Made by a program: the position numbers and the translations under genes. Shown here in pieces: positions 1 through 64,000 of a stretch of DNA of 64,000 bases (positions are counted from its first letter, which is position 1; each line of letters starts with the position of its first letter). The DNA comes from Akkermansia muciniphila. GTDB taxonomy: Bacteria > Verrucomicrobiota > Verrucomicrobiia > Opitutales > Opitutaceae. The notes under the pieces are model-generated. The model was not told where the DNA came from, did no database searches, and was given only the letters and a program-made list of their open reading frames with translations. The stretch covers positions 62,001-126,000 of the forward strand of contig CAMCZZ010000006.1 of NCBI GenBank assembly GCA_945888375.1. The letters run 5' to 3'.

Positions 1-798
1 ATCGCAATACTCACGCATCCGCCGGTAGGTTTCCCAGCGATTGGCCAAAATCTGAAACCAACGCTCGGTGTTGATGCCTTTCAAATGCTCGGTGTCATCG
101 TGTCCCTTGTCCGCCTCATAAAAATGAGGGATGCCACCGCTGCCGAAGTGATGCAGGTAATCGTGATCGCAACCGAGCAGGACGATGCGGGAGGCACCGG
201 CGAAAACCGCGAATTGGATCGCTTGGACAAGAACCGTGTTGCTGGGCGGGATCGTCTTGGTGAAATCCCAGGCGCGAGGCAGGAGGTAGGACGCCGGTAT
301 CCGAAAGTGATTCAGATCCGTCCGATAGTAGGAGTAGTCGAAAGCGGGCGTCCCGTGGCTGGCGAAATAGTTCAGGATGCTATGGGCGTAGGGGGCGTAT
401 CCAAAAAAACAGGTGAAGTTCCAGTTCCACTCCGCCAAAGAGCGGATATAGCGCTCATAGTGATCGGCGCCAAAAGGCGAATGGTTGGCGGCAAGAAAAT
501 GGTAACGCGGACGGAGCCGTCCGCAGGCCGGGTGCTGCGCGAAATGGCTGACGCTGATGAGCGTCTTGCCGACCAAAGGCTCGACTTCGATATCGCGAAT
601 CGAAGGACCCGTGCAAAGGATGTAGACCGTCTCTCCCTGGTGCACGCGATACTGCGCGTTGGCCGCGACCCGACCGCGAAAGTCTTCGATGAGCGACGGT
701 GAAAGGTTCTTTCTTAACTCGCATTTATCGCTGCGAAGCCGCTTCCAAACCTTTAGCGGGTTTTTCTGATAAGATTTTAGAATCGTGCGAAAGCCCAT
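1..798 (-). CDS. DUF115/MptE-like protein, 3' end outside window
   Basis: An open frame runs from an ATG at 798 to the window edge, so the C-terminus is missing. The visible 266 residues start MGFRTILKSYQKNPLK and contain GETVYILCTGPSIRDIE (about residues 55-71), a Rossmann-type glycine loop typical of DUF115 (flagellin or polysaccharide accessory proteins) and of the related CstII-like sialyltransferase fold. Further on are LISVSHFAQHP, YHFLAANHSPFG and SRIVLLGCDHDYLHH; the last resembles the second conserved core of these families (hydrophobic strand, then G-x-D). It probably acts in the cytosol on an activated sugar or nucleotide, in surface-glycan or protein glycosylation. The divergent GT10-type gene next door fits a surface-glycan role. 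Family assignment is from motif resemblance only; the enzymatic activity is unknown. Confidence 0.6.
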   Translation of the reverse strand, partial: MGFRTILKSYQKNPLKVWKRLRSDKCELRKNLSPSLIEDFRGRVAANAQYRVHQGETVYILCTGPSIRDIEVEPLVGKTLISVSHFAQHPACGRLRPRYHFLAANHSPFGADHYERYIRSLAEWNWNFTCFFGYAPYAHSILNYFASHGTPAFDYSYYRTDLNHFRIPASYLLPRAWDFTKTIPPSNTVLVQAIQFAVFAGASRIVLLGCDHDYLHHFGSGGIPHFYEADKGHDDTEHLKGINTERWFQILANRWETYRRMREYCD

Positions 799-1251
799 AA
801 ACTCTGGACGAGAAATACGATGGATGAGAACGGGGATGGGTAAAGCGGGCTACGCTGTGGTTGCTTAGCCGGGAGACGAGGACATTTTGCGGCAACCGCT
901 TCCCGGCGCGAACCATGAAACACGAATCCGCCAAGGCTGAGTTCCCGGGCGGAGCATGCCCATCGCAAACACGACGCTTGAACCGCACCACGAGAACCAG
1001 CCGCGGCCATTTTCTCAAGTGACCGCGGTGGAGCGTCAGCGTGGTTTTCAGGGCAAGCCGGAGAGAGGTCTCGTATCACTCGGCGACATATGCTAGCGGG
1101 CTAATTAAATAGCCCTGATGTGTCTTCCGCAGCCTCATGTTGGCTTAGAAACAAAAATCTTCGAAGATGTAAGGCCGCATCGATTCTGCTTGGTTCCGAT
1201 GCTAGGGACAAACTTTGTCCCGGCGACCGTCCACCTCAAAGCCTCGCCCCC
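799..1251. promoter_or_regulatory. Non-coding gap between divergent genes
   Basis: About 450 bases separate the DUF115-like gene (minus strand) from the likely GTG start of the GT10 gene (plus strand). The short open frames here have arginine-rich, low-complexity translations and no recognisable domain. The one clear structure is an inverted repeat, GGGCTA at 1098-1103 and TAGCCC at 1110-1115, around an AT-rich loop. It could be a weak terminator or an operator. Promoters for both flanking genes are expected here, but I see no convincing -35/-10 pair. Confidence 0.4.
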
Positions 1252-2271
1252 GTGTCTCTCACCGTCAAACTCCTCACCAAACACCACGGTGGCGCCCGCT
1301 CTCAGGCCTGGCGCCGCCTGAGTCCGGATCGGTCCGGCCGATGGGGCGACTGCCGTTTTGTCTTCGATCCCGCCTGCGACCACTACGATTGGCTCGTGGT
1401 CTACGACGACCTGCCGCCCGCCCACCCCCGCGAGCCCCTCGCCTGCTCACCCGGCCGGACCCTGCTCATCACCAACGAGCCGCCCACCGTAAAACTCTAC
1501 GAACCCGCCTACACCCGCCAGTTCGGCCACGTGCTCACCAGCCAGTCCGCCGCCGACCTGCCCCACCCTCGGCGCATCCATCACCCCTCCACCCTACTTT
1601 GGTATTACGGCCTACACGACGGCACCGGCCGCGACCTCGACGCCCTCCGCGCCGGCCCGCTCCCGGCCAAGACCGCCGACCTTTCCACCGTCTGCTCCGA
1701 CAAACGCCAGGGCCACACCCTCCACCGCCTGCGCTTCGATTTCACCCAAGCGCTTAAAAAACACCTGCCCGCCCTCGAAATCTACGGCCACGGCGTGCGC
1801 CCCATGCGCGACAAGGCCGAGGCCCTCGAGCCTTTCCGCCTCCATCTCGTTTTCGAAAACCACCACGCCCCCGTGCATTGGTCGGAAAAACTCTCCGACG
1901 CCTTCCTTGCCGGCTGCCTACCGCTCTACTACGGCTGCCCCGACGCCGAACGCTGGTTCCCCGCCGACAGCTTTATCCGCATCGATCCCTTCGACGTCGA
2001 GGGCACCGCCCGCCGCATCGAGGCCGCCATCGCCCAGGACGAATACACCCGCCGCCTGCCCGCCATCCTGGAGGCCCGCCGCCGCGTGCTGGAGGACTAC
2101 AATCCCCTCGCCGTCATCGCCCGCCACCTCGCCGCCCATCCCGGTCCCGAAACCCCGCCCGCGCCTGGCGCCGTCCTGCTCGGCCGCCGGGCCATCCGAC
2201 GGCGCTACCCCCTTCAAGCCATCCCTTTTCTGCTCGGCCGCACCCTCCGCCGCCTGCGCGGTCCGTTCTGA
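1252..2271 (+). CDS. Glycosyltransferase family 10 (fucosyltransferase-like)
   Basis: The C-terminal half carries the GT10 donor-site signature: FRLHLVFENHHAPVHWSEKL followed by SDAFLAGCLPLYYGCPDAE and FPADSFI. In alpha-1,3/4-fucosyltransferases this FEN-x-EKL-x-DAFLAGxxPxYYG block binds the GDP-sugar. The protein ends in a basic tail (RRAIRRRYPLQAIPFLLGRTLRRLRG), a plausible membrane-association segment as in some bacterial GT10 enzymes. It probably adds fucose or a similar sugar to a surface glycan. The frame is open back to an ATG at 1120, but the residues before the GTG at 1252 look non-native, and VSLTVKLLTKHHGG reads as a natural first beta strand, so I prefer 1252. It converges on the UDG gene with a 6-base gap. 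Confidence 0.75.
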   Translation: MSLTVKLLTKHHGGARSQAWRRLSPDRSGRWGDCRFVFDPACDHYDWLVVYDDLPPAHPREPLACSPGRTLLITNEPPTVKLYEPAYTRQFGHVLTSQSAADLPHPRRIHHPSTLLWYYGLHDGTGRDLDALRAGPLPAKTADLSTVCSDKRQGHTLHRLRFDFTQALKKHLPALEIYGHGVRPMRDKAEALEPFRLHLVFENHHAPVHWSEKLSDAFLAGCLPLYYGCPDAERWFPADSFIRIDPFDVEGTARRIEAAIAQDEYTRRLPAILEARRRVLEDYNPLAVIARHLAAHPGPETPPAPGAVLLGRRAIRRRYPLQAIPFLLGRTLRRLRGPF

Positions 2272-2277
2272 AAAGCC

Positions 2278-3237
2278 CTAGAGAAAAAATCCCCGCTGGC
2301 GCTCACTGATGGGCAGGCCCGCGCGTTCCATGACTTTCAAGAGGTCCTCCCACACCGCGCGCTTGGAGCGGTTGCTCGCGCTGCGCAGCAGGTAGTTCGG
2401 GTGGTAGGTGACGAGCACCGGTCGTCCGCCAAACTCGAGCCAGCGCCCGCGCACCTCGGGCAGGGTCGTGAAGCTCGTCCCCAACAAACCCTGCGCCGCC
2501 GTCGCACCCAGCGCCACGATCAGCGCGGGTTGCACGATGTCCAACGCCGCCTGCAGAAACGGGCGGCAAAACGCGATTTCCTCCGCGCTCGGCGGCCGGC
2601 TGCCGGACGGATCCGCGCCCGCCTCCGCCGACACCGACGGACGCCAACACACCAAGTAGGAGATATACACCGCCTCGCGGGAGAGCCCCATGCCCTTGAG
2701 CATCTTGGTCAACAGCTCCCCGGCCGGGCCCGCGAAGGGTTGCCCCGTGGCCTCCTCTTCCTCGCCCGGCGCGTCGCCCACCAAAAACACCTTCGCTTCC
2801 AGCGCACCCGCGCCCGGCACCAGCTTCAAGCCCGGCCGGACCCGCGCCGCGCAGACCGGATGCTCGCGTATGAATGTAGTCAACGCCGCCCAGCGCGCCG
2901 CTTTGTCGCCGTCCGGCAGGGTCACCACCGGCGGCGGCGGCAGAGTCGGCGTCACTACCACTGGAGCGCTGATCGCCGTGCCCGCCCGCCCGCCCGGCGC
3001 GGCCTTCGCCGCCGCCGCCTCGCGCTCCGCCCGCAGGGGATTCAAGGGTGCTGCCGAGACCGGCCGAGCCGCCGCCGCCGGACTCGCCGCGACCGGGCCC
3101 GGCGCGGCGCCCGCCGCCCGCGCCCGCACCATCGCGCGCAGGCCGTCCAGCGTGGCGTCGGAGACCGGCACGGTCGTCTCGCCGTCGGCTTTGAGACGCG
3201 CCAGCTCCTCGGCGATGGCGTTCAGGATCGCGTGCAT
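2278..3237 (-). CDS. udg: Type-4 (family 4) uracil-DNA glycosylase
   Basis: Removes uracil from DNA in base-excision repair. The catalytic half (about residues 130-319) has the family-4 uracil-pocket motif GDAPGEEEEATGQPFAGPAG, the helix LIVALGATAAQGLLG, and the C-terminal motif TYHPNYLLR that holds the catalytic His. Iron-sulfur cysteines are seen in VCWRP and FCRPFL, but the usual N-terminal C-x2-C is reduced to one cysteine (HPVCAARVRPG), leaving three of four ligands. About 110 alanine/proline-rich residues precede the domain, probably a disordered linker. At 319 residues it is longer than typical 200-250 residue members. Riboflavin synthase lies just upstream on the same strand (13-base gap). 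Confidence 0.88.
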   Translation of the reverse strand: MHAILNAIAEELARLKADGETTVPVSDATLDGLRAMVRARAAGAAPGPVAASPAAAARPVSAAPLNPLRAEREAAAAKAAPGGRAGTAISAPVVVTPTLPPPPVVTLPDGDKAARWAALTTFIREHPVCAARVRPGLKLVPGAGALEAKVFLVGDAPGEEEEATGQPFAGPAGELLTKMLKGMGLSREAVYISYLVCWRPSVSAEAGADPSGSRPPSAEEIAFCRPFLQAALDIVQPALIVALGATAAQGLLGTSFTTLPEVRGRWLEFGGRPVLVTYHPNYLLRSASNRSKRAVWEDLLKVMERAGLPISERQRGFFL

Positions 3238-3250
3238 GATGCGCCGCCCC

Positions 3251-3847
3251 TCAAACCGTCCGCCCGACCAGGAGTTTTTCGACGTATTTACCCAGCAGAT
3301 CGAACTCCAGGTTCACCGGATCACCCGCCCGTTTGCCCGCCAGATTGGTCGCCGCCACCGTGTGCGGAATCAGCCAGACCGCGAAGGCGTCGCCCTCGAC
3401 CTCGGCCACCGTCAGCGAAATGCCGTCGATCGCGATGCTGCCCTTGTGGATGAGGTAACGCCCTCCGCCCGCCGGAGCCTTCACGCGCAGGTAACGGTCC
3501 GCGCCGCGCGCCTCGAAAACCTCGACCGCGCCAAGACCGTCCACGTGGCCGCTGACGAAGTGGCCGCCCATTTTGCCGCCGAAGCGTAGGCTGCGCTCCA
3601 GGTTGACCACCCCGCCCACGCCGACCGCCGAGAGACTGGTCACGCGGCGCGTCTCCTCCAGCACGTCGAACTCGAGGCCGTCCGCGTCGGCCTTCACCAC
3701 CGTGAGGCAGCAGCCGTTGACCGCGATGCTGTCGCCGAGGGCGACGTCCGCCAGCGCGGCGCGGGCCGAGACGCGGAGTTTCCACGCGTCGCCCCCGCGA
3801 TCGAAGCGCTCCACCCGCCCCGTCTCCTCGATGATTCCGGTAAACAT
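3251..3847 (-). CDS. ribE: Riboflavin synthase, alpha subunit
   Basis: Catalyses dismutation of two 6,7-dimethyl-8-ribityllumazine molecules to riboflavin, the last step of the pathway. The 198-residue protein starts with the hallmark MFTGIIEETGRVE and contains two lumazine-binding repeats: the first has SIAVNGCCLTVV, the second SIAIDGISLTVAEV, with KMGGHFVSGHVDG in the first repeat and the NLEFDLLGKYVEKL tail. Length and order match the family exactly. It is followed at close spacing by the UDG gene on the same strand and preceded by an AraC-type regulator; no other rib gene is in the window and no FMN riboswitch is visible in the 46-base gap upstream. Confidence 0.96.
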   Translation of the reverse strand: MFTGIIEETGRVERFDRGGDAWKLRVSARAALADVALGDSIAVNGCCLTVVKADADGLEFDVLEETRRVTSLSAVGVGGVVNLERSLRFGGKMGGHFVSGHVDGLGAVEVFEARGADRYLRVKAPAGGGRYLIHKGSIAIDGISLTVAEVEGDAFAVWLIPHTVAATNLAGKRAGDPVNLEFDLLGKYVEKLLVGRTV

Positions 3848-3893
3848 GGGGAAACTCCTACGCGCTCCGATGGGCGCAGGGCGACCGGGAATT

Positions 3894-4706
3894 TCAGCCC
3901 CCTCGTTTGAGGGCGCGCGACGCGCCCGGCGTGGCGCCGTAGCGTTTCCGGTAGGCGCGGCAAAAGGTGTTGGCGTCGGCGAAGCCGCTGGCCAGGGCCA
4001 CCTCCTGCACCGGCAGCTGCGTCGCGGCCAGCATCCGCCGCGCGTGCTCCAGCCGCAGGCGGCGCATCAGACCGCCCGGGGTTTCCCCGTGGCGTCTGGC
4101 GAAGGCGCGGATAAAATGCTCGCGACTGACCCCGCAGCGCTCCGCCACCTCCTTCAGGTTTATCGGCGAACGAAAATGGTCCCGCAGGAAATGGTGCCCG
4201 TAGTCGATCGGGTCGTCGTTCCGGGCCGCCGCCACCTGCTCCCGGTAGAGCGCGACGAGCAACTGGTGCAACAGCTCCGTCTCCTGGAACCGATCACGAA
4301 AGGTCCGCGTTTCCAGCCGGCGACCGAGCTCGAACAACACCGCCGAGGCCTCGCCCTCCGGCGGCATCCGCAGAACCGCGCCGAACTCGCCGCGCAAGCG
4401 GTCAAACCACGCGCGCAAGCCGAGGAGGCGAAACGAAACGAAGCGCAGACGATAGGGTTCGGTCACTTCCGGCGGATAACCGTAGGTCGAGGCTTCGTCA
4501 TGGGTGAAGAGCATGGCGTGCCCGGCGGGCACCAGCCGGCGGCCTTGCGCATCCTCGAAAAAACCCGCGCCACCGAGGGTTTGCTGGATGACGGCTTCGT
4601 CCGGACCGCCGCGTCTTAGATTCTCCCAGCGGTAGCCCGCATGGGTGCGGGTTTCGGCGGCGAACCCGCTTACGCTGGAAAAGGGATCGGGCACAGGGTC
4701 GGGCAC
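3894..4706 (-). CDS. AraC-family transcriptional regulator
   Basis: A 270-residue regulator starting at GTG 4706 (VPDPVPDPFSS). The first about 165 residues form a cupin-like sensor region (PAGHAMLFTHDEASTYGYPP, YRLRFVSFRLLGLRAWF). The last about 100 hold two helix-turn-helix units: NLKEVAERCGVSREHFIRAF and VQEVALASGFADANTFCRAY, followed by YGATPG, the usual AraC/XylS ending. It is divergent from the GH4 glycosidase gene 90 bases away and is the likely regulator of that gene, possibly sensing a galactoside or glucoside. A 22-base inverted repeat lies directly in front of the start codon. Confidence 0.9.
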   Translation of the reverse strand: MPDPVPDPFSSVSGFAAETRTHAGYRWENLRRGGPDEAVIQQTLGGAGFFEDAQGRRLVPAGHAMLFTHDEASTYGYPPEVTEPYRLRFVSFRLLGLRAWFDRLRGEFGAVLRMPPEGEASAVLFELGRRLETRTFRDRFQETELLHQLLVALYREQVAAARNDDPIDYGHHFLRDHFRSPINLKEVAERCGVSREHFIRAFARRHGETPGGLMRRLRLEHARRMLAATQLPVQEVALASGFADANTFCRAYRKRYGATPGASRALKRGG

Positions 4707-4710
4707 GAGT

Positions 4711-4732
4711 GCATGTCACATAATGCACATGC
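4711..4732. promoter_or_regulatory. Inverted repeat in araC-type/GH4 divergent promoter
   Basis: GCATGT (4711-4716) and its reverse complement ACATGC (4727-4732) flank an AT-rich decamer in the 89-base gap between the divergent AraC-type regulator and the GH4 gene. Its position, 5 bases from the regulator's GTG and 64 bases before the GH4 ATG, suits a regulatory operator. That it binds the neighbouring AraC protein is inference. Confidence 0.4.
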
Positions 4733-4795
4733 TACATCAAGCTTCGACCCTTTCGCGGCCGGCCCGGATTCGGTTTCGCTCGCTCTCCTTTCCCC

Positions 4796-6295
4796 ATGAG
4801 CACTCCCAAAAAATCCAAACTCTCCGGCCATGCCGCCCACACCCAGGACGCCGCCGCCCAGGGTCTCGCCGGCGCGGTGCAGCGCCCGATCAAACTCACC
4901 ATGCTCGGGGCCGGCTCCGGCTTCACCCCGCGCCTGGTCAACGACGTGCTCCGCATCCCCGGCAATCAGGGCGGCGTGATCGCGCTGGTGGACATCGATC
5001 TCGGCCGCCTGCGCACCATGCGCCGGCTCATCATCAAGCTCGTCGCCCGGCTCGGGCAGGAGAAAAAATGGAAGGTCGTCGCCTCGCCCGACCGCGTCGA
5101 GGTGCTCAAGGACTCGGACTACATCGTGAACTGCATCGAGGCCAGCGGCCTCGAATGTGTGCGGCACGATAACGACATCCCGCTCAAATACGGGATCGAC
5201 CAGTGCATCGGCGACACCATCGGCCCCGGCGGGCTGTTCAAATCGCTGCGCACCATCCCGGCGTTCCTCGCCGTGCTGCGCGATTGCGAGCGGCTTTGCC
5301 CGCAGGCCATCGTGCTCAACTACACCAACCCGATGGCGATGATGTGCACCGCCGCCGGCCGGGTTTCGTCGATGCAGGTCGTCGGCCTGTGCCACAGCGT
5401 GCAGGGCACGAGCCACCTGTTGGCCCGCTACGCCGGGGTGCCCTACGAGGAGATGGACTGGGAATGCGCGGGCATCAACCACCTCGCCTGGTTCACCAAG
5501 CTGGAGCATAAGGGCGTCAACCTCTACACCGACCGCCTCTACCGGAAGTTCGCCGCCGATCTCGCCGCCGCCGAAGCCGAGCGGGTCGCGGGCATCACGT
5601 CCCACGACAGCGCCGACGTGAAGGACTGGGGCAAATCAAAACCCCGCGCCTACCAGGAGACCGATCTCGTGCGCAAAGACATGTGCGTGCACTTCGGCGC
5701 CTTCATCACCGAGAGCTCGGGCCACCTTTCCGAATACCTGCCCTACTACCGCAAGAGCGACGCGGGGCGCGCGCTGCTCCGCCAGGGCTACGACGGCGGC
5801 ACCCGTTTCTACGCCACCAACTGGCCGGAATGGCGCAAACAGGCCGACGCCTCGCGCCTCGCGATGTTGAAGGGAACCGAGCCGATCGACTGGGCGCGCT
5901 CCTGGGAATACGCGTCGTGGATCATCGAGGCCCGCGAGAAGGACGCACCCTTCCGGATCCACGGGAACGTGATAAACAACCAGGGCGGCGCCGGCCAGGT
6001 GATCACCAACCTGCCCGCCGACGCCTGCGTGGAGGTCGCGTGCCTCGTCGACGGCAACGGCATCCGGCCGACGCGCCACGGCGCCCTGCCGCGCCAGATG
6101 GCGAACCTGTGCGCGACCAACCTCGGGATGTTCGACCTCGGCGCGCAGGCCGCCATCGAGCGCAGCAAGGAGGCCGCCATCCACGCCTTGATGCTGGATC
6201 CGTTCTGCGCGGCGGTCTGCACGCCGTCGCAGATCCGCGCGATGACCCTGGAGCTGTTCGCCGCCGAGCAGGCCTATCTGCCGGAGTATCGTTGA
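4796..6295 (+). CDS. GH4 family alpha-galactosidase/alpha-glucosidase type enzyme
   Basis: NAD- and Mn-dependent glycosidase of family GH4, which works by oxidation at C3 of the sugar. Seen: the dinucleotide loop LTMLGAGSGFTPRLVNDVL (about residues 34-52), VDIDLGRL, the metal/substrate motif VVGLCHSVQGTSHLL (the GH4 Cys-His pair), and WECAGINHLAWF with the second metal-binding His. At 499 residues it is slightly longer than the usual 430-480 because of a lysine/alanine-rich N-terminus. The sequence most resembles the MelA-type alpha-galactosidases rather than phospho-glycosidases, but exact specificity cannot be read by eye. There is no signal peptide, so it acts in the cytoplasm on imported oligosaccharide. 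Probably controlled by the divergent AraC-type gene. Confidence 0.9.
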   Translation: MSTPKKSKLSGHAAHTQDAAAQGLAGAVQRPIKLTMLGAGSGFTPRLVNDVLRIPGNQGGVIALVDIDLGRLRTMRRLIIKLVARLGQEKKWKVVASPDRVEVLKDSDYIVNCIEASGLECVRHDNDIPLKYGIDQCIGDTIGPGGLFKSLRTIPAFLAVLRDCERLCPQAIVLNYTNPMAMMCTAAGRVSSMQVVGLCHSVQGTSHLLARYAGVPYEEMDWECAGINHLAWFTKLEHKGVNLYTDRLYRKFAADLAAAEAERVAGITSHDSADVKDWGKSKPRAYQETDLVRKDMCVHFGAFITESSGHLSEYLPYYRKSDAGRALLRQGYDGGTRFYATNWPEWRKQADASRLAMLKGTEPIDWARSWEYASWIIEAREKDAPFRIHGNVINNQGGAGQVITNLPADACVEVACLVDGNGIRPTRHGALPRQMANLCATNLGMFDLGAQAAIERSKEAAIHALMLDPFCAAVCTPSQIRAMTLELFAAEQAYLPEYR

Positions 6296-6306
6296 TCCGG
6301 TCCCCG

Positions 6307-6343
6307 GGGCCGATCGGTCGGCCCGGCCGGCGCGACCGCGCCG
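6307..6343. terminator. Paired GC hairpins between convergent genes
   Basis: Two adjacent hairpins, GGGCCGA-x4-TCGGCCC (6307-6324) and CCGGCGC-x4-GCGCCGG (6327-6344), fill the gap between the convergent GH4 and histidine-kinase genes. No clear T-tract follows on either strand, so this is only a probable bidirectional terminator. Confidence 0.35.
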
Positions 6344-6350
6344 GATCCGC

Positions 6351-8282
6351 TCAGGCCTTTTTCCTGGTCTCGATGACCCGCCGCAGGGCGCGGCCGAAGG
6401 TCAGGAAGTCGAAGGGCTTTTCGATGATGTATTCGTGCGGCTGACCCAACTGGCGGAGCTCGGCGAGGACCGATTCCGTAAGATGACCACTCATGATCAA
6501 CACCGGTAGATCCGGGAGACGCTGGCGCAAGACCTTCAAAACCTCCACGCCACCCAGTCGCGGCATGTTTAAATCGAGCAAAACCGCCTCCAACTGGTTT
6601 CCGACCGAAAGAATGTGGTCGATCGCGATCGCGCCGTCGCTGGCTGAAGTGACCTTGTAGCCGACTTGGCGCAGCACGGTCGCGAGCATCTCCTGGATCG
6701 CGACCTCGTCCTCCACCAGCAGCACATGCTCGATGCCCCCGGGAATAGTCCCGGGAGTGGCGGAGGCACCCGCCAGAGGCACTTCTTCCCCGCGGGTCTT
6801 CAGGGGCAGATAAATATTAAATACGGTGCCCTGCCCGGGCTCGCTGGCGAGGTCGATCAACCCTTGATGGGACACCACGATGCCATAAACCACCGCAAGA
6901 CCGAGACCGGTGCCGCCCGCATCCTGCTTGGTGGTGAAAAACGGCTCAAAAATCCGCGCGCGAATCTCGGGGGTCATGCCTGACCCGGTGTCAGCCACGC
7001 AGATGTGCACGTAATCTTGAGTCGGGTCCGCCTTTAGAACGGCGAGCCTGGCACCCTCTACCCGCCGGGTGGTAACGCTCAAAACCCCGCCGCCAGCCAT
7101 CGCGTCACGGGCATTCACGCACAGGTTCATCAAAATCTGGCTCACCTGGTCCGGATCGGCGGCAAACGCCTCGATGGTTTCATCCAGATCGCGCCGTAGC
7201 TCGATATCACGCGGGAATGTCTCGCTCAGCAGGCCGAACAATTCATCCACCACCTGGTTTATACGGACCGCACGATAAGCTACCTCGGTCTTGCGGCTGA
7301 AAGCGAGAATCTGGCCCACCAAAGAGGCCGCGCGGATCGCGGCATCATGGACGGTGGCCAGATAACGGGCCAGCCGCACATCCCCGGCCGGTAGCGCCAC
7401 CGCGAGCTCGGTAAAGCCCCGGATGATGGCGATGATGTTGTTAAAATCATGGGCGATACCGCCCGCCAGCGTGCCAAGACTCTCCATTTTCTGGGCCTGG
7501 CGGAGCTGTTCCTCCAAGGCCTTGCGCTCGCTGATATCCTCGCGCAGGCAGAGCAGATAAGTCACCTCGTCGAGATGATTCCGGATCGGCGATATCTGGA
7601 CAAATTCCCACGCCTCCGAGCCGTCTTTACGACCGGTGCGCAATTCCCCCGACCACTTGTGCCCCGCGGCCACCAAAGAGCAGAAATGCCGGTAAGCCGC
7701 ATCACTCGCATGCCCCTCCCGCAGCAGCGGAATTTGCTGCTCAAAAATTTCTTCCAAAGTGTAGCCCGTGACCTCGGTGTAGCGCGAGTTGACGTATTGG
7801 GGAGTCCCGCCGGGGGTGGTGATGATGATGGAGACCGGCGCCTGCTCGACCGCTTGGGCGAGTTTGCGGAAATGCTCCTCGGCCAGACGGTGCTTGGTCA
7901 CATCACGACCCACTACGCGCACCTCGCGCACCTGACCGTCCGGCTCGCGCACCGCCGTCTCCTCCCAGGCGATCCAGCGCCAGCCCTGGGCCGTCTGCCA
8001 GCGATGCTCACGCGAAATATGGAAGGGGGGGCGCGTTACCCGACCGGCGTAGCTTTGCCAGTCACCGGAGTCATCCGGATGCACCAGCGCCTGCATGGTC
8101 TGCCCGCACCAGACCGGGGCGGGCTGGCCGAATTTACGGGCAAAGGCGCGGTTAACTTCCAGCACGCGCAGCGTATCCAGTTCGTAAACCATGGCTAATT
8201 CCAGACTGTCCGCCCAAGGGGCCAGCCGGGATCCACCACCAGACGCAGGCATGATTGCAGACGTTGCCATACTGGAAATCAT
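6351..8282 (-). CDS. Hybrid sensor histidine kinase (PAS-PAS-HisKA-HATPase-REC)
   Basis: A 643-residue soluble sensor kinase. In order: PAS 1 (about 20-130, [11 protein letters not shown]), PAS 2 (about 140-260, [20 protein letters not shown], ending in the PAC-type [17 protein letters not shown]), HisKA with the phospho-acceptor His in [20 protein letters not shown], and a HATPase with N-box ([11 protein letters not shown]), G1 (VADTGSGM), F-box (FEPFFTTK) and G2 ([14 protein letters not shown]). A C-terminal receiver has VLLVEDE, the phospho-acceptor Asp in [13 protein letters not shown] and the Lys in IIEKPF. No membrane segment is seen, so it senses a cytoplasmic signal. The start ATG overlaps the stop of the upstream HDOD gene (ATGA, 8279-8282), implying translational coupling. 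Confidence 0.93.
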
Positions 8283-9189
8283 ACCATTCCCCGCAGCATT
8301 GCCGGAAGCTTGGCCGCAAACTCCTCCAGAGCCGACGCCGCCAAAGCCGCTTCTTTGGGATTATCCGGGAACAGGATGCTCCAGCCTTCAGTTTCGCGCC
8401 AGGCCCCGCGTGCGAGCGCCTGCACCTTTTCAAAACCACTTGGTATGCCCGCCTCACGCACAATGAGGTCGCCAACCTGAATGGCGGCGGCATACATGGC
8501 GTATTCGCCAGCATCACGCGGATGCGCATGATGGAGCACCGCCTGCACAATCTCCGGCGCCAGCTGATGGCGCTCCAGATAATACCCGCCCACCTGGGCA
8601 TGATCCCAGCCGATCGCCATGCACTCAGCCACACAGACCGCCTCCGGACTCGCATGCGGCTTGTTCACAAGCTGCTTAAAAACATCCGGCCACGCCATCG
8701 CCATGACCACCTTGCCCACATTATGCAGCAAGCCGATGATGTAATCGGTGTCATCATCAATCATCAGACTGGTGGTCCCCAAAATCTTGCGCGTCATGAT
8801 CGCCGTGCCGATCGAGTGCTGCCAAAGCTCGCGCCAGGGCAAACGCAACGAGGACGAACTCATCCGCTCCATATCCTCGATCACCGGAGTCGCCATCGAG
8901 AGCTCCCGGATTTGCCGCAAGCCGAGATAGAGCACCGCCTCCTCGATGTTGTTCACCTTGGCACTCAGGCCGAAATACACACTGTTCACCATGCGCAGCA
9001 ACCGCGCCGTCAAAGATGGATCCCGCCGGATCGTCTCGGCGATCTGCGCCGTGTAGCTGTGCTCGGAATTAACCAAGCCGGCCAACTTGCGATTGATGCT
9101 TCCAGAGAAGCGAGCTTGGGGCATCGCTCGATGCGCTGCTTAATCTCCTCGTTTAAATAGGAACTGTCTGACGCCGGTTGGCTGTTCAT
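8279..9189 (-). CDS. HDOD-domain signalling protein with apparent frameshift
   Basis: HDOD proteins are catalytically dead HD-fold modules of signalling pathways. The long frame reads AETIRRDPSLTARLLRMVNS, NNIEEAVLYLGLRQIRELSM and GLLHNVGKVVMAMAWPDVF, all HDOD landmarks, and ends coupled to the hybrid kinase gene. Its first available ATG (9124) gives a poor N-terminus (MPQARFSGSINRKL). The other frame from ATG 9189 reads MNSQPASDSSYLNEEIKQ and then RIERCPKLASLE, the natural HDOD opening. The two join as LASLE-S-INRKLAGLVN if one A is restored in GGAAGC near 9100, i.e. a one-base loss in an A run. The gene is either a recent pseudogene, a slippage site or a sequence error. The HD motif itself is degenerate, as normal for HDOD. 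Confidence 0.75.
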
Positions 9190-9689
9190 GAAGACATAGA
9201 GTTGAAGAGAAAAGGCGGCGTTTGGACACGACTAAAACGACACACCCCCCGTTCAAGTTTAGGACGCAATCAAAAAGGCCCCCCTCAACCGCATCACGCT
9301 ACTGCCACTTACTTAGGCCGTGTCTTGCAAATGCGCGCGGCGTCCGGCCAAAACACCGCCCAGCCACGGCAACCGAGCCAGCGCTGGACCCGCGACCCGG
9401 CCAACCGATCGCAACAGAAAGCCTGCGCTAATCGCGGTATCCGGGTTGAATTACATGCCCCACCCGGGTGCCCATTCCGGCAACCATCAGCCAAGCCGGA
9501 TCGCCCCCCAGTAAAAAACTTCTTTGCCCCAGCAGCCGGACGGGAAGTTTCTGCCGGGCTTCGTCCCAGCCAAGAAAAAAACCGAGGGAAAACCGATTCT
9601 AAGAACCTAAAATAAATAATCATATCTCTATCTTACAGTATTTATAAAATCTTTTATTTATCTGGCGCAAACGCTGCAACACAGCAGCC
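9190..9689. promoter_or_regulatory. 500-base non-coding gap with AT-rich promoter region
   Basis: Frames here give only proline/arginine-rich translations without domains. Positions 9600-9665 turn sharply AT-rich, immediately before the FG-GAP gene, as expected of its promoter. Within it TACAGTAT at 9634-9641 resembles the core of the palindrome repeated in the 45-58 kb region, but only partly, so I treat that as weak. Confidence 0.35.
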
Positions 9690-10517
9690 ATGCTTACGCC
9701 AGCTAACCATGACGCTTCCTCCCCGGTATCGCCTTCGGGGGAATCCCTCCGCGCCGCTTTCGCCGAAGCCGCCCACCGGGGGCGCGAAGCCACCGCAATC
9801 CTGGCGCCCGCCGATCTCGCCGCCGCCCGCGACCACCTGGACCACGGCTGGCCCGGAGTGGCCGCCGCCGCCTTGCTCGCCCCCGCCTGGTCCCTGCCGG
9901 AAGCCCCGCCTCTGGCCGACGTGCCCGACGCCCACTGGGGCGATTACATGGATTGGTTACTGGCCATCCCAGCCAACCCGCCCCCCGAGTTCGTCTCCGC
10001 CCTCGCCCGCCACCTCGCCCGCCGCACCGCCGAACTCGCCGACTGGATGGAGCGCAACCTCGCCGCCCCACCCGTCCGCGCCGCCGCTGACGCCTATTTC
10101 CGCACCGCTTGCCCGCCCCTTGCCCTGCTCCCCACCGAGCTCCTGCTGCCCCTGCAACAAGCCCGCGCGAGCGTCTTCACCCTGCCCACTGGTGCCCTCG
10201 CCTGGCAGATGGCCGCCGCCGGCGATTTCAACGCCGACGGCAAGACCGACCTCGTTTATCAAAACACCTCCACCGGCGAGCGCTGCATCTGGCTGATGAA
10301 CGGCACCGCCCGCCTCTCCGTGGTCAACCTGCCCACCGGCACCACCGCCTGGCGCATCGCCGCCGCCGGAGACCTCAACGCCGACGGCAAACCCGACATT
10401 GTCTTTGAGAACACCGCTGACGGTCGCCGCTCCCTCTGGCTGATGAACGGCACCGCCCGCACCGCCACCGTGGACCTGCCCGCGGTCGATGCCGCCTGGC
10501 GAATCTCGAATCACTAA
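9690..10517 (+). CDS. Chimeric protein with C-terminal FG-GAP/VCBS repeats
   Basis: A 275-residue protein. Residues 1 to about 160 are alanine/proline-rich and helical (HYLARRTAEL-like stretches, YFRTACPPLALLPTELLLPL) with no family I recognise and no signal peptide. Residues about 165-275 are two near-identical 49-residue FG-GAP/VCBS units, each with a calcium-binding-type loop (GDFNADGKTDLV and GDLNADGKPDIV) and the shared WLMNGTAR, then a stump of a third unit ending AWRISNH. Such repeats form beta-propeller blades in exported proteins, so two and a bit blades on a protein without export signal is odd. It may be a fusion product after deletion. Function unknown. Confidence 0.6.
   Translation: MLTPANHDASSPVSPSGESLRAAFAEAAHRGREATAILAPADLAAARDHLDHGWPGVAAAALLAPAWSLPEAPPLADVPDAHWGDYMDWLLAIPANPPPEFVSALARHLARRTAELADWMERNLAAPPVRAAADAYFRTACPPLALLPTELLLPLQQARASVFTLPTGALAWQMAAAGDFNADGKTDLVYQNTSTGERCIWLMNGTARLSVVNLPTGTTAWRIAAAGDLNADGKPDIVFENTADGRRSLWLMNGTARTATVDLPAVDAAWRISNH
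10182..10517 (+). repeat. Tandem 147-bp coding repeats
   Basis: Units begin at 10182, 10329 and 10476, each at CTGCCC, giving an exact 147-base (49-codon) period; the third is cut short by the stop codon. They encode the FG-GAP/VCBS blades of the surrounding gene and share long identical stretches, for instance CTGATGAACGGCACCGCCCG in both full units, which suggests recent duplication or gene conversion. Confidence 0.8.
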
Positions 10518-10595
10518 ACCCTTCCAGCGGGGGCACTCCGCCGGGGATTGATTCAGGCGTGACGCCCGCTGCCCCGGGCCGTAAACCAAGGCTCC

Positions 10596-11021
10596 ATGAA
10601 GACCCTCGCCATCCTCAACGGCCCAAATCTGGACCGCCTCGGCAAACGCGAACCGGAGATCTACGGCCACGCCACCCTCGCCGACCTGGAGGCGCGGCTG
10701 CGCGCCGAGTTCGAGGGCGTCGCCCAGCTGGAGTTTTTCCAAAGCAACCACGAGGGCGAGATCGTGGACCGCATCTCCGCCCTGGCCGACGCGAAGATCG
10801 ACGGTCTCGTGATCAACGGCGCCGCCCTCACCCATACCAGCGTGGCCCTGCGCGACGCCCTCGCCGGCTCCGGCCTCCGAGCAGTCGAGGTCCACATCTC
10901 CAACATCTACAAACGCGAGGAATTCCGCCAGAAGTCGCTCACCGCTCCGGCATGCGTGGCCGTGATCACCGGCCTAGGCCTAGAAGGCTACGCCGCCGCC
11001 ATCCGTTTCCTGCTCCGTTAG
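10596..11021 (+). CDS. aroQ: Type II 3-dehydroquinate dehydratase
   Basis: Third step of the shikimate pathway: trans-dehydration of 3-dehydroquinate. The 141-residue protein has the type II landmarks in order: LAILNGPNLDRLGKREPEIYG with the active-site Arg and Tyr, FFQSNHEGEIVDRI, GLVINGAALTHTSVALRDAL, and AVEVHISNIYKREEFRQKS with the catalytic His. Where most family members have NPGA-Y-THTS this one has NGAALTHTS. Length is typical. The TAG stop (11019-11021) uses the first base of a mobile-like element as its G. Stand-alone gene; no neighbouring aro genes. Confidence 0.95.
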   Translation: MKTLAILNGPNLDRLGKREPEIYGHATLADLEARLRAEFEGVAQLEFFQSNHEGEIVDRISALADAKIDGLVINGAALTHTSVALRDALAGSGLRAVEVHISNIYKREEFRQKSLTAPACVAVITGLGLEGYAAAIRFLLR

Positions 11022-11187
11022 GGTGTGTCTGGGAAATAAACTCGCCGGGCGCCAGAGGAGAAACTCGCTCGGCCAAGGCGACCGAGGCAGAGGTGGACCG
11101 GAGGTCCATACCGCCGAGGGCAACGCTGGACCCGCGAGCGTCTTCTCTGTTCTGCGCCCATCATGAGTTTAATTCGCAGACACACCC
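11021..11187. mobile_element. MITE-like palindromic element, 167 bp
   Basis: Starts with GGGTGTGTCTGGGAAATAAA (11021-11040, continuing CTC) and ends with its reverse complement at 11165-11187; the 23-base ends match at 21 positions. Pairing continues inward imperfectly (GGGCGCCAGAGGAGAA near 11047 against TTCTCTGTTCTGCGCCC near 11143), so the whole element is a long imperfect hairpin with no coding capacity. This is the architecture of a miniature inverted-repeat transposable element or an IS-end remnant. No clear target-site duplication is visible. Confidence 0.6.
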
Positions 11188-11273
11188 AAGACAGGCTGCG
11201 CACAAACCGCTCGACACCCGTTCCGGGACACGCAAGGTCGCAGGCTAAGCCCGTCCTAGTTTAGGGGGCTATC

Positions 11274-11348
11274 GCTCCTGTAGCACAACGGATAGTGCAC
11301 TGGTCTCCGAAGCCGGTGATAGTGGTTCGATTCCACTCGGGAGCACCA
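11274..11348 (+). tRNA. tRNA-Arg (anticodon CCG)
   Basis: A 75-base cloverleaf: acceptor GCTCCTG pairs with CGGGAGC; D-arm GCACAACGGATAGTGC; anticodon stem CTGGT/GCCGG with loop CTCCGAA, giving anticodon CCG; T-arm AGTGG-TTCGATT-CCACT; encoded ACCA end. It decodes CGG, a common arginine codon in GC-rich genomes. Confidence 0.95.
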
Positions 11349-11361
11349 ACTTTAGCCCCCG

Positions 11362-12225
11362 TCAGCCTAGGGCGGCTGGCGCGGCCGGCAGGCGACCCGC
11401 CGCCTTCTCGATTCGGCGCGCCAGAACCTCGACCAGACGCTCATCATCGGCGATGGGAACGGTCATCGCAGTCCTCAAGCCGGACCGGGCCGCCTCCGCC
11501 CGCGCGCAAATCTCCGCCACATCCCCCCCCGGCCCCGCATGGCGCCCGGGCGATAAAAATTGCAGGGCCACCACCACGTCACCGGCGTCAAAGGGCGGCG
11601 TGGCAAGCAACGTCTCGAGGAGCGGCTCGTTAAAGGCAAACTCCGGTCCTTCGCGCCGCTCCATCGAACAAGCCGCCACCCCGGCCACCTCGTCGCCCAA
11701 CACCCGCGCCAGACCCTCCGCGAGCCGGTCGCGCACCGCCGATACCGCGGGCAGCGGGGTCCCATGGTCACAGAGCGCCACCCGCGGACGCACCCAGCCC
11801 TTTTCGGTCAGCGTGGCCCGCACCCGGTCGGCCAGAATGGCAATCAACTCTTCCGGCTCCTCATCAGGCAGCACCAAGGCCTCCGCCAAGACCGCGCGCG
11901 CCGCCGGATGCCGCGTCGCCAGGGCCGCCAGCCTTTCCGGCACATAGTCAACTAGCGCCCCGCTAGGTCCAAAAAACAAGGGCGCGAGCAAGGCCCGGCC
12001 GTTCGGCTCGGTCCCGAACCATGTATCCAGAGCCGGCTCAAGAAGTTGCGCCGGTTCCCCATCCAGTTCCGCCGCCGGCACCCGGGTGGAATGCAACAAC
12101 GAGACGGCCCGCACCGGATGCCCCAGCCGCACCTCCAAACGCGCCGCCAGCGAACGGAGCGAACGCGTCGAATCCGCCCGGAACGAGCCGTTATCAAACA
12201 AGAAGCAAGCAAACGAAGAGGACAT
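11362..12225 (-). CDS. CbiX/sirohydrochlorin chelatase-like protein
   Basis: A 287-residue protein from ATG 12225 (MSSSFACFLFDNGSFRADS) made of two tandem CbiX-like halves. The C-terminal half keeps the family signature: ALCDHGTPLP and VALQFLSPGRHAGPGGDV, containing both histidines that bind the metal and tetrapyrrole in CbiX. The N-terminal half has the same fold pattern (LLAPLFFGPSGALVDYVPERL) but N in place of the first His (FDNGS) and no GRH. It may insert cobalt or iron into a sirohydrochlorin-type ring or be a divergent relative; no other cobalamin or siroheme gene is nearby. The frame is open further upstream, but that stretch overlaps the divergent lipoprotein gene and looks non-native. 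Confidence 0.7.
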   Translation of the reverse strand: MSSSFACFLFDNGSFRADSTRSLRSLAARLEVRLGHPVRAVSLLHSTRVPAAELDGEPAQLLEPALDTWFGTEPNGRALLAPLFFGPSGALVDYVPERLAALATRHPAARAVLAEALVLPDEEPEELIAILADRVRATLTEKGWVRPRVALCDHGTPLPAVSAVRDRLAEGLARVLGDEVAGVAACSMERREGPEFAFNEPLLETLLATPPFDAGDVVVALQFLSPGRHAGPGGDVAEICARAEAARSGLRTAMTVPIADDERLVEVLARRIEKAAGRLPAAPAALG

Positions 12226-12307
12226 AAAAAGGTAAAGGCAGCCTTGAGCGGATAATCTGCTTGAGGAGACAAGAGGGGTGATTCTTAACGTCAACCACAC
12301 CTCCACC

Positions 12308-12880
12308 ATGCAAGCGTCTACCCGCAAGGCCCTCTTCATCCTCCTCTCCGCAGCCACGATCCTAGTGACCGGCTGCAGCAAAAAGCCCAAGCGCCCCGAC
12401 CCCTCCTCGACCGTGATGTCCCAGCAGGGCACCATCAACCCGAGCGATGCCGGCGCTTGGGGCGCGGACGGCGCCAACGGCGGCCAGGCTCCCGGCACCG
12501 GCCTAGAAGGCCGCGAAGGCGTGATCGAGACCGAGGACATGATCCGCGGTCTGCTCCAGCCCGTTTATTTCGCCTACGACCAATCAGCCATCGCCGCTCC
12601 CGAGCGCGCCAAGCTCGACGCCGCCAAGGCTTATCTTGAGGCCAATCCCCAATATCGCCTCCTCCTCGAAGGTCGTTGCGATTGGCGTGGCACCGGAGAC
12701 TATAATCTCGGCCTCGGCGACCGCCGCGCCAATGCCGCCAAACAGTATTTGACCACCCTCGGCGTCGCCGACGACAAGGTCGAAGTCCTCTCCAAAGGCG
12801 ACCTCGAGGCCGCCGAAAATGCCGCCGACGACGTCATGGCCAACGACCGCCGCGCCGATATCGTGATTCTAAAGAAGTAA
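12308..12880 (+). CDS. Pal-like OmpA-domain lipoprotein
   Basis: Peptidoglycan-associated outer-membrane lipoprotein. From ATG 12308: MQASTRKALFILLSAATILV then lipobox VTGC, a linker with gly/ala-rich residues, and an OmpA-like domain (about residues 80-190): PVYFAYDQSAIAAPERAKLD, LLLEGRCDWRGTGDYNLGLG-type sugar-binding stretch, and DRRANAAKQYLTTLGV. In Pal the site usually reads GHADERGT-x-EYN; here it is GRCDWRGTGDYN, a known type of variant with the Asp and Arg kept. A GTG at 12278 with a purine-rich stretch before it is an alternative start. No tol genes adjoin it. It diverges from the CbiX-like gene. Confidence 0.88.
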   Translation: MQASTRKALFILLSAATILVTGCSKKPKRPDPSSTVMSQQGTINPSDAGAWGADGANGGQAPGTGLEGREGVIETEDMIRGLLQPVYFAYDQSAIAAPERAKLDAAKAYLEANPQYRLLLEGRCDWRGTGDYNLGLGDRRANAAKQYLTTLGVADDKVEVLSKGDLEAAENAADDVMANDRRADIVILKK

Positions 12881-12903
12881 ACCGGCCGCCCGCCCTCCTC
12901 CTC

Positions 12904-12937
12904 GCCCCCGGTGCCTCGCGGCCCGGGGGCTTTTCTT
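12904..12937 (+). terminator. Intrinsic terminator after Pal-like gene
   Basis: GCCCCCGG (12904-12911) pairs with CCGGGGGC (12923-12930), followed by TTTTCTTTG. Lies 24 bases after the lipoprotein stop. Confidence 0.8.
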
Positions 12938-12970
12938 TGTTCCGATTTTAGCTTTCCGCGTTTCTACGTT

Positions 12971-14365
12971 TCAACTTTTCGCCACCCGCCCGCCGCCCGC
13001 CGCCACAGCCTCAAGGATGCGTGCGGAAGCAGCGATGCCCTTTTGCATGACGTTAAGGTTAAAGCTCTCATCCGGCGCGTGGAGATTATCCTCAGGCAGG
13101 AAGAGCCCCATCATCACCGAATCGAGCCCGAGCACGCGGCGGATGTCGGCGATAATGGGAACGCTGCCGCCCTCGCGCAGATAGAGCGGGGCCCGGCCAA
13201 AAACCTCTGCGATTGCGGTATCGGCAGCGCGAAAAGCGTTCGCCAGCACCGGCGACTGCCCTGCCGGGGTGTTGCTCCGATCGGGCGGCACCACCACGTA
13301 GGGCTGGCCGCTGTGCTGATCGATCAGGCGGAAGGTAACGTCCTTCGGCATGCGTTCCGCGATGGTCGCGTAGAGCAGTGCCCGGATTTTCTCCGGAGTC
13401 TGGTTCGCCACGAGACGACAGCTGATCTTGGCAAAGGCCTTGCTCGGGATGACGGTTTTAGTGCCCTCGCCTTGGTAACCACCGCCGATACCGTTAAACT
13501 CCAGGGTCGGCAGAAACCGGGTCGCCTCAAAAGGCGTGAACCCCTTGGCCGTATAGAAAGCGGGGATACCCAAAAATGCGCGATACTCCTCCAGGCTCTG
13601 TCCGAACTTTGCGAGTTGCTCGCGTTCCCACGGATGCACGTCGAGCACGTCGTCGTAGAAACCGGGCACATTCACCCGCCCATCTGCATCATGGAGCGAG
13701 GCGCAGAGCTCGGCGAGGGCCTGGATCGGATTGCGCAAGACGCCGCCGTGCAGACCGGAATGGAGATCCGTGCGCGCCCCGGTGACCTCAAGGTCAAACA
13801 ACACCAACCCGCGCAGGCCACACGTGATGACGATCTGGTCCTCCCGCGGACTGCCGGTATCGGAAAGCAAAACGAAATCCGCCTGGCGCAGGCGTTCCGC
13901 ATGAGCAGCGAGAAACCCAGGGAAACTCGGGCTGCCGATCTCCTCCTCGCCCTCGATCATAAAAGTGATCCGCAGGGGCAAATCCGGCCGGCGTTCGAGC
14001 AGGCGGGCCACCGCCGCGACATGGGTCAAGAGCGGCCCCTTGTTATCCGCCGCGCCGCGTCCGTAGAGCCGGTCCCCGCGCACCTCGGGGGCAAAAGCGG
14101 GAGTCGTCCAAAGATTAAGCGGATCCGCCGGTTGGACGTCGTAATGACCGTAGATTATAACATGCGGCCACTCCGCCGGCCCAGTGCGCTCGGCTAGAAT
14201 AACAGGATGGAGGGGCGTGGGCACGATCTCCACCGCGAACCCGATTTGCCCGAGCAGGCCGGCAATAAAATCCCTCGCCCCGTGCATGCCTTCACGGAAG
14301 GCCGGATCGGCGGAGACACTGGGGTGGCGGATAAAATCCTTAAGCGTGGAAACGGGATCGAACAT
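12971..14365 (-). CDS. M20 family metallo-dipeptidase
   Basis: Zinc-dependent exopeptidase of the M20/M25/M40 group, 464 residues. Visible metal-binding motifs: VIIYGHYDVQPAD (first His and the following Asp), LYGRGAADNKGPLLTHVAAV (bridging Asp), FMIEGEEEIGSPSF (catalytic Glu and metal Glu) and LLSDTG (metal Asp). The lid domain sits in the middle (IGGGYQGEGTKTVIPSKAFA). Layout and length are those of the CNDP-type dipeptidase branch rather than DapE or ArgE. No signal peptide, so probably cytoplasmic dipeptide breakdown. A separate unit between a terminator and the M48 gene. Confidence 0.9.
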   Translation of the reverse strand: MFDPVSTLKDFIRHPSVSADPAFREGMHGARDFIAGLLGQIGFAVEIVPTPLHPVILAERTGPAEWPHVIIYGHYDVQPADPLNLWTTPAFAPEVRGDRLYGRGAADNKGPLLTHVAAVARLLERRPDLPLRITFMIEGEEEIGSPSFPGFLAAHAERLRQADFVLLSDTGSPREDQIVITCGLRGLVLFDLEVTGARTDLHSGLHGGVLRNPIQALAELCASLHDADGRVNVPGFYDDVLDVHPWEREQLAKFGQSLEEYRAFLGIPAFYTAKGFTPFEATRFLPTLEFNGIGGGYQGEGTKTVIPSKAFAKISCRLVANQTPEKIRALLYATIAERMPKDVTFRLIDQHSGQPYVVVPPDRSNTPAGQSPVLANAFRAADTAIAEVFGRAPLYLREGGSVPIIADIRRVLGLDSVMMGLFLPEDNLHAPDESFNLNVMQKGIAASARILEAVAAGGGRVAKS

Positions 14366-14426
14366 GATCCCTTAGCGTAAGCCCCGGCGGCGGCGAAAAG
14401 CGAGTCCGGGACAGACCGATCCAGAC

Positions 14427-15338
14427 TCAGCGTCCGAGAAACTTATCTAGCTCCCGCTGCTCCGTTGAGACCGGCCGGGCTGCAGGTGCGGGCGTCGCCT
14501 TGGGCGCAGTCACCGGCCGGACCGCCGGGGGCGCCACGGGAGCGAAAACTTCGAGCCTTGACCGGGCTTGTTCGTAGACCGGCACCAGCGAGGGTGCGAG
14601 GCTTTCTAGTTTTGTGATACGTTCGGAGGAAGGCGGATGAGTGGAAAGCCACTTCGGTGGACGCGCCCCGTTTTCTTTCGCAGCCATCTTGCGCCAGAAA
14701 CTCGCCGCCGCCCGCGGATCGTAGCCAGCCCGGGCAGCGAAACCTAGACCGATGATATCCGCCTCGGTTTCGTGTTCGCGCGAATAAGCCAGCGCACCGA
14801 GCGTGCTGCCCACGCCGTAGGCCAGAAGGTAGTATTCCTGATTCTCGTCTTTCTGCGTGCTCGCCCCGAGCGCGACTCCGCCCAGCGCGATCAAAGCCGC
14901 CTGGGACTGGCGCTCCGCGCCGTGACGGCTGCTGACGTGCGCCACCTCGTGGCCCATCACCGCGGCGATCTCGTCATCACTCCCGCCCGCCAGCTTGATC
15001 AAACCGGTGTAAAATCCGACTTTTCCGCCCGGAAGAGCGAAGGCGTTGAGCTGGTCGGATTCAAAAACGACAAACTCCCACTGCGCGTCCGGCAGGTCCC
15101 GCCCCACCGCGCCGGCTATACGTTTGCCGATGCGCTGAATCCGGGCGTTCAATACCGGATCCGTGGAAATTTTTTCCTGCTTCTTGATTTGGGCAAAGGC
15201 GGCCACTCCCGTGGCCGCCTCGTCGGCCGCAGACATCAGAATAAACTGCTTGCGCCCCGTCTCCGGGACAGTGGAGCAGGCGGACAAGAATAACAGGGCG
15301 CAGGCGAGGCCGGGGAGCGCGGCAAGACGGCGTTTCAT
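14427..15338 (-). CDS. M48 family metalloprotease, lipoprotein
   Basis: Periplasmic, outer-membrane-anchored zinc protease related to LoiP and BepA. Starts MKRRLAALPGLACALLFLSAC, a lipoprotein signal with lipobox SAC, then STVPETGRKQF, typical of the family. Active site is MGHEVAHVSSRHG (HExxH), with the third metal ligand in SREHETEADIIGLGF. The proline/alanine-rich tail (VAPPAVRPVTAPKATPAPA) is probably unstructured. Members of this group degrade or chaperone outer-membrane proteins. The 296-base gap upstream holds a possible structured RNA (see separate entry). Confidence 0.92.
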   Translation of the reverse strand: MKRRLAALPGLACALLFLSACSTVPETGRKQFILMSAADEAATGVAAFAQIKKQEKISTDPVLNARIQRIGKRIAGAVGRDLPDAQWEFVVFESDQLNAFALPGGKVGFYTGLIKLAGGSDDEIAAVMGHEVAHVSSRHGAERQSQAALIALGGVALGASTQKDENQEYYLLAYGVGSTLGALAYSREHETEADIIGLGFAARAGYDPRAAASFWRKMAAKENGARPPKWLSTHPPSSERITKLESLAPSLVPVYEQARSRLEVFAPVAPPAVRPVTAPKATPAPAARPVSTEQRELDKFLGR

Positions 15339-15532
15339 GCCTTCAACCTAACCAAGGTGCGGCGCTCGGCAATACCGCAGGCGGGTGCACCAAGCCGCCG
15401 CCTCATCCCGTCGCGCCAATTCGATCTTCCGGCCGGTGCGGGCCGCGAGCCTCGACCCATGCACGGCACGGGATCCAGTCAGACGCAGGCAGGCAGGCAA
15501 GTGACACAGCTTCAGCGATGGCCTGTTTTATT

Positions 15533-15620
15533 GCAGAGGCACGGGGTAAACCCCAAGGGGAGAAAGGCACCCGGATTGCGGGTAAAAACAGGCTAGTGAA
15601 ACCAGTCCGCCAGCCTCTGC
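15533..15620. ncRNA. Possible structured RNA with pseudoknot topology
   Basis: GCAGAGGC (15533-15540) pairs exactly with GCCTCTGC (15613-15620). A second exact helix, GCCTGTTTT (15521-15529) with AAAACAGGC (15585-15593), interleaves with it, which is pseudoknot order. Between them are small hairpins GGGG-TAAA-CCCC and ACCCG/CGGGT. It lies in the gap between gcvH and the M48 gene, so as minus-strand RNA it would be the leader of the M48 gene. It matches no riboswitch consensus I know. Strand and function are unknown. Confidence 0.3.
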
Positions 15621-15634
15621 CCCCGGCGAAACCC

Positions 15635-16015
15635 TCAGCCTAAGTGACGGGCGTAGGCGGCAGCGTCGAGCAACTCCGCAGGCGCGCTGCCTTCGAGTTT
15701 CAACTTCAGCATCCAAGCCTCGCCATAGGGATCTTGGTTCAAGAGCTCCGGATTCGCATCCAGCGCCGCATTGACCGCCAACACGATGCCCGCGACGGGC
15801 ATGTAGAGGTCCGAGGCGGCCTTCACCGACTCGACAACGCCGAAAGTCGCACCGGCGGCGAGTGGCGCGCCGACCTTTGGCAGTTGCACGAAAGTGATGT
15901 CGCCCAGGCTGGACTGGGCATAGTCGGTGATTCCCACCAATGCGGTGCCATCCGCAGCCAAGCGGAGCCATTCATGGGATTTGGCGTAGTGAAGGTCGGC
16001 AGGGATGTTGCTCAT
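15635..16015 (-). CDS. gcvH: Glycine cleavage system H protein
   Basis: Lipoyl carrier that shuttles the aminomethyl group between P, T and L proteins. From ATG 16015: [19 protein letters not shown], then [19 protein letters not shown], the lipoylation motif [18 protein letters not shown] with the modified Lys, and [18 protein letters not shown]. At 126 residues the length is standard. It follows gcvT by 28 bases on the same strand. The P protein gene is not in this window. Confidence 0.96.
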
Positions 16016-16043
16016 GGGAAAAAGGAGGGAAACCGGATCAAAA

Positions 16044-17144
16044 TTAACCGCGCCGGAGGGGCACGAAAGGAGGACGAACCGCCAGCAACCTGATTTCGAC
16101 CCCCCGGATGTCGACGCTAAGCGCTCCCCCGGCAGCAGCCGTCTCAATCAAGGCGGAACCGATGGCCTCGTTCAAAAGCGGAGAAAGGGTGCCCGAAAGC
16201 ACGCGACCAACGATTGTGCCGTCCGGTCCCCGGACCGGGGTCTCGGCGCGCACGATACGGCGGTCGCCAGTCCGGAAAAACACCACGCGCCGCTCCGTGC
16301 CCTCCGCCATTTCACGGGCCAGCGCCTCATGGGCCAGGCTGCGGCGGGTCTTGCCGAGCTTAACTGTCCAACCGAGACCCGCGGCAACCGGCGAGATCGC
16401 CGGCGACAACTCATGGCCGTGCAAAGGAAAACCCGCTTCCAAACGCAGGCTGTCGCGCGCACCGAGCCCAGCCAGCTCCAATCCATGCGGCCCGCCGGCG
16501 GCAAGCAAAGCCTCGGCTAAAACGACAGCGTCCTCCGGGGCATGATAAAGCTCAAACCCGTCTTCACCCGTGTAACCGGTGCGACTGATCAGACAGGCCA
16601 CTCCCGCCACGGTGCCTTCGCAAAAAGTATAGTTCGCCAGCAATCCTAGTTTTGCCCCGGTGAGCGCTTGCAAGATGGCCGCACTGGCCGGGCCCTGGAT
16701 CGCCAGCAAGGCGTAGTCCGCACTCCGATCCGTTATCGTCACGGCAAAGCCTTCCGCCTGCCGCGCCATCCAGGCTAAATCGGCCGCGATGTTACTGGCA
16801 TTCACACAAAGCAGATAATCCCCGGGCGAACGCAAATAAACCAGAAGATCGTCCAGCGTGCCACCATCGGCCGCGCACATCGGCGTATAGAGCACCTTAC
16901 CGGGCAGCAAGCGAGCAACCTCATTAGTGACAAGGTGTTCCAAAAAATCCAGGGCTTGCGGTCCCTGCACTTCCACCTCGCCCATGTGACTGACGTCAAA
17001 AAGCCCGGCCGCTCGCCGCACCGCCTTATGCTCCTCTAAAATAGAACGGTATTGGACCGGCATCTCCCACCCAGCAAAGTCCACCAAACGTCCGCCGCGG
17101 GCGGCATGAAAATCGCGAAGAGGCGTGCGTAAAAGGTCGCTCAT
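16044..17144 (-). CDS. gcvT: Aminomethyltransferase (glycine cleavage T protein)
   Basis: Transfers the methylene group from H-protein-bound aminomethyl to tetrahydrofolate. Seen: [40 protein letters not shown], the family signature [32 protein letters not shown], and the C-terminal beta-barrel segment [21 protein letters not shown] start at ATG 17144 (MSDLLRTPL), the usual N-terminus; an in-frame ATG at 17156 adds four residues. It is co-directional with gcvH. An intrinsic terminator ends less than 40 bases before the start, so the gene's own promoter must be short or overlap it. Confidence 0.96.
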
Positions 17145-17182
17145 GTAGGGCGCCATAGCAGGCGGCCGCGAAGGCCTGACGG

Positions 17183-17214
17183 GCAATAAAAAAGGCACCT
17201 GAAAAAAGGTGCCT
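17183..17214 (-). terminator. Strong intrinsic terminator between PEGA gene and gcvT
   Basis: On the minus strand AGGCACCT (17214-17207), a T-rich loop, AGGTGCCT (17200-17193) and then a run of T. The 8-bp stem is perfect. It ends the PEGA lipoprotein transcript or works as an attenuator ahead of gcvT. Confidence 0.85.
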
Positions 17215-17257
17215 GAGAAAATAACCAAGGCCGGGGTCAAAGAACCCTGGCGGCAGC

Positions 17258-17767
17258 TCAATTCAAGGTCTGATAAGCAGCCAGAATTTTATCCACCAAG
17301 TATTTGTGCTCAGCCTTCGTGAGCTCGCCGCTAATCAAGAGAGCATCCGCGCGGGTGATCTGGGCCGCCAGCTCGGTGTAGCGATCACCCTCCCCAGCTT
17401 CGGCCAAGGCCGGCTGCAACTCAACCAACATTTCTTGGGGAATCAGCTCCTTGGCCGCACCGAGATCGTAATCGATGCCCCAACGCAGATACCGAGCATC
17501 GTAAGATGACGAGGAAGGGAGGAAGAGGGCGGATTCGCTCTCGAAACCATTCTTCGTGAAATCAACCCGGAAAACCTCATCCCGCTTCAACTTCACCTTC
17601 AGGGGCGTCTGACCTATCTCCGTGCCGTTGATCTTGGTCGCTGCGCCTTCCGGGGTCGTGCGCACCACCACGGCCTGCTTTCGACCTTGGGTGATTACTG
17701 CGCAGCCGGTGTGGGAAAGGGCAACAAGTCCTACCAGGGCAGACACGAACAACACGGAGGATTTCAT
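17258..17767 (-). CDS. Small PEGA-domain lipoprotein
   Basis: From ATG 17767: MKSSVLFVSALVGLVALSHT then GC, a lipoprotein signal with a somewhat atypical lipobox. The mature protein has a PEGA-type carbohydrate-binding-like beta domain (AVVVRTTPEGAATKINGTEI, GQTPLKVKLKRDEVFRVDF) and ends with LLISGELTKAEHKYLVDKIL, resembling a short SHOCT-like helical tail. About 169 residues. Probably attached to the cell envelope with a structural or oligomerisation role; no more exact function can be given. Followed by a strong terminator. Confidence 0.7.
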   Translation of the reverse strand: MKSSVLFVSALVGLVALSHTGCAVITQGRKQAVVVRTTPEGAATKINGTEIGQTPLKVKLKRDEVFRVDFTKNGFESESALFLPSSSSYDARYLRWGIDYDLGAAKELIPQEMLVELQPALAEAGEGDRYTELAAQITRADALLISGELTKAEHKYLVDKILAAYQTLN

Positions 17768-17872
17768 AGGGGAATGGACAACTCTTTTAACCCCTGACCA
17801 GAGGGTCAAGGGCAATGACATCACCCCCTTCTGTCGTTTTTGCTACTGGAAAGCCGCGTCAGAAATCCCCAA

Positions 17873-18742
17873 ATGACGCCCCCGCCCATGCTCCCCCTTT
17901 CAACATATTGGGTCCACAATCTGAGCCCCTTTTTGATCCGCTTCACGGAAACGGTGGGGATCCGCTACTACGGCCTCGCCTATCTAGCCGGTTTTGCCGG
18001 CGCCTGGCTCCTGCTCCGCAGCTACGAAAAACGCGGCCTCACCCGCCTGACCGCCGAGCAGACGGGGGATCTCATGACCGCACTGGTGATCGGCGTGCTA
18101 GCAGGCGGTCGGGTGGGCTATTTTCTATTTTACCAACCAGCGGCACTACTCGCCTCACCTTTGAGTATCTTCTCCGTCTGGGATGGCGGCATGGCCAGCC
18201 ACGGGGGCTTCCTCGGCGTGGCCCTCGCCCTGGCTTGGTCATGTGCGAAATTTCGCCTGCCGTGGCGACACCTCGCGGACCTCATCGCCAGCACCGCTTC
18301 GGTGGGCATTTTATTCGGTCGCCTGGCCAACTTCATCAACGGCGAGCTCTGGGGCAAAGTCAGCATGGTCCCGTGGGCGGTGATTTTCCCCGCCAGCGCT
18401 CCCACTGGCACTCCCGACGCGCTCATCCCCCCGCGACACCCCTCCCAACTTTACGCCGCCGTCCTCGAGGGATTCTTGCTGCTGGCCCTCGCCCAGTGGT
18501 TACTGTGGAGGACCAGTTGGCTGCAACGCGCTCCCGGTCGCCTCACCGGAGTCTACCTGCTGGGCTACGCCGTGATGCGCGCGATCGGAGAAGTTTACCG
18601 CGAACCCGACGCCGGGTTGATTCTCGGCCTGAGTCGCGGCACCTTCTACTCCATCTTCATGGTCTTCGCCGGCCTGGCCCTCTGCCTGATCCCGGGACGT
18701 CCACTCCCCGACCCCACCGGCGGCCCGGCGCCGAAAAGCTAA
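17873..18742 (+). CDS. lgt: Prolipoprotein diacylglyceryl transferase
   Basis: Inner-membrane enzyme that attaches diacylglycerol to the lipobox cysteine. About 289 residues with seven hydrophobic segments. Seen: FTETVGIRYYGLAYLAGF, SVWDGGMASHGGFLGVALAL (conserved His-Gly), the Lgt signature GRLANFINGELWGK (usual GRxGNFINGELxGR), and PPRHPSQLYAAVLEG, RAIGEVYREPDAG. I begin at ATG 17873; an in-frame start 11 codons earlier gives an unnatural leader. Divergent from the PEGA lipoprotein, and its 3' end overlaps the 3' end of pxpA by 86 bases (convergent). Several lipoproteins in this window would be substrates. Confidence 0.95.
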   Translation: MTPPPMLPLSTYWVHNLSPFLIRFTETVGIRYYGLAYLAGFAGAWLLLRSYEKRGLTRLTAEQTGDLMTALVIGVLAGGRVGYFLFYQPAALLASPLSIFSVWDGGMASHGGFLGVALALAWSCAKFRLPWRHLADLIASTASVGILFGRLANFINGELWGKVSMVPWAVIFPASAPTGTPDALIPPRHPSQLYAAVLEGFLLLALAQWLLWRTSWLQRAPGRLTGVYLLGYAVMRAIGEVYREPDAGLILGLSRGTFYSIFMVFAGLALCLIPGRPLPDPTGGPAPKS

Positions 18743-19442
18743 ACCCGGCCAACGCCAATCCCGCCCGGACCGCGCCGAGCAAACGCGCCGCGGCTGGACC
18801 GTCGCCGTGAACGCAGAGAGTTTGCACCCCCCCTGAGCGCGTGAGTCGCAGCGCCTGCGCCAAGGCTTCCTTCTGGTCGTGGATCAACGCCCCCGGCTCA
18901 CCCCGGGGAATCAAAGTTCCGTCCTCGCGGTAACCCCGGTCGATAAAGCCCTCCGCCACGAAATCCACACCGGCTGCGCGGGCCGCCGCGCCCAAAGCCC
19001 CTACCGGAGGGCCGAAAAGCGCCAGCCCCCCATCACCAAACGCCCGCGCCACATCGACGCACACCCGTGCGGCCGACTCATCGTGGTTGAGAAAATGATA
19101 CAAAGCACCGTGCGGTTTCAGATGCGCCAATTCAACACCTTCGGCCGCCGCCACCCCGGCCAGCACGGCCACTTGGCGCTCCAGGAGATCCCTCAACCCG
19201 TCCGCCGGCAGCAACACCGGGCACCGCCCGAAATTCGCCCGGTCGGCGTAGCCCGGATGCGCCCCGACCGAGACCCCGCGCACCCGCGCCGCCCGGCAGA
19301 CTGCTCGCATGGCGGCTTCATCGCCGGCATGAGCGCCGCAAGCGATATTCACCGAGGTGATTCCCGTCGCGAATAACTCCGCCTCACCCGGCGCGCCTTC
19401 TCCCAGATCCGCATTCAAATCGATCGAGTCCATGCCATTCAT
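18657..19442 (-). CDS. pxpA: 5-oxoprolinase subunit A (LamB/YcsF family)
   Basis: Part of the ATP-dependent three-subunit 5-oxoprolinase that opens 5-oxoproline to glutamate. Seen: SIDLNADLGEGAPGEAELF, SVNIACGAHAGDEAAM, GVSVGAHPGYADRANFGR and HLKPHGALYHF, all defining LamB/YcsF motifs. The C-terminus has about 30 extra gly/arg-rich residues that come from reading into the convergent lgt gene. Its ATG overlaps the stop of the fused pxpBC gene by four bases (19439-19442), so the two are one operon with coupled translation. Confidence 0.94.
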   Translation of the reverse strand: MNGMDSIDLNADLGEGAPGEAELFATGITSVNIACGAHAGDEAAMRAVCRAARVRGVSVGAHPGYADRANFGRCPVLLPADGLRDLLERQVAVLAGVAAAEGVELAHLKPHGALYHFLNHDESAARVCVDVARAFGDGGLALFGPPVGALGAAARAAGVDFVAEGFIDRGYREDGTLIPRGEPGALIHDQKEALAQALRLTRSGGVQTLCVHGDGPAAARLLGAVRAGLALAGFSFSAPGRRWGRGVDVPGSGRGPGRRRP

Positions 19443-21145
19443 GGCAACAGTCCCAACCCAACCCGAAGACGCTCAAGATCCGCCGCCACTTTCAAGCGCG
19501 CCTGTTGGGCGGCGGATACATCCGTCACTCGAAAGATGATCTGCGCTCCCGGCCGAGCCTGCGCCAGCAAAGGCAGATCGATGGATGCCACCTGCCCGAG
19601 TTGGGCGTAGCCGCCAATCGTCTGTCCTTCGGCCATTAACACGATGGGCTGCCCGTCAGGCGGCAACTGCACCGTCCCCGGCACCACCGGCCGGGAAACC
19701 TCCCCGTCCGCACCAGACAGCAGCGTAAAGGCCTCGCCCTGCAAACGCAGCCCCATGCGGTCGGATTTCGCACTGAGCTGAAATCTCCGCGCCTCCACCG
19801 CGCGCACCGCCCCCGCGGCGCTCTGACGACGGAAAATTCGCGCCCAATCCAGCCCCGGGATGAGCCGCACCTCCACCACCGCCCGCCGCCCGGGCGGCGG
19901 CACAGGGGCCGCCAGCCGCCAACCACCGCCCACCGGCAACGCTCCAGCCTGCTCCGTGCCGAGCGAGATACGATCCCCCGCCACGAGCGCCCCGCCACCC
20001 TGCCCGCCAAATCCCGCCCCCACCACCGTGCCCGCCCCGCCCAGCACCCGCGGCACGCTCACCCCGCCTCCCGCAAAAGCCACATAAAGCCGCCCGCCTC
20101 GCGCCAGCCTCGCGCAATCTAGGATGGCCCCCGCTTCTAACCGAAGCGGCCGGCCCGCCGGGAGCCCCTCAACCTCGGCCCCTACCAGAGCGACCGTCGC
20201 GGACTGCGGAAAACGCAGCACCGGCCCCACGTAAGTGCACTCCAGCACCGCCGCCCCGGGCGGATTGCCCACCGCTAGGTTCGCCACCGCCGCCGCCCAA
20301 GGATCGAGCGCGCCCCCAGCCGCCACACCCGCCGCCGCAAAGCCCCTTCGCCCCAGATCTTGCACCGTGGTGAGCGCACCGGGCGTCACCACCTCGCAAT
20401 ACCGACCCAGCCCCGGCTCGCGCCCGCCTGGGCCGCGGCCCTTGACTAACCCCGCCGGCGGAGCCGGTAGTTTATCCACTGCCTTGAACTTGACCGCGTC
20501 CCCCGCCGCCAATCGTGAAGGGGATACCGAGCCGGGGGTGAACAACTCCAGAGCGGTGCGCCCGATTAAATGCCAACCGCCCGGCGTCGCGCGCGGATAT
20601 ATGCCTGTTTGCCCCCCGCCTATGCCCACGCTGCCCGCCGGAACCCGGAGTCGGGGCGTGGCCCGGCGGGGCGTCGCCAGGGGCTCCGGTAAACCGAACA
20701 AATAGGGAAAGCCAGGCGTGAACCCGATGGCCGCCACCAGATAGTTCGCCCCGGCATGGAGCTTAACAGCCTCGTCCGCAGATATTTTAGCTACTTTCGC
20801 CACGTGTTCAAGGTCCGGCCCGTATTCGCCACCGTAGCACACCGGGACGATATGCGTGCGCGCCGCCCGCACCTTGCGCGCCGCCGTCGGGCCGTCACCC
20901 GCGAGATGACGCTCCAGCCATTCCGCCACCACCCGCCAGGGCAACTCGCCACGCGGCGTGGGCACCCGCTCAGGCTCGTAACTCACCCCCACCGAAGAAT
21001 AAGCCGGCACGATCTCCGTGACACCCTCCAGCCGATCCGCCGCGAGGTCGGCGGCCAGCCCGCGCACCCGCGCAAGCATGGCGGCATCCAGCGCGCCCGC
21101 CAGCGTGATCAAGTAGGCCGTATCCCCCATCGCGTGCAGACTCAT
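19439..21145 (-). CDS. pxpBC: Fused 5-oxoprolinase subunits B and C
   Basis: A 568-residue fusion of KipI-like PxpB (about 1-230) and KipA-like PxpC (about 245-568). The B half has MGDTAYLITLAGALD at the start, EIVPAYSSVGVSYEP, HIVPVCYGGEYGPDLEHVA and the signature AIGFTPGFPYLFGLP. The C half has EVVTPGALTTVQDLGRRGFA, GGALDPWAAAVANLAVGNPP, the SAKSDRMGLRLQG motif and LMAEGQTIGGYAQLGQVAS. With PxpA it forms the complete bacterial 5-oxoprolinase. Fusions of B and C are known in other bacteria. ATGA overlap with pxpA downstream. Divergent from a small lipoprotein gene. Confidence 0.94.
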   Translation of the reverse strand: MSLHAMGDTAYLITLAGALDAAMLARVRGLAADLAADRLEGVTEIVPAYSSVGVSYEPERVPTPRGELPWRVVAEWLERHLAGDGPTAARKVRAARTHIVPVCYGGEYGPDLEHVAKVAKISADEAVKLHAGANYLVAAIGFTPGFPYLFGLPEPLATPRRATPRLRVPAGSVGIGGGQTGIYPRATPGGWHLIGRTALELFTPGSVSPSRLAAGDAVKFKAVDKLPAPPAGLVKGRGPGGREPGLGRYCEVVTPGALTTVQDLGRRGFAAAGVAAGGALDPWAAAVANLAVGNPPGAAVLECTYVGPVLRFPQSATVALVGAEVEGLPAGRPLRLEAGAILDCARLARGGRLYVAFAGGGVSVPRVLGGAGTVVGAGFGGQGGGALVAGDRISLGTEQAGALPVGGGWRLAAPVPPPGRRAVVEVRLIPGLDWARIFRRQSAAGAVRAVEARRFQLSAKSDRMGLRLQGEAFTLLSGADGEVSRPVVPGTVQLPPDGQPIVLMAEGQTIGGYAQLGQVASIDLPLLAQARPGAQIIFRVTDVSAAQQARLKVAADLERLRVGLGLLP

Positions 21146-21282
21146 GCCGGCAGACTAGCGACCACCGAGCTGCGGCACAAGCCGCCACACCACGCGCTAA
21201 TCACCGCCGCAGTCCCGCTGATAGGTGGCTGGAATGGGTTGCCCTTCGCCACACGTTGGCGAAGGTTGGTCTTCTTCTCCGC

Positions 21283-21897
21283 ATGCGCCGACCACTTCCC
21301 GTCTTTCTGTTCGCAACCCTCACCCTGCTTGCCCTCAACGGCTGCCGCCGCGAGGAGATCCGGACCTACGCCGTTAAAAAGGCCCCCGCCACCAACGCTT
21401 CCGCCTCCGCCCCGGCTGCTCCCAGCGCAGATGCCGCGATGAGCAATACCCCCGTTACCACCGCCGAAGGCCCCGGCCTGGCCTGGTCCGCACCCACCCA
21501 CTGGAAAACCGGCCCCGAAAAAGCCATGCGCAAGGCGACCTTCCTCATCCCCGGTGAAAACGGCGGGCCCGGCGCCGAATTGGCCGTGACCGCCTTTCCC
21601 GGCGACGTCGGCGGCCTGCTGGCCAACGTGAACCGCTGGCGCGGCCAACTCTCACTCCCCCCCCTCGCCGAAGGCGAACTCGCCACCGCACTTTCCCACC
21701 TGCACGTAGGTGATCTCCACTTGGATTACGTCGAACTCGTCGCCGCCGGAACTCCGCCCGCCCGCCGCGTTCTGGGCGCCCTTGTGCCCCACTCCGGCGC
21801 GACCTGGTTCTTCAAGCTCGATGGCCCCGACGCACTCGTCGCTCGAGAAAAGCCCGCTTTTCTCGCCTTCCTGCAAAGCCTCCATCCCGCCAACTAG
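21283..21897 (+). CDS. Putative lipoprotein upstream of cytochrome c maturation genes
   Basis: From ATG 21283: MRRPLPVFLFATLTLLALNG then C, a clear lipoprotein signal. A linker rich in Ala, Ser and Pro (about residues 30-60) leads to an about 140-residue domain (GPGLAWSAPTHWKTGPEKAM, ELAVTAFPGDVGGLLANVNR, WRGQLSLPPLAEGELATALS, GATWFFKLDGPDALV) resembling the short conserved proteins often found beside ResB/CcsA in Verrucomicrobiota and Planctomycetota. Located 78 bases before resB on the same strand, so a role in cytochrome maturation or the respiratory envelope is inferred from position only. Confidence 0.65.
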   Translation: MRRPLPVFLFATLTLLALNGCRREEIRTYAVKKAPATNASASAPAAPSADAAMSNTPVTTAEGPGLAWSAPTHWKTGPEKAMRKATFLIPGENGGPGAELAVTAFPGDVGGLLANVNRWRGQLSLPPLAEGELATALSHLHVGDLHLDYVELVAAGTPPARRVLGALVPHSGATWFFKLDGPDALVAREKPAFLAFLQSLHPAN

Positions 21898-21975
21898 TCC
21901 TCTCAGATTCCGGGGCCGCACCCCATTTTAAATTTTACTTCATTCCTGAACTCGCCGCGTCCGCGCGGACTCCCC

Positions 21976-23562
21976 ATGCGTGCCCTTTACCTGGAATTCG
22001 TCCGCTTCTTCGTCTCGCTACAACTGACCGTCGGCCTGCTCGCGTTGTCCGCCCTCTTAGTCTTCTTCGCCACCTTGGACCAGGTTCAACTCGGCATCTG
22101 GGCGGTGCAGGAAAAATGGTTCAAAAGCTTCATCGTCCTGCACGACATCAAAGGCTTCCCGTTGCCGATCTTTCCCGGCGGCTACTTCATCGGAGGACTC
22201 CTGCTGATCAACCTCATCGCCGCCCACGCCAAGCGGTTCGCCTTCACCTGGAAAAAAGCGGGCGTCCAACTCGTCCACTCCGGTCTCATCCTGCTCCTAC
22301 TCGGCGAACTCTTCACCGGGCTCTACCAGGAGGAATACCAGATGCGCCTCGATGAAGGCCAGACGCGCAACTACTCCGAAAGCTGGCGTTTCAACGAAAT
22401 CGCCGTGATCGACGCCACCCAGCCGGACGAGGACATCGTCACAGTCATCCCCGAGAGCCACCTCGCCCGCGCCAAATCCATTGCCCCCGACGCCCTGCCC
22501 TTTCGCCTCGTCCCCCGCGCCTACTACCCGAACGCCTCGCTCATGATGCGGGAGCAAACTCCCGCCGGCCAGCGCACGGTGGAAAACACCTCCAACCAAG
22601 GCATAGGCCCGCGGCTCGCTATCACCCCGCTGGCCAAAACCTACAAGATGGACCAACGCAACCTGCCCGCCGCGCTCGTCGAGATCGTCACGCCCGAGGG
22701 CGCGAGCCTCGGCACTTTCCTTCTCTCCACCATGCTCACCGAGCCGGAGGCATTTAGCGCCGCAGGGCGCCAGTGGCGGCTGAGCCTGCGCTTCCAGCGT
22801 GCCTATAAACCCTACTCGCTCACGCTGCTGGACTTCACCCACGATCGCTACGCCGGCACCGACATCCCGAAGAATTTTTCCAGCCGCGTCCGGCTGGCCA
22901 CGCCCGACGGGACCCAGGACCGCGAGGTCCTTATCTTCATGAACAACCCGCTGCGCTACGACGGCATGACCATTTACCAGGCGGGCTTTGACAACAACGA
23001 CAAGACCACCGTGCTCCAGGTCGTGCGTAACCCCTCGTGGGTCATCCCCTACCTGAGCTGCCTCCTCATGTCCGTGGGCCTTTTCTGGCAGTTCGGCTGG
23101 CATCTCGTCGTCTTCTCCGCGCGTCGCTTCGAACCCGCCTCCGCCCAGGGCCTCGCCCCAGGCCTGCCCGGCCCCGTCGTCGCCCTCGGCCTCGTCCTCG
23201 CCCTGCGCCTTTTCGCCGGTCTGGTCGGCCTCTGGGTCGGCGCCTCCGCCGACGGCACCCCCGCCGCCATCGGTCTGGTGGTCCTCGCGACCGAGTTCCT
23301 GGCCTGCGCCGCCCTACTCTTCGGCCTCGCCGCCCGGCGCGCCTGGGCCGCAGGACTGCTGCGCGTGTATGCCTGGTTCGCCGTGCTCCTGCTCGCCAGT
23401 GTCACCGCCTACGGCTTCCTCGGGGGCGATATCTACGACGCCATCCTGCGCTGGGTCATCATCGGCGTCCACCTCCTTACCGCCGCCGCCTTGCTCGCAC
23501 TCGCCCGCGCCTTCGAACGCCCGGAAACTCGCGCTTACCTCGCCGCCCCGGCCGGAAAGTAA
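21976..23562 (+). CDS. resB: ResB-like cytochrome c biogenesis protein
   Basis: System II cytochrome c maturation component, thought to pass haem to the apocytochrome together with CcsA. The 528-residue protein has N-terminal membrane segments (LQLTVGLLALSALLVFFATL, FIGGLLLINLIAAH, AGVQLVHSGLILLLLGELF), a large periplasmic domain (about 135-350) ending in EVLIFMNNPLRYDGMTIYQAGF, the ResB hallmark, and WVIPYLSCLLMSVGLFWQF. Four further hydrophobic segments (about 395-515) extend the protein beyond the usual ResB core. The ccsA-like gene starts 19 bases downstream, so these form one operon. Confidence 0.9.
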   Translation: MRALYLEFVRFFVSLQLTVGLLALSALLVFFATLDQVQLGIWAVQEKWFKSFIVLHDIKGFPLPIFPGGYFIGGLLLINLIAAHAKRFAFTWKKAGVQLVHSGLILLLLGELFTGLYQEEYQMRLDEGQTRNYSESWRFNEIAVIDATQPDEDIVTVIPESHLARAKSIAPDALPFRLVPRAYYPNASLMMREQTPAGQRTVENTSNQGIGPRLAITPLAKTYKMDQRNLPAALVEIVTPEGASLGTFLLSTMLTEPEAFSAAGRQWRLSLRFQRAYKPYSLTLLDFTHDRYAGTDIPKNFSSRVRLATPDGTQDREVLIFMNNPLRYDGMTIYQAGFDNNDKTTVLQVVRNPSWVIPYLSCLLMSVGLFWQFGWHLVVFSARRFEPASAQGLAPGLPGPVVALGLVLALRLFAGLVGLWVGASADGTPAAIGLVVLATEFLACAALLFGLAARRAWAAGLLRVYAWFAVLLLASVTAYGFLGGDIYDAILRWVIIGVHLLTAAALLALARAFERPETRAYLAAPAGK

Positions 23563-23580
23563 ACCCCGCTCCGCCGCGCC

Positions 23581-25458
23581 ATGAAAAAAATCATTCCGCT
23601 CCTGCTTCTGCTGCTCGGTGTCCTCTACGTCGCCTCGACCCTGCGCCCGCCCGCCGATCGCGCCGGCGCGCCCGATACCGTCGCCTTCGGCCGCCTCCCT
23701 GTCCTCGTCGGCGGCCGTATCAAGCCTCTCGATACCGTCGCGCGCGCCACCCTGCTCCAATTCCAGGGCCGCCAAACCGTTCGCCTCGCCGACGGCGCCA
23801 AGCTCACCCCCTCCCGCTGGATCGCCGACGTGCTGCTCGACGACCGCAAAGCCAACGCCTACCAGATCTTCGAGGTTGTCCACCCCGACCTGCTCGCCCT
23901 GTTAAAACTAAGCGAGGCCGACGGCGCCGGCAAAAAACGGTTCTCCTATGACCAGCTCACCCCCGGCCTGAAGGAACTGGAACGCCAGGCCGGCCTCGCC
24001 CAGCCCATCGAAGCCCAGCGGCGCAACCCCTTCCAGCGCGCCGTGGTCGCCCTGCGGGACAACATCGGCCTCTACGTCCGCCTGCAGGCCTCCCTGATCC
24101 CACCAGAGCTAGACAGTCCGCTTGATGCCCTCCGCACCTTCCAGGACACCCTCCCCGAGAGCATCGCCGCGGTGCGCCTGCGCCAGCAAAAAAAGCCGCA
24201 TAACGAGGACGCCGCCGGCCGCTTGATGGACCTCGCCTCCCGCTTCGATTTCATGGCCCAAAACGCCTACCTGATGCCCATCCCGCCCGACGACACGGAG
24301 CCGGACGATACCGCCTGGCGCAAGACCGGCGCGGTTCTGCTCGATACCTTCCAGACCGGCGCGATCGAAGCTCACGCCTTCAGCTATGCCGGCCTCGCCT
24401 TCGCTTGGCGCGGGCAGAAAGCGGAGGAGTTCAACACCATCGTGAAACTCCTTCGCGCCGAGACCGCGAAACGCTTCGCCCAGCAGCTCGCCAAGGTGGA
24501 CGCCGAAACCCGCTTCAAGGCCGCGGCGCCCTTTTACACCGGCATGGTCCTATTTGTCGCCACTCTGCTTCTAGCTCTCGGCTCTTGGCTAAAATGGCCC
24601 GAGGTCCTCGGCCGCTCCGCGTTCCACCTGCTCGCGCTCGGCTTCGTGCTGATGAGCGCCGGCATCGGCATGCGCATGTGGATCGAAGGCCGCCCACCCG
24701 TGACGAATCTCTACTCCTCCGCCCTGTTCGTCGCCTGGGGCGCGGTCGGGCTCTGCCTCATCTTGGAAAAACTACACCCGCGCGGCCTCGCCAGCGCCGC
24801 CGGCGGCCTGATCGGTTTCTCCGGCTTGATCATCGCCCACCACCTTTCCCTCAGTGGCGACACCCTGGAAATGATGCGCGCCGTGCTCGACTCAAACTTC
24901 TGGCTGGCGACCCATGTGGTTGTGATAACGATTGGCTACAGCGCCACTTATCTCGCTGGTTTCCTCGGCGCGCTCTACGTCCTGCGCGGCGCCTTCACCC
25001 GCTCCCTCGACCGCGACACCGCCGCCGCCCTCGAACGCATGGTTTACGGCATCCTCTGCTTCGCCACCCTCTTCAGCCTGGTCGGCACCATCCTCGGCGG
25101 CATCTGGGCCGACCAGTCCTGGGGCCGCTTCTGGGGCTGGGACCCCAAGGAAAACGGCGCGCTGATCATCGTGATCTGGAACGCCCTCATCCTCCACGTG
25201 CGCTGGGGCAAACTGGCCGGACCACGCGCGATAATGGCCCTGGCCATCTTCGGCAACGTCGTGACCAGCTGGAGCTGGTTTGGCACCAACTTGCTGGGCG
25301 TCGGCCTGCACAGCTATGGCTTCACCGACCGCGGCTTCTGGGCGCTTGTTTTCTTCGCGACCAGCCAGCTCTTGCTCATCGCCGTTGCTGTCGCACCCGG
25401 TCTGCCTTGGCGCAGCGAACCGCGCCCCGCTGCCGAGGCCGCTCCCCGCACGGCCTAG
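23581..25458 (+). CDS. ccsA: CcsA/ResC-like haem-handling cytochrome c assembly protein
   Basis: Partner of ResB in System II. A single N-terminal membrane segment (IIPLLLLLLGVLYVASTL) is followed by about 290 residues of soluble, probably periplasmic sequence, then eight or so hydrophobic segments (from about 315). The haem-binding tryptophan-rich WWD motif reads WADQSWGRFWGWDPKENGAL, with the conserved histidines in SGLIIAHHLSLSGDT, FWLATHVVVITIGYS and GVGLHSYGF. At 625 residues it has the long N-terminal form found in several phyla. Ends convergent on dinB with a 4-base overlap. Confidence 0.92.
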   Translation: MKKIIPLLLLLLGVLYVASTLRPPADRAGAPDTVAFGRLPVLVGGRIKPLDTVARATLLQFQGRQTVRLADGAKLTPSRWIADVLLDDRKANAYQIFEVVHPDLLALLKLSEADGAGKKRFSYDQLTPGLKELERQAGLAQPIEAQRRNPFQRAVVALRDNIGLYVRLQASLIPPELDSPLDALRTFQDTLPESIAAVRLRQQKKPHNEDAAGRLMDLASRFDFMAQNAYLMPIPPDDTEPDDTAWRKTGAVLLDTFQTGAIEAHAFSYAGLAFAWRGQKAEEFNTIVKLLRAETAKRFAQQLAKVDAETRFKAAAPFYTGMVLFVATLLLALGSWLKWPEVLGRSAFHLLALGFVLMSAGIGMRMWIEGRPPVTNLYSSALFVAWGAVGLCLILEKLHPRGLASAAGGLIGFSGLIIAHHLSLSGDTLEMMRAVLDSNFWLATHVVVITIGYSATYLAGFLGALYVLRGAFTRSLDRDTAAALERMVYGILCFATLFSLVGTILGGIWADQSWGRFWGWDPKENGALIIVIWNALILHVRWGKLAGPRAIMALAIFGNVVTSWSWFGTNLLGVGLHSYGFTDRGFWALVFFATSQLLLIAVAVAPGLPWRSEPRPAAEAAPRTA

Positions 25459-26615
25459 ATTTGGTGCCCGTGCCGCACCCGGGCGGCCCCGCCGCCGGCG
25501 TTGAGGCGGTCCAACACGGCCGCCAGCCGGCGTTTTTTTTCATCCGCCTCGCCGGCGAAAAGGTCCAGCTGCGCCGGGCCGTCCTCGATGCCCGAGAACC
25601 GCGCGCCGACCAACCGCAACGGTCTCCGCTTTGTCCAAGCCTTGCGCAGCAGAGGATCGACCAGCGGGTAAAACGGCCCCTCCAGGTCGCTCGCCTCCGG
25701 CAGACTGCGCCCCGCCGTCTCCTGGGTGAAATCACCGTAGCGCAACTTGAGCGTGAGCGTCCGGGCGCGCTTCCCGTCCGCCCGAACCTGGGGCATCAAC
25801 TCATCGATCATACGCTTGACCACCTGCTCGATCACCGCGAAGTCGCCGACATCCACCCCGAAGGTCTCCTGTTGCGAGTAGCTCTTGGCGTCCTCCCGGT
25901 CCACCTCCACCGGCCGGAAATCTTCACCGCGCGCCATCGCCGCAAACTCGCGCCAACCGTCGCCGAAGACTCCCGCCAACTCACTCTCTGAACGGGTTGA
26001 GACATCCCCGATCGCCACTATGCCCCGGGCCTTGAGGACCGCCTCCGTCTTCGGCCCCACGCTGGGCAGTTTACCGATGTCGAGCGGGGCGAGAAAGGCC
26101 GCCTCCATCCCGGGCGCCACCGTCACGAAGCCGCGCGGTTTGCGCAGCTTGCTCGCGATCTGCGCGACCAGTTTGTTAGTCGCGATGCCGATAGAGACGG
26201 GAACGGATAACTCGTCCCAAATCCGCATCTGCAAGCCGCGCAGCGCCGCCTCGACCGCCGCAGCATCCGCGAAAGCACAGGGCCCGAGGTCGAGGTAGCC
26301 CTCGTCGATGGAATTGCGCTGCACGAGCGGCGTGAGCGTCTCGCAAAGGTCGAACATGCGTTGTGACACCCGCGGATAGAGACCGGCGGTGGGCGGGAGG
26401 AGGATCAGGTCGGGACAGACCTGCAGCGCCCGCTTGGTCGGCATCGGAGTATAAACCCCGCAAGCCCGCGCCTCATAGCTGGCCGAGGCGATGATCCCGC
26501 GTTCGCGCCCGCCAACCGCGCACTTGGTCCCACGCAGCCCCGGCTTCAGCGCGAGCTCGCAGGAGACGAAAAATGCATCCGCGTCGAGGTGAACAATATG
26601 AGCACGCCCGGTCAT
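25455..26615 (-). CDS. dinB: DNA polymerase IV (Y-family)
   Basis: Error-prone translesion polymerase. The 386-residue protein has HLDADAFFVSCELALKPGLR with the first catalytic Asp pair, AVGGRERGIIASASYEARAC, the second catalytic motif RNSIDEGYLDLGPC, SIGIATNKLVAQIASKLRKP, a helix-hairpin-helix region (GKLPSVGPKTEAVLKARGI), and near the C-terminus QLDLF, a canonical sliding-clamp-binding pentapeptide. All essential residues are present. It is transcribed toward ccsA, and an FKBP gene lies upstream on the same strand; no LexA-type box was recognised. Confidence 0.95.
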   Translation of the reverse strand: MTGRAHIVHLDADAFFVSCELALKPGLRGTKCAVGGRERGIIASASYEARACGVYTPMPTKRALQVCPDLILLPPTAGLYPRVSQRMFDLCETLTPLVQRNSIDEGYLDLGPCAFADAAAVEAALRGLQMRIWDELSVPVSIGIATNKLVAQIASKLRKPRGFVTVAPGMEAAFLAPLDIGKLPSVGPKTEAVLKARGIVAIGDVSTRSESELAGVFGDGWREFAAMARGEDFRPVEVDREDAKSYSQQETFGVDVGDFAVIEQVVKRMIDELMPQVRADGKRARTLTLKLRYGDFTQETAGRSLPEASDLEGPFYPLVDPLLRKAWTKRRPLRLVGARFSGIEDGPAQLDLFAGEADEKKRRLAAVLDRLNAGGGAARVRHGHQI

Positions 26616-26661
26616 GACGGCAGGTTGCAGGCCAGGCCGGCGGGCGACGACGGCAGCCGGA

Positions 26662-26985
26662 TCAGCCGACGCCGAGCAGCTCGACCTCGAAAACGAGGGT
26701 GGCGTTGGGCGGAATCACCCCCGGATAGCCACCTCGGCCGTAGCCAAGCTCGGGCGGGATGGTGAGCTTTACCTTATCTCCCACCACCATCGTGGCGACC
26801 CCTTGGTCCCAACCGCCGATGACCTGCTTGGCCCCGAGCACAAACTGGAACGGCTCGCGGCGGTCGACGGAACTGTCGAACTTTTCGCCAGTGGTCAGCC
26901 AGCCCGTGTAGTGGACCGTCACGAGCTCGCCTTTTTTCGGCGCGCGCCCGGTGCCGGAGGTGATTTTTTCAATTTGGAGGGACAT
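26662..26985 (-). CDS. FKBP-type peptidyl-prolyl isomerase
   Basis: Single-domain FKBP of 107 residues from ATG 26985: [91 protein letters not shown]. The aromatic pocket residues of FKBP12 (Y, F, W and the GYG segment) are conserved. No signal peptide, so it acts in the cytoplasm as a folding helper. A longer in-frame start upstream adds an unnatural leader. A palindromic intergenic element lies between it and the CrtI-like gene. Confidence 0.94.
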
Positions 26986-27018
26986 GGAAGAAAGGTATGG
27001 GAATGACGGAGGAGTTAA

Positions 27019-27110
27019 CCACAAAGCTCACGAAGGCACGAAGTGCGGAAAGTCATAAAAACCTCCCAAGCGAAGCGTGGTTCGTTCTTCGTGCCTTCGC
27101 GCCTTCGTGG
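27019..27110. repeat. Intergenic palindromic element, GAAGGCACGAAG type
   Basis: Left arm CCACAAAGCTCACGAAGGCA (27019-27038, continuing CGAAG) and right arm ending CGTGCCTTCGCGCCTTCGTGG (27090-27110) are near-perfect inverted copies around about 45 central bases. Each arm is built from short CACGAAGG-type repeats. Sits between the FKBP and CrtI-like genes, outside coding sequence. Such elements are common in environmental bacteria and may form large RNA or DNA hairpins. Confidence 0.7.
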
Positions 27111-27118
27111 CCCAAAAA

Positions 27119-28561
27119 TCAGGCCGCTGCCTGCTTGAGCGCGAAGAGGTGTTTGTCGATCTTGTTGGCGGTGATGACGCCGTAGTTGATGGTGCCCAGC
27201 CAGCCGCTCATGATGATGCCCACGCTGCCCGCATGGAAAAGCCCCGGCAGTTGCTCGGAGAGATTCATCGACACCGGCAGACCCTCAAACTTGGTCCCGA
27301 AACTCGTGCCCGCCATGTGCGTGGTGTAGCGCTCAATGGTGCGCGGCGTGGCCGCCTCCATCCAGTCGATCTTCGCACGCACGTCCGGGATGTATTTCTC
27401 CAAGGACACCAGGCTCTCCTCGATGAGGCGGGCCTTGTGTTTCTCATAGTCCTCATCGGAGAGCTCCTTCCAGTGCGGATAGCGACCGTTGAGCGAGGCC
27501 ACCACGGTGTAGCGGTCACCGCCGGGCCGCGTGTCGGGGTAGTAGACGGAAAAAGTGCGGCTGGTGGTATGCAGCGCGGTCAACTCCTCCGGACTGTAGC
27601 GCGGAGCCTCGCTGGTAAAGACAAGGTCTCCGATGTGCGGGATGCTCTCGCCCTTGCGGATGCCAAAATACACCTGGCAAGAGCTGGTGTTGATCCGCAC
27701 CGCCTCGGCCTGTTGCACGAACTCGGGCGAAAAATGCTCCGCGCCGGCGAGGCGGAAGATGGTGTTCTTGATGTTGGCGTTAGAGAGCACCGCCTTGGCC
27801 CGGATGACGCGGCCGTTCCCCGCCACCACGCCGCACGCGACTTTCCGGCCCCCGCGCTCCTCCACTAGGATGCGCTGGACGAGCACGTGTTTACGCAGCT
27901 CGACGCCGTTTTGCCGGAGCTCAGCGGTCATCTTTTTGATCAGCAGATCGGAGCCGCCCCGGAAGGTGAACACCCCCGAGCCCATGAAGTTACTGAACAC
28001 GATGCCAAAGGTTATAGCGGGGTCGTCGCGGGTGGAGCCGTTGGCGTAGGCGATGGGCTCCATGAGGAGGCGATGCACGTCGTCGCGCCCCGGGAAAAAG
28101 CGCTCGAACATCTCGCCCGTGGTCTCGGGATTGTTGTCGTAGTAATTCATCGCCCGCAGGTGGTCGTAAAAGGCCTCGACCTCGGCGCGGGAGAGCTTGA
28201 ACTGCTCGACCAGCACGCGGGTGTAATCCTCGCGGGTGAAGGTCGTCCAGACGTCCATCTGGGGATTCACAAAACGCACGTCCTTGAGCTGGTGGATCGA
28301 GTCGGCGATCTCCTTCGTCCAGTAGCGTCGACAGCTCTTGATCATGCCGCTGGGGAAACCGTGCAGAGAGATATCGAAGATGTGCCCGCCCTTACGGGTG
28401 AACCAGGTCGCCAGGCCGCCGAACTGGTAATGGTGCTCGAGGAGCAGGACCTTGTGCCCGGCCTTGGCCAGAACGTTAGCCCCCGTGAGGCCGCCCAGGC
28501 CGGAGCCAATGACGATCACGTCGTATTCATCCGCTACACCTTTGAGCCAGTCGTAAGCCAT
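27119..28561 (-). CDS. CrtI/CRTISO-like FAD-dependent oxidoreductase
   Basis: A 480-residue flavoprotein with an N-terminal FAD loop ([20 protein letters not shown]), [17 protein letters not shown], and the C-terminal family segment [20 protein letters not shown]. Overall pattern follows phytoene-desaturase and carotenoid-isomerase type oxidoreductases, including the middle [20 protein letters not shown], where such enzymes rebuild the second FAD contact. No other carotenoid gene is near, so the substrate (carotenoid, retinoid-like or other polyene or lipid) is open. Stand-alone gene flanked by a palindromic element and SUI1. Confidence 0.8.
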
Positions 28562-28651
28562 GGGAAAAGTCAGCCAACCAAAACCCCGCCCGCCCTCGGC
28601 GCAAGCGCGGCCTCATTTCCGGACCTGACCGTGCAATCGCCCCGCGCCCAC

Positions 28652-29053
28652 TCAGCCCCCCGCCAAAACCGGACGGAAACCCGCCTCGCGCAAAATCCTC
28701 GCCACTACTTCACGCTGATCACCCTGAATCTCGATCTCGCCATCCTTAATCGTGCCGCCGCAGCCCGCCGCCGCACGCATTTTTTTACACAAGGCCTCCT
28801 TCTCGGGCAGCCCGATCCCGGTAAAACCACGCGCCAGCGTCACTGTCTTGCCTCCGCGCCCCGCCGTGGTCCGCAAAACATCCACGCGCCCGCGGTTCTT
28901 CTCCGGCGCAGCGGGTTTTCCCACCGACACACTCGCTTGCGGACCCGCCGGAAGAGCCCCCAGACCCGCCAAACCAGCCAGCCCGGCGAAGGGATTCTGC
29001 CCCAACCCGCCGCCACCATCCGTCGCGATTTTACCCTTTTCTGGCCGGCTCAC
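28652..29053 (-). CDS. SUI1/YciH-type translation initiation factor-like protein
   Basis: A 133-residue protein with a gly/ala-rich N-terminal part and a C-terminal SUI1 fold: RVDVLRTTAGRGGKTVTLAR, GFTGIGLPEKEALCKKMRAA, GCGGTIKDGEIEIQGDQREV, VARILREAGF. These match bacterial YciH, a relative of eIF1 that can discriminate against faulty initiation complexes. Its ATG overlaps the stop... region of the small gene upstream (ATGA at 29050-29053), so both are translated together. Confidence 0.9.
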   Translation of the reverse strand: MSRPEKGKIATDGGGGLGQNPFAGLAGLAGLGALPAGPQASVSVGKPAAPEKNRGRVDVLRTTAGRGGKTVTLARGFTGIGLPEKEALCKKMRAAAGCGGTIKDGEIEIQGDQREVVARILREAGFRPVLAGG

Positions 29054-29322
29054 GCCCCACCCACCTTCCCCTGATTAACCGCCGGCCCTGCCGCCCGACC
29101 GCCACACAGCCCAACTGGGATCTCCGACTCGCCCCCCAGAAACATCAACGCCTTCGCATAGCTCCTACGTTCAAGAAAATGAACTAGTTGTGGATGCAAA
29201 GTCGTCTGCCCGCGCGCCGCAAAATCATCCAGTCTAGCCATCTCCGTGGCGACCAAGGTTGCATTAGTATTTTTAATCGCGTCCAAGAGTGCGATAAGGG
29301 CGGCTTTGATCTCGGGTTCCAT
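29050..29322 (-). CDS. Small helical protein of unknown function
   Basis: 90 residues from ATG 29322: MEPEIKAALIALLDAIKNTN, then LVATEMARLDDFAARGQTTL and HPQLVHFLERRSYAKALMFL. The middle strongly suggests a two- to three-helix unit; the tail (GGRAAGPAVNQGKVGGA) is gly/ala-rich. I recognise no named family. Four-base overlap with the SUI1 gene and the same direction support a genuine gene. Codon use matches its neighbours. Confidence 0.6.
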   Translation of the reverse strand: MEPEIKAALIALLDAIKNTNATLVATEMARLDDFAARGQTTLHPQLVHFLERRSYAKALMFLGGESEIPVGLCGGRAAGPAVNQGKVGGA

Positions 29323-29490
29323 AACGGCTTATTTGAGAAATTAACGTCATAGCGGCAGACGTTTAGCAAAACTCAAACCTCCTTCCCCGCACCTTCCTCC
29401 CTTGAGCACGGGCCAAAAACGCGCAAGGTGGTGACCTTTTTACGTCTTTTACTGACCACCGCCCGCTCCTTTTCCCGTTCAAAACCCTCC

Positions 29491-32253
29491 ATGAACTCCG
29501 TTCCTCTCGCTGCTCGCGACAATACCGACCTGATCGAGGCCGCCTACGCCCAATGGCTCGATAATCCCGACTCGGTCGACCCCACTTGGCGCGCCTTCTT
29601 CCAAGGTTTCACCTTGGGTAATTCCATCGCCGCGCCGGGTGCCGCACCCACCACCGCCACCGCCCAGGCGGCCGGAGTGCGCGTGGTCGATTCCTACAAG
29701 CAGGCCCAGATCATCCGCTACATCAACGCCCACCGCTCCCACGGCCACCTCGAAGCCCACCTCGATCCGCTCGGAGAAAAGCCCGGCGCCCACCCCAAGC
29801 TGACCCTAGAAAACTACGGCCTGGGCTCCGCGGATTTGGATGAGAGCTTCACCCTCACGAACTTTCAGGGCGGCGGTCAGAAAAAACTCCGCGACATCGT
29901 CTCCGCCGTGAAACGCACCTACTGCGGCACCATCGGCGTGGAGTATATGCATATCCAGGACTACGATGCCCGAGAGTGGCTGCAGAACCGCATGGAGGCG
30001 GTCGAAAACATCCCTTCTTTCACCAAAGAGCGCCAGACCCGCATCCTCCGCCGCCTGCACAAGGCCGAGCTTTTCGAGAAGTTTCTGCACACTAAATTCG
30101 TTGGCCAGAAACGTTTCTCCCTCGAGGGTGGCGAGACCATGATTGCCGCGCTTGACACCACCATCGAGCACTGTGCCGACCTCGGGGTGGAGGAGATCGT
30201 GATGGGCATGGCCCACCGCGGCCGTCTCTCCGTCCTCACCAATATTCTTCGCAAACCCTTCGAGGTCCTCTTCGAGCAGTTCTCGGAAAACTACCTGCCC
30301 CACACCGTCGCCGGCGACGGCGACGTGAAATATCACCTCGGCTACGAGGCCGTGCTAAACACCACCTCGGGCAAGACCGTCGAGGTCCGCCTCGCCGCGA
30401 ACCCCTCCCACCTCGAGATCGTCAATCCGGTCGTCGAGGGCAAGGCCCGCGCCCGCCAGCGCATTCGCGGCGACGCCGAGCGCAAACGCGTGTGCCCCCT
30501 GCTCATCCACGGCGACGCCGCTTTCGCCGGCCAGGGCGTGGTCGCCGAGACCCTGAACTTCTCCCAGCTCCCGGGTTACCGCACCGGCGGCACCCTGCAT
30601 TTCGTCATCAATAACCAGATCGGGTTCACCACCCTGCCCCAGGACTCCCGCAGCACCCGCTACTGCACCGACGTCGCCAAGATGATCGAGGCCCCCGTCT
30701 TCCACGTGAACGGCGACGACCCCGAGGCCGTCTGCTTCGTCACCAGCCTCGCGCTCGAGTTTCGCTGCCTGTTCCACCGTGACGCCGTGGTTGATATGTA
30801 TTGCTATCGCAAGCACGGGCACAACGAGTCCGACGAGCCCGCTTTCACCCAGCCCACCCTCTACAAGAAGGTCGCCGCCCACCCCCAGATCTCCACCCTC
30901 TACACCGCCCGCCTGATCGCCACCGGCACCCATACCCAGGCCGACGCCGACGCGATCAAGACCGAATACTCCGCCGCCATGGAAGCCTCGCTCGAAAAGG
31001 CCAAAAAGGCTGAACTCGAACGCCATTCCGCCGGGAAAAAAGGGGATCCCTTCCGCGATTCAAACCCGGCTTTCCAGCCCGGCTACACCCACGCCCCCGT
31101 CCCCACCGGCACCACCCGCGAAACCCTTCAGACGGTCATCCGCGGCCTCACCCAGGTCCCTGCCACCTTCACCCCCAACCCCAAAATCAAACGCCTGCTC
31201 GAGACCCGCGCCGCCGCCTTGACCGGCGGAACCATCGACTGGGGTCTCGCTGAATCCCTCGCCTTCGGTGCCCTGTTGGTCGAAGGCACCCCCGTCCGGC
31301 TCTCCGGTCAGGATTGCGAACGCGGCACCTTCAGCCATCGGCACGCGGTGCTTTACGACACCGATACCCGCGAGAAATACGTCCCCCTGCTCAATCTCGC
31401 CGAGGGCCAGGCCCGTTTCTGCGTCTACAACTCCCTGCTCTCCGAGGCCGCCGTGCTGGGCTTCGACTACGGCTACTCCCTCGACTACCCCCAGATGCTG
31501 TGCATCTGGGAAGCCCAGTTCGGCGACTTCGCCAACGGCGCCCAAGTCGTCATCGACCAGTTCATCGTCTCCGGCGAGTCGAAATGGCAGCGCGTATCGG
31601 GCATCGTCCTCCTCCTGCCCCACGGCTACGAAGGCCAAGGCCCCGAGCACTCCTCCGCCCGCCTCGAACGTTTCCTCCAGCTCTGCGCCGAGGATAATAT
31701 TCAGGTGGCCAACATCACCACCCCGGCGAACTACTTCCACGCCCTCCGCCGCCAGATGAGGAGCGACCTGCGCAAGCCGCTGGTCGTGATGTCGCCCAAG
31801 AGCCTCCTCCGCCACCCGCTCGCCATCTCCAAGCTCGAGGACTTCACCGTCGGCTCCTTCCAGGCCATCCTGCCCGATACCCACCTGCCCGAGCCAAAGA
31901 AGGCCAAACGCGTGCTGATCTGCTCCGGCAAAGTCTACTACGACCTCCACCACTACCGGGTGACCAACGGCATCGAGGACACCGCCATCATCCGCCTCGA
32001 ACAACTCTACCCGCTCGACCGCGACACCCTTTCCGAACTCGCCCAAACCCACGCCAAGGCCAAGCTGGTCTGGGTGCAGGAGGAGCCGCAAAACATGGGC
32101 GCCTGGAGCTACATCGCCCCCGAACTCGAGACAACCTTCGGCCGCAAAGCCGCCTACATCGGTCGCGAGGCGGCCGCCTCCCCCGCCGTCGGCGCCCTCG
32201 CCCTCCACAAAATCGAACTGAACGCCTTCCTGAAACAGGCCTTTCAAGCCTGA
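29491..32253 (+). CDS. sucA: 2-oxoglutarate dehydrogenase E1 component
   Basis: Thiamine-diphosphate-dependent decarboxylase of the TCA cycle. From ATG 29491: MNSVPLAARDNTDLIEAAYA and QWLDNPDSVDPTWRAFFQGF, the standard E1o N-terminus (the open frame upstream has no native look). Motifs: EEIVMGMAHRGRLSVLTNIL, FHVNGDDPEAVCFVTSLALE (ThDP/Mg binding), YCYRKHGHNESDEPAFTQP, and the transketolase-type C-terminal half with QDCERGTFSHRHAVLYD and LPHGYEGQGPEHSSARLERF. About 920 residues, normal length. First gene of a sucA-sucB-lpdA cluster, separated from sucB by a palindromic element. Confidence 0.97.
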   Translation: MNSVPLAARDNTDLIEAAYAQWLDNPDSVDPTWRAFFQGFTLGNSIAAPGAAPTTATAQAAGVRVVDSYKQAQIIRYINAHRSHGHLEAHLDPLGEKPGAHPKLTLENYGLGSADLDESFTLTNFQGGGQKKLRDIVSAVKRTYCGTIGVEYMHIQDYDAREWLQNRMEAVENIPSFTKERQTRILRRLHKAELFEKFLHTKFVGQKRFSLEGGETMIAALDTTIEHCADLGVEEIVMGMAHRGRLSVLTNILRKPFEVLFEQFSENYLPHTVAGDGDVKYHLGYEAVLNTTSGKTVEVRLAANPSHLEIVNPVVEGKARARQRIRGDAERKRVCPLLIHGDAAFAGQGVVAETLNFSQLPGYRTGGTLHFVINNQIGFTTLPQDSRSTRYCTDVAKMIEAPVFHVNGDDPEAVCFVTSLALEFRCLFHRDAVVDMYCYRKHGHNESDEPAFTQPTLYKKVAAHPQISTLYTARLIATGTHTQADADAIKTEYSAAMEASLEKAKKAELERHSAGKKGDPFRDSNPAFQPGYTHAPVPTGTTRETLQTVIRGLTQVPATFTPNPKIKRLLETRAAALTGGTIDWGLAESLAFGALLVEGTPVRLSGQDCERGTFSHRHAVLYDTDTREKYVPLLNLAEGQARFCVYNSLLSEAAVLGFDYGYSLDYPQMLCIWEAQFGDFANGAQVVIDQFIVSGESKWQRVSGIVLLLPHGYEGQGPEHSSARLERFLQLCAEDNIQVANITTPANYFHALRRQMRSDLRKPLVVMSPKSLLRHPLAISKLEDFTVGSFQAILPDTHLPEPKKAKRVLICSGKVYYDLHHYRVTNGIEDTAIIRLEQLYPLDRDTLSELAQTHAKAKLVWVQEEPQNMGAWSYIAPELETTFGRKAAYIGREAAASPAVGALALHKIELNAFLKQAFQA

Positions 32254-32260
32254 TGATTTG

Positions 32261-32347
32261 AACCACGGAGAACACGGAGGAAAAAACCGAGTATGGCTAA
32301 ATTCCTGTCTTCTCCGACTCTCCATGTCCTCCGTGCTCTCCGTGGTT
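32261..32347. repeat. Intergenic palindromic element, CCACGGAGAACACGGAG type
   Basis: Arms AACCACGGAGAACACGGAGG (32261-32280) and TCCTCCGTGCTCTCCGTGG (32327-32345) are nearly exact inverted copies around about 46 bases. It fills the sucA-sucB gap, starting 8 bases after the sucA stop and ending 29 bases before sucB. Confidence 0.75.
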
Positions 32348-32375
32348 AACCAAAGCCCCCTTTAACTTTCCCAAA

Positions 32376-33617
32376 ATGGCCTTAATCGAAGTCAAAATCC
32401 CGCCCCTCGGCGAATCCATCAGCTCCGGCGTGCTCGCCAAGTGGCACGTCAAAAACGGTGACGCCGTGAAAAAGGACCAGCCCCTCTTTGAGCTGGAGAC
32501 AGATAAAATCACGTCCGAGGGCGTCGCCGAAGCCGCCGGCGTCATCACCCTCAAAGCCGCCACCGGCGCCGAGGTAAAGATCGGCGAGGTCGTAGCCAGC
32601 ATCGACACCGCCGCCGCCGCACCTGTCGCCGCTCCCGCGCTCATCTCCCCGCCCGCCGCCGCGGCCTCGGCCCTCCTGACCTCTGACGTTCGCCCTGCAA
32701 CCTCTTCGACGGCGACGGCCTCGCCCGCCGTCCGCCGCCTCGCCGCCGATTCAGGCATCGACCCCGCCACCGTTTCCGGCAGCGGCAAGGCCGGCCGCGT
32801 CACCAAGGGCGACATGCTCGCCGCCGCCGCCACGCCCAAGGAGGTCGCCGCCGCCATCGCCGCCGCCCCCGCCGCCAGCGTCCCCGCCACCGCGCCCGTT
32901 GTGTCCGCCCCGCCCGCCGGCAAAAAGTCCCGCGTAAAAATGACCAAGCTGCGCCAGACCATCGCCAAACGGCTGGTCTCCGCCCAGCACGAGGCCGCCA
33001 TGCTCACGACCTTCAACGAGGTCGACATGTCCGCCGTCATGGCCCTGCGCGCCAAATACCAGGACGACTTCGTGAAGAAAAACGGCGTGAAACTCGGCTT
33101 CATGTCCTTTTTCACCAAGGCCGTCGTCCACGCCCTCAAGGAAGTCCCCGCCATCAATGCCCAGCTCGACGGCGACGAAGTCGTGCAAAACCACTACTAC
33201 GACATCAGCATGGCCGTCTCCACCGAGAAGGGCCTCGTCGTCCCCGTCGTGCGCGACTGCGACAAGCTCGACATGGCCGGTATCGAGAAGGCCATCGGCG
33301 AGGTCGCCAAAAAAGCCCGCGACGGTAAACTCGGCCTGCCCGACTTCGAGGGCGGCTGCTTCACCATCACCAACGGCGGCATCTTCGGGTCGATGCTCTC
33401 CACCCCGATCATCAACGCCCCCCAGAGCGCTATCCTCGGCCTGCACGCCATCAACGACCGCCCCGTCGCCCTCAACGGCCAGGTCGTCATCCGCCCGATG
33501 ATGTATCTGGCGCTGAGCTACGACCACCGCCTGGTCGACGGCAAAGAGGCCGTCACCTTCCTCGTGAAGGTCAAACAAGCCATCGAAGACCCGGCCCGCT
33601 TGCTCCTCAGCGTCTAA
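32376..33617 (+). CDS. sucB: 2-oxoglutarate dehydrogenase E2 (dihydrolipoamide succinyltransferase)
   Basis: Core of the 2-oxoglutarate dehydrogenase complex. Domains in order: lipoyl domain (1-80) with [20 protein letters not shown] and the lipoylated Lys in [15 protein letters not shown]; an Ala/Pro-rich linker; a peripheral-subunit-binding domain (about 110-145, [29 protein letters not shown]); a second Ala/Pro linker; and the catalytic domain (from about 185) with [40 protein letters not shown] and the active-site SYDHRLVDG. 413 residues, normal. Between two palindromic elements. Confidence 0.97.
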
Positions 33618-33622
33618 AAATT

Positions 33623-33710
33623 AAGCGCAAAGACGCGAAGACGCTAAGTCCGACCCAAAAGGACTAAGGTCTTGGCTTCGTCCCTTTGCGCCTTCGCGTC
33701 TTCGCGCTTC
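33623..33710. repeat. Intergenic palindromic element, GCGAAGACGC type
   Basis: Arm AAGCGCAAAGACGCGAAGAC (33623-33642, continuing GCTAAG) is inverted in CTTTGCGCCTTCGCGTCTTC (33684-33703, continuing GCGCTT). It occupies nearly the whole sucB-lpdA gap and ends 5 bases before the lpdA ATG. The sequence differs from the sucA-sucB element while the architecture is the same. Confidence 0.75.
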
Positions 33711-33714
33711 CACC

Positions 33715-35106
<1,392 letters not shown>

Positions 35107-35208
35107 AACGCCGACTCACCAGACGAAAAACGTCCCCGTCAATAAACCTGTATTGACACCGCCCCCGCCGTCCCGCACTTCCGTTAACCTTTAACTCCTT
35201 CACCCACC

Positions 35209-35346
35209 ATGGATCCCACCTTCCGCCCGCACCGTAAGAAACGCGCCCGCAAGATCGGCTTTCGCGCCCGCAAAGCCACCCGCGGCGGCCGCAAGGTCCT
35301 CGCCGCCCGCCGCGCCAAGGGCCGCAAGCGCCTCACCGTCGTCTAA
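35209..35346 (+). CDS. rpmH: 50S ribosomal protein L34
   Basis: A 45-residue, strongly basic protein: [45 protein letters not shown]. This is the L34 pattern (P-x-x-RKR/KRAR-x-x-GFRAR-x-x-T-x-x-GR-x-x-LAARRxKGRxxL). It precedes rnpA, yidD and yidC, the universal gene order. A hairpin terminator stands between it and rnpA. Confidence 0.96.
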
Positions 35347-35396
35347 GTCCGGCGACGCTCCTCCCGCCGCCCGGCTCGCTGCCGGCAGGCGTTCAT

Positions 35397-35432
35397 CGAA
35401 ACCCCGGGCCCTCGCTCGGGGTTTCGTGTTTT
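35397..35432 (+). terminator. Hairpin between rpmH and rnpA
   Basis: CGAAACCCCG (35397-35406) pairs with CGGGGTTTCG (35417-35426), followed by TGTTTT. The 10-bp stem is perfect. It probably works as a partial terminator, giving much more L34 mRNA than rnpA mRNA, a known arrangement in other bacteria. Confidence 0.75.
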
Positions 35433-35447
35433 AAGCCGCCACCCGCC

Positions 35448-35828
35448 ATGCGCTTCCGTCCCGAGCAGCACCTCCGCCGCCAAGGGGATTTCGACCATGT
35501 CCGCAGCGTCGGCCGGCGCTTCGATTGCGGCGCCTTCACCGTCTTCTACGCTCCCCGCCGCCCGCCGTTGATTCCAGTGGAAAATACGGAGCCCGCCCCG
35601 GCCCGCGCCGGCTTCGTCGCCTCCCGCTCCGCCGTGGGCAACGCCGTCGCCCGCGCCCGCGCCAAACGCCGTCTCCGCGAAGGTTTTCGCGCCCACCAGA
35701 CGGCGTTCCCGCCCGACGTTGATTTTATCTTCGTCGCCCGGCGCTCACTCAATGGGCTTGAACACAGCGTCCTGCAGGAGAGATTTCTAAACCTTTGCCG
35801 GAAACTCTTCCCTTCCCGTGCCGCCTGA
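35448..35828 (+). CDS. rnpA: Ribonuclease P protein component
   Basis: Protein cofactor of RNase P in tRNA 5' processing. 126 residues: [20 protein letters not shown] (standard N-terminus), [10 protein letters not shown], then [20 protein letters not shown] and KRRLREGFR, corresponding to the family's RNA-binding signature, and [10 protein letters not shown]. The signature's usual RNR tripeptide reads RAR here (VARARAKRR). A proline-rich loop ([14 protein letters not shown]) is inserted before strand 3. Overlaps yidD by 11 bases. Confidence 0.93.
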
Positions 35829-36114
35829 CCTCCAGCCCGCCCCCCCCATCGCCCCGACACCCGGGCTGGCCGCGCGCACCCTGGCCGCCGGCATCCGGGC
35901 CTACCAGCTAACAGTTTCCCCGTCCCTTCACGCCCTTGCCGGCCCGGGCGCCGGTTGCCGCTTCAGCCCGACCTGCTCCCACTACGCCCTCGAAGCCCTC
36001 GGCACCCATGGCGCCCTGCGGGGCGGTTTTCTCGCCACTCGGCGCATCCTGCGCTGTCACCCCTGGGGCGCCCACGGCCCCGACCCCGTCCCGCCCCGCA
36101 CCCTTTCCGCCTGA
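35818..36114 (+). CDS. yidD: YidD membrane protein insertion efficiency factor
   Basis: Small membrane-associated protein assisting YidC. GTG start at 35818 inside the rnpA end. 98 residues with [60 protein letters not shown] and GPDPVPP, the full YidD signature including both cysteines of CRFxPTCSxYA and the C of RILRCHP. An Ala/Pro-rich N-terminal stretch precedes it. Sits between rnpA and yidC as in most bacteria. Confidence 0.95.
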
Positions 36115-36138
36115 TCCCCCCTCCACTCACTTTACCAA

Positions 36139-37953
36139 ATGGATAAGAAGAACCTGACCATCGGCATCCTGTTTATCGTGGCCGCCTTCGCGACCCTCCT
36201 CGTCGGATCCCGGCTCCAGCCCCCGCCCGCCCCCGCTCCGGTCGCCACCACCCCCGCCAGCGCCCCGGCCGCTAACCCGGCGGATCCCGTCGCCCCTGCG
36301 CTGGCCGCCGCCCCCGCCGCGCCCAACACCGCTTTCGCCGCCCTCACCACCAGCCGCGCGGACGCGCAGACCTCCGTGCTTGCCAACGAGTTTGTCGCCG
36401 TGCGCCTGACCGACTTCGGCGGAGCCATCCAAGACGTCGCTTTTAAAAAATACCCAGCCACCCAAGGCAGCCCCGAGTCCTTCCTTTTTAATGAGCGCCA
36501 CGCCGCTCCTTTGCTCGCCGTGGGCGAACTCAGCGGCCTCGGACAAGACACCCGCTACGAGCTCGTCTCCGCCTCCGCCTCCGAAGTCGTTTACCGCACC
36601 CTATTCGAGAAACGCCTCGAGGTGACCCGCCGCTTCTCGCTGCCCCACGCCACCGACCCCAAGGCCGACCCCTATCGTATCCGCCACGAGACGACCCTGC
36701 GCAACCTCACCGACGCCACCATTCCCCTCCCCCGACTCGTCCTTGAGCTGGGCACCAGCTCCCTGACCGGCGCCAATGACACCGGCCTTTACCTGAACGT
36801 CGCCAGCTACGACGGCAAGGACTCCGAAGTCACCGATCGCAACGCCTTCGACCCAAGTTTCTTCGCGCGCTTTGGCGCGGGCGACCCGAATCCCAAAACC
36901 CAACTCGAACAAACCCGCCCCATCGTCTGGGCGGCGGTAAAAAATCAGTTCTTTGCCGCCATCTACACCCCGGAAAAACCCGGCCAATCCGTCGCGATCC
37001 GCCGGGTTGAGCTCCCCCCCCTCCCCGGCAGCAGCCGCACCGACGTCGGCATCACCGCCGCCGCCCGCTTCGACCAACCTTCCCTCGCCCCCGGCGCCAG
37101 CCAAACCCATACCGGCCTACTCTATGTCGGCCCGAAGGAATACACCCGGCTCGCCCGCTCCGACGAATTTAAACAACGGGAGGACAAGGTCATGCAGTTC
37201 GACCGCTACTTCTTCAACCGCATCTTCCTCTCGGGCCTGGTCGCCCCCATCCTGAATAAACTCATGGTCGGCACCCACTCCTGGGTGGGCAACTGGGGCG
37301 TCGCCATCATCCTGATGACCATCCTGCTCAAGTTGATCAGCGTGCCCTTCACCCTCGCCGCCTCCAAGTCCGCCAAACGCATGGCCAAACTGGCCGAGCC
37401 AATGAAGGCGATTAAGGAAAAGTATAAGGACAACCCCAAGAAACTGAACGAGGCCACCCTCAACCTGTTCAAAGAACACAAGGTCAACCCCGCCGGCGGT
37501 TGCATCCCGATCCTGATCACCATACCCTTGTTCATCGGCTTCTTCGCCATGCTTCAGGGCACCGCCGAGCTGCGGTTTCAGGATTTTCTCTGGGCGCCCG
37601 ACCTCTCCGGTCCCGACACCATCTGGCGCGTCCCAGGCCTCGGTTTACCACTCAACATCATGCCTCTTCTCATGGGCGCCACCATGATCGTGCAGATGCG
37701 CATTACCCCCCAGCCCACCACCATGGAGGGCCCGCAGGTCCTCATGATGAAGTTAATGCCGATCCTCTTCACCCTTTTCTGCTACAACTTCGCCGCCGCC
37801 CTCGCCCTATATTCGACCGTCAACGGCCTCTTCACCATAGGCCAGCAACTGCTGGTCAATAAATACGTGAAGGACGAACCCCTCACTCCCCCACCCGCCC
37901 CGGCCCCCCGCGGCGGCAAAGCGGTGAAAAACGTCACCCCGACAAAGAAGTAA
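36139..37953 (+). CDS. yidC: Membrane protein insertase YidC
   Basis: Inserts and folds inner-membrane proteins. 604 residues: N-terminal membrane segment (LTIGILFIVAAFATLLVGSR), Pro/Ala linker, periplasmic P1 beta domain (about 75-345), and the insertase core with GNWGVAIILMTILLKLISVP, FTLAASKSAKRMAKLAEPMK and IPLFIGFFAMLQGTAELRFQ, then PMLMGATMIVQ-like and FNFAAALALYSTVNGLFT-like segments. The conserved Arg facing the groove can be placed in TM2-3 only by alignment. It ends in a basic tail (RGGKAVKNVTPTKK) that could touch the ribosome. Confidence 0.96.
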   Translation: MDKKNLTIGILFIVAAFATLLVGSRLQPPPAPAPVATTPASAPAANPADPVAPALAAAPAAPNTAFAALTTSRADAQTSVLANEFVAVRLTDFGGAIQDVAFKKYPATQGSPESFLFNERHAAPLLAVGELSGLGQDTRYELVSASASEVVYRTLFEKRLEVTRRFSLPHATDPKADPYRIRHETTLRNLTDATIPLPRLVLELGTSSLTGANDTGLYLNVASYDGKDSEVTDRNAFDPSFFARFGAGDPNPKTQLEQTRPIVWAAVKNQFFAAIYTPEKPGQSVAIRRVELPPLPGSSRTDVGITAAARFDQPSLAPGASQTHTGLLYVGPKEYTRLARSDEFKQREDKVMQFDRYFFNRIFLSGLVAPILNKLMVGTHSWVGNWGVAIILMTILLKLISVPFTLAASKSAKRMAKLAEPMKAIKEKYKDNPKKLNEATLNLFKEHKVNPAGGCIPILITIPLFIGFFAMLQGTAELRFQDFLWAPDLSGPDTIWRVPGLGLPLNIMPLLMGATMIVQMRITPQPTTMEGPQVLMMKLMPILFTLFCYNFAAALALYSTVNGLFTIGQQLLVNKYVKDEPLTPPPAPAPRGGKAVKNVTPTKK

Positions 37954-38073
37954 GCTCTCGTGGACGTTGCCTCCGGGAGGGTGGACGGGACCGCCGGGAT
38001 CGACCCTGAAATCAGTAAAGGCTCATCCACAAGAATTTGAATCCTGCACAAACGACCCGACAGAGACGGAATT

Positions 38074-38225
38074 TAACCACGGAGATCACGGATAGGCACG
38101 GATTGATCGGTTTGTATCCGTGATAATCTGTGAAATCTGTGGTCAAAAACCCGTTTCCTAAGGTCCGATGATCACGGTCCTCTCGATGATCAAAGAATCC
38201 GCGCCGATCCGCGCCATCCGCGGTT
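38074..38225. repeat. Composite intergenic palindromic element
   Basis: An arm AACCACGGAGATCACGGATA (38074-38093, continuing GGCACGGAT) is followed by two inverted partners: ATCCGTGATAATCTGTGAAA (38116-38135, continuing TCTGTGGT) and ATCCGCGCCGATCCGCGCCA (38197-38216, continuing TCCGCGGTT). Only one can pair with the left arm at a time. It fills the space between the convergent yidC and SDR genes and contains no gene. Confidence 0.7.
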
Positions 38226-38245
38226 AAAAAACTCCGGTCAGACGA

Positions 38246-39052
38246 TCAGAGCCGCTGCAGGTGGAACCCACCGTCCACGTCGAAGCACGCACCGGTCGAG
38301 AACGGAAACCGGTCCTCTGCGATCGCCCGCACCGCCCGCCCGATATCCTCCGGCTTGCCCCAGCGGCGGATGGGCGTGATGCCACGCTCGTCCTGCAGGA
38401 TGAGTTTGTCGTATTTCTCCTTCACCCCGCCAGTCATATCAGTGGCGATCACGCCGGGGCGGATCTCGTAGACATTGATGCCGTCGCCCGCCAGCCGGTC
38501 GGCAAACAGCTTGGTCATCATCGCCAGACCCGCCTTCACCATGCAGTAGTCACCCCGGTTGATCGACGCGGTGTAAACCGAGATGGAGGTCACGTTGACG
38601 ATACGGCCGCGAAAACCCTCCGCGTCGGGCGCTTGAGCAATCATTTGCTTCGCCACCAACTGGGAGAGAAAAAAGGGCCCCTTGAGGTTGATCGCAAAGA
38701 GTCGATCGAAACTTTCCTCGCCCGCGTCCAGCAAGTCCGCCCGCACCTTGGGCGCCACCCCCGCATTGTTCACCAGGAGATCGATGCGCCCGAAACGAGC
38801 CACCGTCTCCGCGACCATCCGTTCACGGTCCGCCGCCACCGCCACATCGCCCTGCACGATAAAGCCGTCGCCACCCGCCGCGCGCACCAACTCCAGCGCC
38901 TCGGCTGCCGCCTCGGCGTTGCCCGCATAGTTAATCGCCACCCGCCCACCCGCCTTGGCCAGTTCAAGGGCGATGCCCCGGCCGATGCCGCGGGAGGCAC
39001 CGGTGACCAGCGCGGAGAACTTAGGCATAGTAGCGGATGGAGTGGACGTCAT
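38246..39052 (-). CDS. Short-chain dehydrogenase/reductase (FabG-like)
   Basis: Classical SDR. From ATG 39052 ([20 protein letters not shown]): the NAD(P) loop [29 protein letters not shown] (suggesting NADP preference is not certain), [12 protein letters not shown], Ser in [16 protein letters not shown] and the catalytic Y-x3-K in [14 protein letters not shown]. It ends [18 protein letters not shown], the usual closing motif. About 268 residues. Substrate unknown; it stands next to an AraC regulator on the same strand and may be sugar- or polyol-related. Confidence 0.88.
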
Positions 39053-39128
39053 GCCGCCATCCCAAATGCGCCGCCCCCCGCCCGCCAAACCCAAACCCCG
39101 CGGGCAAACCCGGAGAAGCGGTTCCGTG

Positions 39129-40025
39129 CTACTTTAGAACGATAGACTCCGCCCTGCCCCGCCAGACCCGCGGCGAGACGCCCCATTCGGCCTTAAAAAC
39201 CCGGGAGAAATGAAACGCATCCGCAAAGCCCAGCTCTGCCGCGACCTGCTTCACCCGCGCCCCCGGCTCCCGCAGCCGCTCCGCCGCCAGGCGCAAGCGA
39301 AGTCTGCGCAAGTAGGCCCCCGGAGTCGTGTCCGCATAGCGCCGGAAAAGCCGGCATAGCGTCTCGACACGCAGTCCTGCCGCCCCGGCCAGCTCCGCCG
39401 CTCCACGCAAACGCACCGCGTCACTATCCGCCAAAGCCCGGCAGCGCTCGAAACTCTCCCGCGCCCCCTCGGTCTCCTCCAAGCCTCCGGCATCGCGCGC
39501 CTGCGCCAGTTTTAAAAGCAAAACCTCCGCCAGCGCCCGGGCAAGATCCACCCCGCCCTCACCCGGCCGCGAGCCCTCAAGCAGCAACCATTCCCACGCT
39601 TCCCGAATCTCCCCCGGCACCGCCACCAGCCTGACCCGAGACCGCTCGAAACCGGCTGCCTCGATCCGCGCCTGCGCTCCCGGGCCAGCCAGCCAAAGGT
39701 AATACCGACGCAACCCCCTCCCCGCCTCACCGCGCAGCCCCAGACGCGTCTCCGGCGTCGTCGCATAAACTCGCCCCGCCGCCAGCGCCTGCCCCAAACC
39801 GCCCAGCTCGGCCCGACCCCGCCCCGCCGCGATAAACTCTACCGACCAAAACGGAAAATCCCGGCGCTGCACGTAGGCTCCGCCCGCCAAAGCCTCCCAC
39901 CCCGCCCCCACCACCCGCCAGCCACCCGCCTCGGCACTCTCTTTCCGGAAAAATCTCCGCGCATCCACCGCGGCCTCCGCACACAGCTCCGCCGGGGTAG
40001 CCAGCGCGCTTACGTTGGTCGTCAT
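39129..40025 (-). CDS. AraC-family transcriptional regulator
   Basis: About 298 residues from ATG 40025 ([20 protein letters not shown]); upstream in-frame residues look like noise. N-terminal cupin-like sensor ([40 protein letters not shown]), then two HTH units: [20 protein letters not shown] with [12 protein letters not shown], and [20 protein letters not shown] with [13 protein letters not shown]. Likely governs the SDR gene downstream (77-base gap, same strand) and perhaps distant sugar genes. Ligand unknown. Confidence 0.9.
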
Positions 40026-40109
40026 CGCCTTCGTCACCCCCGCATCCACAGCGCCACCCCGCCCGCCCGCGAGCTTGAAAAATCCCTTCCGCCCGCCTCG
40101 CTCCCGCCC

Positions 40110-40385
40110 ATGGCCCACCACGACCCCCTCCCACCCCTGCCCGCTTTCCCCGCACCGGGGATCTATCGCCACGCCAAAGGGAACCTCTACGAAGTCCTCG
40201 GCCTCGTCCGCCATTCCGAGGATCTCTCCCCCCTCGTGCTTTACCGCCGCCTCGACGAGCAGGGCCAGCCACTGCCGGATACCCCCTGGGTTCGGCCATG
40301 GTCAATGTGGAGCGAACTCGTCCCCGGCCCGTCCGGACCAGTCCCGCGCTTCCAAAGGATCTTATCAGCCTCCCCCAGCATCTAG
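40110..40385 (+). CDS. DUF1653-family protein
   Basis: A 91-residue protein with the DUF1653 pattern: GIYRHAKGNLYEVLGLVRHS, EDLSPLVLYRRLDEQG and WVRPWSMWSELV. This family has a small beta-rich fold and no known function. It is divergent from the AraC gene (84-base gap). Its last residues run into the start of the non-coding AT-rich stretch. Confidence 0.88.
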   Translation: MAHHDPLPPLPAFPAPGIYRHAKGNLYEVLGLVRHSEDLSPLVLYRRLDEQGQPLPDTPWVRPWSMWSELVPGPSGPVPRFQRILSASPSI

Positions 40386-40634
40386 ATTTAAGCCCGGATA
40401 AAACGGGGGGGAGGAAGCCGTGTTCATCTGTGTCCAACCGTAGCTAACTCACGCTTTTAAAGTTCATTATTGCCTAAAACCAGAGCACGAGAGGGCGAAA
40501 CCGTTTGTTTGCACGGTATTAATTAAATTAAAACTATATTATACAATAGTTTAAATTTTTATTTTAGTAAAAATTAATTTTCTTGCACACTATGTTGCAT
40601 TTATAGGGAGGCCCCTGCTCAATAACAGAGTCCC
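40386..40634. promoter_or_regulatory. AT-rich promoter region of LacI regulator
   Basis: Base composition drops sharply to AT-rich at 40515-40580 in an otherwise GC-rich region. It holds an inverted repeat AAACTAT-x8-ATAGTTT near 40535, a smaller one TTGCA-x8-TTGCA-like at 40584-40598, and a Shine-Dalgarno-like AGGGAGG at 40604-40610, too far (25 bases) from the GTG to be certain. ACGGTAT at 40513-40519 matches the core of the palindrome shared by the 45-58 kb sugar genes. I take this as the regulated promoter for LacI-xylA. Confidence 0.5.
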
Positions 40635-41684
40635 GTGCCCCGCCCCCCTAGCCAATATCTCCTCGCCCGCCGGCTGAATCTGTCGGGAGCCACCGTATCC
40701 CGGGCGCTCGCCAACCACCCCGCGCTCAGCACCGAGACCCGCGCCCGCGTCCAAGCCCTGGCGGATGAGCTCGGTTACCGCGGGACTGCCGCTCGAAGCG
40801 TGCGCCGCGCGGCCAACGCACCGACTCTTAAATTAGGCGTCTTACTGGGTGAACCCCTCGTCCCCGCCGACCACCTGGCCCTGCCCCGGATCCTCGAAGG
40901 CATCCGCTCCCGCGCCCAGCTGGACCACGCCGAAATCGACCTGCTGCCCTTCGCCCCCGGCGAGACCACCCCGCTGGCCGGTCGCCGGCGCCTCTTCGGG
41001 CACCTGCGGGCCGCCGGCTGGCGCGGCGCCCTCCTCCTCTACCCTTTTCCCGAGGCTACCGTCTCCATGCTGGCCGATAAGCTCTCCGTTGTCTCCGTCC
41101 TGCACGAATGCGCCGATGAGCGTATCGATACCATAGATACCGACCACGGCGCCATCCGCGTCCTGGTGGCCCGCCTTGCCGCCCTCGGCCACCGCCGGAT
41201 CGGCTTCGCTACCTGGGCCTACCCCGCTGGCGGCCTGTGGGCTTCGCGCCGCTTCGCGGCCTTCGCCGAGGCGTTGTTCGCCCGCGGCCTCCCGCTCGAC
41301 CCCGCCCGCGTTTGCAATGTCGGCCCGGCCTCCATCACCTGCGCCGAGCCAGCCGCCCTGGCAGACGCCGTCCGCACCATCACCCGCCGCGATGGCGTCA
41401 CGGCCTGGGTCTGCGCCGCCGACCACCAAGCCTACCAATTGATCGCCGACCTTACCGCCAGCGGCCTGCGCGTGCCTGTCGACGTCTCTGTCACCGGCTT
41501 CGACGGCCAGCCCGTCCCCCCGGGCCTGCCCGCGCTGACGACCGTCTCCGTGCCCAACGCCGATATCGGCGCCTCCGCCGCCGCCAGCCTCGTCAACCGC
41601 CTGCTCCAGCCTTCCTCCCAGCGCCGCCTCACCCTCGTCACCCCGCGCCTGGTCGAGGGCGCCACCACCGCCTCCCCCCGCTGA
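40635..41684 (+). CDS. LacI-family transcriptional regulator
   Basis: GTG start at 40635. The HTH begins at once: [20 protein letters not shown] and [20 protein letters not shown] with [13 protein letters not shown] as hinge. The rest is a type-1 periplasmic-binding-like sensor (about 62-340) containing [38 protein letters not shown] and [17 protein letters not shown]. 349 residues, standard. It lies 50 bases ahead of xylose isomerase and is the only LacI-type gene in the window, so it may control xylA and perhaps the sugar island downstream. Ligand not readable. Confidence 0.93.
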
Positions 41685-41734
41685 TCCTCCGCCCCTTTCC
41701 CGTTCGTTCAACCCACCCAAACCCACCGACCACC

Positions 41735-43081
<1,347 letters not shown>

Positions 43082-43106
43082 GAAGCAAACGGCCACCAGC
43101 CCCACC

Positions 43107-43142
43107 AGCCCGGCCTGCTAAACTGCAGAGCCGGGCTTTTTC
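43107..43142 (+). terminator. Intrinsic terminator after xylA
   Basis: AGCCCGGC (43107-43114) pairs with GCCGGGCT (43130-43137), followed by TTTTTC. Begins 26 bases after the xylA stop. Confidence 0.85.
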
Positions 43143-43330
43143 ATGGACAAAACGGCCGCCCCAAAACCCGAGTAAAGCCTCGGGAAAAATCAGTAAGCCC
43201 CACCCTGAAAAAAGCTTTCCGTGGTGCCCCCACGGGGAATCTTATTGAGACGTCACGATGAGGGCTTGTTGAGACTTGTAGGGTAAAAAAGGGGACTTGT
43301 GGGTTCCCTTTTGTTCCCTAAAGTGCACCC

Positions 43331-43780
43331 ATGCCAAAGAAATCAGATTGGCCGCGCACCGTTACCGTCGGCTCCGTCACTGTGAAGGTTTATCGCGTGG
43401 CGCACCCCACAAACAAGACCGGGAGGGCCTACGTCGTCGCGCATCGCACTCCCTCCGGCCGGAAAACAAGCAAGTTTGCCGATCCTTCCGCAGCCTTGGA
43501 GGAAGCCCGGTTAATAGCCGGCAAGCTCGCCGCCGGCAAGGTGGAGGCGGCCGATATGACCGGCGGAGACCGCGAGGAATTGCACGCAGCCCGCCAACTC
43601 ACGGGAAAGATTCCGCTTCTCTCGGCTTTGGAGGAATGGAAGGCCGCCAAGGTGCTTTGTGGGGGGCATCTGCTGACCGCCGCAAAGACGTGGGCGGACT
43701 CTCACCGCGCGACTATCTCCGCTACTCCTCGCCGCCTGAACCAAGGGTGCTTATTCCGCGCGTCGGGCTTTTCGCCGTAA
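43331..43780 (+). pseudogene. Truncated tyrosine-recombinase/integrase remnant
   Basis: Reads MPKKSDWPRTVTVGSVTVKV, YRVAHPTNKTGRAYVVAHRT, SGRKTSKFADPSAALEEARL and ends with ALEEWKAAKVLCGGHLLTAA, KTWADSHRAT before degenerating. This resembles the DNA-binding N-terminal part of integrases seen in Opitutaceae-type genomes; the catalytic domain (R...H-x-x-R...Y) is absent. At 149 residues it is at most half of such a protein. The final residues (LNQGCLFRASGFSP) look out of frame and overlap the opposite-strand membrane protein by 30 bases. I judge it a leftover of an excised or decayed element. Confidence 0.55.
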
Positions 43781-44143
43781 TTCGAGCATCATTCCCGGGA
43801 CGCTTACCAAAGTTAAAAACGGCAGACGCATAGTAGTGAGAACGAGAAGGGTGACACGAGTGCGATTCAGCCCCGACATGCGTATCAGCTGAACGGTGGT
43901 GTAACTTCCCAGAAGTCCAGCGGCCAAAGAGAGGTAAGTGCCGAAAAGATCTTTCCACAGAAAGGGCACGTTTTCGGGAGGAACCAACCGTTCCCCTGCA
44001 TCGGTTGTCACGAGCAGGATGCCTACTGTCTCTGTCACGGCTAGGAGCAGAGAGAGTGTGATCAGCCCCTTTATTCGAATGGAAAGCCAAACGGATTCAG
44101 GTATCCGTGAGGCACCCGGCATATCACCATCGGGGGCGCTCAT
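43751..44143 (-). CDS. Small membrane protein of unknown function
   Basis: About 130 residues from ATG 44143 (MSAPDGDMPGASRIPESVWL). Three hydrophobic segments: GLITLSLLLAVTETVGILLV, YLSLAAGLLGSYTTVQLIRM, and VTLLVLTTMRLPFLTLVSVP, ending with a basic tail (LELRRKARRAE). No family recognised. Base composition is lower in GC than its surroundings, and it sits beside the integrase remnant, so it may be transferred cargo. Confidence 0.5.
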   Translation of the reverse strand: MSAPDGDMPGASRIPESVWLSIRIKGLITLSLLLAVTETVGILLVTTDAGERLVPPENVPFLWKDLFGTYLSLAAGLLGSYTTVQLIRMSGLNRTRVTLLVLTTMRLPFLTLVSVPGMMLELRRKARRAE

Positions 44144-44361
44144 GTTATTGGCCTCCTGAACGCAATGGCGGCGCAGAGCTACCACGCGGCCTTTCTAGCC
44201 GTCACGACAAGCCTGAAGGAAACCCTCACAGCCGGCCCGCACCCTGACAGTGAATAGCGATATGCTGCCTTGGTATCGGGCGCTCTTCAGCCCCTCCGTC
44301 CATACAGGTCTGCCCCCGGCCTCCGTCGAAGACAAAATCAGGCACCGGCACCAGCGGACAC

Positions 44362-45585
44362 TCAGGCACGACGGCCATGCTGATCGTAAAGGCGGATATG
44401 CGCGAGCAACCCGGCGAAGTCAGTCCACGCCACGCCCGCCACATTATCGGCTGCGCCATAGGTCATGAGCAGGCGACCGTCGGGGCGCACAATACCGCCA
44501 CAGGTGAAAACGCACGGTGTCTTGAAGCGACCTTCAAGTTCCCACCGCTTTTTCGCATATTGGAGACGATCCGGGCAGCGGTGTTTCACCACCGGCCATC
44601 CATCAGGGCCGGGCGCGAGGATCATGAACGACTGGGTGTAGCCGACCACCGAGTCCTGCTTGGCGTGATACGGTAGCAGCCACTCCCCGTCTTCGAGCGC
44701 GAGCGGCACCCAACTGGCGCCGACCCGGTTGCCTTCCCAGACGAACTCGGAGCGGGCGATCAAGCGATGCGCCGCCGCCGCCGTCGGCAGATCCTCAATA
44801 CGGTCCGCCACCGCGAGAAAAATCGCCGGCGGCAGGGCCGCGAACTCCGCCCCGAAAGAGCCGGGTTGAAACGGACGATGCAGGCACGCGTAGCGCTCGC
44901 GCCCGTCAATGAAGAGCTTTTGCGGGAAGGGAAACACGTCGCGGTTATCGCCGCGCTCGGGGTCGTTGAGGTGCGTGACGTAGGTGAAGGCACGCTCGTA
45001 GGCGCGGGCTTTGAGCGCCTCCAGATCAACCTCCCACAACACGGTCACGGAGAGGTTTTCGGACGCGGCGCGGCCGAGTTGGTGCCGCCCTTCGCGTGCC
45101 CAGTCCGGCGCGCACTGCATCGGCTCGTCGTGTTCCCAATAGGGTCCCGGTGCGAACATCCGGCACGCCGTCGTGCAATAAAGCCGTCCATCAAGGTGGA
45201 AGAGGCGAGGGTCTTCAATGCAACCGTTGGCATGATTGACCATGTCGCGGCCATCGCGCGCCCGGATCCGGATCGTCTCCGGAGTGGTGCCGAGCGCCGG
45301 CCCGAGCGCCGGCTTGGAAAAGTCGGCCTTCCAAGTCATGCCCTCGTCGTCACTGGTGGCGTAGCCGAGGAAAATCGGAAAGGGCAGCGGCCGTCCCGCG
45401 ACCTGCGCCTGCGCCCAGGGGCCGGTGGCGCGGAAAAGCATGTGCAGACGCGTCGTGCCCGGTTCGTCGATCACGGTCGGGTTGAGCAACATCGTATCCG
45501 CCCAGGCGATACCCGGTTGCGGCACGAGCACGGGTGCGTCCAGAGTTTCAAAGAGAGGCAAGGCCAGGGAGGAGGGCGAAGACAT
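44362..45585 (-). CDS. GH130-family glycoside phosphorylase/hydrolase
   Basis: Five-bladed beta-propeller enzyme acting on beta-mannosides. Motifs of the family: TMLLNPTVIDEPGTTRLHML, GCIEDPRLFHLDGRLYCTT with the catalytic-region EDPR, NRDVFPFPQKLFIDGRERYA, CLHRPFQPGSFG, GNRVGASWVPLALEDGEWLL, and GGIVRPDGRLLMTYGAADNV. At 407 residues, cytoplasmic (no signal peptide). GH130 phosphorylases release mannose-1-phosphate from mannosyl-glucose or mannosyl-GlcNAc; some members hydrolyse instead. Which applies is not visible. A TATAC-type palindrome lies 66 bases upstream, and the MFS transporter gene just upstream probably supplies its substrate. Confidence 0.85.
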   Translation of the reverse strand: MSSPSSLALPLFETLDAPVLVPQPGIAWADTMLLNPTVIDEPGTTRLHMLFRATGPWAQAQVAGRPLPFPIFLGYATSDDEGMTWKADFSKPALGPALGTTPETIRIRARDGRDMVNHANGCIEDPRLFHLDGRLYCTTACRMFAPGPYWEHDEPMQCAPDWAREGRHQLGRAASENLSVTVLWEVDLEALKARAYERAFTYVTHLNDPERGDNRDVFPFPQKLFIDGRERYACLHRPFQPGSFGAEFAALPPAIFLAVADRIEDLPTAAAAHRLIARSEFVWEGNRVGASWVPLALEDGEWLLPYHAKQDSVVGYTQSFMILAPGPDGWPVVKHRCPDRLQYAKKRWELEGRFKTPCVFTCGGIVRPDGRLLMTYGAADNVAGVAWTDFAGLLAHIRLYDQHGRRA

Positions 45586-45650
45586 GGGAGATCAAAGGGG
45601 TGATCCAAGACGCTGTGAATGCCACGCAGGCCCCGCAATCGATGGCAGGC

Positions 45651-45661
45651 TATACGGTAAA
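45651..45661. promoter_or_regulatory. Shared operator site 1 (before GH130)
   Basis: TATACGGTAAA, within the near-palindrome GCTATACGGTAAAGC. Located 66 bases before the GH130 start and after the MFS stop. The 13-mer GCTATACGGTAAA recurs exactly, in reverse complement, at 47202-47214 before the MFS gene. Confidence 0.6.
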
Positions 45662-45716
45662 GCGAAAATTGGCGGACCGCGGATGTCCTGCGCCGTGGGC
45701 CGCACGGTGCCCGCCC

Positions 45717-47153
45717 TCAAACCGGGGGCACGTAGTTCTTTAGCCCGCCGTAACGCATGAAGCCCCGCCAGACTACGAGAAAGAAGAGCAGCCCGATGAA
45801 GCCGAGCGCTCCGCTCATGATAAAAGTGTGGCGGTAAACGTGGCCGTTGAGATCAAGGTATTTTCCGAGCAGGGGCGGCAGCACCATGAAGAAGGGCGCG
45901 CTGACTATGCCTGCGGCGGAGGCGAACTGGGCGAACTTGGCACGAGGAAAGAGTCGCTGGCCGATGGAGGCGGTGCCGGTGTTGTAGATACCTTGGATGA
46001 CGCCGTGGGCGACGAAGGCCACGGAAAAGGTCGCCGTATCGGTCGCTGCCCAGCCACCCCAGAACATGAAAATCGTGTAGAGCATCAAAGAAAGGATACC
46101 CAAACGCACCGGATGAAAACGATCAGCCAGCGCGCCGGTGACGTAGCTCAAGACCAGCGAGCACGCGAAGGTGATGACGAGGAGATTCCCGTAGCTGTTC
46201 ATATCCATTCCGATTCCCTTGGCGTAAAAGACGCTGAACGCATTGACCGGCCCGCCGGCAAGACCGCCCAGCATGAGCGCAAGAAACAGCCAGAGATAAA
46301 ACGGATTGGCGAAACACTCCCTGGCGTAGGCGCCGATCGGTTTCGACATCCGTGCAATGCCCGTGGCGTCAGGGTCAAGCGGCGGAGGCGGCGGATATTC
46401 GCCTTCACGCACGCGCAGACACATCAAGGTGAAGCCCACCCCGTAGAGCAGGCCCAGCCCGAGGAAGATAGCGGTGTAATGCTGCTCGGCGTGGCCGATC
46501 AGCCAGAAGTTGAAAATCATGCCCGCAATCAAGCTGATCGCGCGAAACAAACCGAAGAAACGGCCGATCACTTCCTGCGGCACGACGTCGTTGATCAGCC
46601 CGCCCAACACCGCTTGGGCGACAGTCTGGAAAATCTCGAAAACGGTCCAGAAAAAGCCGAAGACGATCAAGCGGCAGCCGACATCCCCTGGAGAATTTAC
46701 GCCCAGCGCCTGATGCAGCCAGCCAGCGACGGGAACCGTGTAAGCAAGCCCAGCCATGGAGAACGCAATCAGCGGCGTCGGGATGAGCAGATAGGGGATG
46801 CGTCGCCCCCAACGCCCGCGATGGCGGTCGGATTTCACGCTGATGATCGGCACCAGAATCAACCCGATCGCGGCCGGAACGGACCCAACCAGCAAGCCGA
46901 CCACAAAATCGCTCGAACCAAACTGGCGAAGCATCAGCTGGGCGACAGGACCAACTGCACGATCCTTCATCGCCCACGCAAAATCGCCCCAGAGCAACCA
47001 CGCGAAGAGCGCAAAAAGCCCGGCGGTGGTGTAGGTTAGCGTGCCCGCCCGCCACACCTTGCTCCCGTGCTTCGAGGAAACCGGTGCCTCTTGACCGTCA
47101 TCGGGCTTGCTAGGGGAAGGGGCAGCGGCGAGATCGGGCTTGTCTTGGGGCAT
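45717..47153 (-). CDS. MFS sugar transporter (GPH/SLC45-like)
   Basis: About 478 residues from ATG 47153 (MPQDKPDLAAAPSPSKPDDG), with a cytoplasmic N-terminal tail and twelve hydrophobic segments. Seen: LFALFAWLLWGDFAWAMKDR, SVPAAIGLILVPIISVKSDR, the loop motif HRGRWGRRIPYLLIPTPLIA, VLSYVTGALADRFHPVRLGI in the second half. The loop 2-3 arginine-rich motif is that of sugar:cation symporters of the GPH/SLC45 sort common in Verrucomicrobiota saccharide loci. Probably imports the mannoside or uronide oligosaccharide used by GH130. An operator site lies 49 bases upstream. Confidence 0.85.
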   Translation of the reverse strand: MPQDKPDLAAAPSPSKPDDGQEAPVSSKHGSKVWRAGTLTYTTAGLFALFAWLLWGDFAWAMKDRAVGPVAQLMLRQFGSSDFVVGLLVGSVPAAIGLILVPIISVKSDRHRGRWGRRIPYLLIPTPLIAFSMAGLAYTVPVAGWLHQALGVNSPGDVGCRLIVFGFFWTVFEIFQTVAQAVLGGLINDVVPQEVIGRFFGLFRAISLIAGMIFNFWLIGHAEQHYTAIFLGLGLLYGVGFTLMCLRVREGEYPPPPPLDPDATGIARMSKPIGAYARECFANPFYLWLFLALMLGGLAGGPVNAFSVFYAKGIGMDMNSYGNLLVITFACSLVLSYVTGALADRFHPVRLGILSLMLYTIFMFWGGWAATDTATFSVAFVAHGVIQGIYNTGTASIGQRLFPRAKFAQFASAAGIVSAPFFMVLPPLLGKYLDLNGHVYRHTFIMSGALGFIGLLFFLVVWRGFMRYGGLKNYVPPV

Positions 47154-47201
47154 GATCGCCAAAAGGGCTTATCGCCCCGCCTGCGGCGAATCGACTTTAG
47201 A

Positions 47202-47212
47202 TTTACCGTATA
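47202..47212. promoter_or_regulatory. Shared operator site 2 (before MFS transporter)
   Basis: TTTACCGTATA; with the following GC it is the exact reverse complement of site 1. Lies 49 bases upstream of the transporter start, in the divergent region shared with the pseudopilin gene. Confidence 0.6.
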
Positions 47213-47313
47213 GCCACGTTACCTAACGCCTCATCCACCGGCAGTTCCGCAGCGGATAGAAGGCACCTGCCCCAGCTCCCGCAGTTATCCATTTCTTCCT
47301 GGGTAGGTATTAC

Positions 47314-47324
47314 TATACCATATA
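47314..47324. promoter_or_regulatory. Shared operator site 3 (before pseudopilin-type gene)
   Basis: TATACCATATA inside the palindrome ACTATACCATATAGT (47312-47326). Differs from the others by A for G in the right half. 48 bases upstream of the gene start. Confidence 0.5.
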
Positions 47325-47371
47325 GTCTTAATCTTTTAGCAAACTCATCCTCCTAGCCTCAATTTTGGATC

Positions 47372-48175
47372 ATGCCCCCCGTATCCACTACCCTCCATCG
47401 GAAAACTGGTTTCACCCTGATCGAGCTGCTCACCGTCATCGCGATCATCGGTATCCTCGCCGCCATCATCATTCCCACCGTAGGCGCGGTCCGTAAACGC
47501 GCGAAGGCCGCCCAGACCACTGCCAACATGCGCCAAGTCGGTCAGGCGGTCGCCACCTACAACGCAGATAACAAGGATTTTATGCCTTACGCCCGCGAAG
47601 GCGGCGGCCTCCAGCCCTCCGTGCACGAGTGGATCAACGTCATAGCCGTCGGCCACAAGGGAGACGGCAGTTGGAGCGACAAAGGTTCCCGGCTCGGTGC
47701 CCACATCGCACCCTACTTGGGCGTCAAGGCTCAGGTGGGCACGGATGTGGCCATTCCAGCCCTCAGGGACGAGGCTTGGCGCGCTGCGGCCGCCGAAAAA
47801 GGGGTGAATGTGGACATCTACTGGACCATGCCGACCTTCGTTCTCAACTCCACCCTCCGGAAGGCCTACCACCCCAGCCTCACCGGTTCGGTCTTGTATC
47901 CTTGGGGCAAGGACAGCACGTCACCCATAACTTTGGCCAAATCCGGCACCTATGGATTCGCGATTCGCCAGATGGCCGCGCATAGTCGCGTCTGGGCGAT
48001 GATCCAGAACGATCGCCAGCTCATGACTGATTCGGGCGGCGAAATCACCAACGGCATGGTTGGTGCCAACTCGCCCGATACACCGGTCAACGGCGGCTCT
48101 TCACGCCTCGCCCTCATGTTCGACTGGAGCGTGCGCTCCATCCCGACCGACCACAATTTGCGCAGACCGCTCTGA
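47372..48175 (+). CDS. Pseudopilin-type (type II secretion G-like) protein
   Basis: Starts MPPVSTTLHRKTGFTLIELL then TVIAIIGILAAIIIPTVGAV: a prepilin leader with cleavage before FTLIE, then the hydrophobic helix used for pilus assembly. The 225 residues after it form the globular domain, ending FDWSVRSIPTDHNLRRPL, of the kind found in the many single pseudopilin genes of Verrucomicrobiota and Planctomycetota. No other pilus or secretion gene is near. Placed among saccharide genes and carrying the shared operator, it may help export or display surface components or bind polymer. Followed by a strong terminator. Confidence 0.85.
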   Translation: MPPVSTTLHRKTGFTLIELLTVIAIIGILAAIIIPTVGAVRKRAKAAQTTANMRQVGQAVATYNADNKDFMPYAREGGGLQPSVHEWINVIAVGHKGDGSWSDKGSRLGAHIAPYLGVKAQVGTDVAIPALRDEAWRAAAAEKGVNVDIYWTMPTFVLNSTLRKAYHPSLTGSVLYPWGKDSTSPITLAKSGTYGFAIRQMAAHSRVWAMIQNDRQLMTDSGGEITNGMVGANSPDTPVNGGSSRLALMFDWSVRSIPTDHNLRRPL

Positions 48176-48203
48176 TTACGCTTAGCCCGATCAACTCCCA
48201 CCC

Positions 48204-48233
48204 GGCCGGACGCTTGCGTCCGGCCTTTTTTTT
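48204..48233 (+). terminator. Intrinsic terminator after pseudopilin-type gene
   Basis: GGCCGGACG (48204-48212) pairs with CGTCCGGCC (48217-48225), followed by eight T. Very strong; the esterase start is only 20 bases further on, so expression of the esterase must come from read-through or a very close promoter. Confidence 0.9.
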
Positions 48234-48253
48234 GACCGTAGCCCCGTCCTCCC

Positions 48254-49585
48254 GTGCTGCTTTCCCTTCGCCGCTCACTTAGCTGCTTTCTTCTGTCGAC
48301 CGCGGCTGGCCTGGCCGAGCAGCTTCCGCCGGCCTCGGGGCTCACGGCCACCCTGGAACCCGCCTCGGGCGTGCTCGCCAGCGGAGCCCTCGCGAAGATT
48401 CACTTTTCGATAACGCCTGCCGCCGCGGCGCCCGCGACCTCCGCCGTGCGCCTGCGCCGCAATGCCTCGGCCGAGCTTCCGACTGCCATCGTCAACTGGG
48501 TGGACGGCAAAGCATCGCTTCCCACCACGCTCGACGAGCCCGGGGCACTCTTTGCTTCTCTCCAAACCACCACCGGCGATGGCGAGAAACTGACCTCCCG
48601 GGCCGGCTTTGTTTTCGACCCGGAGAAGATCCGGCCGGCCGTGCCCCGCCCCGATGATTTCGACGGCTTCTGGGACGCCGAACTGGCCAAACTAGCCCTT
48701 GTGCCGCTCGACCCCGTTTTGGACCTCGGCAAGGCGCCCGCAAGCGCCAGTCCCGGAGGCATCGAATACACCCGGTTTTCGCTGGCGGTCAGCGCGACCG
48801 AGCGTGTCCGTGGCCAGCTCGCCTACCCCAAACAGGAAGGCAAAAAATTCCCCGCCCTCGTCATCTTCCAATGGGCCGGCATCTATCCGCTTTCCCCCGG
48901 CACGGTGACCGGCAACGCCGCCCAGGGCTGGCTCGCCGTCAACGTCTCCGCCCACGACCTGCCCATCGACGAGCCCAAGGCATTCTACGATGCCCTCGCC
49001 GCCGGCCCGCTCAAAAACTACGGCAACATCGGCAACGACGACCGGACCAAAAGCTACTGCCTCCGCATGTTTCTCGGCGTGCGCCGCGCCCTCGACTTTG
49101 TGCGCGCCCACCCCGCGTGGGACGGACGCGTGCTCGTCGCCCACGGCACCAGCCAGGGCGGCACCCAAGCCCTCGTCGCCGCCGCGCTAGACCCCGCCGT
49201 CACCGCCGTGGTCGCCAACGTGCCCGCCTACTGCGACCATAACGGCACCTCCGCCGGCCGCGCCCTGCCCCACCCGTATTGGCTGGCCAACACCGATGGC
49301 CGCGATGCCGCCGCCGTCGCCGCCACCGCGCGCTACTTCGACGTCGCCCACTTCGCCCCGCGCATCCGCGTCCCCGTGCTCGTCTCCGCCGGCCTCATCG
49401 ACGAAACATGTCCTCCGGCCGGCATCGCCGCCATGGCTAATTCTCTGGCCGGCCCGTACGAGCTTCTCTTCATGCCGCAGGCCAACCACAAGGGCGACAA
49501 CAACACCCACGCAACCTACCTCGCCCGCTCCAAGGTCTGGCTCGATGCGCTCCGTTCCGGCCTCCCCGCTCCGCCCGCGCGCTGA
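48254..49585 (+). CDS. Acetylxylan esterase-like hydrolase (CE7/AXE1)
   Basis: 443 residues from GTG 48254. Signal peptide SLRRSLSCFLLSTAAGLAEQ suggests export. Residues about 25-120 form a beta-rich N-domain, then the AXE1 alpha/beta-hydrolase: PALVIFQWAGIYPLSPGTVT, NDDRTKSYCLRMFLGVRRAL, the nucleophile elbow AHGTSQGGTQALVAAALDP, VANVPAYCDHNG, the catalytic Asp in SAGLIDETCPPAGI and His in QANHKGDNNTH. Such enzymes remove acetyl groups from xylan, glucomannan or oligosaccharides. Follows the pseudopilin gene past a terminator. Confidence 0.82.
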   Translation: MLLSLRRSLSCFLLSTAAGLAEQLPPASGLTATLEPASGVLASGALAKIHFSITPAAAAPATSAVRLRRNASAELPTAIVNWVDGKASLPTTLDEPGALFASLQTTTGDGEKLTSRAGFVFDPEKIRPAVPRPDDFDGFWDAELAKLALVPLDPVLDLGKAPASASPGGIEYTRFSLAVSATERVRGQLAYPKQEGKKFPALVIFQWAGIYPLSPGTVTGNAAQGWLAVNVSAHDLPIDEPKAFYDALAAGPLKNYGNIGNDDRTKSYCLRMFLGVRRALDFVRAHPAWDGRVLVAHGTSQGGTQALVAAALDPAVTAVVANVPAYCDHNGTSAGRALPHPYWLANTDGRDAAAVAATARYFDVAHFAPRIRVPVLVSAGLIDETCPPAGIAAMANSLAGPYELLFMPQANHKGDNNTHATYLARSKVWLDALRSGLPAPPAR

Positions 49586-49654
49586 CTTCGCATCCCGATC
49601 CTTGCGGGAGGGACACCGCCCCCGGCGTGCTCGCCCGATTTCCAGCCTAAGTTG

Positions 49655-50764
49655 TCAGGCCATCATCGCGGCTTGCTCACGTGTGATCGCGTGCTGCAAG
49701 GGCCGTCCCTCGATCCACCGCTCCAGCTCGTCCAGCGCGAGAGCGCCCATGCGCGCGCACTCCGGGCCGTAGGAGCCCGCGAGATGCGGTGTCATCACGA
49801 CATTAGGCAGGTTGAATAACGGCGACTCCGGCGCCGGCGGCTCGGGATCGGTGACATCCAGCACCGCCGTCAGATCTTCCCGCCGCGTCAGCAACGCGAT
49901 CAACGCGCGCTCGTCCAGGACGTCGCCGCGGCTCGTGTTGATCAGCGTCGCGCCCGGCTTCAGCAACGCCAGTCGTCGCGCGTCGATCAACCGGTTCGTC
50001 TGAGCAAGTTGTGGCACATGAAGGCTCACCACGTCGCTTGTCGCCAGCAGGGTGTCGAGCTCCACCGCGCACACACCCAGTCGGTCGAAGGTCGCTCGCG
50101 GCTGCACCGGATCCCAAGCGACGACTTCCATCGCGAAAGGCCGCAACAACTCCGCCACCCGCTGCGCCACGCGGCCGAAAGAAACCAGACCCACGCGGCT
50201 GCCCACCAATCCGGGCACGAGCGGCAGATAGTGGTAGGCCGTGCGCCAGCCCGCCCGGGCGTCCCGGACAAAACGCCAGCCGTGCTTGAGGCTAAAAATG
50301 ATTTCGCCGACGCAAAACTCCGCCGTCGTGGCCGAATTCGCCGCCGCCGCCGTGCTCACCACGATGCCGCGCTCCCAGGCCGCGTCGGTCATGAATCCCC
50401 GCACCGATCCCGCCGCGTAAAAGACCGCCTTCAACTTCGGCGCTCGGTTCAGAAAATCCGCGTCGAGCACCGGCATGCCCCAGCCGCCGATCACCACCTC
50501 CACGTCGCGCCAGCCCGGATCCAGCGTCTCCGTGACCGGAAGCAGCTGCGCCAGCTCCCCCGCCCGCGCCCTCGCCGTCGGCGGATAGACCGAGTCGGCG
50601 TGCAGCGGCCGCACGATCAGCGCCGCCTTCGGGCGAGCCAGACCATCGGTCCTCGAGGCGCGGGCCGTCGCGAAACCGTCTTCCGCCACCGGGATGGGCG
50701 ACGAGCTGTCAGAGACCGGCGCGGTGGTTCCGAGGATCATGAGGTTGGAAAAAAGGGCGGACAT
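49655..50764 (-). CDS. D-2-hydroxyacid dehydrogenase-type oxidoreductase
   Basis: About 369 residues from ATG 50764 (MSALFSNLMILGTTAPVSDS). D-isomer 2-hydroxyacid dehydrogenase pattern: APKLKAVFYAAGSVRGFMTD, NSATTAEFCVGEIIFSLKHG, the NAD domain SRVGLVSFGRVAQRVAELLR, SLHVPQLAQTNRLIDARRLA, catalytic Arg in LINTSRGDVLDERALIALL, Glu in VLDVTDPEPPAPES, and His in VVMTPHLAGSYGPEC. The nucleotide loop GxGxxG reads SFGRVA, with the first and last glycine replaced. Likely reduces or oxidises a sugar-derived 2-keto/hydroxy acid. An operator site lies 73 bases upstream. Confidence 0.86.
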   Translation of the reverse strand: MSALFSNLMILGTTAPVSDSSSPIPVAEDGFATARASRTDGLARPKAALIVRPLHADSVYPPTARARAGELAQLLPVTETLDPGWRDVEVVIGGWGMPVLDADFLNRAPKLKAVFYAAGSVRGFMTDAAWERGIVVSTAAAANSATTAEFCVGEIIFSLKHGWRFVRDARAGWRTAYHYLPLVPGLVGSRVGLVSFGRVAQRVAELLRPFAMEVVAWDPVQPRATFDRLGVCAVELDTLLATSDVVSLHVPQLAQTNRLIDARRLALLKPGATLINTSRGDVLDERALIALLTRREDLTAVLDVTDPEPPAPESPLFNLPNVVMTPHLAGSYGPECARMGALALDELERWIEGRPLQHAITREQAAMMA

Positions 50765-50836
50765 GGACGGCGGACACTTGCCACCACCGGATTTAGCTTG
50801 GCCCGCCCCCGACATGCCTAGCGACACAGCGTTGAT

Positions 50837-50847
50837 TATACGGTAAA
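50837..50847. promoter_or_regulatory. Shared operator site 4 (before hydroxyacid dehydrogenase)
   Basis: TATACGGTAAA, identical to site 1 over 11 bases, 73 bases before the start at 50764. Confidence 0.6.
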
Positions 50848-50917
50848 CAAACCCGGGGCTTTGCTCGTGGGGGAAAGGATTGAATTCAGGCGTTAGATAC
50901 ACTTCGACCGCCGGGTT

Positions 50918-50955
50918 CGTCCCCGTTTGGCGTCAAAGGACACCAGACGGGGACG
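50918..50955. terminator. Hairpin downstream of giant repeat protein
   Basis: CGTCCCCGTTTGG (50918-50930) pairs with CCAGACGGGGACG (50943-50955), one mismatch. It ends 18 bases after the stop of the giant surface-protein gene. No T-run, so termination is only probable. Confidence 0.4.
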
Positions 50956-50972
50956 GAGCCTTCTCAACCGGC

Positions 50973-53900
50973 CTAGTAGCTCACTTCAAGGCGCAGGAAG
51001 CGGCGGGGCTGGTCGCTGATCAACACCGAGTCCTCGGCCGTCACCAGGCCAGCTGTGTTGGCCGCTCCGGTGCTGGTAAAGACCACCGTGGCGCCCGACC
51101 AGGGCGCGGTGAGATCGTTGGAGGCCTTGACCGTGTAGGTAATGGCGGGGTCGGCCACGCGGGTGAAGCTCAGGGTGAGTTTGCCCGCCGCCTGCCCGAT
51201 CGTCACCGCCGGGCCCGAGTTCGCGATCAAGGGATTGGTGCCCGTGGCGTATTCGAGCAAGTTGGCCCGTCCATCATTGTCCTGGTCCGCGAGGTCGGCG
51301 CCGGCGCCGCTGTTTGCAGCGTCGTTGAAGTTAGCAAAACGCCACTCTTCCAGCGCGGTGAGCAAGGGTGCGCCCGAGCTCGTCACCACGAGGCTACCGG
51401 TGCCGGCGAAGGCACCCGACGCATGGGCCGAGGTATAGGTGCCGGCAGCCTGTTGCACGCCGTTGAGGAACAATTTATCCACGGTGTCCGTTCCGGCGAA
51501 GTTCAGCTCCAACACCGCCCCGGTGGCGATGCTGACGCTGGAGGCGTCGTTGTTGGCATTGGCCGCGCCGAGCGCGACTTTTCCCGCCGTTACGGTGGTG
51601 CTGCCAGCGTAGGCCGGGTTGGGAATAGTCAGCGTGCCCGCCCCGAGTTTGGTGAGGCCGCCCGCGCCAGTGAGGGTGGTGTTCGCCCCCAGCGTGACGT
51701 TGCCGACCGTCGCCGAATCGGCGTGGAAGGTGCCGCCGCTCGCGCCGAGGATCAAGTTGATCGTGCCCTGCGCGGTGGCATCCACCCCGGCCACCGTGAG
51801 GCTGGAGCCCGCGATGTTCCGGAGGGTGCCGCCGTTGAGCGTGAGATTGCGCAGGGAGTTGGCGGCGAAGGTCGCGCCGCTGCCGGTGATGGTGGTGGCG
51901 CGAAGCTCACCCGCATTCAGATTGTAGTTCGCGGTCAACCGAGGCGATTCAGCGTTGGCGTTGAACCCGAGGTTGACCGTGGTGGCGGTGAATGTGCCGC
52001 CATTTTGGTTGATCGTTCCATTCAAGGTAGGCGCACCGGTGGAGGCCACGGGCGGGGTGTTGTCGTTGGTGCTCTTCGCAGCGATCGAAAGCGTATCCGC
52101 CGTGATCGTGCCCGCATCAAAGGTGAAGGTGCCCGTGGACGAGGTGCCGCCCGCATTCGCGAAATGGCGCGCGATATAGAACGTCGTCGCCTGAATATCG
52201 ACGGTGCCGCCCGTCGTGTTGAGTATGCCCGTGCCGCTTTGGTTGCCAGAGTTGACCGCAGGCACGGAGACGCGCGCGGCGGATCCGGTGCCGCCGGGAC
52301 CGCGCACGGTCAGCGTCGGGCTGGTGAGACCGGGCTGGAAGGATACGTTGCCGCTGCCTTGGAAGTTGCCGACGACGAACTCACCGCTCACGTTGATGTT
52401 ATTGGTCTGGCCTAGACCCACCACCGTGTTTTGGCCCGCGAAGTTTCCGCCGCCGCCGCCGAAGCGGACATGAGCGGCGTCGAATTGGTTGATCCCGGAC
52501 TTGGCCAGGAGCACGGTGTTCACTACGTTGGCGCCCGTGGCGTTGACGCCAAAAGCGCGGGTGAGACCGGTGAAGGTGAAGTTGGTCAACCCGGTGAGGT
52601 CGAGATTCGTGCCGGTGACGGTGCCGGCCACGTTGACGTCGGCCAGCGCCTGAAGCGTAAGGCCACCGGTGCCGAGGATCACGCCGGGAGCATTAAGCTG
52701 CATTCCGGCAATGGTCTGGTTGAGGCTGCCCAGATCGAGCGTGCCGCCGCTGCCGGTGAAATTCAAGATCGAGGCTGAGGGAATCGCGCCAGCGGTAGTC
52801 GGCCGCAGGGTGCCCTGGAAGATGCCGGTCTGGCCGGTGTATCCATTGACGCCCGTGAGCTCCAGAATCCCGGGGCCGGTCTTGGCAAAGCCGTAACCCG
52901 GGACGGTGACCAGCGAGGTGAGCAGGCCATCGATCTGAACCGGGCCTGTAGCATTGGTCGTATCGATACCGACGAAGGTGCTACCCGTCGGCTGGATGCT
53001 GGCATTGTTGAGCAAATCGTCGAACTGCGTCGGGGACCACTCGCCGACCCCGCCCATGCGGACGGTGAGGGCGGCGCCTGAAGCGACCGCGACGCGAACA
53101 GGAAGCTCGCCCCCTGACAATTCAGGATCCTGGTAACCGGGCAAGGTGCCGGGTTTGGCGGCTACGAGGAGGCCGGCCGAAATCGTCGTAACCCCAGCAT
53201 AGGTGTTATCGCTGGTGAGGATGAGAGGACCGGCGCCGGTCTTCGTGAGACCGCCCGCGCCGGAAATCGCCGTGTTGATGGTGAGCGGACCGGTGTAGGG
53301 CGAAGCGTTGCCGATCGACGACGCAGTCGGTCCGGAGAGCACAATCGAGCGGCCCGCATCCAAGGTGATGGCGGCATTGGTGCTGGGCTGGGCGAGCAGC
53401 GTGGCCCCGCCGGCGATGGTCACGCTGTTCTTCACGTTACCCAAGCTCCCATCCGACTGGATGCCCAGCGTGCCGCCCAAGATACCGATGGGGCCTGAAA
53501 TCGAATTTGGCGCGTTGTTAAAACGGAAGGTCAAGGTGCCGGGGCCGGTCTTGTCGAAGCCTTGGTTGCCCGCCAGTGAGCCGTAGAAAAAGAGCGAGCC
53601 ACCGGCTAGTGAGACGTTGATCGCGGGCACGCCTGCAGTCTGTTCGAGCCGGAGCACATCGTCGGCGGTGTCGGCCTTGCCGATCGAACTACCAACCCCG
53701 TAGGTGACGTTCAAGGCACCCACGGTGTAGGGATAAGTTCCGCCTACGCTGTCAAGAAAGGGCACGGGAGCCAGCGAGGCCGCAGCCGTAGCCGTAGCGG
53801 TGGGGCCCGACAAGGTCACTGCCGGCGCCACGAGATAACCCGAGCCGGGGTGCGTTACCACGATCGAGGTCACCGCCCCACCGGTCACCACCGCGTAGCC

Positions 53901-54662
53901 GGTGGCGCGGGTGCCGTCCGCGGGAGCGGCGGCAAAGGTCACCGACGGAGGAGCCACAAAGCCGGCCCCGCCCGCTCCGATCACCACGCCGCTGACGCCG
54001 CCGGCTGCGAGGGTGGACGTGGCCGTGGCCACCGTGCCGGCCGTGGGCGCGGCCATCGCCACCGTGGGCACGGCGGCGTAGACGCCGGGCGCGCTGATGT
54101 TAAAGCCAACCACGCCGAGGGCGGTATGCGCCTCGGCCGTCGCGCCGCTTCCGCCGCCGCCCGTGAGCGTCACGGTGGGGACGGAGGTAAAGCCGTAACC
54201 CTGGATCTGCACGGTGACGCCGGTCACCTTGCCGGTCACGGCGTCGATCGCGGCGACACCGGAAGCGTTCACCGTGGCGCCGCCACCCGAGAAGACGACG
54301 GTGGGAGCGGTGGTGTAGCCCGAGCCGCCGTTGGTCACGTTCACGATTGCTACGCGGTTTTGTAGATTGGCGGTGGCGACCATCCCCCCCGCATTAAACG
54401 TCACCGCCGGGGCGGACACGTAGCCGAGCCCGGCGTTGGTGATCGAAAGATTGGCCACGCCGCCATTGGCGGCCAGGGTGGCGACCGCACCGGCGGCATT
54501 CGGCACGCCCGCCGACCAGTTGGCCGCGGTGCCCCATTGTTGCCCGGAGACCGAGGCGTTAAAGGTGGACTGAGCGAGGAGCCCGCCGACCGGGAGCGAA
54601 GCGAGCGCCGCCATCAGGGCGGCGCGGGAGGAACGTGAGCAAGCAAACGGGGTGGTTTTCAT
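50973..54662 (-). CDS. Giant surface/exported beta-repeat protein (autotransporter-associated repeats)
   Basis: About 1,229 residues from ATG 54662: signal peptide MKTTPFACSRSSRAALMAAL and ASLPVGGLLA. Then six repeats of the form G-x-G-Y/F-x3-P-x-V (GLGYVSAPAV, GSGYTTAPTV, GYGFTSVPTV, PGVYAAVPTV, GAGFVAPPSV, GSGYLVAPAV; about residues 55-290), several autotransporter-associated beta-strand repeats (GGLTKTGAGPLILTSDNTYA, GYGFAKTGPGILELTGVNGY), a core module shared with the neighbouring gene (about 690-1010), and a C-terminal domain EWRFANFNDAANSGAGADLA ... LEYATGTNP and RRFLRLEVSY, an export/anchor tail type frequent in Opitutaceae. No beta-barrel autotransporter domain. Operator site 5 lies 147 bases upstream. 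Confidence 0.85.
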   Translation of the reverse strand: MKTTPFACSRSSRAALMAALASLPVGGLLAQSTFNASVSGQQWGTAANWSAGVPNAAGAVATLAANGGVANLSITNAGLGYVSAPAVTFNAGGMVATANLQNRVAIVNVTNGGSGYTTAPTVVFSGGGATVNASGVAAIDAVTGKVTGVTVQIQGYGFTSVPTVTLTGGGGSGATAEAHTALGVVGFNISAPGVYAAVPTVAMAAPTAGTVATATSTLAAGGVSGVVIGAGGAGFVAPPSVTFAAAPADGTRATGYAVVTGGAVTSIVVTHPGSGYLVAPAVTLSGPTATATAAASLAPVPFLDSVGGTYPYTVGALNVTYGVGSSIGKADTADDVLRLEQTAGVPAINVSLAGGSLFFYGSLAGNQGFDKTGPGTLTFRFNNAPNSISGPIGILGGTLGIQSDGSLGNVKNSVTIAGGATLLAQPSTNAAITLDAGRSIVLSGPTASSIGNASPYTGPLTINTAISGAGGLTKTGAGPLILTSDNTYAGVTTISAGLLVAAKPGTLPGYQDPELSGGELPVRVAVASGAALTVRMGGVGEWSPTQFDDLLNNASIQPTGSTFVGIDTTNATGPVQIDGLLTSLVTVPGYGFAKTGPGILELTGVNGYTGQTGIFQGTLRPTTAGAIPSASILNFTGSGGTLDLGSLNQTIAGMQLNAPGVILGTGGLTLQALADVNVAGTVTGTNLDLTGLTNFTFTGLTRAFGVNATGANVVNTVLLAKSGINQFDAAHVRFGGGGGNFAGQNTVVGLGQTNNINVSGEFVVGNFQGSGNVSFQPGLTSPTLTVRGPGGTGSAARVSVPAVNSGNQSGTGILNTTGGTVDIQATTFYIARHFANAGGTSSTGTFTFDAGTITADTLSIAAKSTNDNTPPVASTGAPTLNGTINQNGGTFTATTVNLGFNANAESPRLTANYNLNAGELRATTITGSGATFAANSLRNLTLNGGTLRNIAGSSLTVAGVDATAQGTINLILGASGGTFHADSATVGNVTLGANTTLTGAGGLTKLGAGTLTIPNPAYAGSTTVTAGKVALGAANANNDASSVSIATGAVLELNFAGTDTVDKLFLNGVQQAAGTYTSAHASGAFAGTGSLVVTSSGAPLLTALEEWRFANFNDAANSGAGADLADQDNDGRANLLEYATGTNPLIANSGPAVTIGQAAGKLTLSFTRVADPAITYTVKASNDLTAPWSGATVVFTSTGAANTAGLVTAEDSVLISDQPRRFLRLEVSY

Positions 54663-54808
54663 GGGGGATATTGGGAAAATCGAACGGAGACGAAAGCGGT
54701 TCAGCGACACCTATCCGTGTCACGATCCCGCCCCGTCGCGAAACGGGGGGAGCGATCAGGAACTCAGACTCCTGACCATTCAGGACTCGATAGCGAATCC
54801 AACGGAGA

Positions 54809-54819
54809 TATACGGTATA
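54809..54819. promoter_or_regulatory. Shared operator site 5 (before giant repeat protein)
   Basis: TATACGGTATA, a perfect palindrome except for its centre, 147 bases before the start at 54662. Confidence 0.65.
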
Positions 54820-54838
54820 ATGGGTGAGAAGCACCAAA

Positions 54839-54892
54839 GGCGCGGGTAGAACCCGCGCCGGGAAAAAGGGCCGACTCCGAAGAGATCGGCCC
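54839..54892 (-). terminator. Double terminator after PEP-CTERM repeat protein
   Basis: On the minus strand GGGCCGA (54892-54886) pairs with TCGGCCC (54874-54868) and is followed by TTTTT. A second perfect 9-bp hairpin, GGCGCGGGT-x3-ACCCGCGCC, spans 54839-54859. Together they separate the two giant repeat-protein genes. Confidence 0.85.
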
Positions 54893-54904
54893 GGCGATCA
54901 GGCC

Positions 54905-57449
54905 TTACACCACGCGACGACGGCGGCGCAGGGAAACGCAACCCAACACGCCCAGACCGGCCAGCGCCGCGAAAGTTGACGGCTCGGGAATCGCGGAGAC
55001 ATTCAGAGTGAGATCATTCGCCCCCAGCACAAACGAACCCACCAGCCCGGAGCCCAGATTGGTCGCCACGAAATCCGACTGCGAGAATGTCGTGCCGCCG
55101 AAGGACGTCAGGGTGTAGCTGCCGCCGTCCAACCCGCCGCCCCCGAAGTCGAAGGTGAAGCCGATTCCGGTGCCCTTGGTGAAGGCGCCGGAGAGCGAAA
55201 GGCGATCCGAAGAAGTCAGACCGCTTAGCTCGAATACCAAGGAGCCGCCGTTGTTCCACGTGAAGCTGGAGCCCGATAGGGTGCCGATGCCAGTGCCGGG
55301 GGCGAGCGAACCGGAGTTCAAGGTGATCGCGCCCACGGTGCCGGAGCCGCCCAAGGAACCTCCGCCAATGGTGACGGCGGAAGAGGCGAGACTGGCGTTA
55401 ACGAATACGGTGCCAGCGTTGATGCCAAACGCCCCCGAGTAGGTGTGGGTGGGCCCACTGGCGAAGGTGAGTGAGCCGGCTCCGGACTTGGTAAGGGCAC
55501 CGCTTCCGCTCAGCACCGTGTTCGCGCCGAGGGTGATGGAACGGGTAGCATCCGCATTGAAAGTCGCGCCAGAGGCTCCGGCGATGACGTTGATGCGACC
55601 AGTCGCCGTGGTGGCGAGGCCATCGACCGAAAGGTTGCCTCCTGCGAGATTCTGCAGGGTGCCGCCATTGATGGTGAGGTTGCGCACGGTGCTTGCGCCG
55701 TAAGTGGCGCCGGAACCTTGAATCGTCGTGGCGAAGAGGGTGCCGCCGGTGAGGTTGTAGTTGGCGATGAGGTTGGGAGACTCAGCATTAGTATTGAGAC
55801 CTAAATTGACAGTGGTCGCCGTAACGGTGCCGCCGGATTGGTTGAATGTGCCGTTAAGGGTCGGTGCTCCACTCGTGGCACCCGTTTTAGCGGCGAGGTT
55901 CAGTGTCGTGGCCACAACCGAGCCGGCCGGCATGGTGACTGTTCCCGTGGAGGAGGTGCCGCTAGAACCCGCGAAATGCCGAGCCACATAGAAATCGGTC
56001 GCCTGAGCGTCCAAACTCCCATTCGTGAGATTGAGGATGCCCGTGGAACCTTGATTGCCCGAGTTGGTGGAACCGACCGACATAACTGGCGCAGCTCCGA
56101 TTCCACCGGCGCCACGCACGGTCAAAGAGGGATTGGTCAATCCACTTTGGAACGAGACGTTTCCGCTGCCCTGGAAGAAGCCGATCACGAACTCGCCCGA
56201 AGCGTTGATGTTGTTGTTCTGGCCGAGTCCTAGCAAAACGTTTTGACCAGCTACATTACTGCCACCGCCACCGAAGCGGACGTTAGTGGCATTGATCGTG
56301 TTGGTGCCGGTTCTGGCGAGGTTCACCGTGTTTACGACGTTCAGGCCAGTGGAGTTAATCCCGAAGTCGCCGGCAGTGCGGTTGACCGTCAAGTTGCTCA
56401 AGCCCGCCATGTTTACCGTAGTCCCAGTGACAGTCGTGCTCCACGTGGTGTTGGCTGCAAAGTTGACGATCAAGGTGCCGCCCGCACCGCTGATCGTGTT
56501 GGTCTGGCCGGCACCAAGCAATCCAAGCCCGCCGAGTGTCTGTGAAGTGCTGCCCACATCCAGCGTCGAAGCCGCGTTGAAGGTCACCGTGCTGGTGCTC
56601 AACAACCGGTTGTCTCCGCCGGACAGGGCGAGCGTGCCGCCGTCGAGAAAAGTGCCTCCGGTGAAAGTGTTGGCACCGCTCAAGGTGAGCGTGCCGGAGT
56701 CGTTCTTACGCAATTGGGCCGTGCCGGAAATCACGCCCGCGATGGTCATGTTCGCGCCGGCTTTGTTCTTCACCCAGAAAGCTCCAGTGCCGCTGGTAGT
56801 GATCGTGCGGGCCGAGTTCAGCGTAAAATTTCCAGCCGAAGCGTCGTTGTAAAAACCGACCGGCTGACCGCTGAGCGCAACGGAAATGACGTTCACCGAA
56901 TTACCGAGGTTGGCATCGCTATTTATCACCGTGAAGCTACCGCCTCCCGAGGCGGGCGCGGTCAGTTTGACGGTGCCGGTGAAAACATTGGTGACGCCCG
57001 AGAGATCGAGGTAGCCGTTGCCTTGGCGTTCGAAGCCGTTGGTGCCGTCGAGGACCGAACTGATCTTGAAGCGGTTCGCCGCCGATTCGCTAAACGCATT
57101 GTTGGTTCCTGTGCTGATAACAGGGGAGTTGACACCGTTGGCCAAGGTCAAGGTGCCGCCGGAGATCGTCAGCCCCCCGTTAGCTGTAGTGTCAGTCGCG
57201 AGGATCTGCCCGACGGTGAAAGCAGTATCCACTGTGATCGTCTGGCCTGCCCAGTTTTGTGAAAAGGTGGCGGTCTCGGTGGCGGCGTTTGGCACCCCTC
57301 CTGTCCACGGTCCGGTGGACCAGTTACCCGAGGCAAGGTTTGTCCACGAGCCGCTGGCGGCGTAAACAGAAGGCATCGCGGCCAGCGCGGCGAAGAGCGC
57401 TAGGGTGGCGGCACGACGGCCGTTCGATATCGATTTTGGGGTATTCATT
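54905..57449 (-). CDS. PEP-CTERM beta-repeat surface protein, paralogue of upstream neighbour
   Basis: About 847 residues from ATG 57449 (MNTPKSISNGRRAATLALFA, ALAAMPSVYAASGSW), a signal peptide. Contains autotransporter-associated repeats (SGTLTLSGANTFTGGTFLDG, GSLTFASGPTHTYSGAFGIN) and, at about residues 345-650, a core module clearly homologous to that of the next gene: both carry NVRFGGGG/HVRFGGGG, LGLGQNNNINASGEFV, SGNVSFQSGLTNPSLTVRG, STGILNLTNG and FYVARHFAGSSGTSSTGTV. The end is a PEP-CTERM sorting tail: IPEPSTFAALAGLGVLGCVS, LRRRRRVV. So the protein is sorted by an exosortase system encoded elsewhere. Operator site 6 is 135 bases upstream. Confidence 0.88.
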
Positions 57450-57583
57450 ATTGAAAAATAGGACACGGAAAGATCGGCGCGCGGGGCGGCCAGACTTGGC
57501 ATGATGAGTTGGGGTTAGGGGGGTGAACTAATAACCTCGGGTTCCTGCCACACTTGCTGACCTGCACGCGACGCCGTCGTGAT

Positions 57584-57594
57584 TATACAGTATA
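57584..57594. promoter_or_regulatory. Shared operator site 6 (before PEP-CTERM protein)
   Basis: TATACAGTATA, perfect palindrome around a central A. 135 bases before the start at 57449. It also lies right after the end of the GH5 remnant. Confidence 0.65.
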
Positions 57595-57596
57595 GT

Positions 57597-58382
57597 TCAA
57601 CGGTTTCTCGGCCCGATTTTGCCTACGGGTCTTTTGGTGACCAACCTTGGCGCACCGTTTGGGAACAGGGCTGCGCGCAGCTCTGGGGAAAACTTCCCCG
57701 GTCCGGTCTCCCGGACATACCCGAAGCCCGCCTCCAAATCCCACCAAGCCCAGCCCAGCCCGTTCCCGTCGAGTTCCTCCCGCATCGCCCGCGCGAAGGC
57801 TAGGCGCGACGTGGAGTCGGCGTTTCGATACGCGCCAAACTCGCCGCTGTGCACCGCCCGTCATTCCCGCCGCCACCACACCGCCGCCTCGGCCAAAAGG
57901 CCGGAAAGGGCCGGGACTCTGCTGAGATTGCTCTCTGTCGCCGCGGTGTTGTGCGCCCGCGCCCACTCCTTCGTCCGCTCCGGCCCGTCATTCGCCGCCA
58001 CGACCGGAACGAGCGGCGGCCCCGGAAACACGATCCCGGTCGTCCCCGTCAACCCGCCCGTGCAGCCCGCGCCTTGGTGAGTGAACAGGAACGGCTCGTA
58101 GCAATGCGCCGTCACCACCACGTTTTCCCATTCGCTGGAAATTCGGAGTTCCGCGATCGCCTTCACCGACCCCCAGTCGCCCGGTGAGAGCAGAATCGTC
58201 CGCTTTGAACTCACCTTCCGTATCGCCCTCATTACCTCGGGATACAGCGCGTTCATCCGCGCCGTCGTCTCCGCACCGCGCGGTTCGTTTAAGAGTGCGA
58301 ACATCAGCGAGGGCGCCGGCACCCGGCGATAGTGGCGTGCGATCCCGAACGCTGCCTCGAATTTGAAAGGGAGTCCGCTCAA
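57597..58382 (-). pseudogene. GH5 endoglucanase/mannanase-like remnant with in-frame stop
   Basis: One continuous frame apart from a TGA at 57861-57863. Before the stop: SLMFALLNEPRGAETTARMN with the GH5 acid/base Glu (NEP), RKVSSKRTILLSPGDWGSVK, VVVTAHCYEPFLFTHQGAG. After it, in the same frame: VHSGEFGAYRNADSTSRLAF with the nucleophile Glu, and GLGWAWWDLEAGFGYVRETG. The barrel's first strands and any signal peptide are missing: the frame opens 3 bases inside operator site 7, with a TAA before it. The product would lack the nucleophile, so the gene is inactive. It must once have acted on a beta-glucan or mannan. Confidence 0.75.
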
Positions 58383-58384
58383 GC

Positions 58385-58395
58385 TTTACCGTATA
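58385..58395. promoter_or_regulatory. Shared operator site 7 (before GH-A hydrolase and secreted protein)
   Basis: TTTACCGTATA, within GCTTTACCGTATATC. 235 bases before the ATG at 58630 and abutting the truncated end of the GH5 remnant. No gene is recognisable between 58400 and 58629. Confidence 0.55.
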
Positions 58396-58629
58396 TCTAT
58401 CGGGGCATCGCGACCTCCGGAGACGACGACTCATTCTCTCGCTCCCCGCTATGCATGCCTTTGTGCCTTTGCCCTGCTCTCAACCACCTGCCGCGACGCC
58501 TCCTTAGAACCCGAGGTCAAATACCGAGCCGTGCGTGTCGGCGTGGATCTCATCGCCCACGACCTTATCGCCGTCTTCAGCGTCGTCTTCCGCTTCGCCC
58601 CGAACGCCGCGGCAACTTAACCCGACCCT

Positions 58630-59829
58630 ATGCCACACGCTCACCTCACTCCTGCGGCCGATATCCTCGCCGCCGTCGCACCTCTCCGCCCCTCCCTCGG
58701 CGGCCGCCTTGAGCCCACGCTGCTCGCCGCCCGCCTCGGCGCGACCCACTGCGCCGGCCGCTACGCCTTCACTCCGGAGCCCTACGTCGTCGAGGGGGCA
58801 AAGACCATCCACGGCCGCCTCGGCTACCGCCACCTCAAGCTCTGGTTTTACGAACTGGAGCAGGTTTACTCGCAAAACTCGTCCTGGAACCTCTCCGCCT
58901 ACCCCACCCTCGCCGCCCGCGCCGCCCACCCCTACTTCCGCGCCGCCTTCGCCGAGCCCTTCGCCACCATCGCACTGGAGGTCAAGTTCAGCCCCGCCGG
59001 CGATCTCCACCCGCGCCCACCCGGCCACATGGTCGCGTCGGACATGGACTTCGCGCGCGAGGAGGAGCAGTTGTATCAACTCACCAAATACTTGCTCGCC
59101 ACCTACTGCGACCGCGCCGTCACCTTCATCCTGCAAAACTGGGAGGGCGACTGGATGATCCGCGAATTCCCCGGCGCGATGTGGACCGACCCGGCCAAAA
59201 TCCCCGCCGACCTTGACCAGCGGGTCGAGACCTACGTGCGCTGGTTCGCCGCCCGCCAGCGCGGCGTCTCCCGCGCCCGCGCCGAGTTGTCCGCCGCCGG
59301 CTCAAAATGCCGCGTCCTCCACGCTATCGAAGTCAACCGCGTCTTCGATACCCTCCTCGGCGCCCCAACCCTCTGCAACCGCGTGCTGCCCCGCGTCGAA
59401 GTGGACCTAATTTCCTGGTCGGCCTACGACGGCATGCAGATCGACGCCCACGGCACCGGGGACGCCGCCGCCATCGGCATCTGGCAAGGCATCGAGATCA
59501 TCCGCGCCCACGCCCGGACGATCGAACGCGACGGCAAGGGCCGCCCCCAGGTGATGCTCGGAGAATTCGGCGTGGCGGAGAACAAGCTCCCGCCCGAGAA
59601 GAACGCCGAGGACATCCTCGAAGGCACCGTTGCTGCCGCCCTCGCGCAGGACGCGTGCTTACTGCACTACTGGGAACTTTTCTGTAACGAGTCCAACGAC
59701 CCCAAATACCGCGACGCCCCGCTCGACCGCAACCTGCGCGCCGACGAGCTTGGCGGCTTCTGGCTCATCAAGCCCGACGACACCCTCGGCCGCGCCGGCG
59801 CCTGGTTTGCAAAACGGCTCGGCCGATGA
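58630..59829 (+). CDS. GH-A-clan TIM-barrel glycoside hydrolase, family unassigned
   Basis: 399 residues without signal peptide. A (beta/alpha)8 pattern is suggested by TFILQNWEGDWMIREFPGAM with a likely acid/base Glu, CRVLHAIEVNRVFDTLLGAP, VEVDLISWSAYDGMQIDAHG, and the likely nucleophile Glu in QVMLGEFGVAENKLPPEKNA, then LLHYWELFCNESNDPKYRD. The placing of Glu residues after strands 4 and 7 is that of clan GH-A. Family and substrate are not clear; neighbours suggest mannan, glucuronan or alginate oligomers. Its TGA overlaps the ATG of the next gene (ATGA), so they are coupled. Confidence 0.6.
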   Translation: MPHAHLTPAADILAAVAPLRPSLGGRLEPTLLAARLGATHCAGRYAFTPEPYVVEGAKTIHGRLGYRHLKLWFYELEQVYSQNSSWNLSAYPTLAARAAHPYFRAAFAEPFATIALEVKFSPAGDLHPRPPGHMVASDMDFAREEEQLYQLTKYLLATYCDRAVTFILQNWEGDWMIREFPGAMWTDPAKIPADLDQRVETYVRWFAARQRGVSRARAELSAAGSKCRVLHAIEVNRVFDTLLGAPTLCNRVLPRVEVDLISWSAYDGMQIDAHGTGDAAAIGIWQGIEIIRAHARTIERDGKGRPQVMLGEFGVAENKLPPEKNAEDILEGTVAAALAQDACLLHYWELFCNESNDPKYRDAPLDRNLRADELGGFWLIKPDDTLGRAGAWFAKRLGR

Positions 59830-62687
59830 TTCGCACCATGCGCCTCGCCGCCTTTCGTTCACTCGGTTTCATGGCGCTTGGCGCGGCGTTCAGCCTGGCT
59901 CTGCCCGCGACACCCTCGCCGCAGTCCATCGCGCCGCCGGCCATCGCGGGCGCCGACTCCGCGCTGACCTCCCACTGGGAGGACGCCACCCAGCGCGAAG
60001 TTTTCGTCATCGCGGGCGATCACTACCAACTCCGCGTCGGCACCCACCCCGCCCGCATCCTCTCCCTGCGCAGCGACGGGCGCGAGCTCCTCGGGCCCGG
60101 CGGCGCCACGCCGTGGATCGAAACCGCCGCCGGCACCCGCCTCGTCCCGGCTCCCCGCGATCTCGTGCCCGTATGGGACGTTCACACCGGCCAGAAATCC
60201 CTTCCGGCGAAAAACTCCGCCGCCCGCATGAACATCTGGCGCGCCACGCCAAACTACTGGGAGGTTCACCTGCGCGACATCCCTTTCGTCGCGCCCGACA
60301 CGCCGGCCGGCACGCCGCCGCAACGCGTTCACCTCGTCTTCCACGCCCACCCGGATCGCGTGCATCTGGAGTTCCGGGCCGAACCCGCCTCAGGCCAAGC
60401 TGCCCCCGCACGTCTCGGCTGGGTTTTCGACACCGCGTCCGCCCTTCGGATCGAGCAGGCAGGCAAACGCGCCGCCCTCGCCTTCGCCGGTTCCGCCGCC
60501 GTCCTCGCCCCGCCCGACGGTGCTTTCGCGCTGAACGCGCGCGACGCCAAGACCCTCGCCTTCGCCCCCGCCGCCGCGCCATGGTTCGTCCTCCGTCCCG
60601 CGAGCCCTCGCACCCCGCCTGCCGCGCCCGCCGAACTCTCCACTCTCTTCCGCGAGGAACTCGCCCCGCTCGCCGCCTCCGCCTTCGGCGCCGATACCCA
60701 CGGAGTCTGGAGCGGCTACGACCCCGCCTCCGGCCTCTACCTGCTCGACCTGCTCTCCAACCGCCCCGCCTTCAGTTTCGACGCCGCCCACAAAATCCCC
60801 TCCCGCCGCATTGATACCGCCATTACCGCCCCGCGCTCGCCCACGCCACGCACGCTCACGGTCATGGCCCGCACCGGCCTCGGCAACCTGGAGGCCGGAG
60901 TGCTGGCCGACCCGCACGGATTCCCCCGCGCCGTGCCCGCCTTCGTCGCGAAAAACTTCGCGGGCGAAAAAGAGGAGCCCGACGACACCGCCTATGGCGA
61001 CATCGTGTTTCCCCTCGCCCTCGGCCCTGGCGAGCCGCGCGAACATCGCGTTCTCGCGCTCTTCCAGACCTGGGGCAACCACATGTTGAAACAGGTTTCG
61101 TCCATCCGCTTTTTTACCATCTACTGGCACCTCTCCACCGGACTCAGCGAGACCACCTGCTTCACCCACGCGTGGATGTTTATCCGCGGCGGCCTGGTGA
61201 GCATCCCCGATTTCCGCCCTTACTCCGGCCCCTTCATCATGGGCCAGCCCCAGCACGAGTGTTACTCCTGGCCGGGTTTTCTGAACTACGAGACCGCCGC
61301 CGGCCCGGTGCGTCCGCTCTACGAGCGCACCGATTTCCACTCCATCGCGCCGAATCTCTCCCGCTTCACTATGCGTTTCCGCACCAGCGACGACGCCGCC
61401 CGCCTCGGCGTCGAGATCTTGGAGATCCCGCAAACCGACGAGATGCGCACCTTCCTCCGCCTGCGCTACGACTGGGATAAACCCGTCGCGCTCACCGGCG
61501 ATACGCGCCGCACCTTCCGCTGGCTGCAAACCTACGAAAAAAACCTCCCGCGCGAACTCATCTGGCTCCCTGCCGAGGGCCCCGGCCGCACCCTCGCCGT
61601 GCCCAAGACCCCCGCCGCCGAGGCGCCTCCGCTCCTCCTCGCCGAGCCGCTCTCGCTTGCCGCGCCTTACGCCGGCACGCACGAGCAAAAGCAGGACTAC
61701 TCCTCGCTCATGCTTATCACCCGCTTGACCGGGCGCCTCGGCGGCCAACCCGTCGAGCGCGCGTTTCTCACCGCCGAGTTCGACGCCACCAAGGGCCTCT
61801 ATGCCTTCGTCGCGGAGCAGTCCGATCTGAAAATCGAGGCGGGCGACTGGCTTGAAGCCGATGTGTTGCTCATGCCGCATGCCGAAATAAATCCGCCGCT
61901 CTTCAAAGCCACCCGCGAGCGCGAATACTGGTTCGATCGGGCGCCGCACATCACCAGCGTCAGTGTCGGCACCAAACGCGCCGACTTCCCCGCCACCATA
62001 CGCGCCGATAACGATGTCGCGCGTTTCACCGTAACCGGCGGGCTCGATACGCTCCCGCTCATAGCCGAGGGTTTCTCCGCCCCCGGCGTGCCGCTCCTGT
62101 GGAAGGGCACGCTCTGGCAGGACCAGCAACTCCACGGCGGCGATGGTAACCAGGTGGATCGCGACCCCGCTGACGGCACCTACCGCTTCACCTTCGTTTA
62201 TCCGATTCGCCGCACCGAGGCGCACGACTTCACGGTTTCCCTGCTCAAGGTCAGCGGAGCCGATGTGGCGAGCCTGCATGATGACAACGGCCTGCCTGTC
62301 GCCCGCTTCACCGCGAAGGCCGACTACACGGTGACCGCACCGGTCTTTTTCCAAGGCGGTGAAAACCGCGTCACCGCCGGTTCCGACCTTGTGCGCGCTT
62401 CAGGCCGCGCCACCGAGCTGCGCGCCGTGCCCGTGAGTTTCGTGCCCGCCGCGGGTGAGGCCGTCGTGCGCATCGCCGCCGCGAGCGAGGCGCGAGTTGA
62501 CCTAACCATCGAGGGTGCCGCCGGTCGCCTGAACATCGGCCACCGCGTTCCGGGCCGCCGCTACGCAGTAACCCGCGAGGGCAGCGCTGGAACAGAGTAT
62601 CTCGTCGCGAACGATCAAGGCCTCGAATTCGACATTCTCGCATCACCAACGCCGCGAAGGTTAAGGATCTCGGCGGCCGTGCAATGA
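59826..62687 (+). CDS. Large secreted protein of unknown function
   Basis: 953 residues from ATG 59826. Signal peptide MIRTMRLAAFRSLGFMALGA and AFSLALPATPSPQ. The body looks beta-rich: an N-terminal region DHYQLRVGTHPARILSLRSD (like the galactose-mutarotase/lyase beta-sandwich class), a middle part with GLSETTCFTHAWMFIRGGLV and IMGQPQHECYSWPGFLNYET, and a C-terminal Ig/beta region. I recognise no named family. Context (translationally coupled GH-A hydrolase, alginate-lyase-like gene next, operator site 7 upstream) points to a polysaccharide-active or -binding role, which is inference. Confidence 0.6.
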   Translation: MIRTMRLAAFRSLGFMALGAAFSLALPATPSPQSIAPPAIAGADSALTSHWEDATQREVFVIAGDHYQLRVGTHPARILSLRSDGRELLGPGGATPWIETAAGTRLVPAPRDLVPVWDVHTGQKSLPAKNSAARMNIWRATPNYWEVHLRDIPFVAPDTPAGTPPQRVHLVFHAHPDRVHLEFRAEPASGQAAPARLGWVFDTASALRIEQAGKRAALAFAGSAAVLAPPDGAFALNARDAKTLAFAPAAAPWFVLRPASPRTPPAAPAELSTLFREELAPLAASAFGADTHGVWSGYDPASGLYLLDLLSNRPAFSFDAAHKIPSRRIDTAITAPRSPTPRTLTVMARTGLGNLEAGVLADPHGFPRAVPAFVAKNFAGEKEEPDDTAYGDIVFPLALGPGEPREHRVLALFQTWGNHMLKQVSSIRFFTIYWHLSTGLSETTCFTHAWMFIRGGLVSIPDFRPYSGPFIMGQPQHECYSWPGFLNYETAAGPVRPLYERTDFHSIAPNLSRFTMRFRTSDDAARLGVEILEIPQTDEMRTFLRLRYDWDKPVALTGDTRRTFRWLQTYEKNLPRELIWLPAEGPGRTLAVPKTPAAEAPPLLLAEPLSLAAPYAGTHEQKQDYSSLMLITRLTGRLGGQPVERAFLTAEFDATKGLYAFVAEQSDLKIEAGDWLEADVLLMPHAEINPPLFKATREREYWFDRAPHITSVSVGTKRADFPATIRADNDVARFTVTGGLDTLPLIAEGFSAPGVPLLWKGTLWQDQQLHGGDGNQVDRDPADGTYRFTFVYPIRRTEAHDFTVSLLKVSGADVASLHDDNGLPVARFTAKADYTVTAPVFFQGGENRVTAGSDLVRASGRATELRAVPVSFVPAAGEAVVRIAAASEARVDLTIEGAAGRLNIGHRVPGRRYAVTREGSAGTEYLVANDQGLEFDILASPTPRRLRISAAVQ

Positions 62688-62714
62688 GTCGTTGCGACAA
62701 CTAAGCCTTTACAA

Positions 62715-64000
62715 TCACTCCAGCGGCAGCAGCAGCATCCAACGCGATTTCTGCCACTCAGTCTGCTGCGTCGGAGTCATGTGCCGGCGAAAGAAATCGC
62801 CGACTTCTGGATCCCCGGTGGCAGCCGTCACCATCCAGAAAAACTCGGTCGGCGAGGTTTTCTTGAACTTGCCGTCGCCAAAGGTCCAAAACCTCGGTTC
62901 CTCGACGTAGGGGCGCAGCCAGAGCGCGGCCTGGCGCAACGAGCGGCCGTCTTTGGTCTTGTAGGCCCACAGGTCCAGATCGAGCCGGCGCGCGAGAAAC
63001 ACCATGTCCGCCATGCCCTTCAAATTCCAACAGGTATACATCGCCGCGTAGCCCCGCTTTTGTTCATGCGGGGTGGCCCCGTCGGGCTCAATTTGAACCG
63101 CGATGCGCCCGGGACCGAATGCCTCCACCACGCGCCGCGCCAGCGCTTCATCCCCGGCGAACAAGGCGCAGCGGGCCACGATCAGGTCGTAAAAGGTGCC
63201 GTGATTGTTCGGCGCCGCCCGTTCTCGCTGGCCGAGAGAGGAGTTCCAAAGCCAATCGGTGAAGGGCACGAACCAGGCGCGCAGGGCGGCCTGGTCGTCG
63301 GCGGACCATTCGCCGGAGTCTCCAAGCAGGTTTACCGCATCGAGCAGGTAGGGGAAGCTGTTCACATCAATGATTCCCCAGGGCTCGCCTTTGCTCTTGT
63401 TGGGCACGCACTGCGCGTAGTCCATATGCGGACTCATGCGCGTCGCCGGATCAATGAACCACACGCGCAACTGCTCGGACGCACGACGCGCGTAGCGGGT
63501 GTCGCCGGTAAAGTAAAACGCCAGCGAACAGGTGATGACGCGTTGCTGCAGCGTCTTCATGCGCGGCCCGTCAAACTTGTCTATCATCTCGGTGTTAACC
63601 ACACCATCGCGCATCACCCAGGGCGCATCGGGCTTGCCTTCCTGCGGCCAGAAATAGCCCGAGAAACTCGCGTAGTTGTGCTTCCCGCCCACCATCGCCG
63701 CGAGGTCGCCGGGTTTATCAGTTACCTTTACCAACTCGCCGGCCAGTTCCTTCTCCGCCTCGCCGCGCAACCGTTCGAGCGCGGGCTGCAACAGGGGGTC
63801 GCCGGCGCGCACCCGTTGACGACTGCGCGCGAGCGTTTCTGGCAACCAGGTGTAAACATCGGGGATCGCCACGCGCGCCGCCTCGTTCTCCGCCGCCGGA
63901 ACGGGCGGACCGTCCGGAGTAGCGGCGCGGGCACGAGTGGCGACGAGCGCGCCGATGAATAGTGCGAAGCACAAATGGATTGATTTTCCAACTACGGTTG
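62715..64000 (-). CDS. Alginate-lyase-domain polysaccharide lyase, 5' end beyond window
   Basis: The (alpha/alpha)-toroid alginate lyase domain is clear: MVGGKHNYASFSGYFWPQEG, VVNTEMIDKFDGPRMKTLQQ, LAFYFTGDTRYARRASEQLR, VWFIDPATRMSPHMDYAQCV, the active-site NNHGTFYDLIVARCALF and IDVNSFPYLLDAV. This fits PF05426-type lyases, which include alginate and glucuronan lyases (PL5, PL38 and relatives). Reading into the window edge gives VGKSIHLCFALFIGALVATR and ARA, a signal peptide whose start codon lies outside, so the TTG at 63974 is probably not the start. It converges on the large secreted protein gene with a 27-base gap. Confidence 0.82.
   Translation of the reverse strand, partial: TVVGKSIHLCFALFIGALVATRARAATPDGPPVPAAENEAARVAIPDVYTWLPETLARSRQRVRAGDPLLQPALERLRGEAEKELAGELVKVTDKPGDLAAMVGGKHNYASFSGYFWPQEGKPDAPWVMRDGVVNTEMIDKFDGPRMKTLQQRVITCSLAFYFTGDTRYARRASEQLRVWFIDPATRMSPHMDYAQCVPNKSKGEPWGIIDVNSFPYLLDAVNLLGDSGEWSADDQAALRAWFVPFTDWLWNSSLGQRERAAPNNHGTFYDLIVARCALFAGDEALARRVVEAFGPGRIAVQIEPDGATPHEQKRGYAAMYTCWNLKGMADMVFLARRLDLDLWAYKTKDGRSLRQAALWLRPYVEEPRFWTFGDGKFKKTSPTEFFWMVTAATGDPEVGDFFRRHMTPTQQTEWQKSRWMLLLPLE

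Follow-up and report, generated by a model that had tools for sequence, protein, structure and literature searches.

The window analysed here is a stretch of 64,000 nucleotides, C6:62001-126000 of a 3.22-Mb genome in 39 contigs (G000). Its genes between 44362 and 62687 encode a GH130 protein of the mannoside phosphorylase family (44362-45585, minus strand; Pfam PF04041), an MFS sugar transporter (45717-47162, minus strand; Pfam MFS_2/MFS_1), a type II pseudopilin-like protein (47372-48175, plus strand; PF07963, TIGR01710-like), an AXE1 acetyl-ester hydrolase (48254-49585, plus strand; PF05448), whose gene is probably co-transcribed with the pseudopilin gene, and a D-isomer 2-hydroxyacid dehydrogenase (49655-50821, minus strand; PF02826) whose start codon is uncertain. 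Two repeat proteins follow, which a preliminary description of this DNA had called giant. They are indeed repeat proteins, of the PATR autotransporter-repeat type, but measure only 1245 aa (50973-54710, minus strand; PF12951) and 865 aa (54905-57502, minus strand; PF12951, PF07589), the smaller one with a PEP-CTERM sorting signal. Next comes a gene pair on the plus strand, encoding a protein without a match in the Pfam search (58630-59829) and a 953-aa secreted protein without a match in Pfam and PDB searches (59826-62687). The first of the pair has a 66% identical paralogue at C25:6271-7491, one member of this family without Pfam match lying in each of the two putative regulon loci discussed below. 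The window cluster also holds an alginate-lyase-family protein, and it continues past the window with genes for an alpha-L-rhamnosidase, a GH2 protein, a TIM-barrel and Gfo/Idh pair, a GH5 protein, an esterase, a heparinase-like protein and transporters.

Upstream of these genes lie seven copies of a putative operator, a palindrome with an 11-nt odd core, TWTAC-N-GTAWA, and no flanking symmetry outside it, followed after 12 bases by T-N-G. The copies are TTTACCGTATA + N12 + TTG (45636-45661, minus strand), 65 bp before the GH130 gene; TATACGGTAAA + N12 + TCG (47187-47212, minus strand), before the MFS gene; TATACCATATA + N12 + TAG (47314-47339, plus strand), 58 bp before the pseudopilin gene; TTTACCGTATA + N12 + TCG (50822-50847, minus strand), before the dehydrogenase gene; TATACCGTATA + N12 + TCG (54794-54819, minus strand) and TATACTGTATA + N12 + TCG (57569-57594, minus strand), before the 1245-aa and 865-aa PATR genes, respectively; and TTTACCGTATA + N12 + TCG (58385-58410, plus strand), before the pair at 58630-62687. 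The preliminary description had listed seven 11-mers with their positions; all were recovered there, and they are the sole places in the window within one mismatch. A search of both strands with up to one mismatch to TATACNGTAWA gives exactly seven places (14 strand matches), as against a mean of 0.33 palindrome places and a maximum of two in shuffled windows. The T-N-G element orients the sites: that at 47202 faces the MFS gene and that at 47314 the pseudopilin gene. Two details differ from the first account. The sites precede their target genes as it held, but the one at 50837 falls within the longest open reading frame of the dehydrogenase, and the real start codon therefore lies downstream of the site. 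The sites at 45651 and 47202 do share sequence, over 14 bases (TTTACCGTATAGCC) and not 13.

Scanning the whole genome, as had been called for, shows that the sites cluster. Exact TWTACNGTAWA occurs at eight places, seven of them within 23 kb (C6:107651-130668). Allowing one mismatch to TATACNGTATA gives 14 places: nine in C6:107651-133975, the variant at window position 47314 included, two in contig C25 and three elsewhere. The nine thus fall in 26 kb, or 0.8% of the genome (binomial P near 3e-16 by hand calculation). The two on C25 precede a LacI gene and a PL8 gene in a second polysaccharide locus. Exact matches to the composite TWTACNGTAWA-N12-TNG number seven genome-wide and are confined to C6:107636-130683. 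The seven sites first described do not delimit the cluster, which extends past the window: a site at C6:130658 precedes the TIM-barrel and Gfo/Idh pair, another at C6:133965 precedes the GH5 gene, and C6:138259, before a second pseudopilin gene, is probably a further one.

A scan of relatives had also been suggested. Of 14 congeners, three (G002, G004 and G009) carry sites before orthologues, often at identical spacing. In G004, sites lie before the GH130 gene (65 bp, as in the window), the pseudopilin gene (58 bp, likewise) and the MFS gene; in G002, before the pseudopilin gene (same sequence, same 58-bp spacing), the dehydrogenase gene and both PATR genes; and in G009, before both PATR genes, the dehydrogenase gene, a GH2 gene and the PL8 gene. 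The palindromes are islands of identity within diverged intergenic regions, both between the MFS and pseudopilin genes, where the MFS-site palindrome of G004 is identical to that of the window, and ahead of the second PATR gene, where G002 has the same palindrome in a diverged background. Among the 14 congeners the composite was found in the same three genomes only, plus one match within coding sequence in G011. The complete genome G010 has no intergenic sites. In most of the other congeners, TTTACSGTAAA-type palindromes lie in coding sequence, probably by chance; we set them aside. Judged from sequence comparison, the palindrome before the polysaccharide genes is a genuine conserved control site, far beyond chance.

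The preliminary description recognised the palindrome and overlooked the directional element beside it. When 25 target sites were aligned in gene direction, a T at +23 and a G at +25 emerged, exactly 12 bases past the palindrome on the target-gene side. All 10 G000 sites have the T, nine have the G and nine a C at +26, and the T-N-G signal amounts to 2.47 bits vs. a null maximum of 1.64 (100 columns, 2000 shifted control sets). With nine sites from other genera added, two of which had been found by the composite itself (G085 and L253, the G352 locus) and seven of which come from LacI loci fetched by protein, T is present in 33 and G in 30 of 34 target sites; among those seven, six have T-N-G. 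Between divergent genes T-N-G flanks the palindrome on both sides (G200, G009:C145, G009:C163), and it would therefore be part of the target promoter and not of the symmetric operator. A search of the flanks for a -35 or -10 element found none outside the palindrome.

The partner regulator is more likely a LacI-family protein encoded at C25:14655-15710 than the window's own LacI, to which we return below. G000 encodes 12 to 13 LacI-family proteins. When the LacI genes of G000, G002, G004, G009 and the complete genome G010 were gathered and compared, the C25 LacI was the sole one of G000 with orthologues in site-bearing genomes yet none in G010. These orthologues are in G002 (78%) and G009 (72%) only, and a search of 57 relatives gave nothing else above 42% identity among the matches listed. 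G004 has sites, and no orthologue was found in its 85%-complete assembly. TRGACAGTATAGC lies 16-20 bp ahead of the start codon in all three orthologues (G000, G002 and G009), a feature that was not a criterion in picking the gene. This own site has a degenerate sequence (TAGACAGTATA / TGGACAGTATA) and lacks T-N-G toward the LacI gene. The same LacI loci of G002 and G009 have exact palindromes before PL14-type lyase genes. The C25 protein has a LacI helix-turn-helix (PF00356, 39.0 bits vs. a cut-off of 27) and full-length similarity to other LacI proteins; Pfam gave no match to a C-terminal sensor domain of the periplasmic-binding-protein type, and the G009 orthologue scores 21.0 bits for Peripla_BP_3, below the cut-off of 26.5. 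A second conserved block, AGCTTGCA, is seen upstream of C25-type LacI genes (L204, L206, L207), about 19 bp before TATAGC, and is probably the -35 region of the LacI promoter or part of the divergent sulfatase promoter. Two more LacI genes adjoin sites in G009 (C163 and C210), and LacI paralogues may therefore share the operator. The one at G009:C210, which diverges from the dehydrogenase gene across a site, was rejected as the regulator, having no G000 orthologue above 39%. In L033, such an extra G009 LacI gene lies at 6657-7808, inserted by the dehydrogenase gene with the operator between and without a close G000 orthologue.

Genomes outside the genus tie the palindrome to one type of LacI protein. 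Across the order, 35 of 373 genomes matched the composite, mostly once; 10 composite loci were inspected, and six have a related LacI in the same stretch (G020, G085, G330, G200, G387, G352). The LacI subfamily was then aligned (alignment A1), and relatives were fetched from named genomes by protein alone. The resulting 22 loci hold 14 exact palindromes vs. 0.3 expected, although about five of the 22 are not independent, because some A1 LacI sequences came from genomes first found by motif; of the remaining 17, seven still carry an exact copy at the LacI promoter. Nine of the 14 lie ahead of the LacI match start, at a distance of 13-49 bp, and a two-mismatch variant is found at the LacI promoter in three further loci. 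Autoregulation is predicted from these computed sites: a variant copy precedes the LacI gene in G000, G002 and G009, and an exact one does so in nine loci. In seven cases the palindrome-bearing LacI gene diverges from a TonB-dependent receptor gene. This arrangement, with one palindrome between, appears as a recurrent module in Opitutae (L253, L255, L257, L258, L259, L260, L262), and in L257, L259 and L262 the palindrome stands just 2 bp before the LacI start codon. A subfamily LacI with palindrome and T-N-G is also seen in L256, labelled Candidatus Hydrogenedentes, which could be a lateral transfer or a binning error.

As the leading explanation, held with high confidence, we propose that TWTACNGTAWA is the predicted operator of a LacI subfamily with the recognition helix GVSxMTVSLALRN, common in Opitutae, and that the C25 LacI most likely controls the loci at C6:107-138 kb and on C25 as well as its own gene. 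The idea of a single regulon that links saccharide import and degradation with surface repeat proteins, which had been put forward from the window, is supported by the clustering, the orthologue sites in three congeners and the link to the LacI subfamily. More tentatively, the Opitutae subfamily might use a composite in which a short odd operator stands at fixed spacing to an undescribed promoter element, T-N-G, 12 bp downstream, the two acting as one unit. If so, this would be a lineage-specific promoter architecture, which genes for TonB-dependent receptors and polysaccharide lyases would share across many genera.

The C25 locus gives an indication of the substrate. The LacI gene there adjoins a sulfatase gene and a xanthan-lyase-like PL8 gene, and the locus also encodes GH5 and GH10 proteins, an ABC sugar transporter and a PATR protein. 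The site lies 73 bp before the gene of the 1524-aa PL8 protein, and the PL8 orthologue of G009 also has one, 63 bp upstream. The best structure matches of the PL8 protein are to xanthan lyase (1.2e-158) vs. chondroitin AC lyase (2.2e-99), whereas the sulfatase neighbour points to another acidic polymer. A xanthan-like substrate is thus suggested by the PL8 similarity and a sulfated one by the sulfatase gene; we infer an acidic heteropolysaccharide.

These loci both resemble and depart from known systems. A LacI helix-turn-helix regulator, a perfect inverted repeat upstream of carbohydrate genes, sites placed mostly 30-140 bp ahead of start codons and predicted autoregulation are shared with the local carbohydrate regulons of LacI proteins (RegPrecise; PMC4052901). 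In a survey of 1303 LacI motifs, 1251 were even palindromes 16-22 nt long, most of them with CG at the centre, and odd, non-canonical motifs (17, 19 or 21 nt) made up 4%; 72% of the regulators were autoregulated (PMC4052901). Unlike those operators, the core here is 11 nt long and odd, has a central C-N-G and is joined by T-N-G at fixed distance. The site had been described as LacI-like in form; the candidate cognate protein is indeed of the LacI family, but the site is short, odd and without the usual central CG. The survey makes no mention of Verrucomicrobia (PMC4052901), and our comparison with known LacI systems found no counterpart of T-N-G. In Xanthomonas CUT loci, SuxR, a LacI/GalR-family repressor, occurs with a TonB-dependent receptor (PMC1790865). 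Those loci likewise place a LacI-family gene by a TonB-dependent receptor, a sugar transporter and enzymes, but they belong to another phylum; here the palindrome is short and odd, and the predicted targets in the window genome, distributed over two loci, comprise PATR proteins, pseudopilins and lyases. The commonly controlled clusters of genes for transporters, lyases, hydrolases, esterases and sulfatases also recall the polysaccharide utilisation loci of Bacteroidetes. However, the window cluster showed no SusC/SusD pair, and the predicted control is by LacI and not by hybrid two-component or sigma/anti-sigma systems. Among the papers searched, none connects Opitutaceae, LacI and TonB-dependent receptors, and the papers listed as matches to the literal site sequences seem, from their titles and abstracts, to have no bearing on this system.

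Verrucomicrobia break down the polysaccharides of algae and bacteria in lakes and seas, and to our knowledge little is known about their transcription control. With TWTACNGTAWA-N12-TNG as a portable signature and a likely regulator, regulons and the enzymes used together on each polymer could be read from metagenomic genomes without culture. T-N-G itself is a testable lead on promoter function in this phylum.

How might the element work? The regulon would combine surface repeat proteins with the import and degradation of an acidic polysaccharide, perhaps a xanthan-like one. A LacI dimer would bind the palindrome and repress, and a saccharide released from the polymer would, by default, lift the repression. 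The fixed register of palindrome and T-N-G would place the operator at a set position in the core promoter. Two geometries can be envisaged: the left arm TWTACN could be the -35 element, 17 bp from T-N-G, or the right arm TAWANY could be the -10 element, with T-N-G among the first transcribed bases. Under both, bound LacI would block RNA polymerase. Alternatively, LacI may act as an activator and bring in RNA polymerase at a set distance; in favour of this are the constant spacing from operator to T-N-G, seen at over 30 promoters, and the lack of a recognisable -35 box. We regard activation as rather unlikely. Local LacI regulators are mostly sugar-responsive repressors, an operator overlapping the core promoter would equally give a fixed register, and self-repression fits those LacI genes whose start codon follows the site at 2-15 bp.

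The direction of T-N-G and its constant 12-bp spacing also favour a promoter specific to a sigma factor, for example with TWTACN as -35, a 17-bp spacer and T-N-G as -10, the palindrome being incidental; the distance from TWTACN to T-N-G is exactly 17 bp, and the flanks hold no other -35 or -10 signal. Yet the two arms of the palindrome are conserved equally, independent genomes repeatedly show the palindrome at promoters of one LacI subfamily, and T-N-G is unlike any known -10 element. An incidental palindrome is accordingly improbable, and the element may be operator and promoter at once. Binding by the window's own LacI (40635-41684, plus strand), the nearest LacI gene at 4 kb from the first site and one that the preliminary description had proposed to test, is more improbable still. 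This gene lies beside xylA, the xylose isomerase gene, and has no palindrome upstream; its orthologues turned up in G002 (72%) and in the complete genome G010 (53%), which lacks intergenic sites, and not in G004 or G009, which do bear sites; and its recognition helix, SGATVSRAL, is unlike that of the palindrome-linked subfamily. On the xylA neighbour, the missing upstream site and the orthologue in siteless G010, we rejected it as the regulator. That the palindromes are chance words of promoters, which are locally AT-rich, is refuted by the way they cluster, keep their spacing and recur next to one LacI subfamily, leaving it a negligible probability.

At 40635-43081, the window LacI gene stands directly upstream of the xylose isomerase gene with very AT-rich DNA ahead, and the pair looks like a separate xylose regulon. 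An AraC-family regulator (39129-40214) is divergent from this LacI-xylA pair and is possibly a third regulator.
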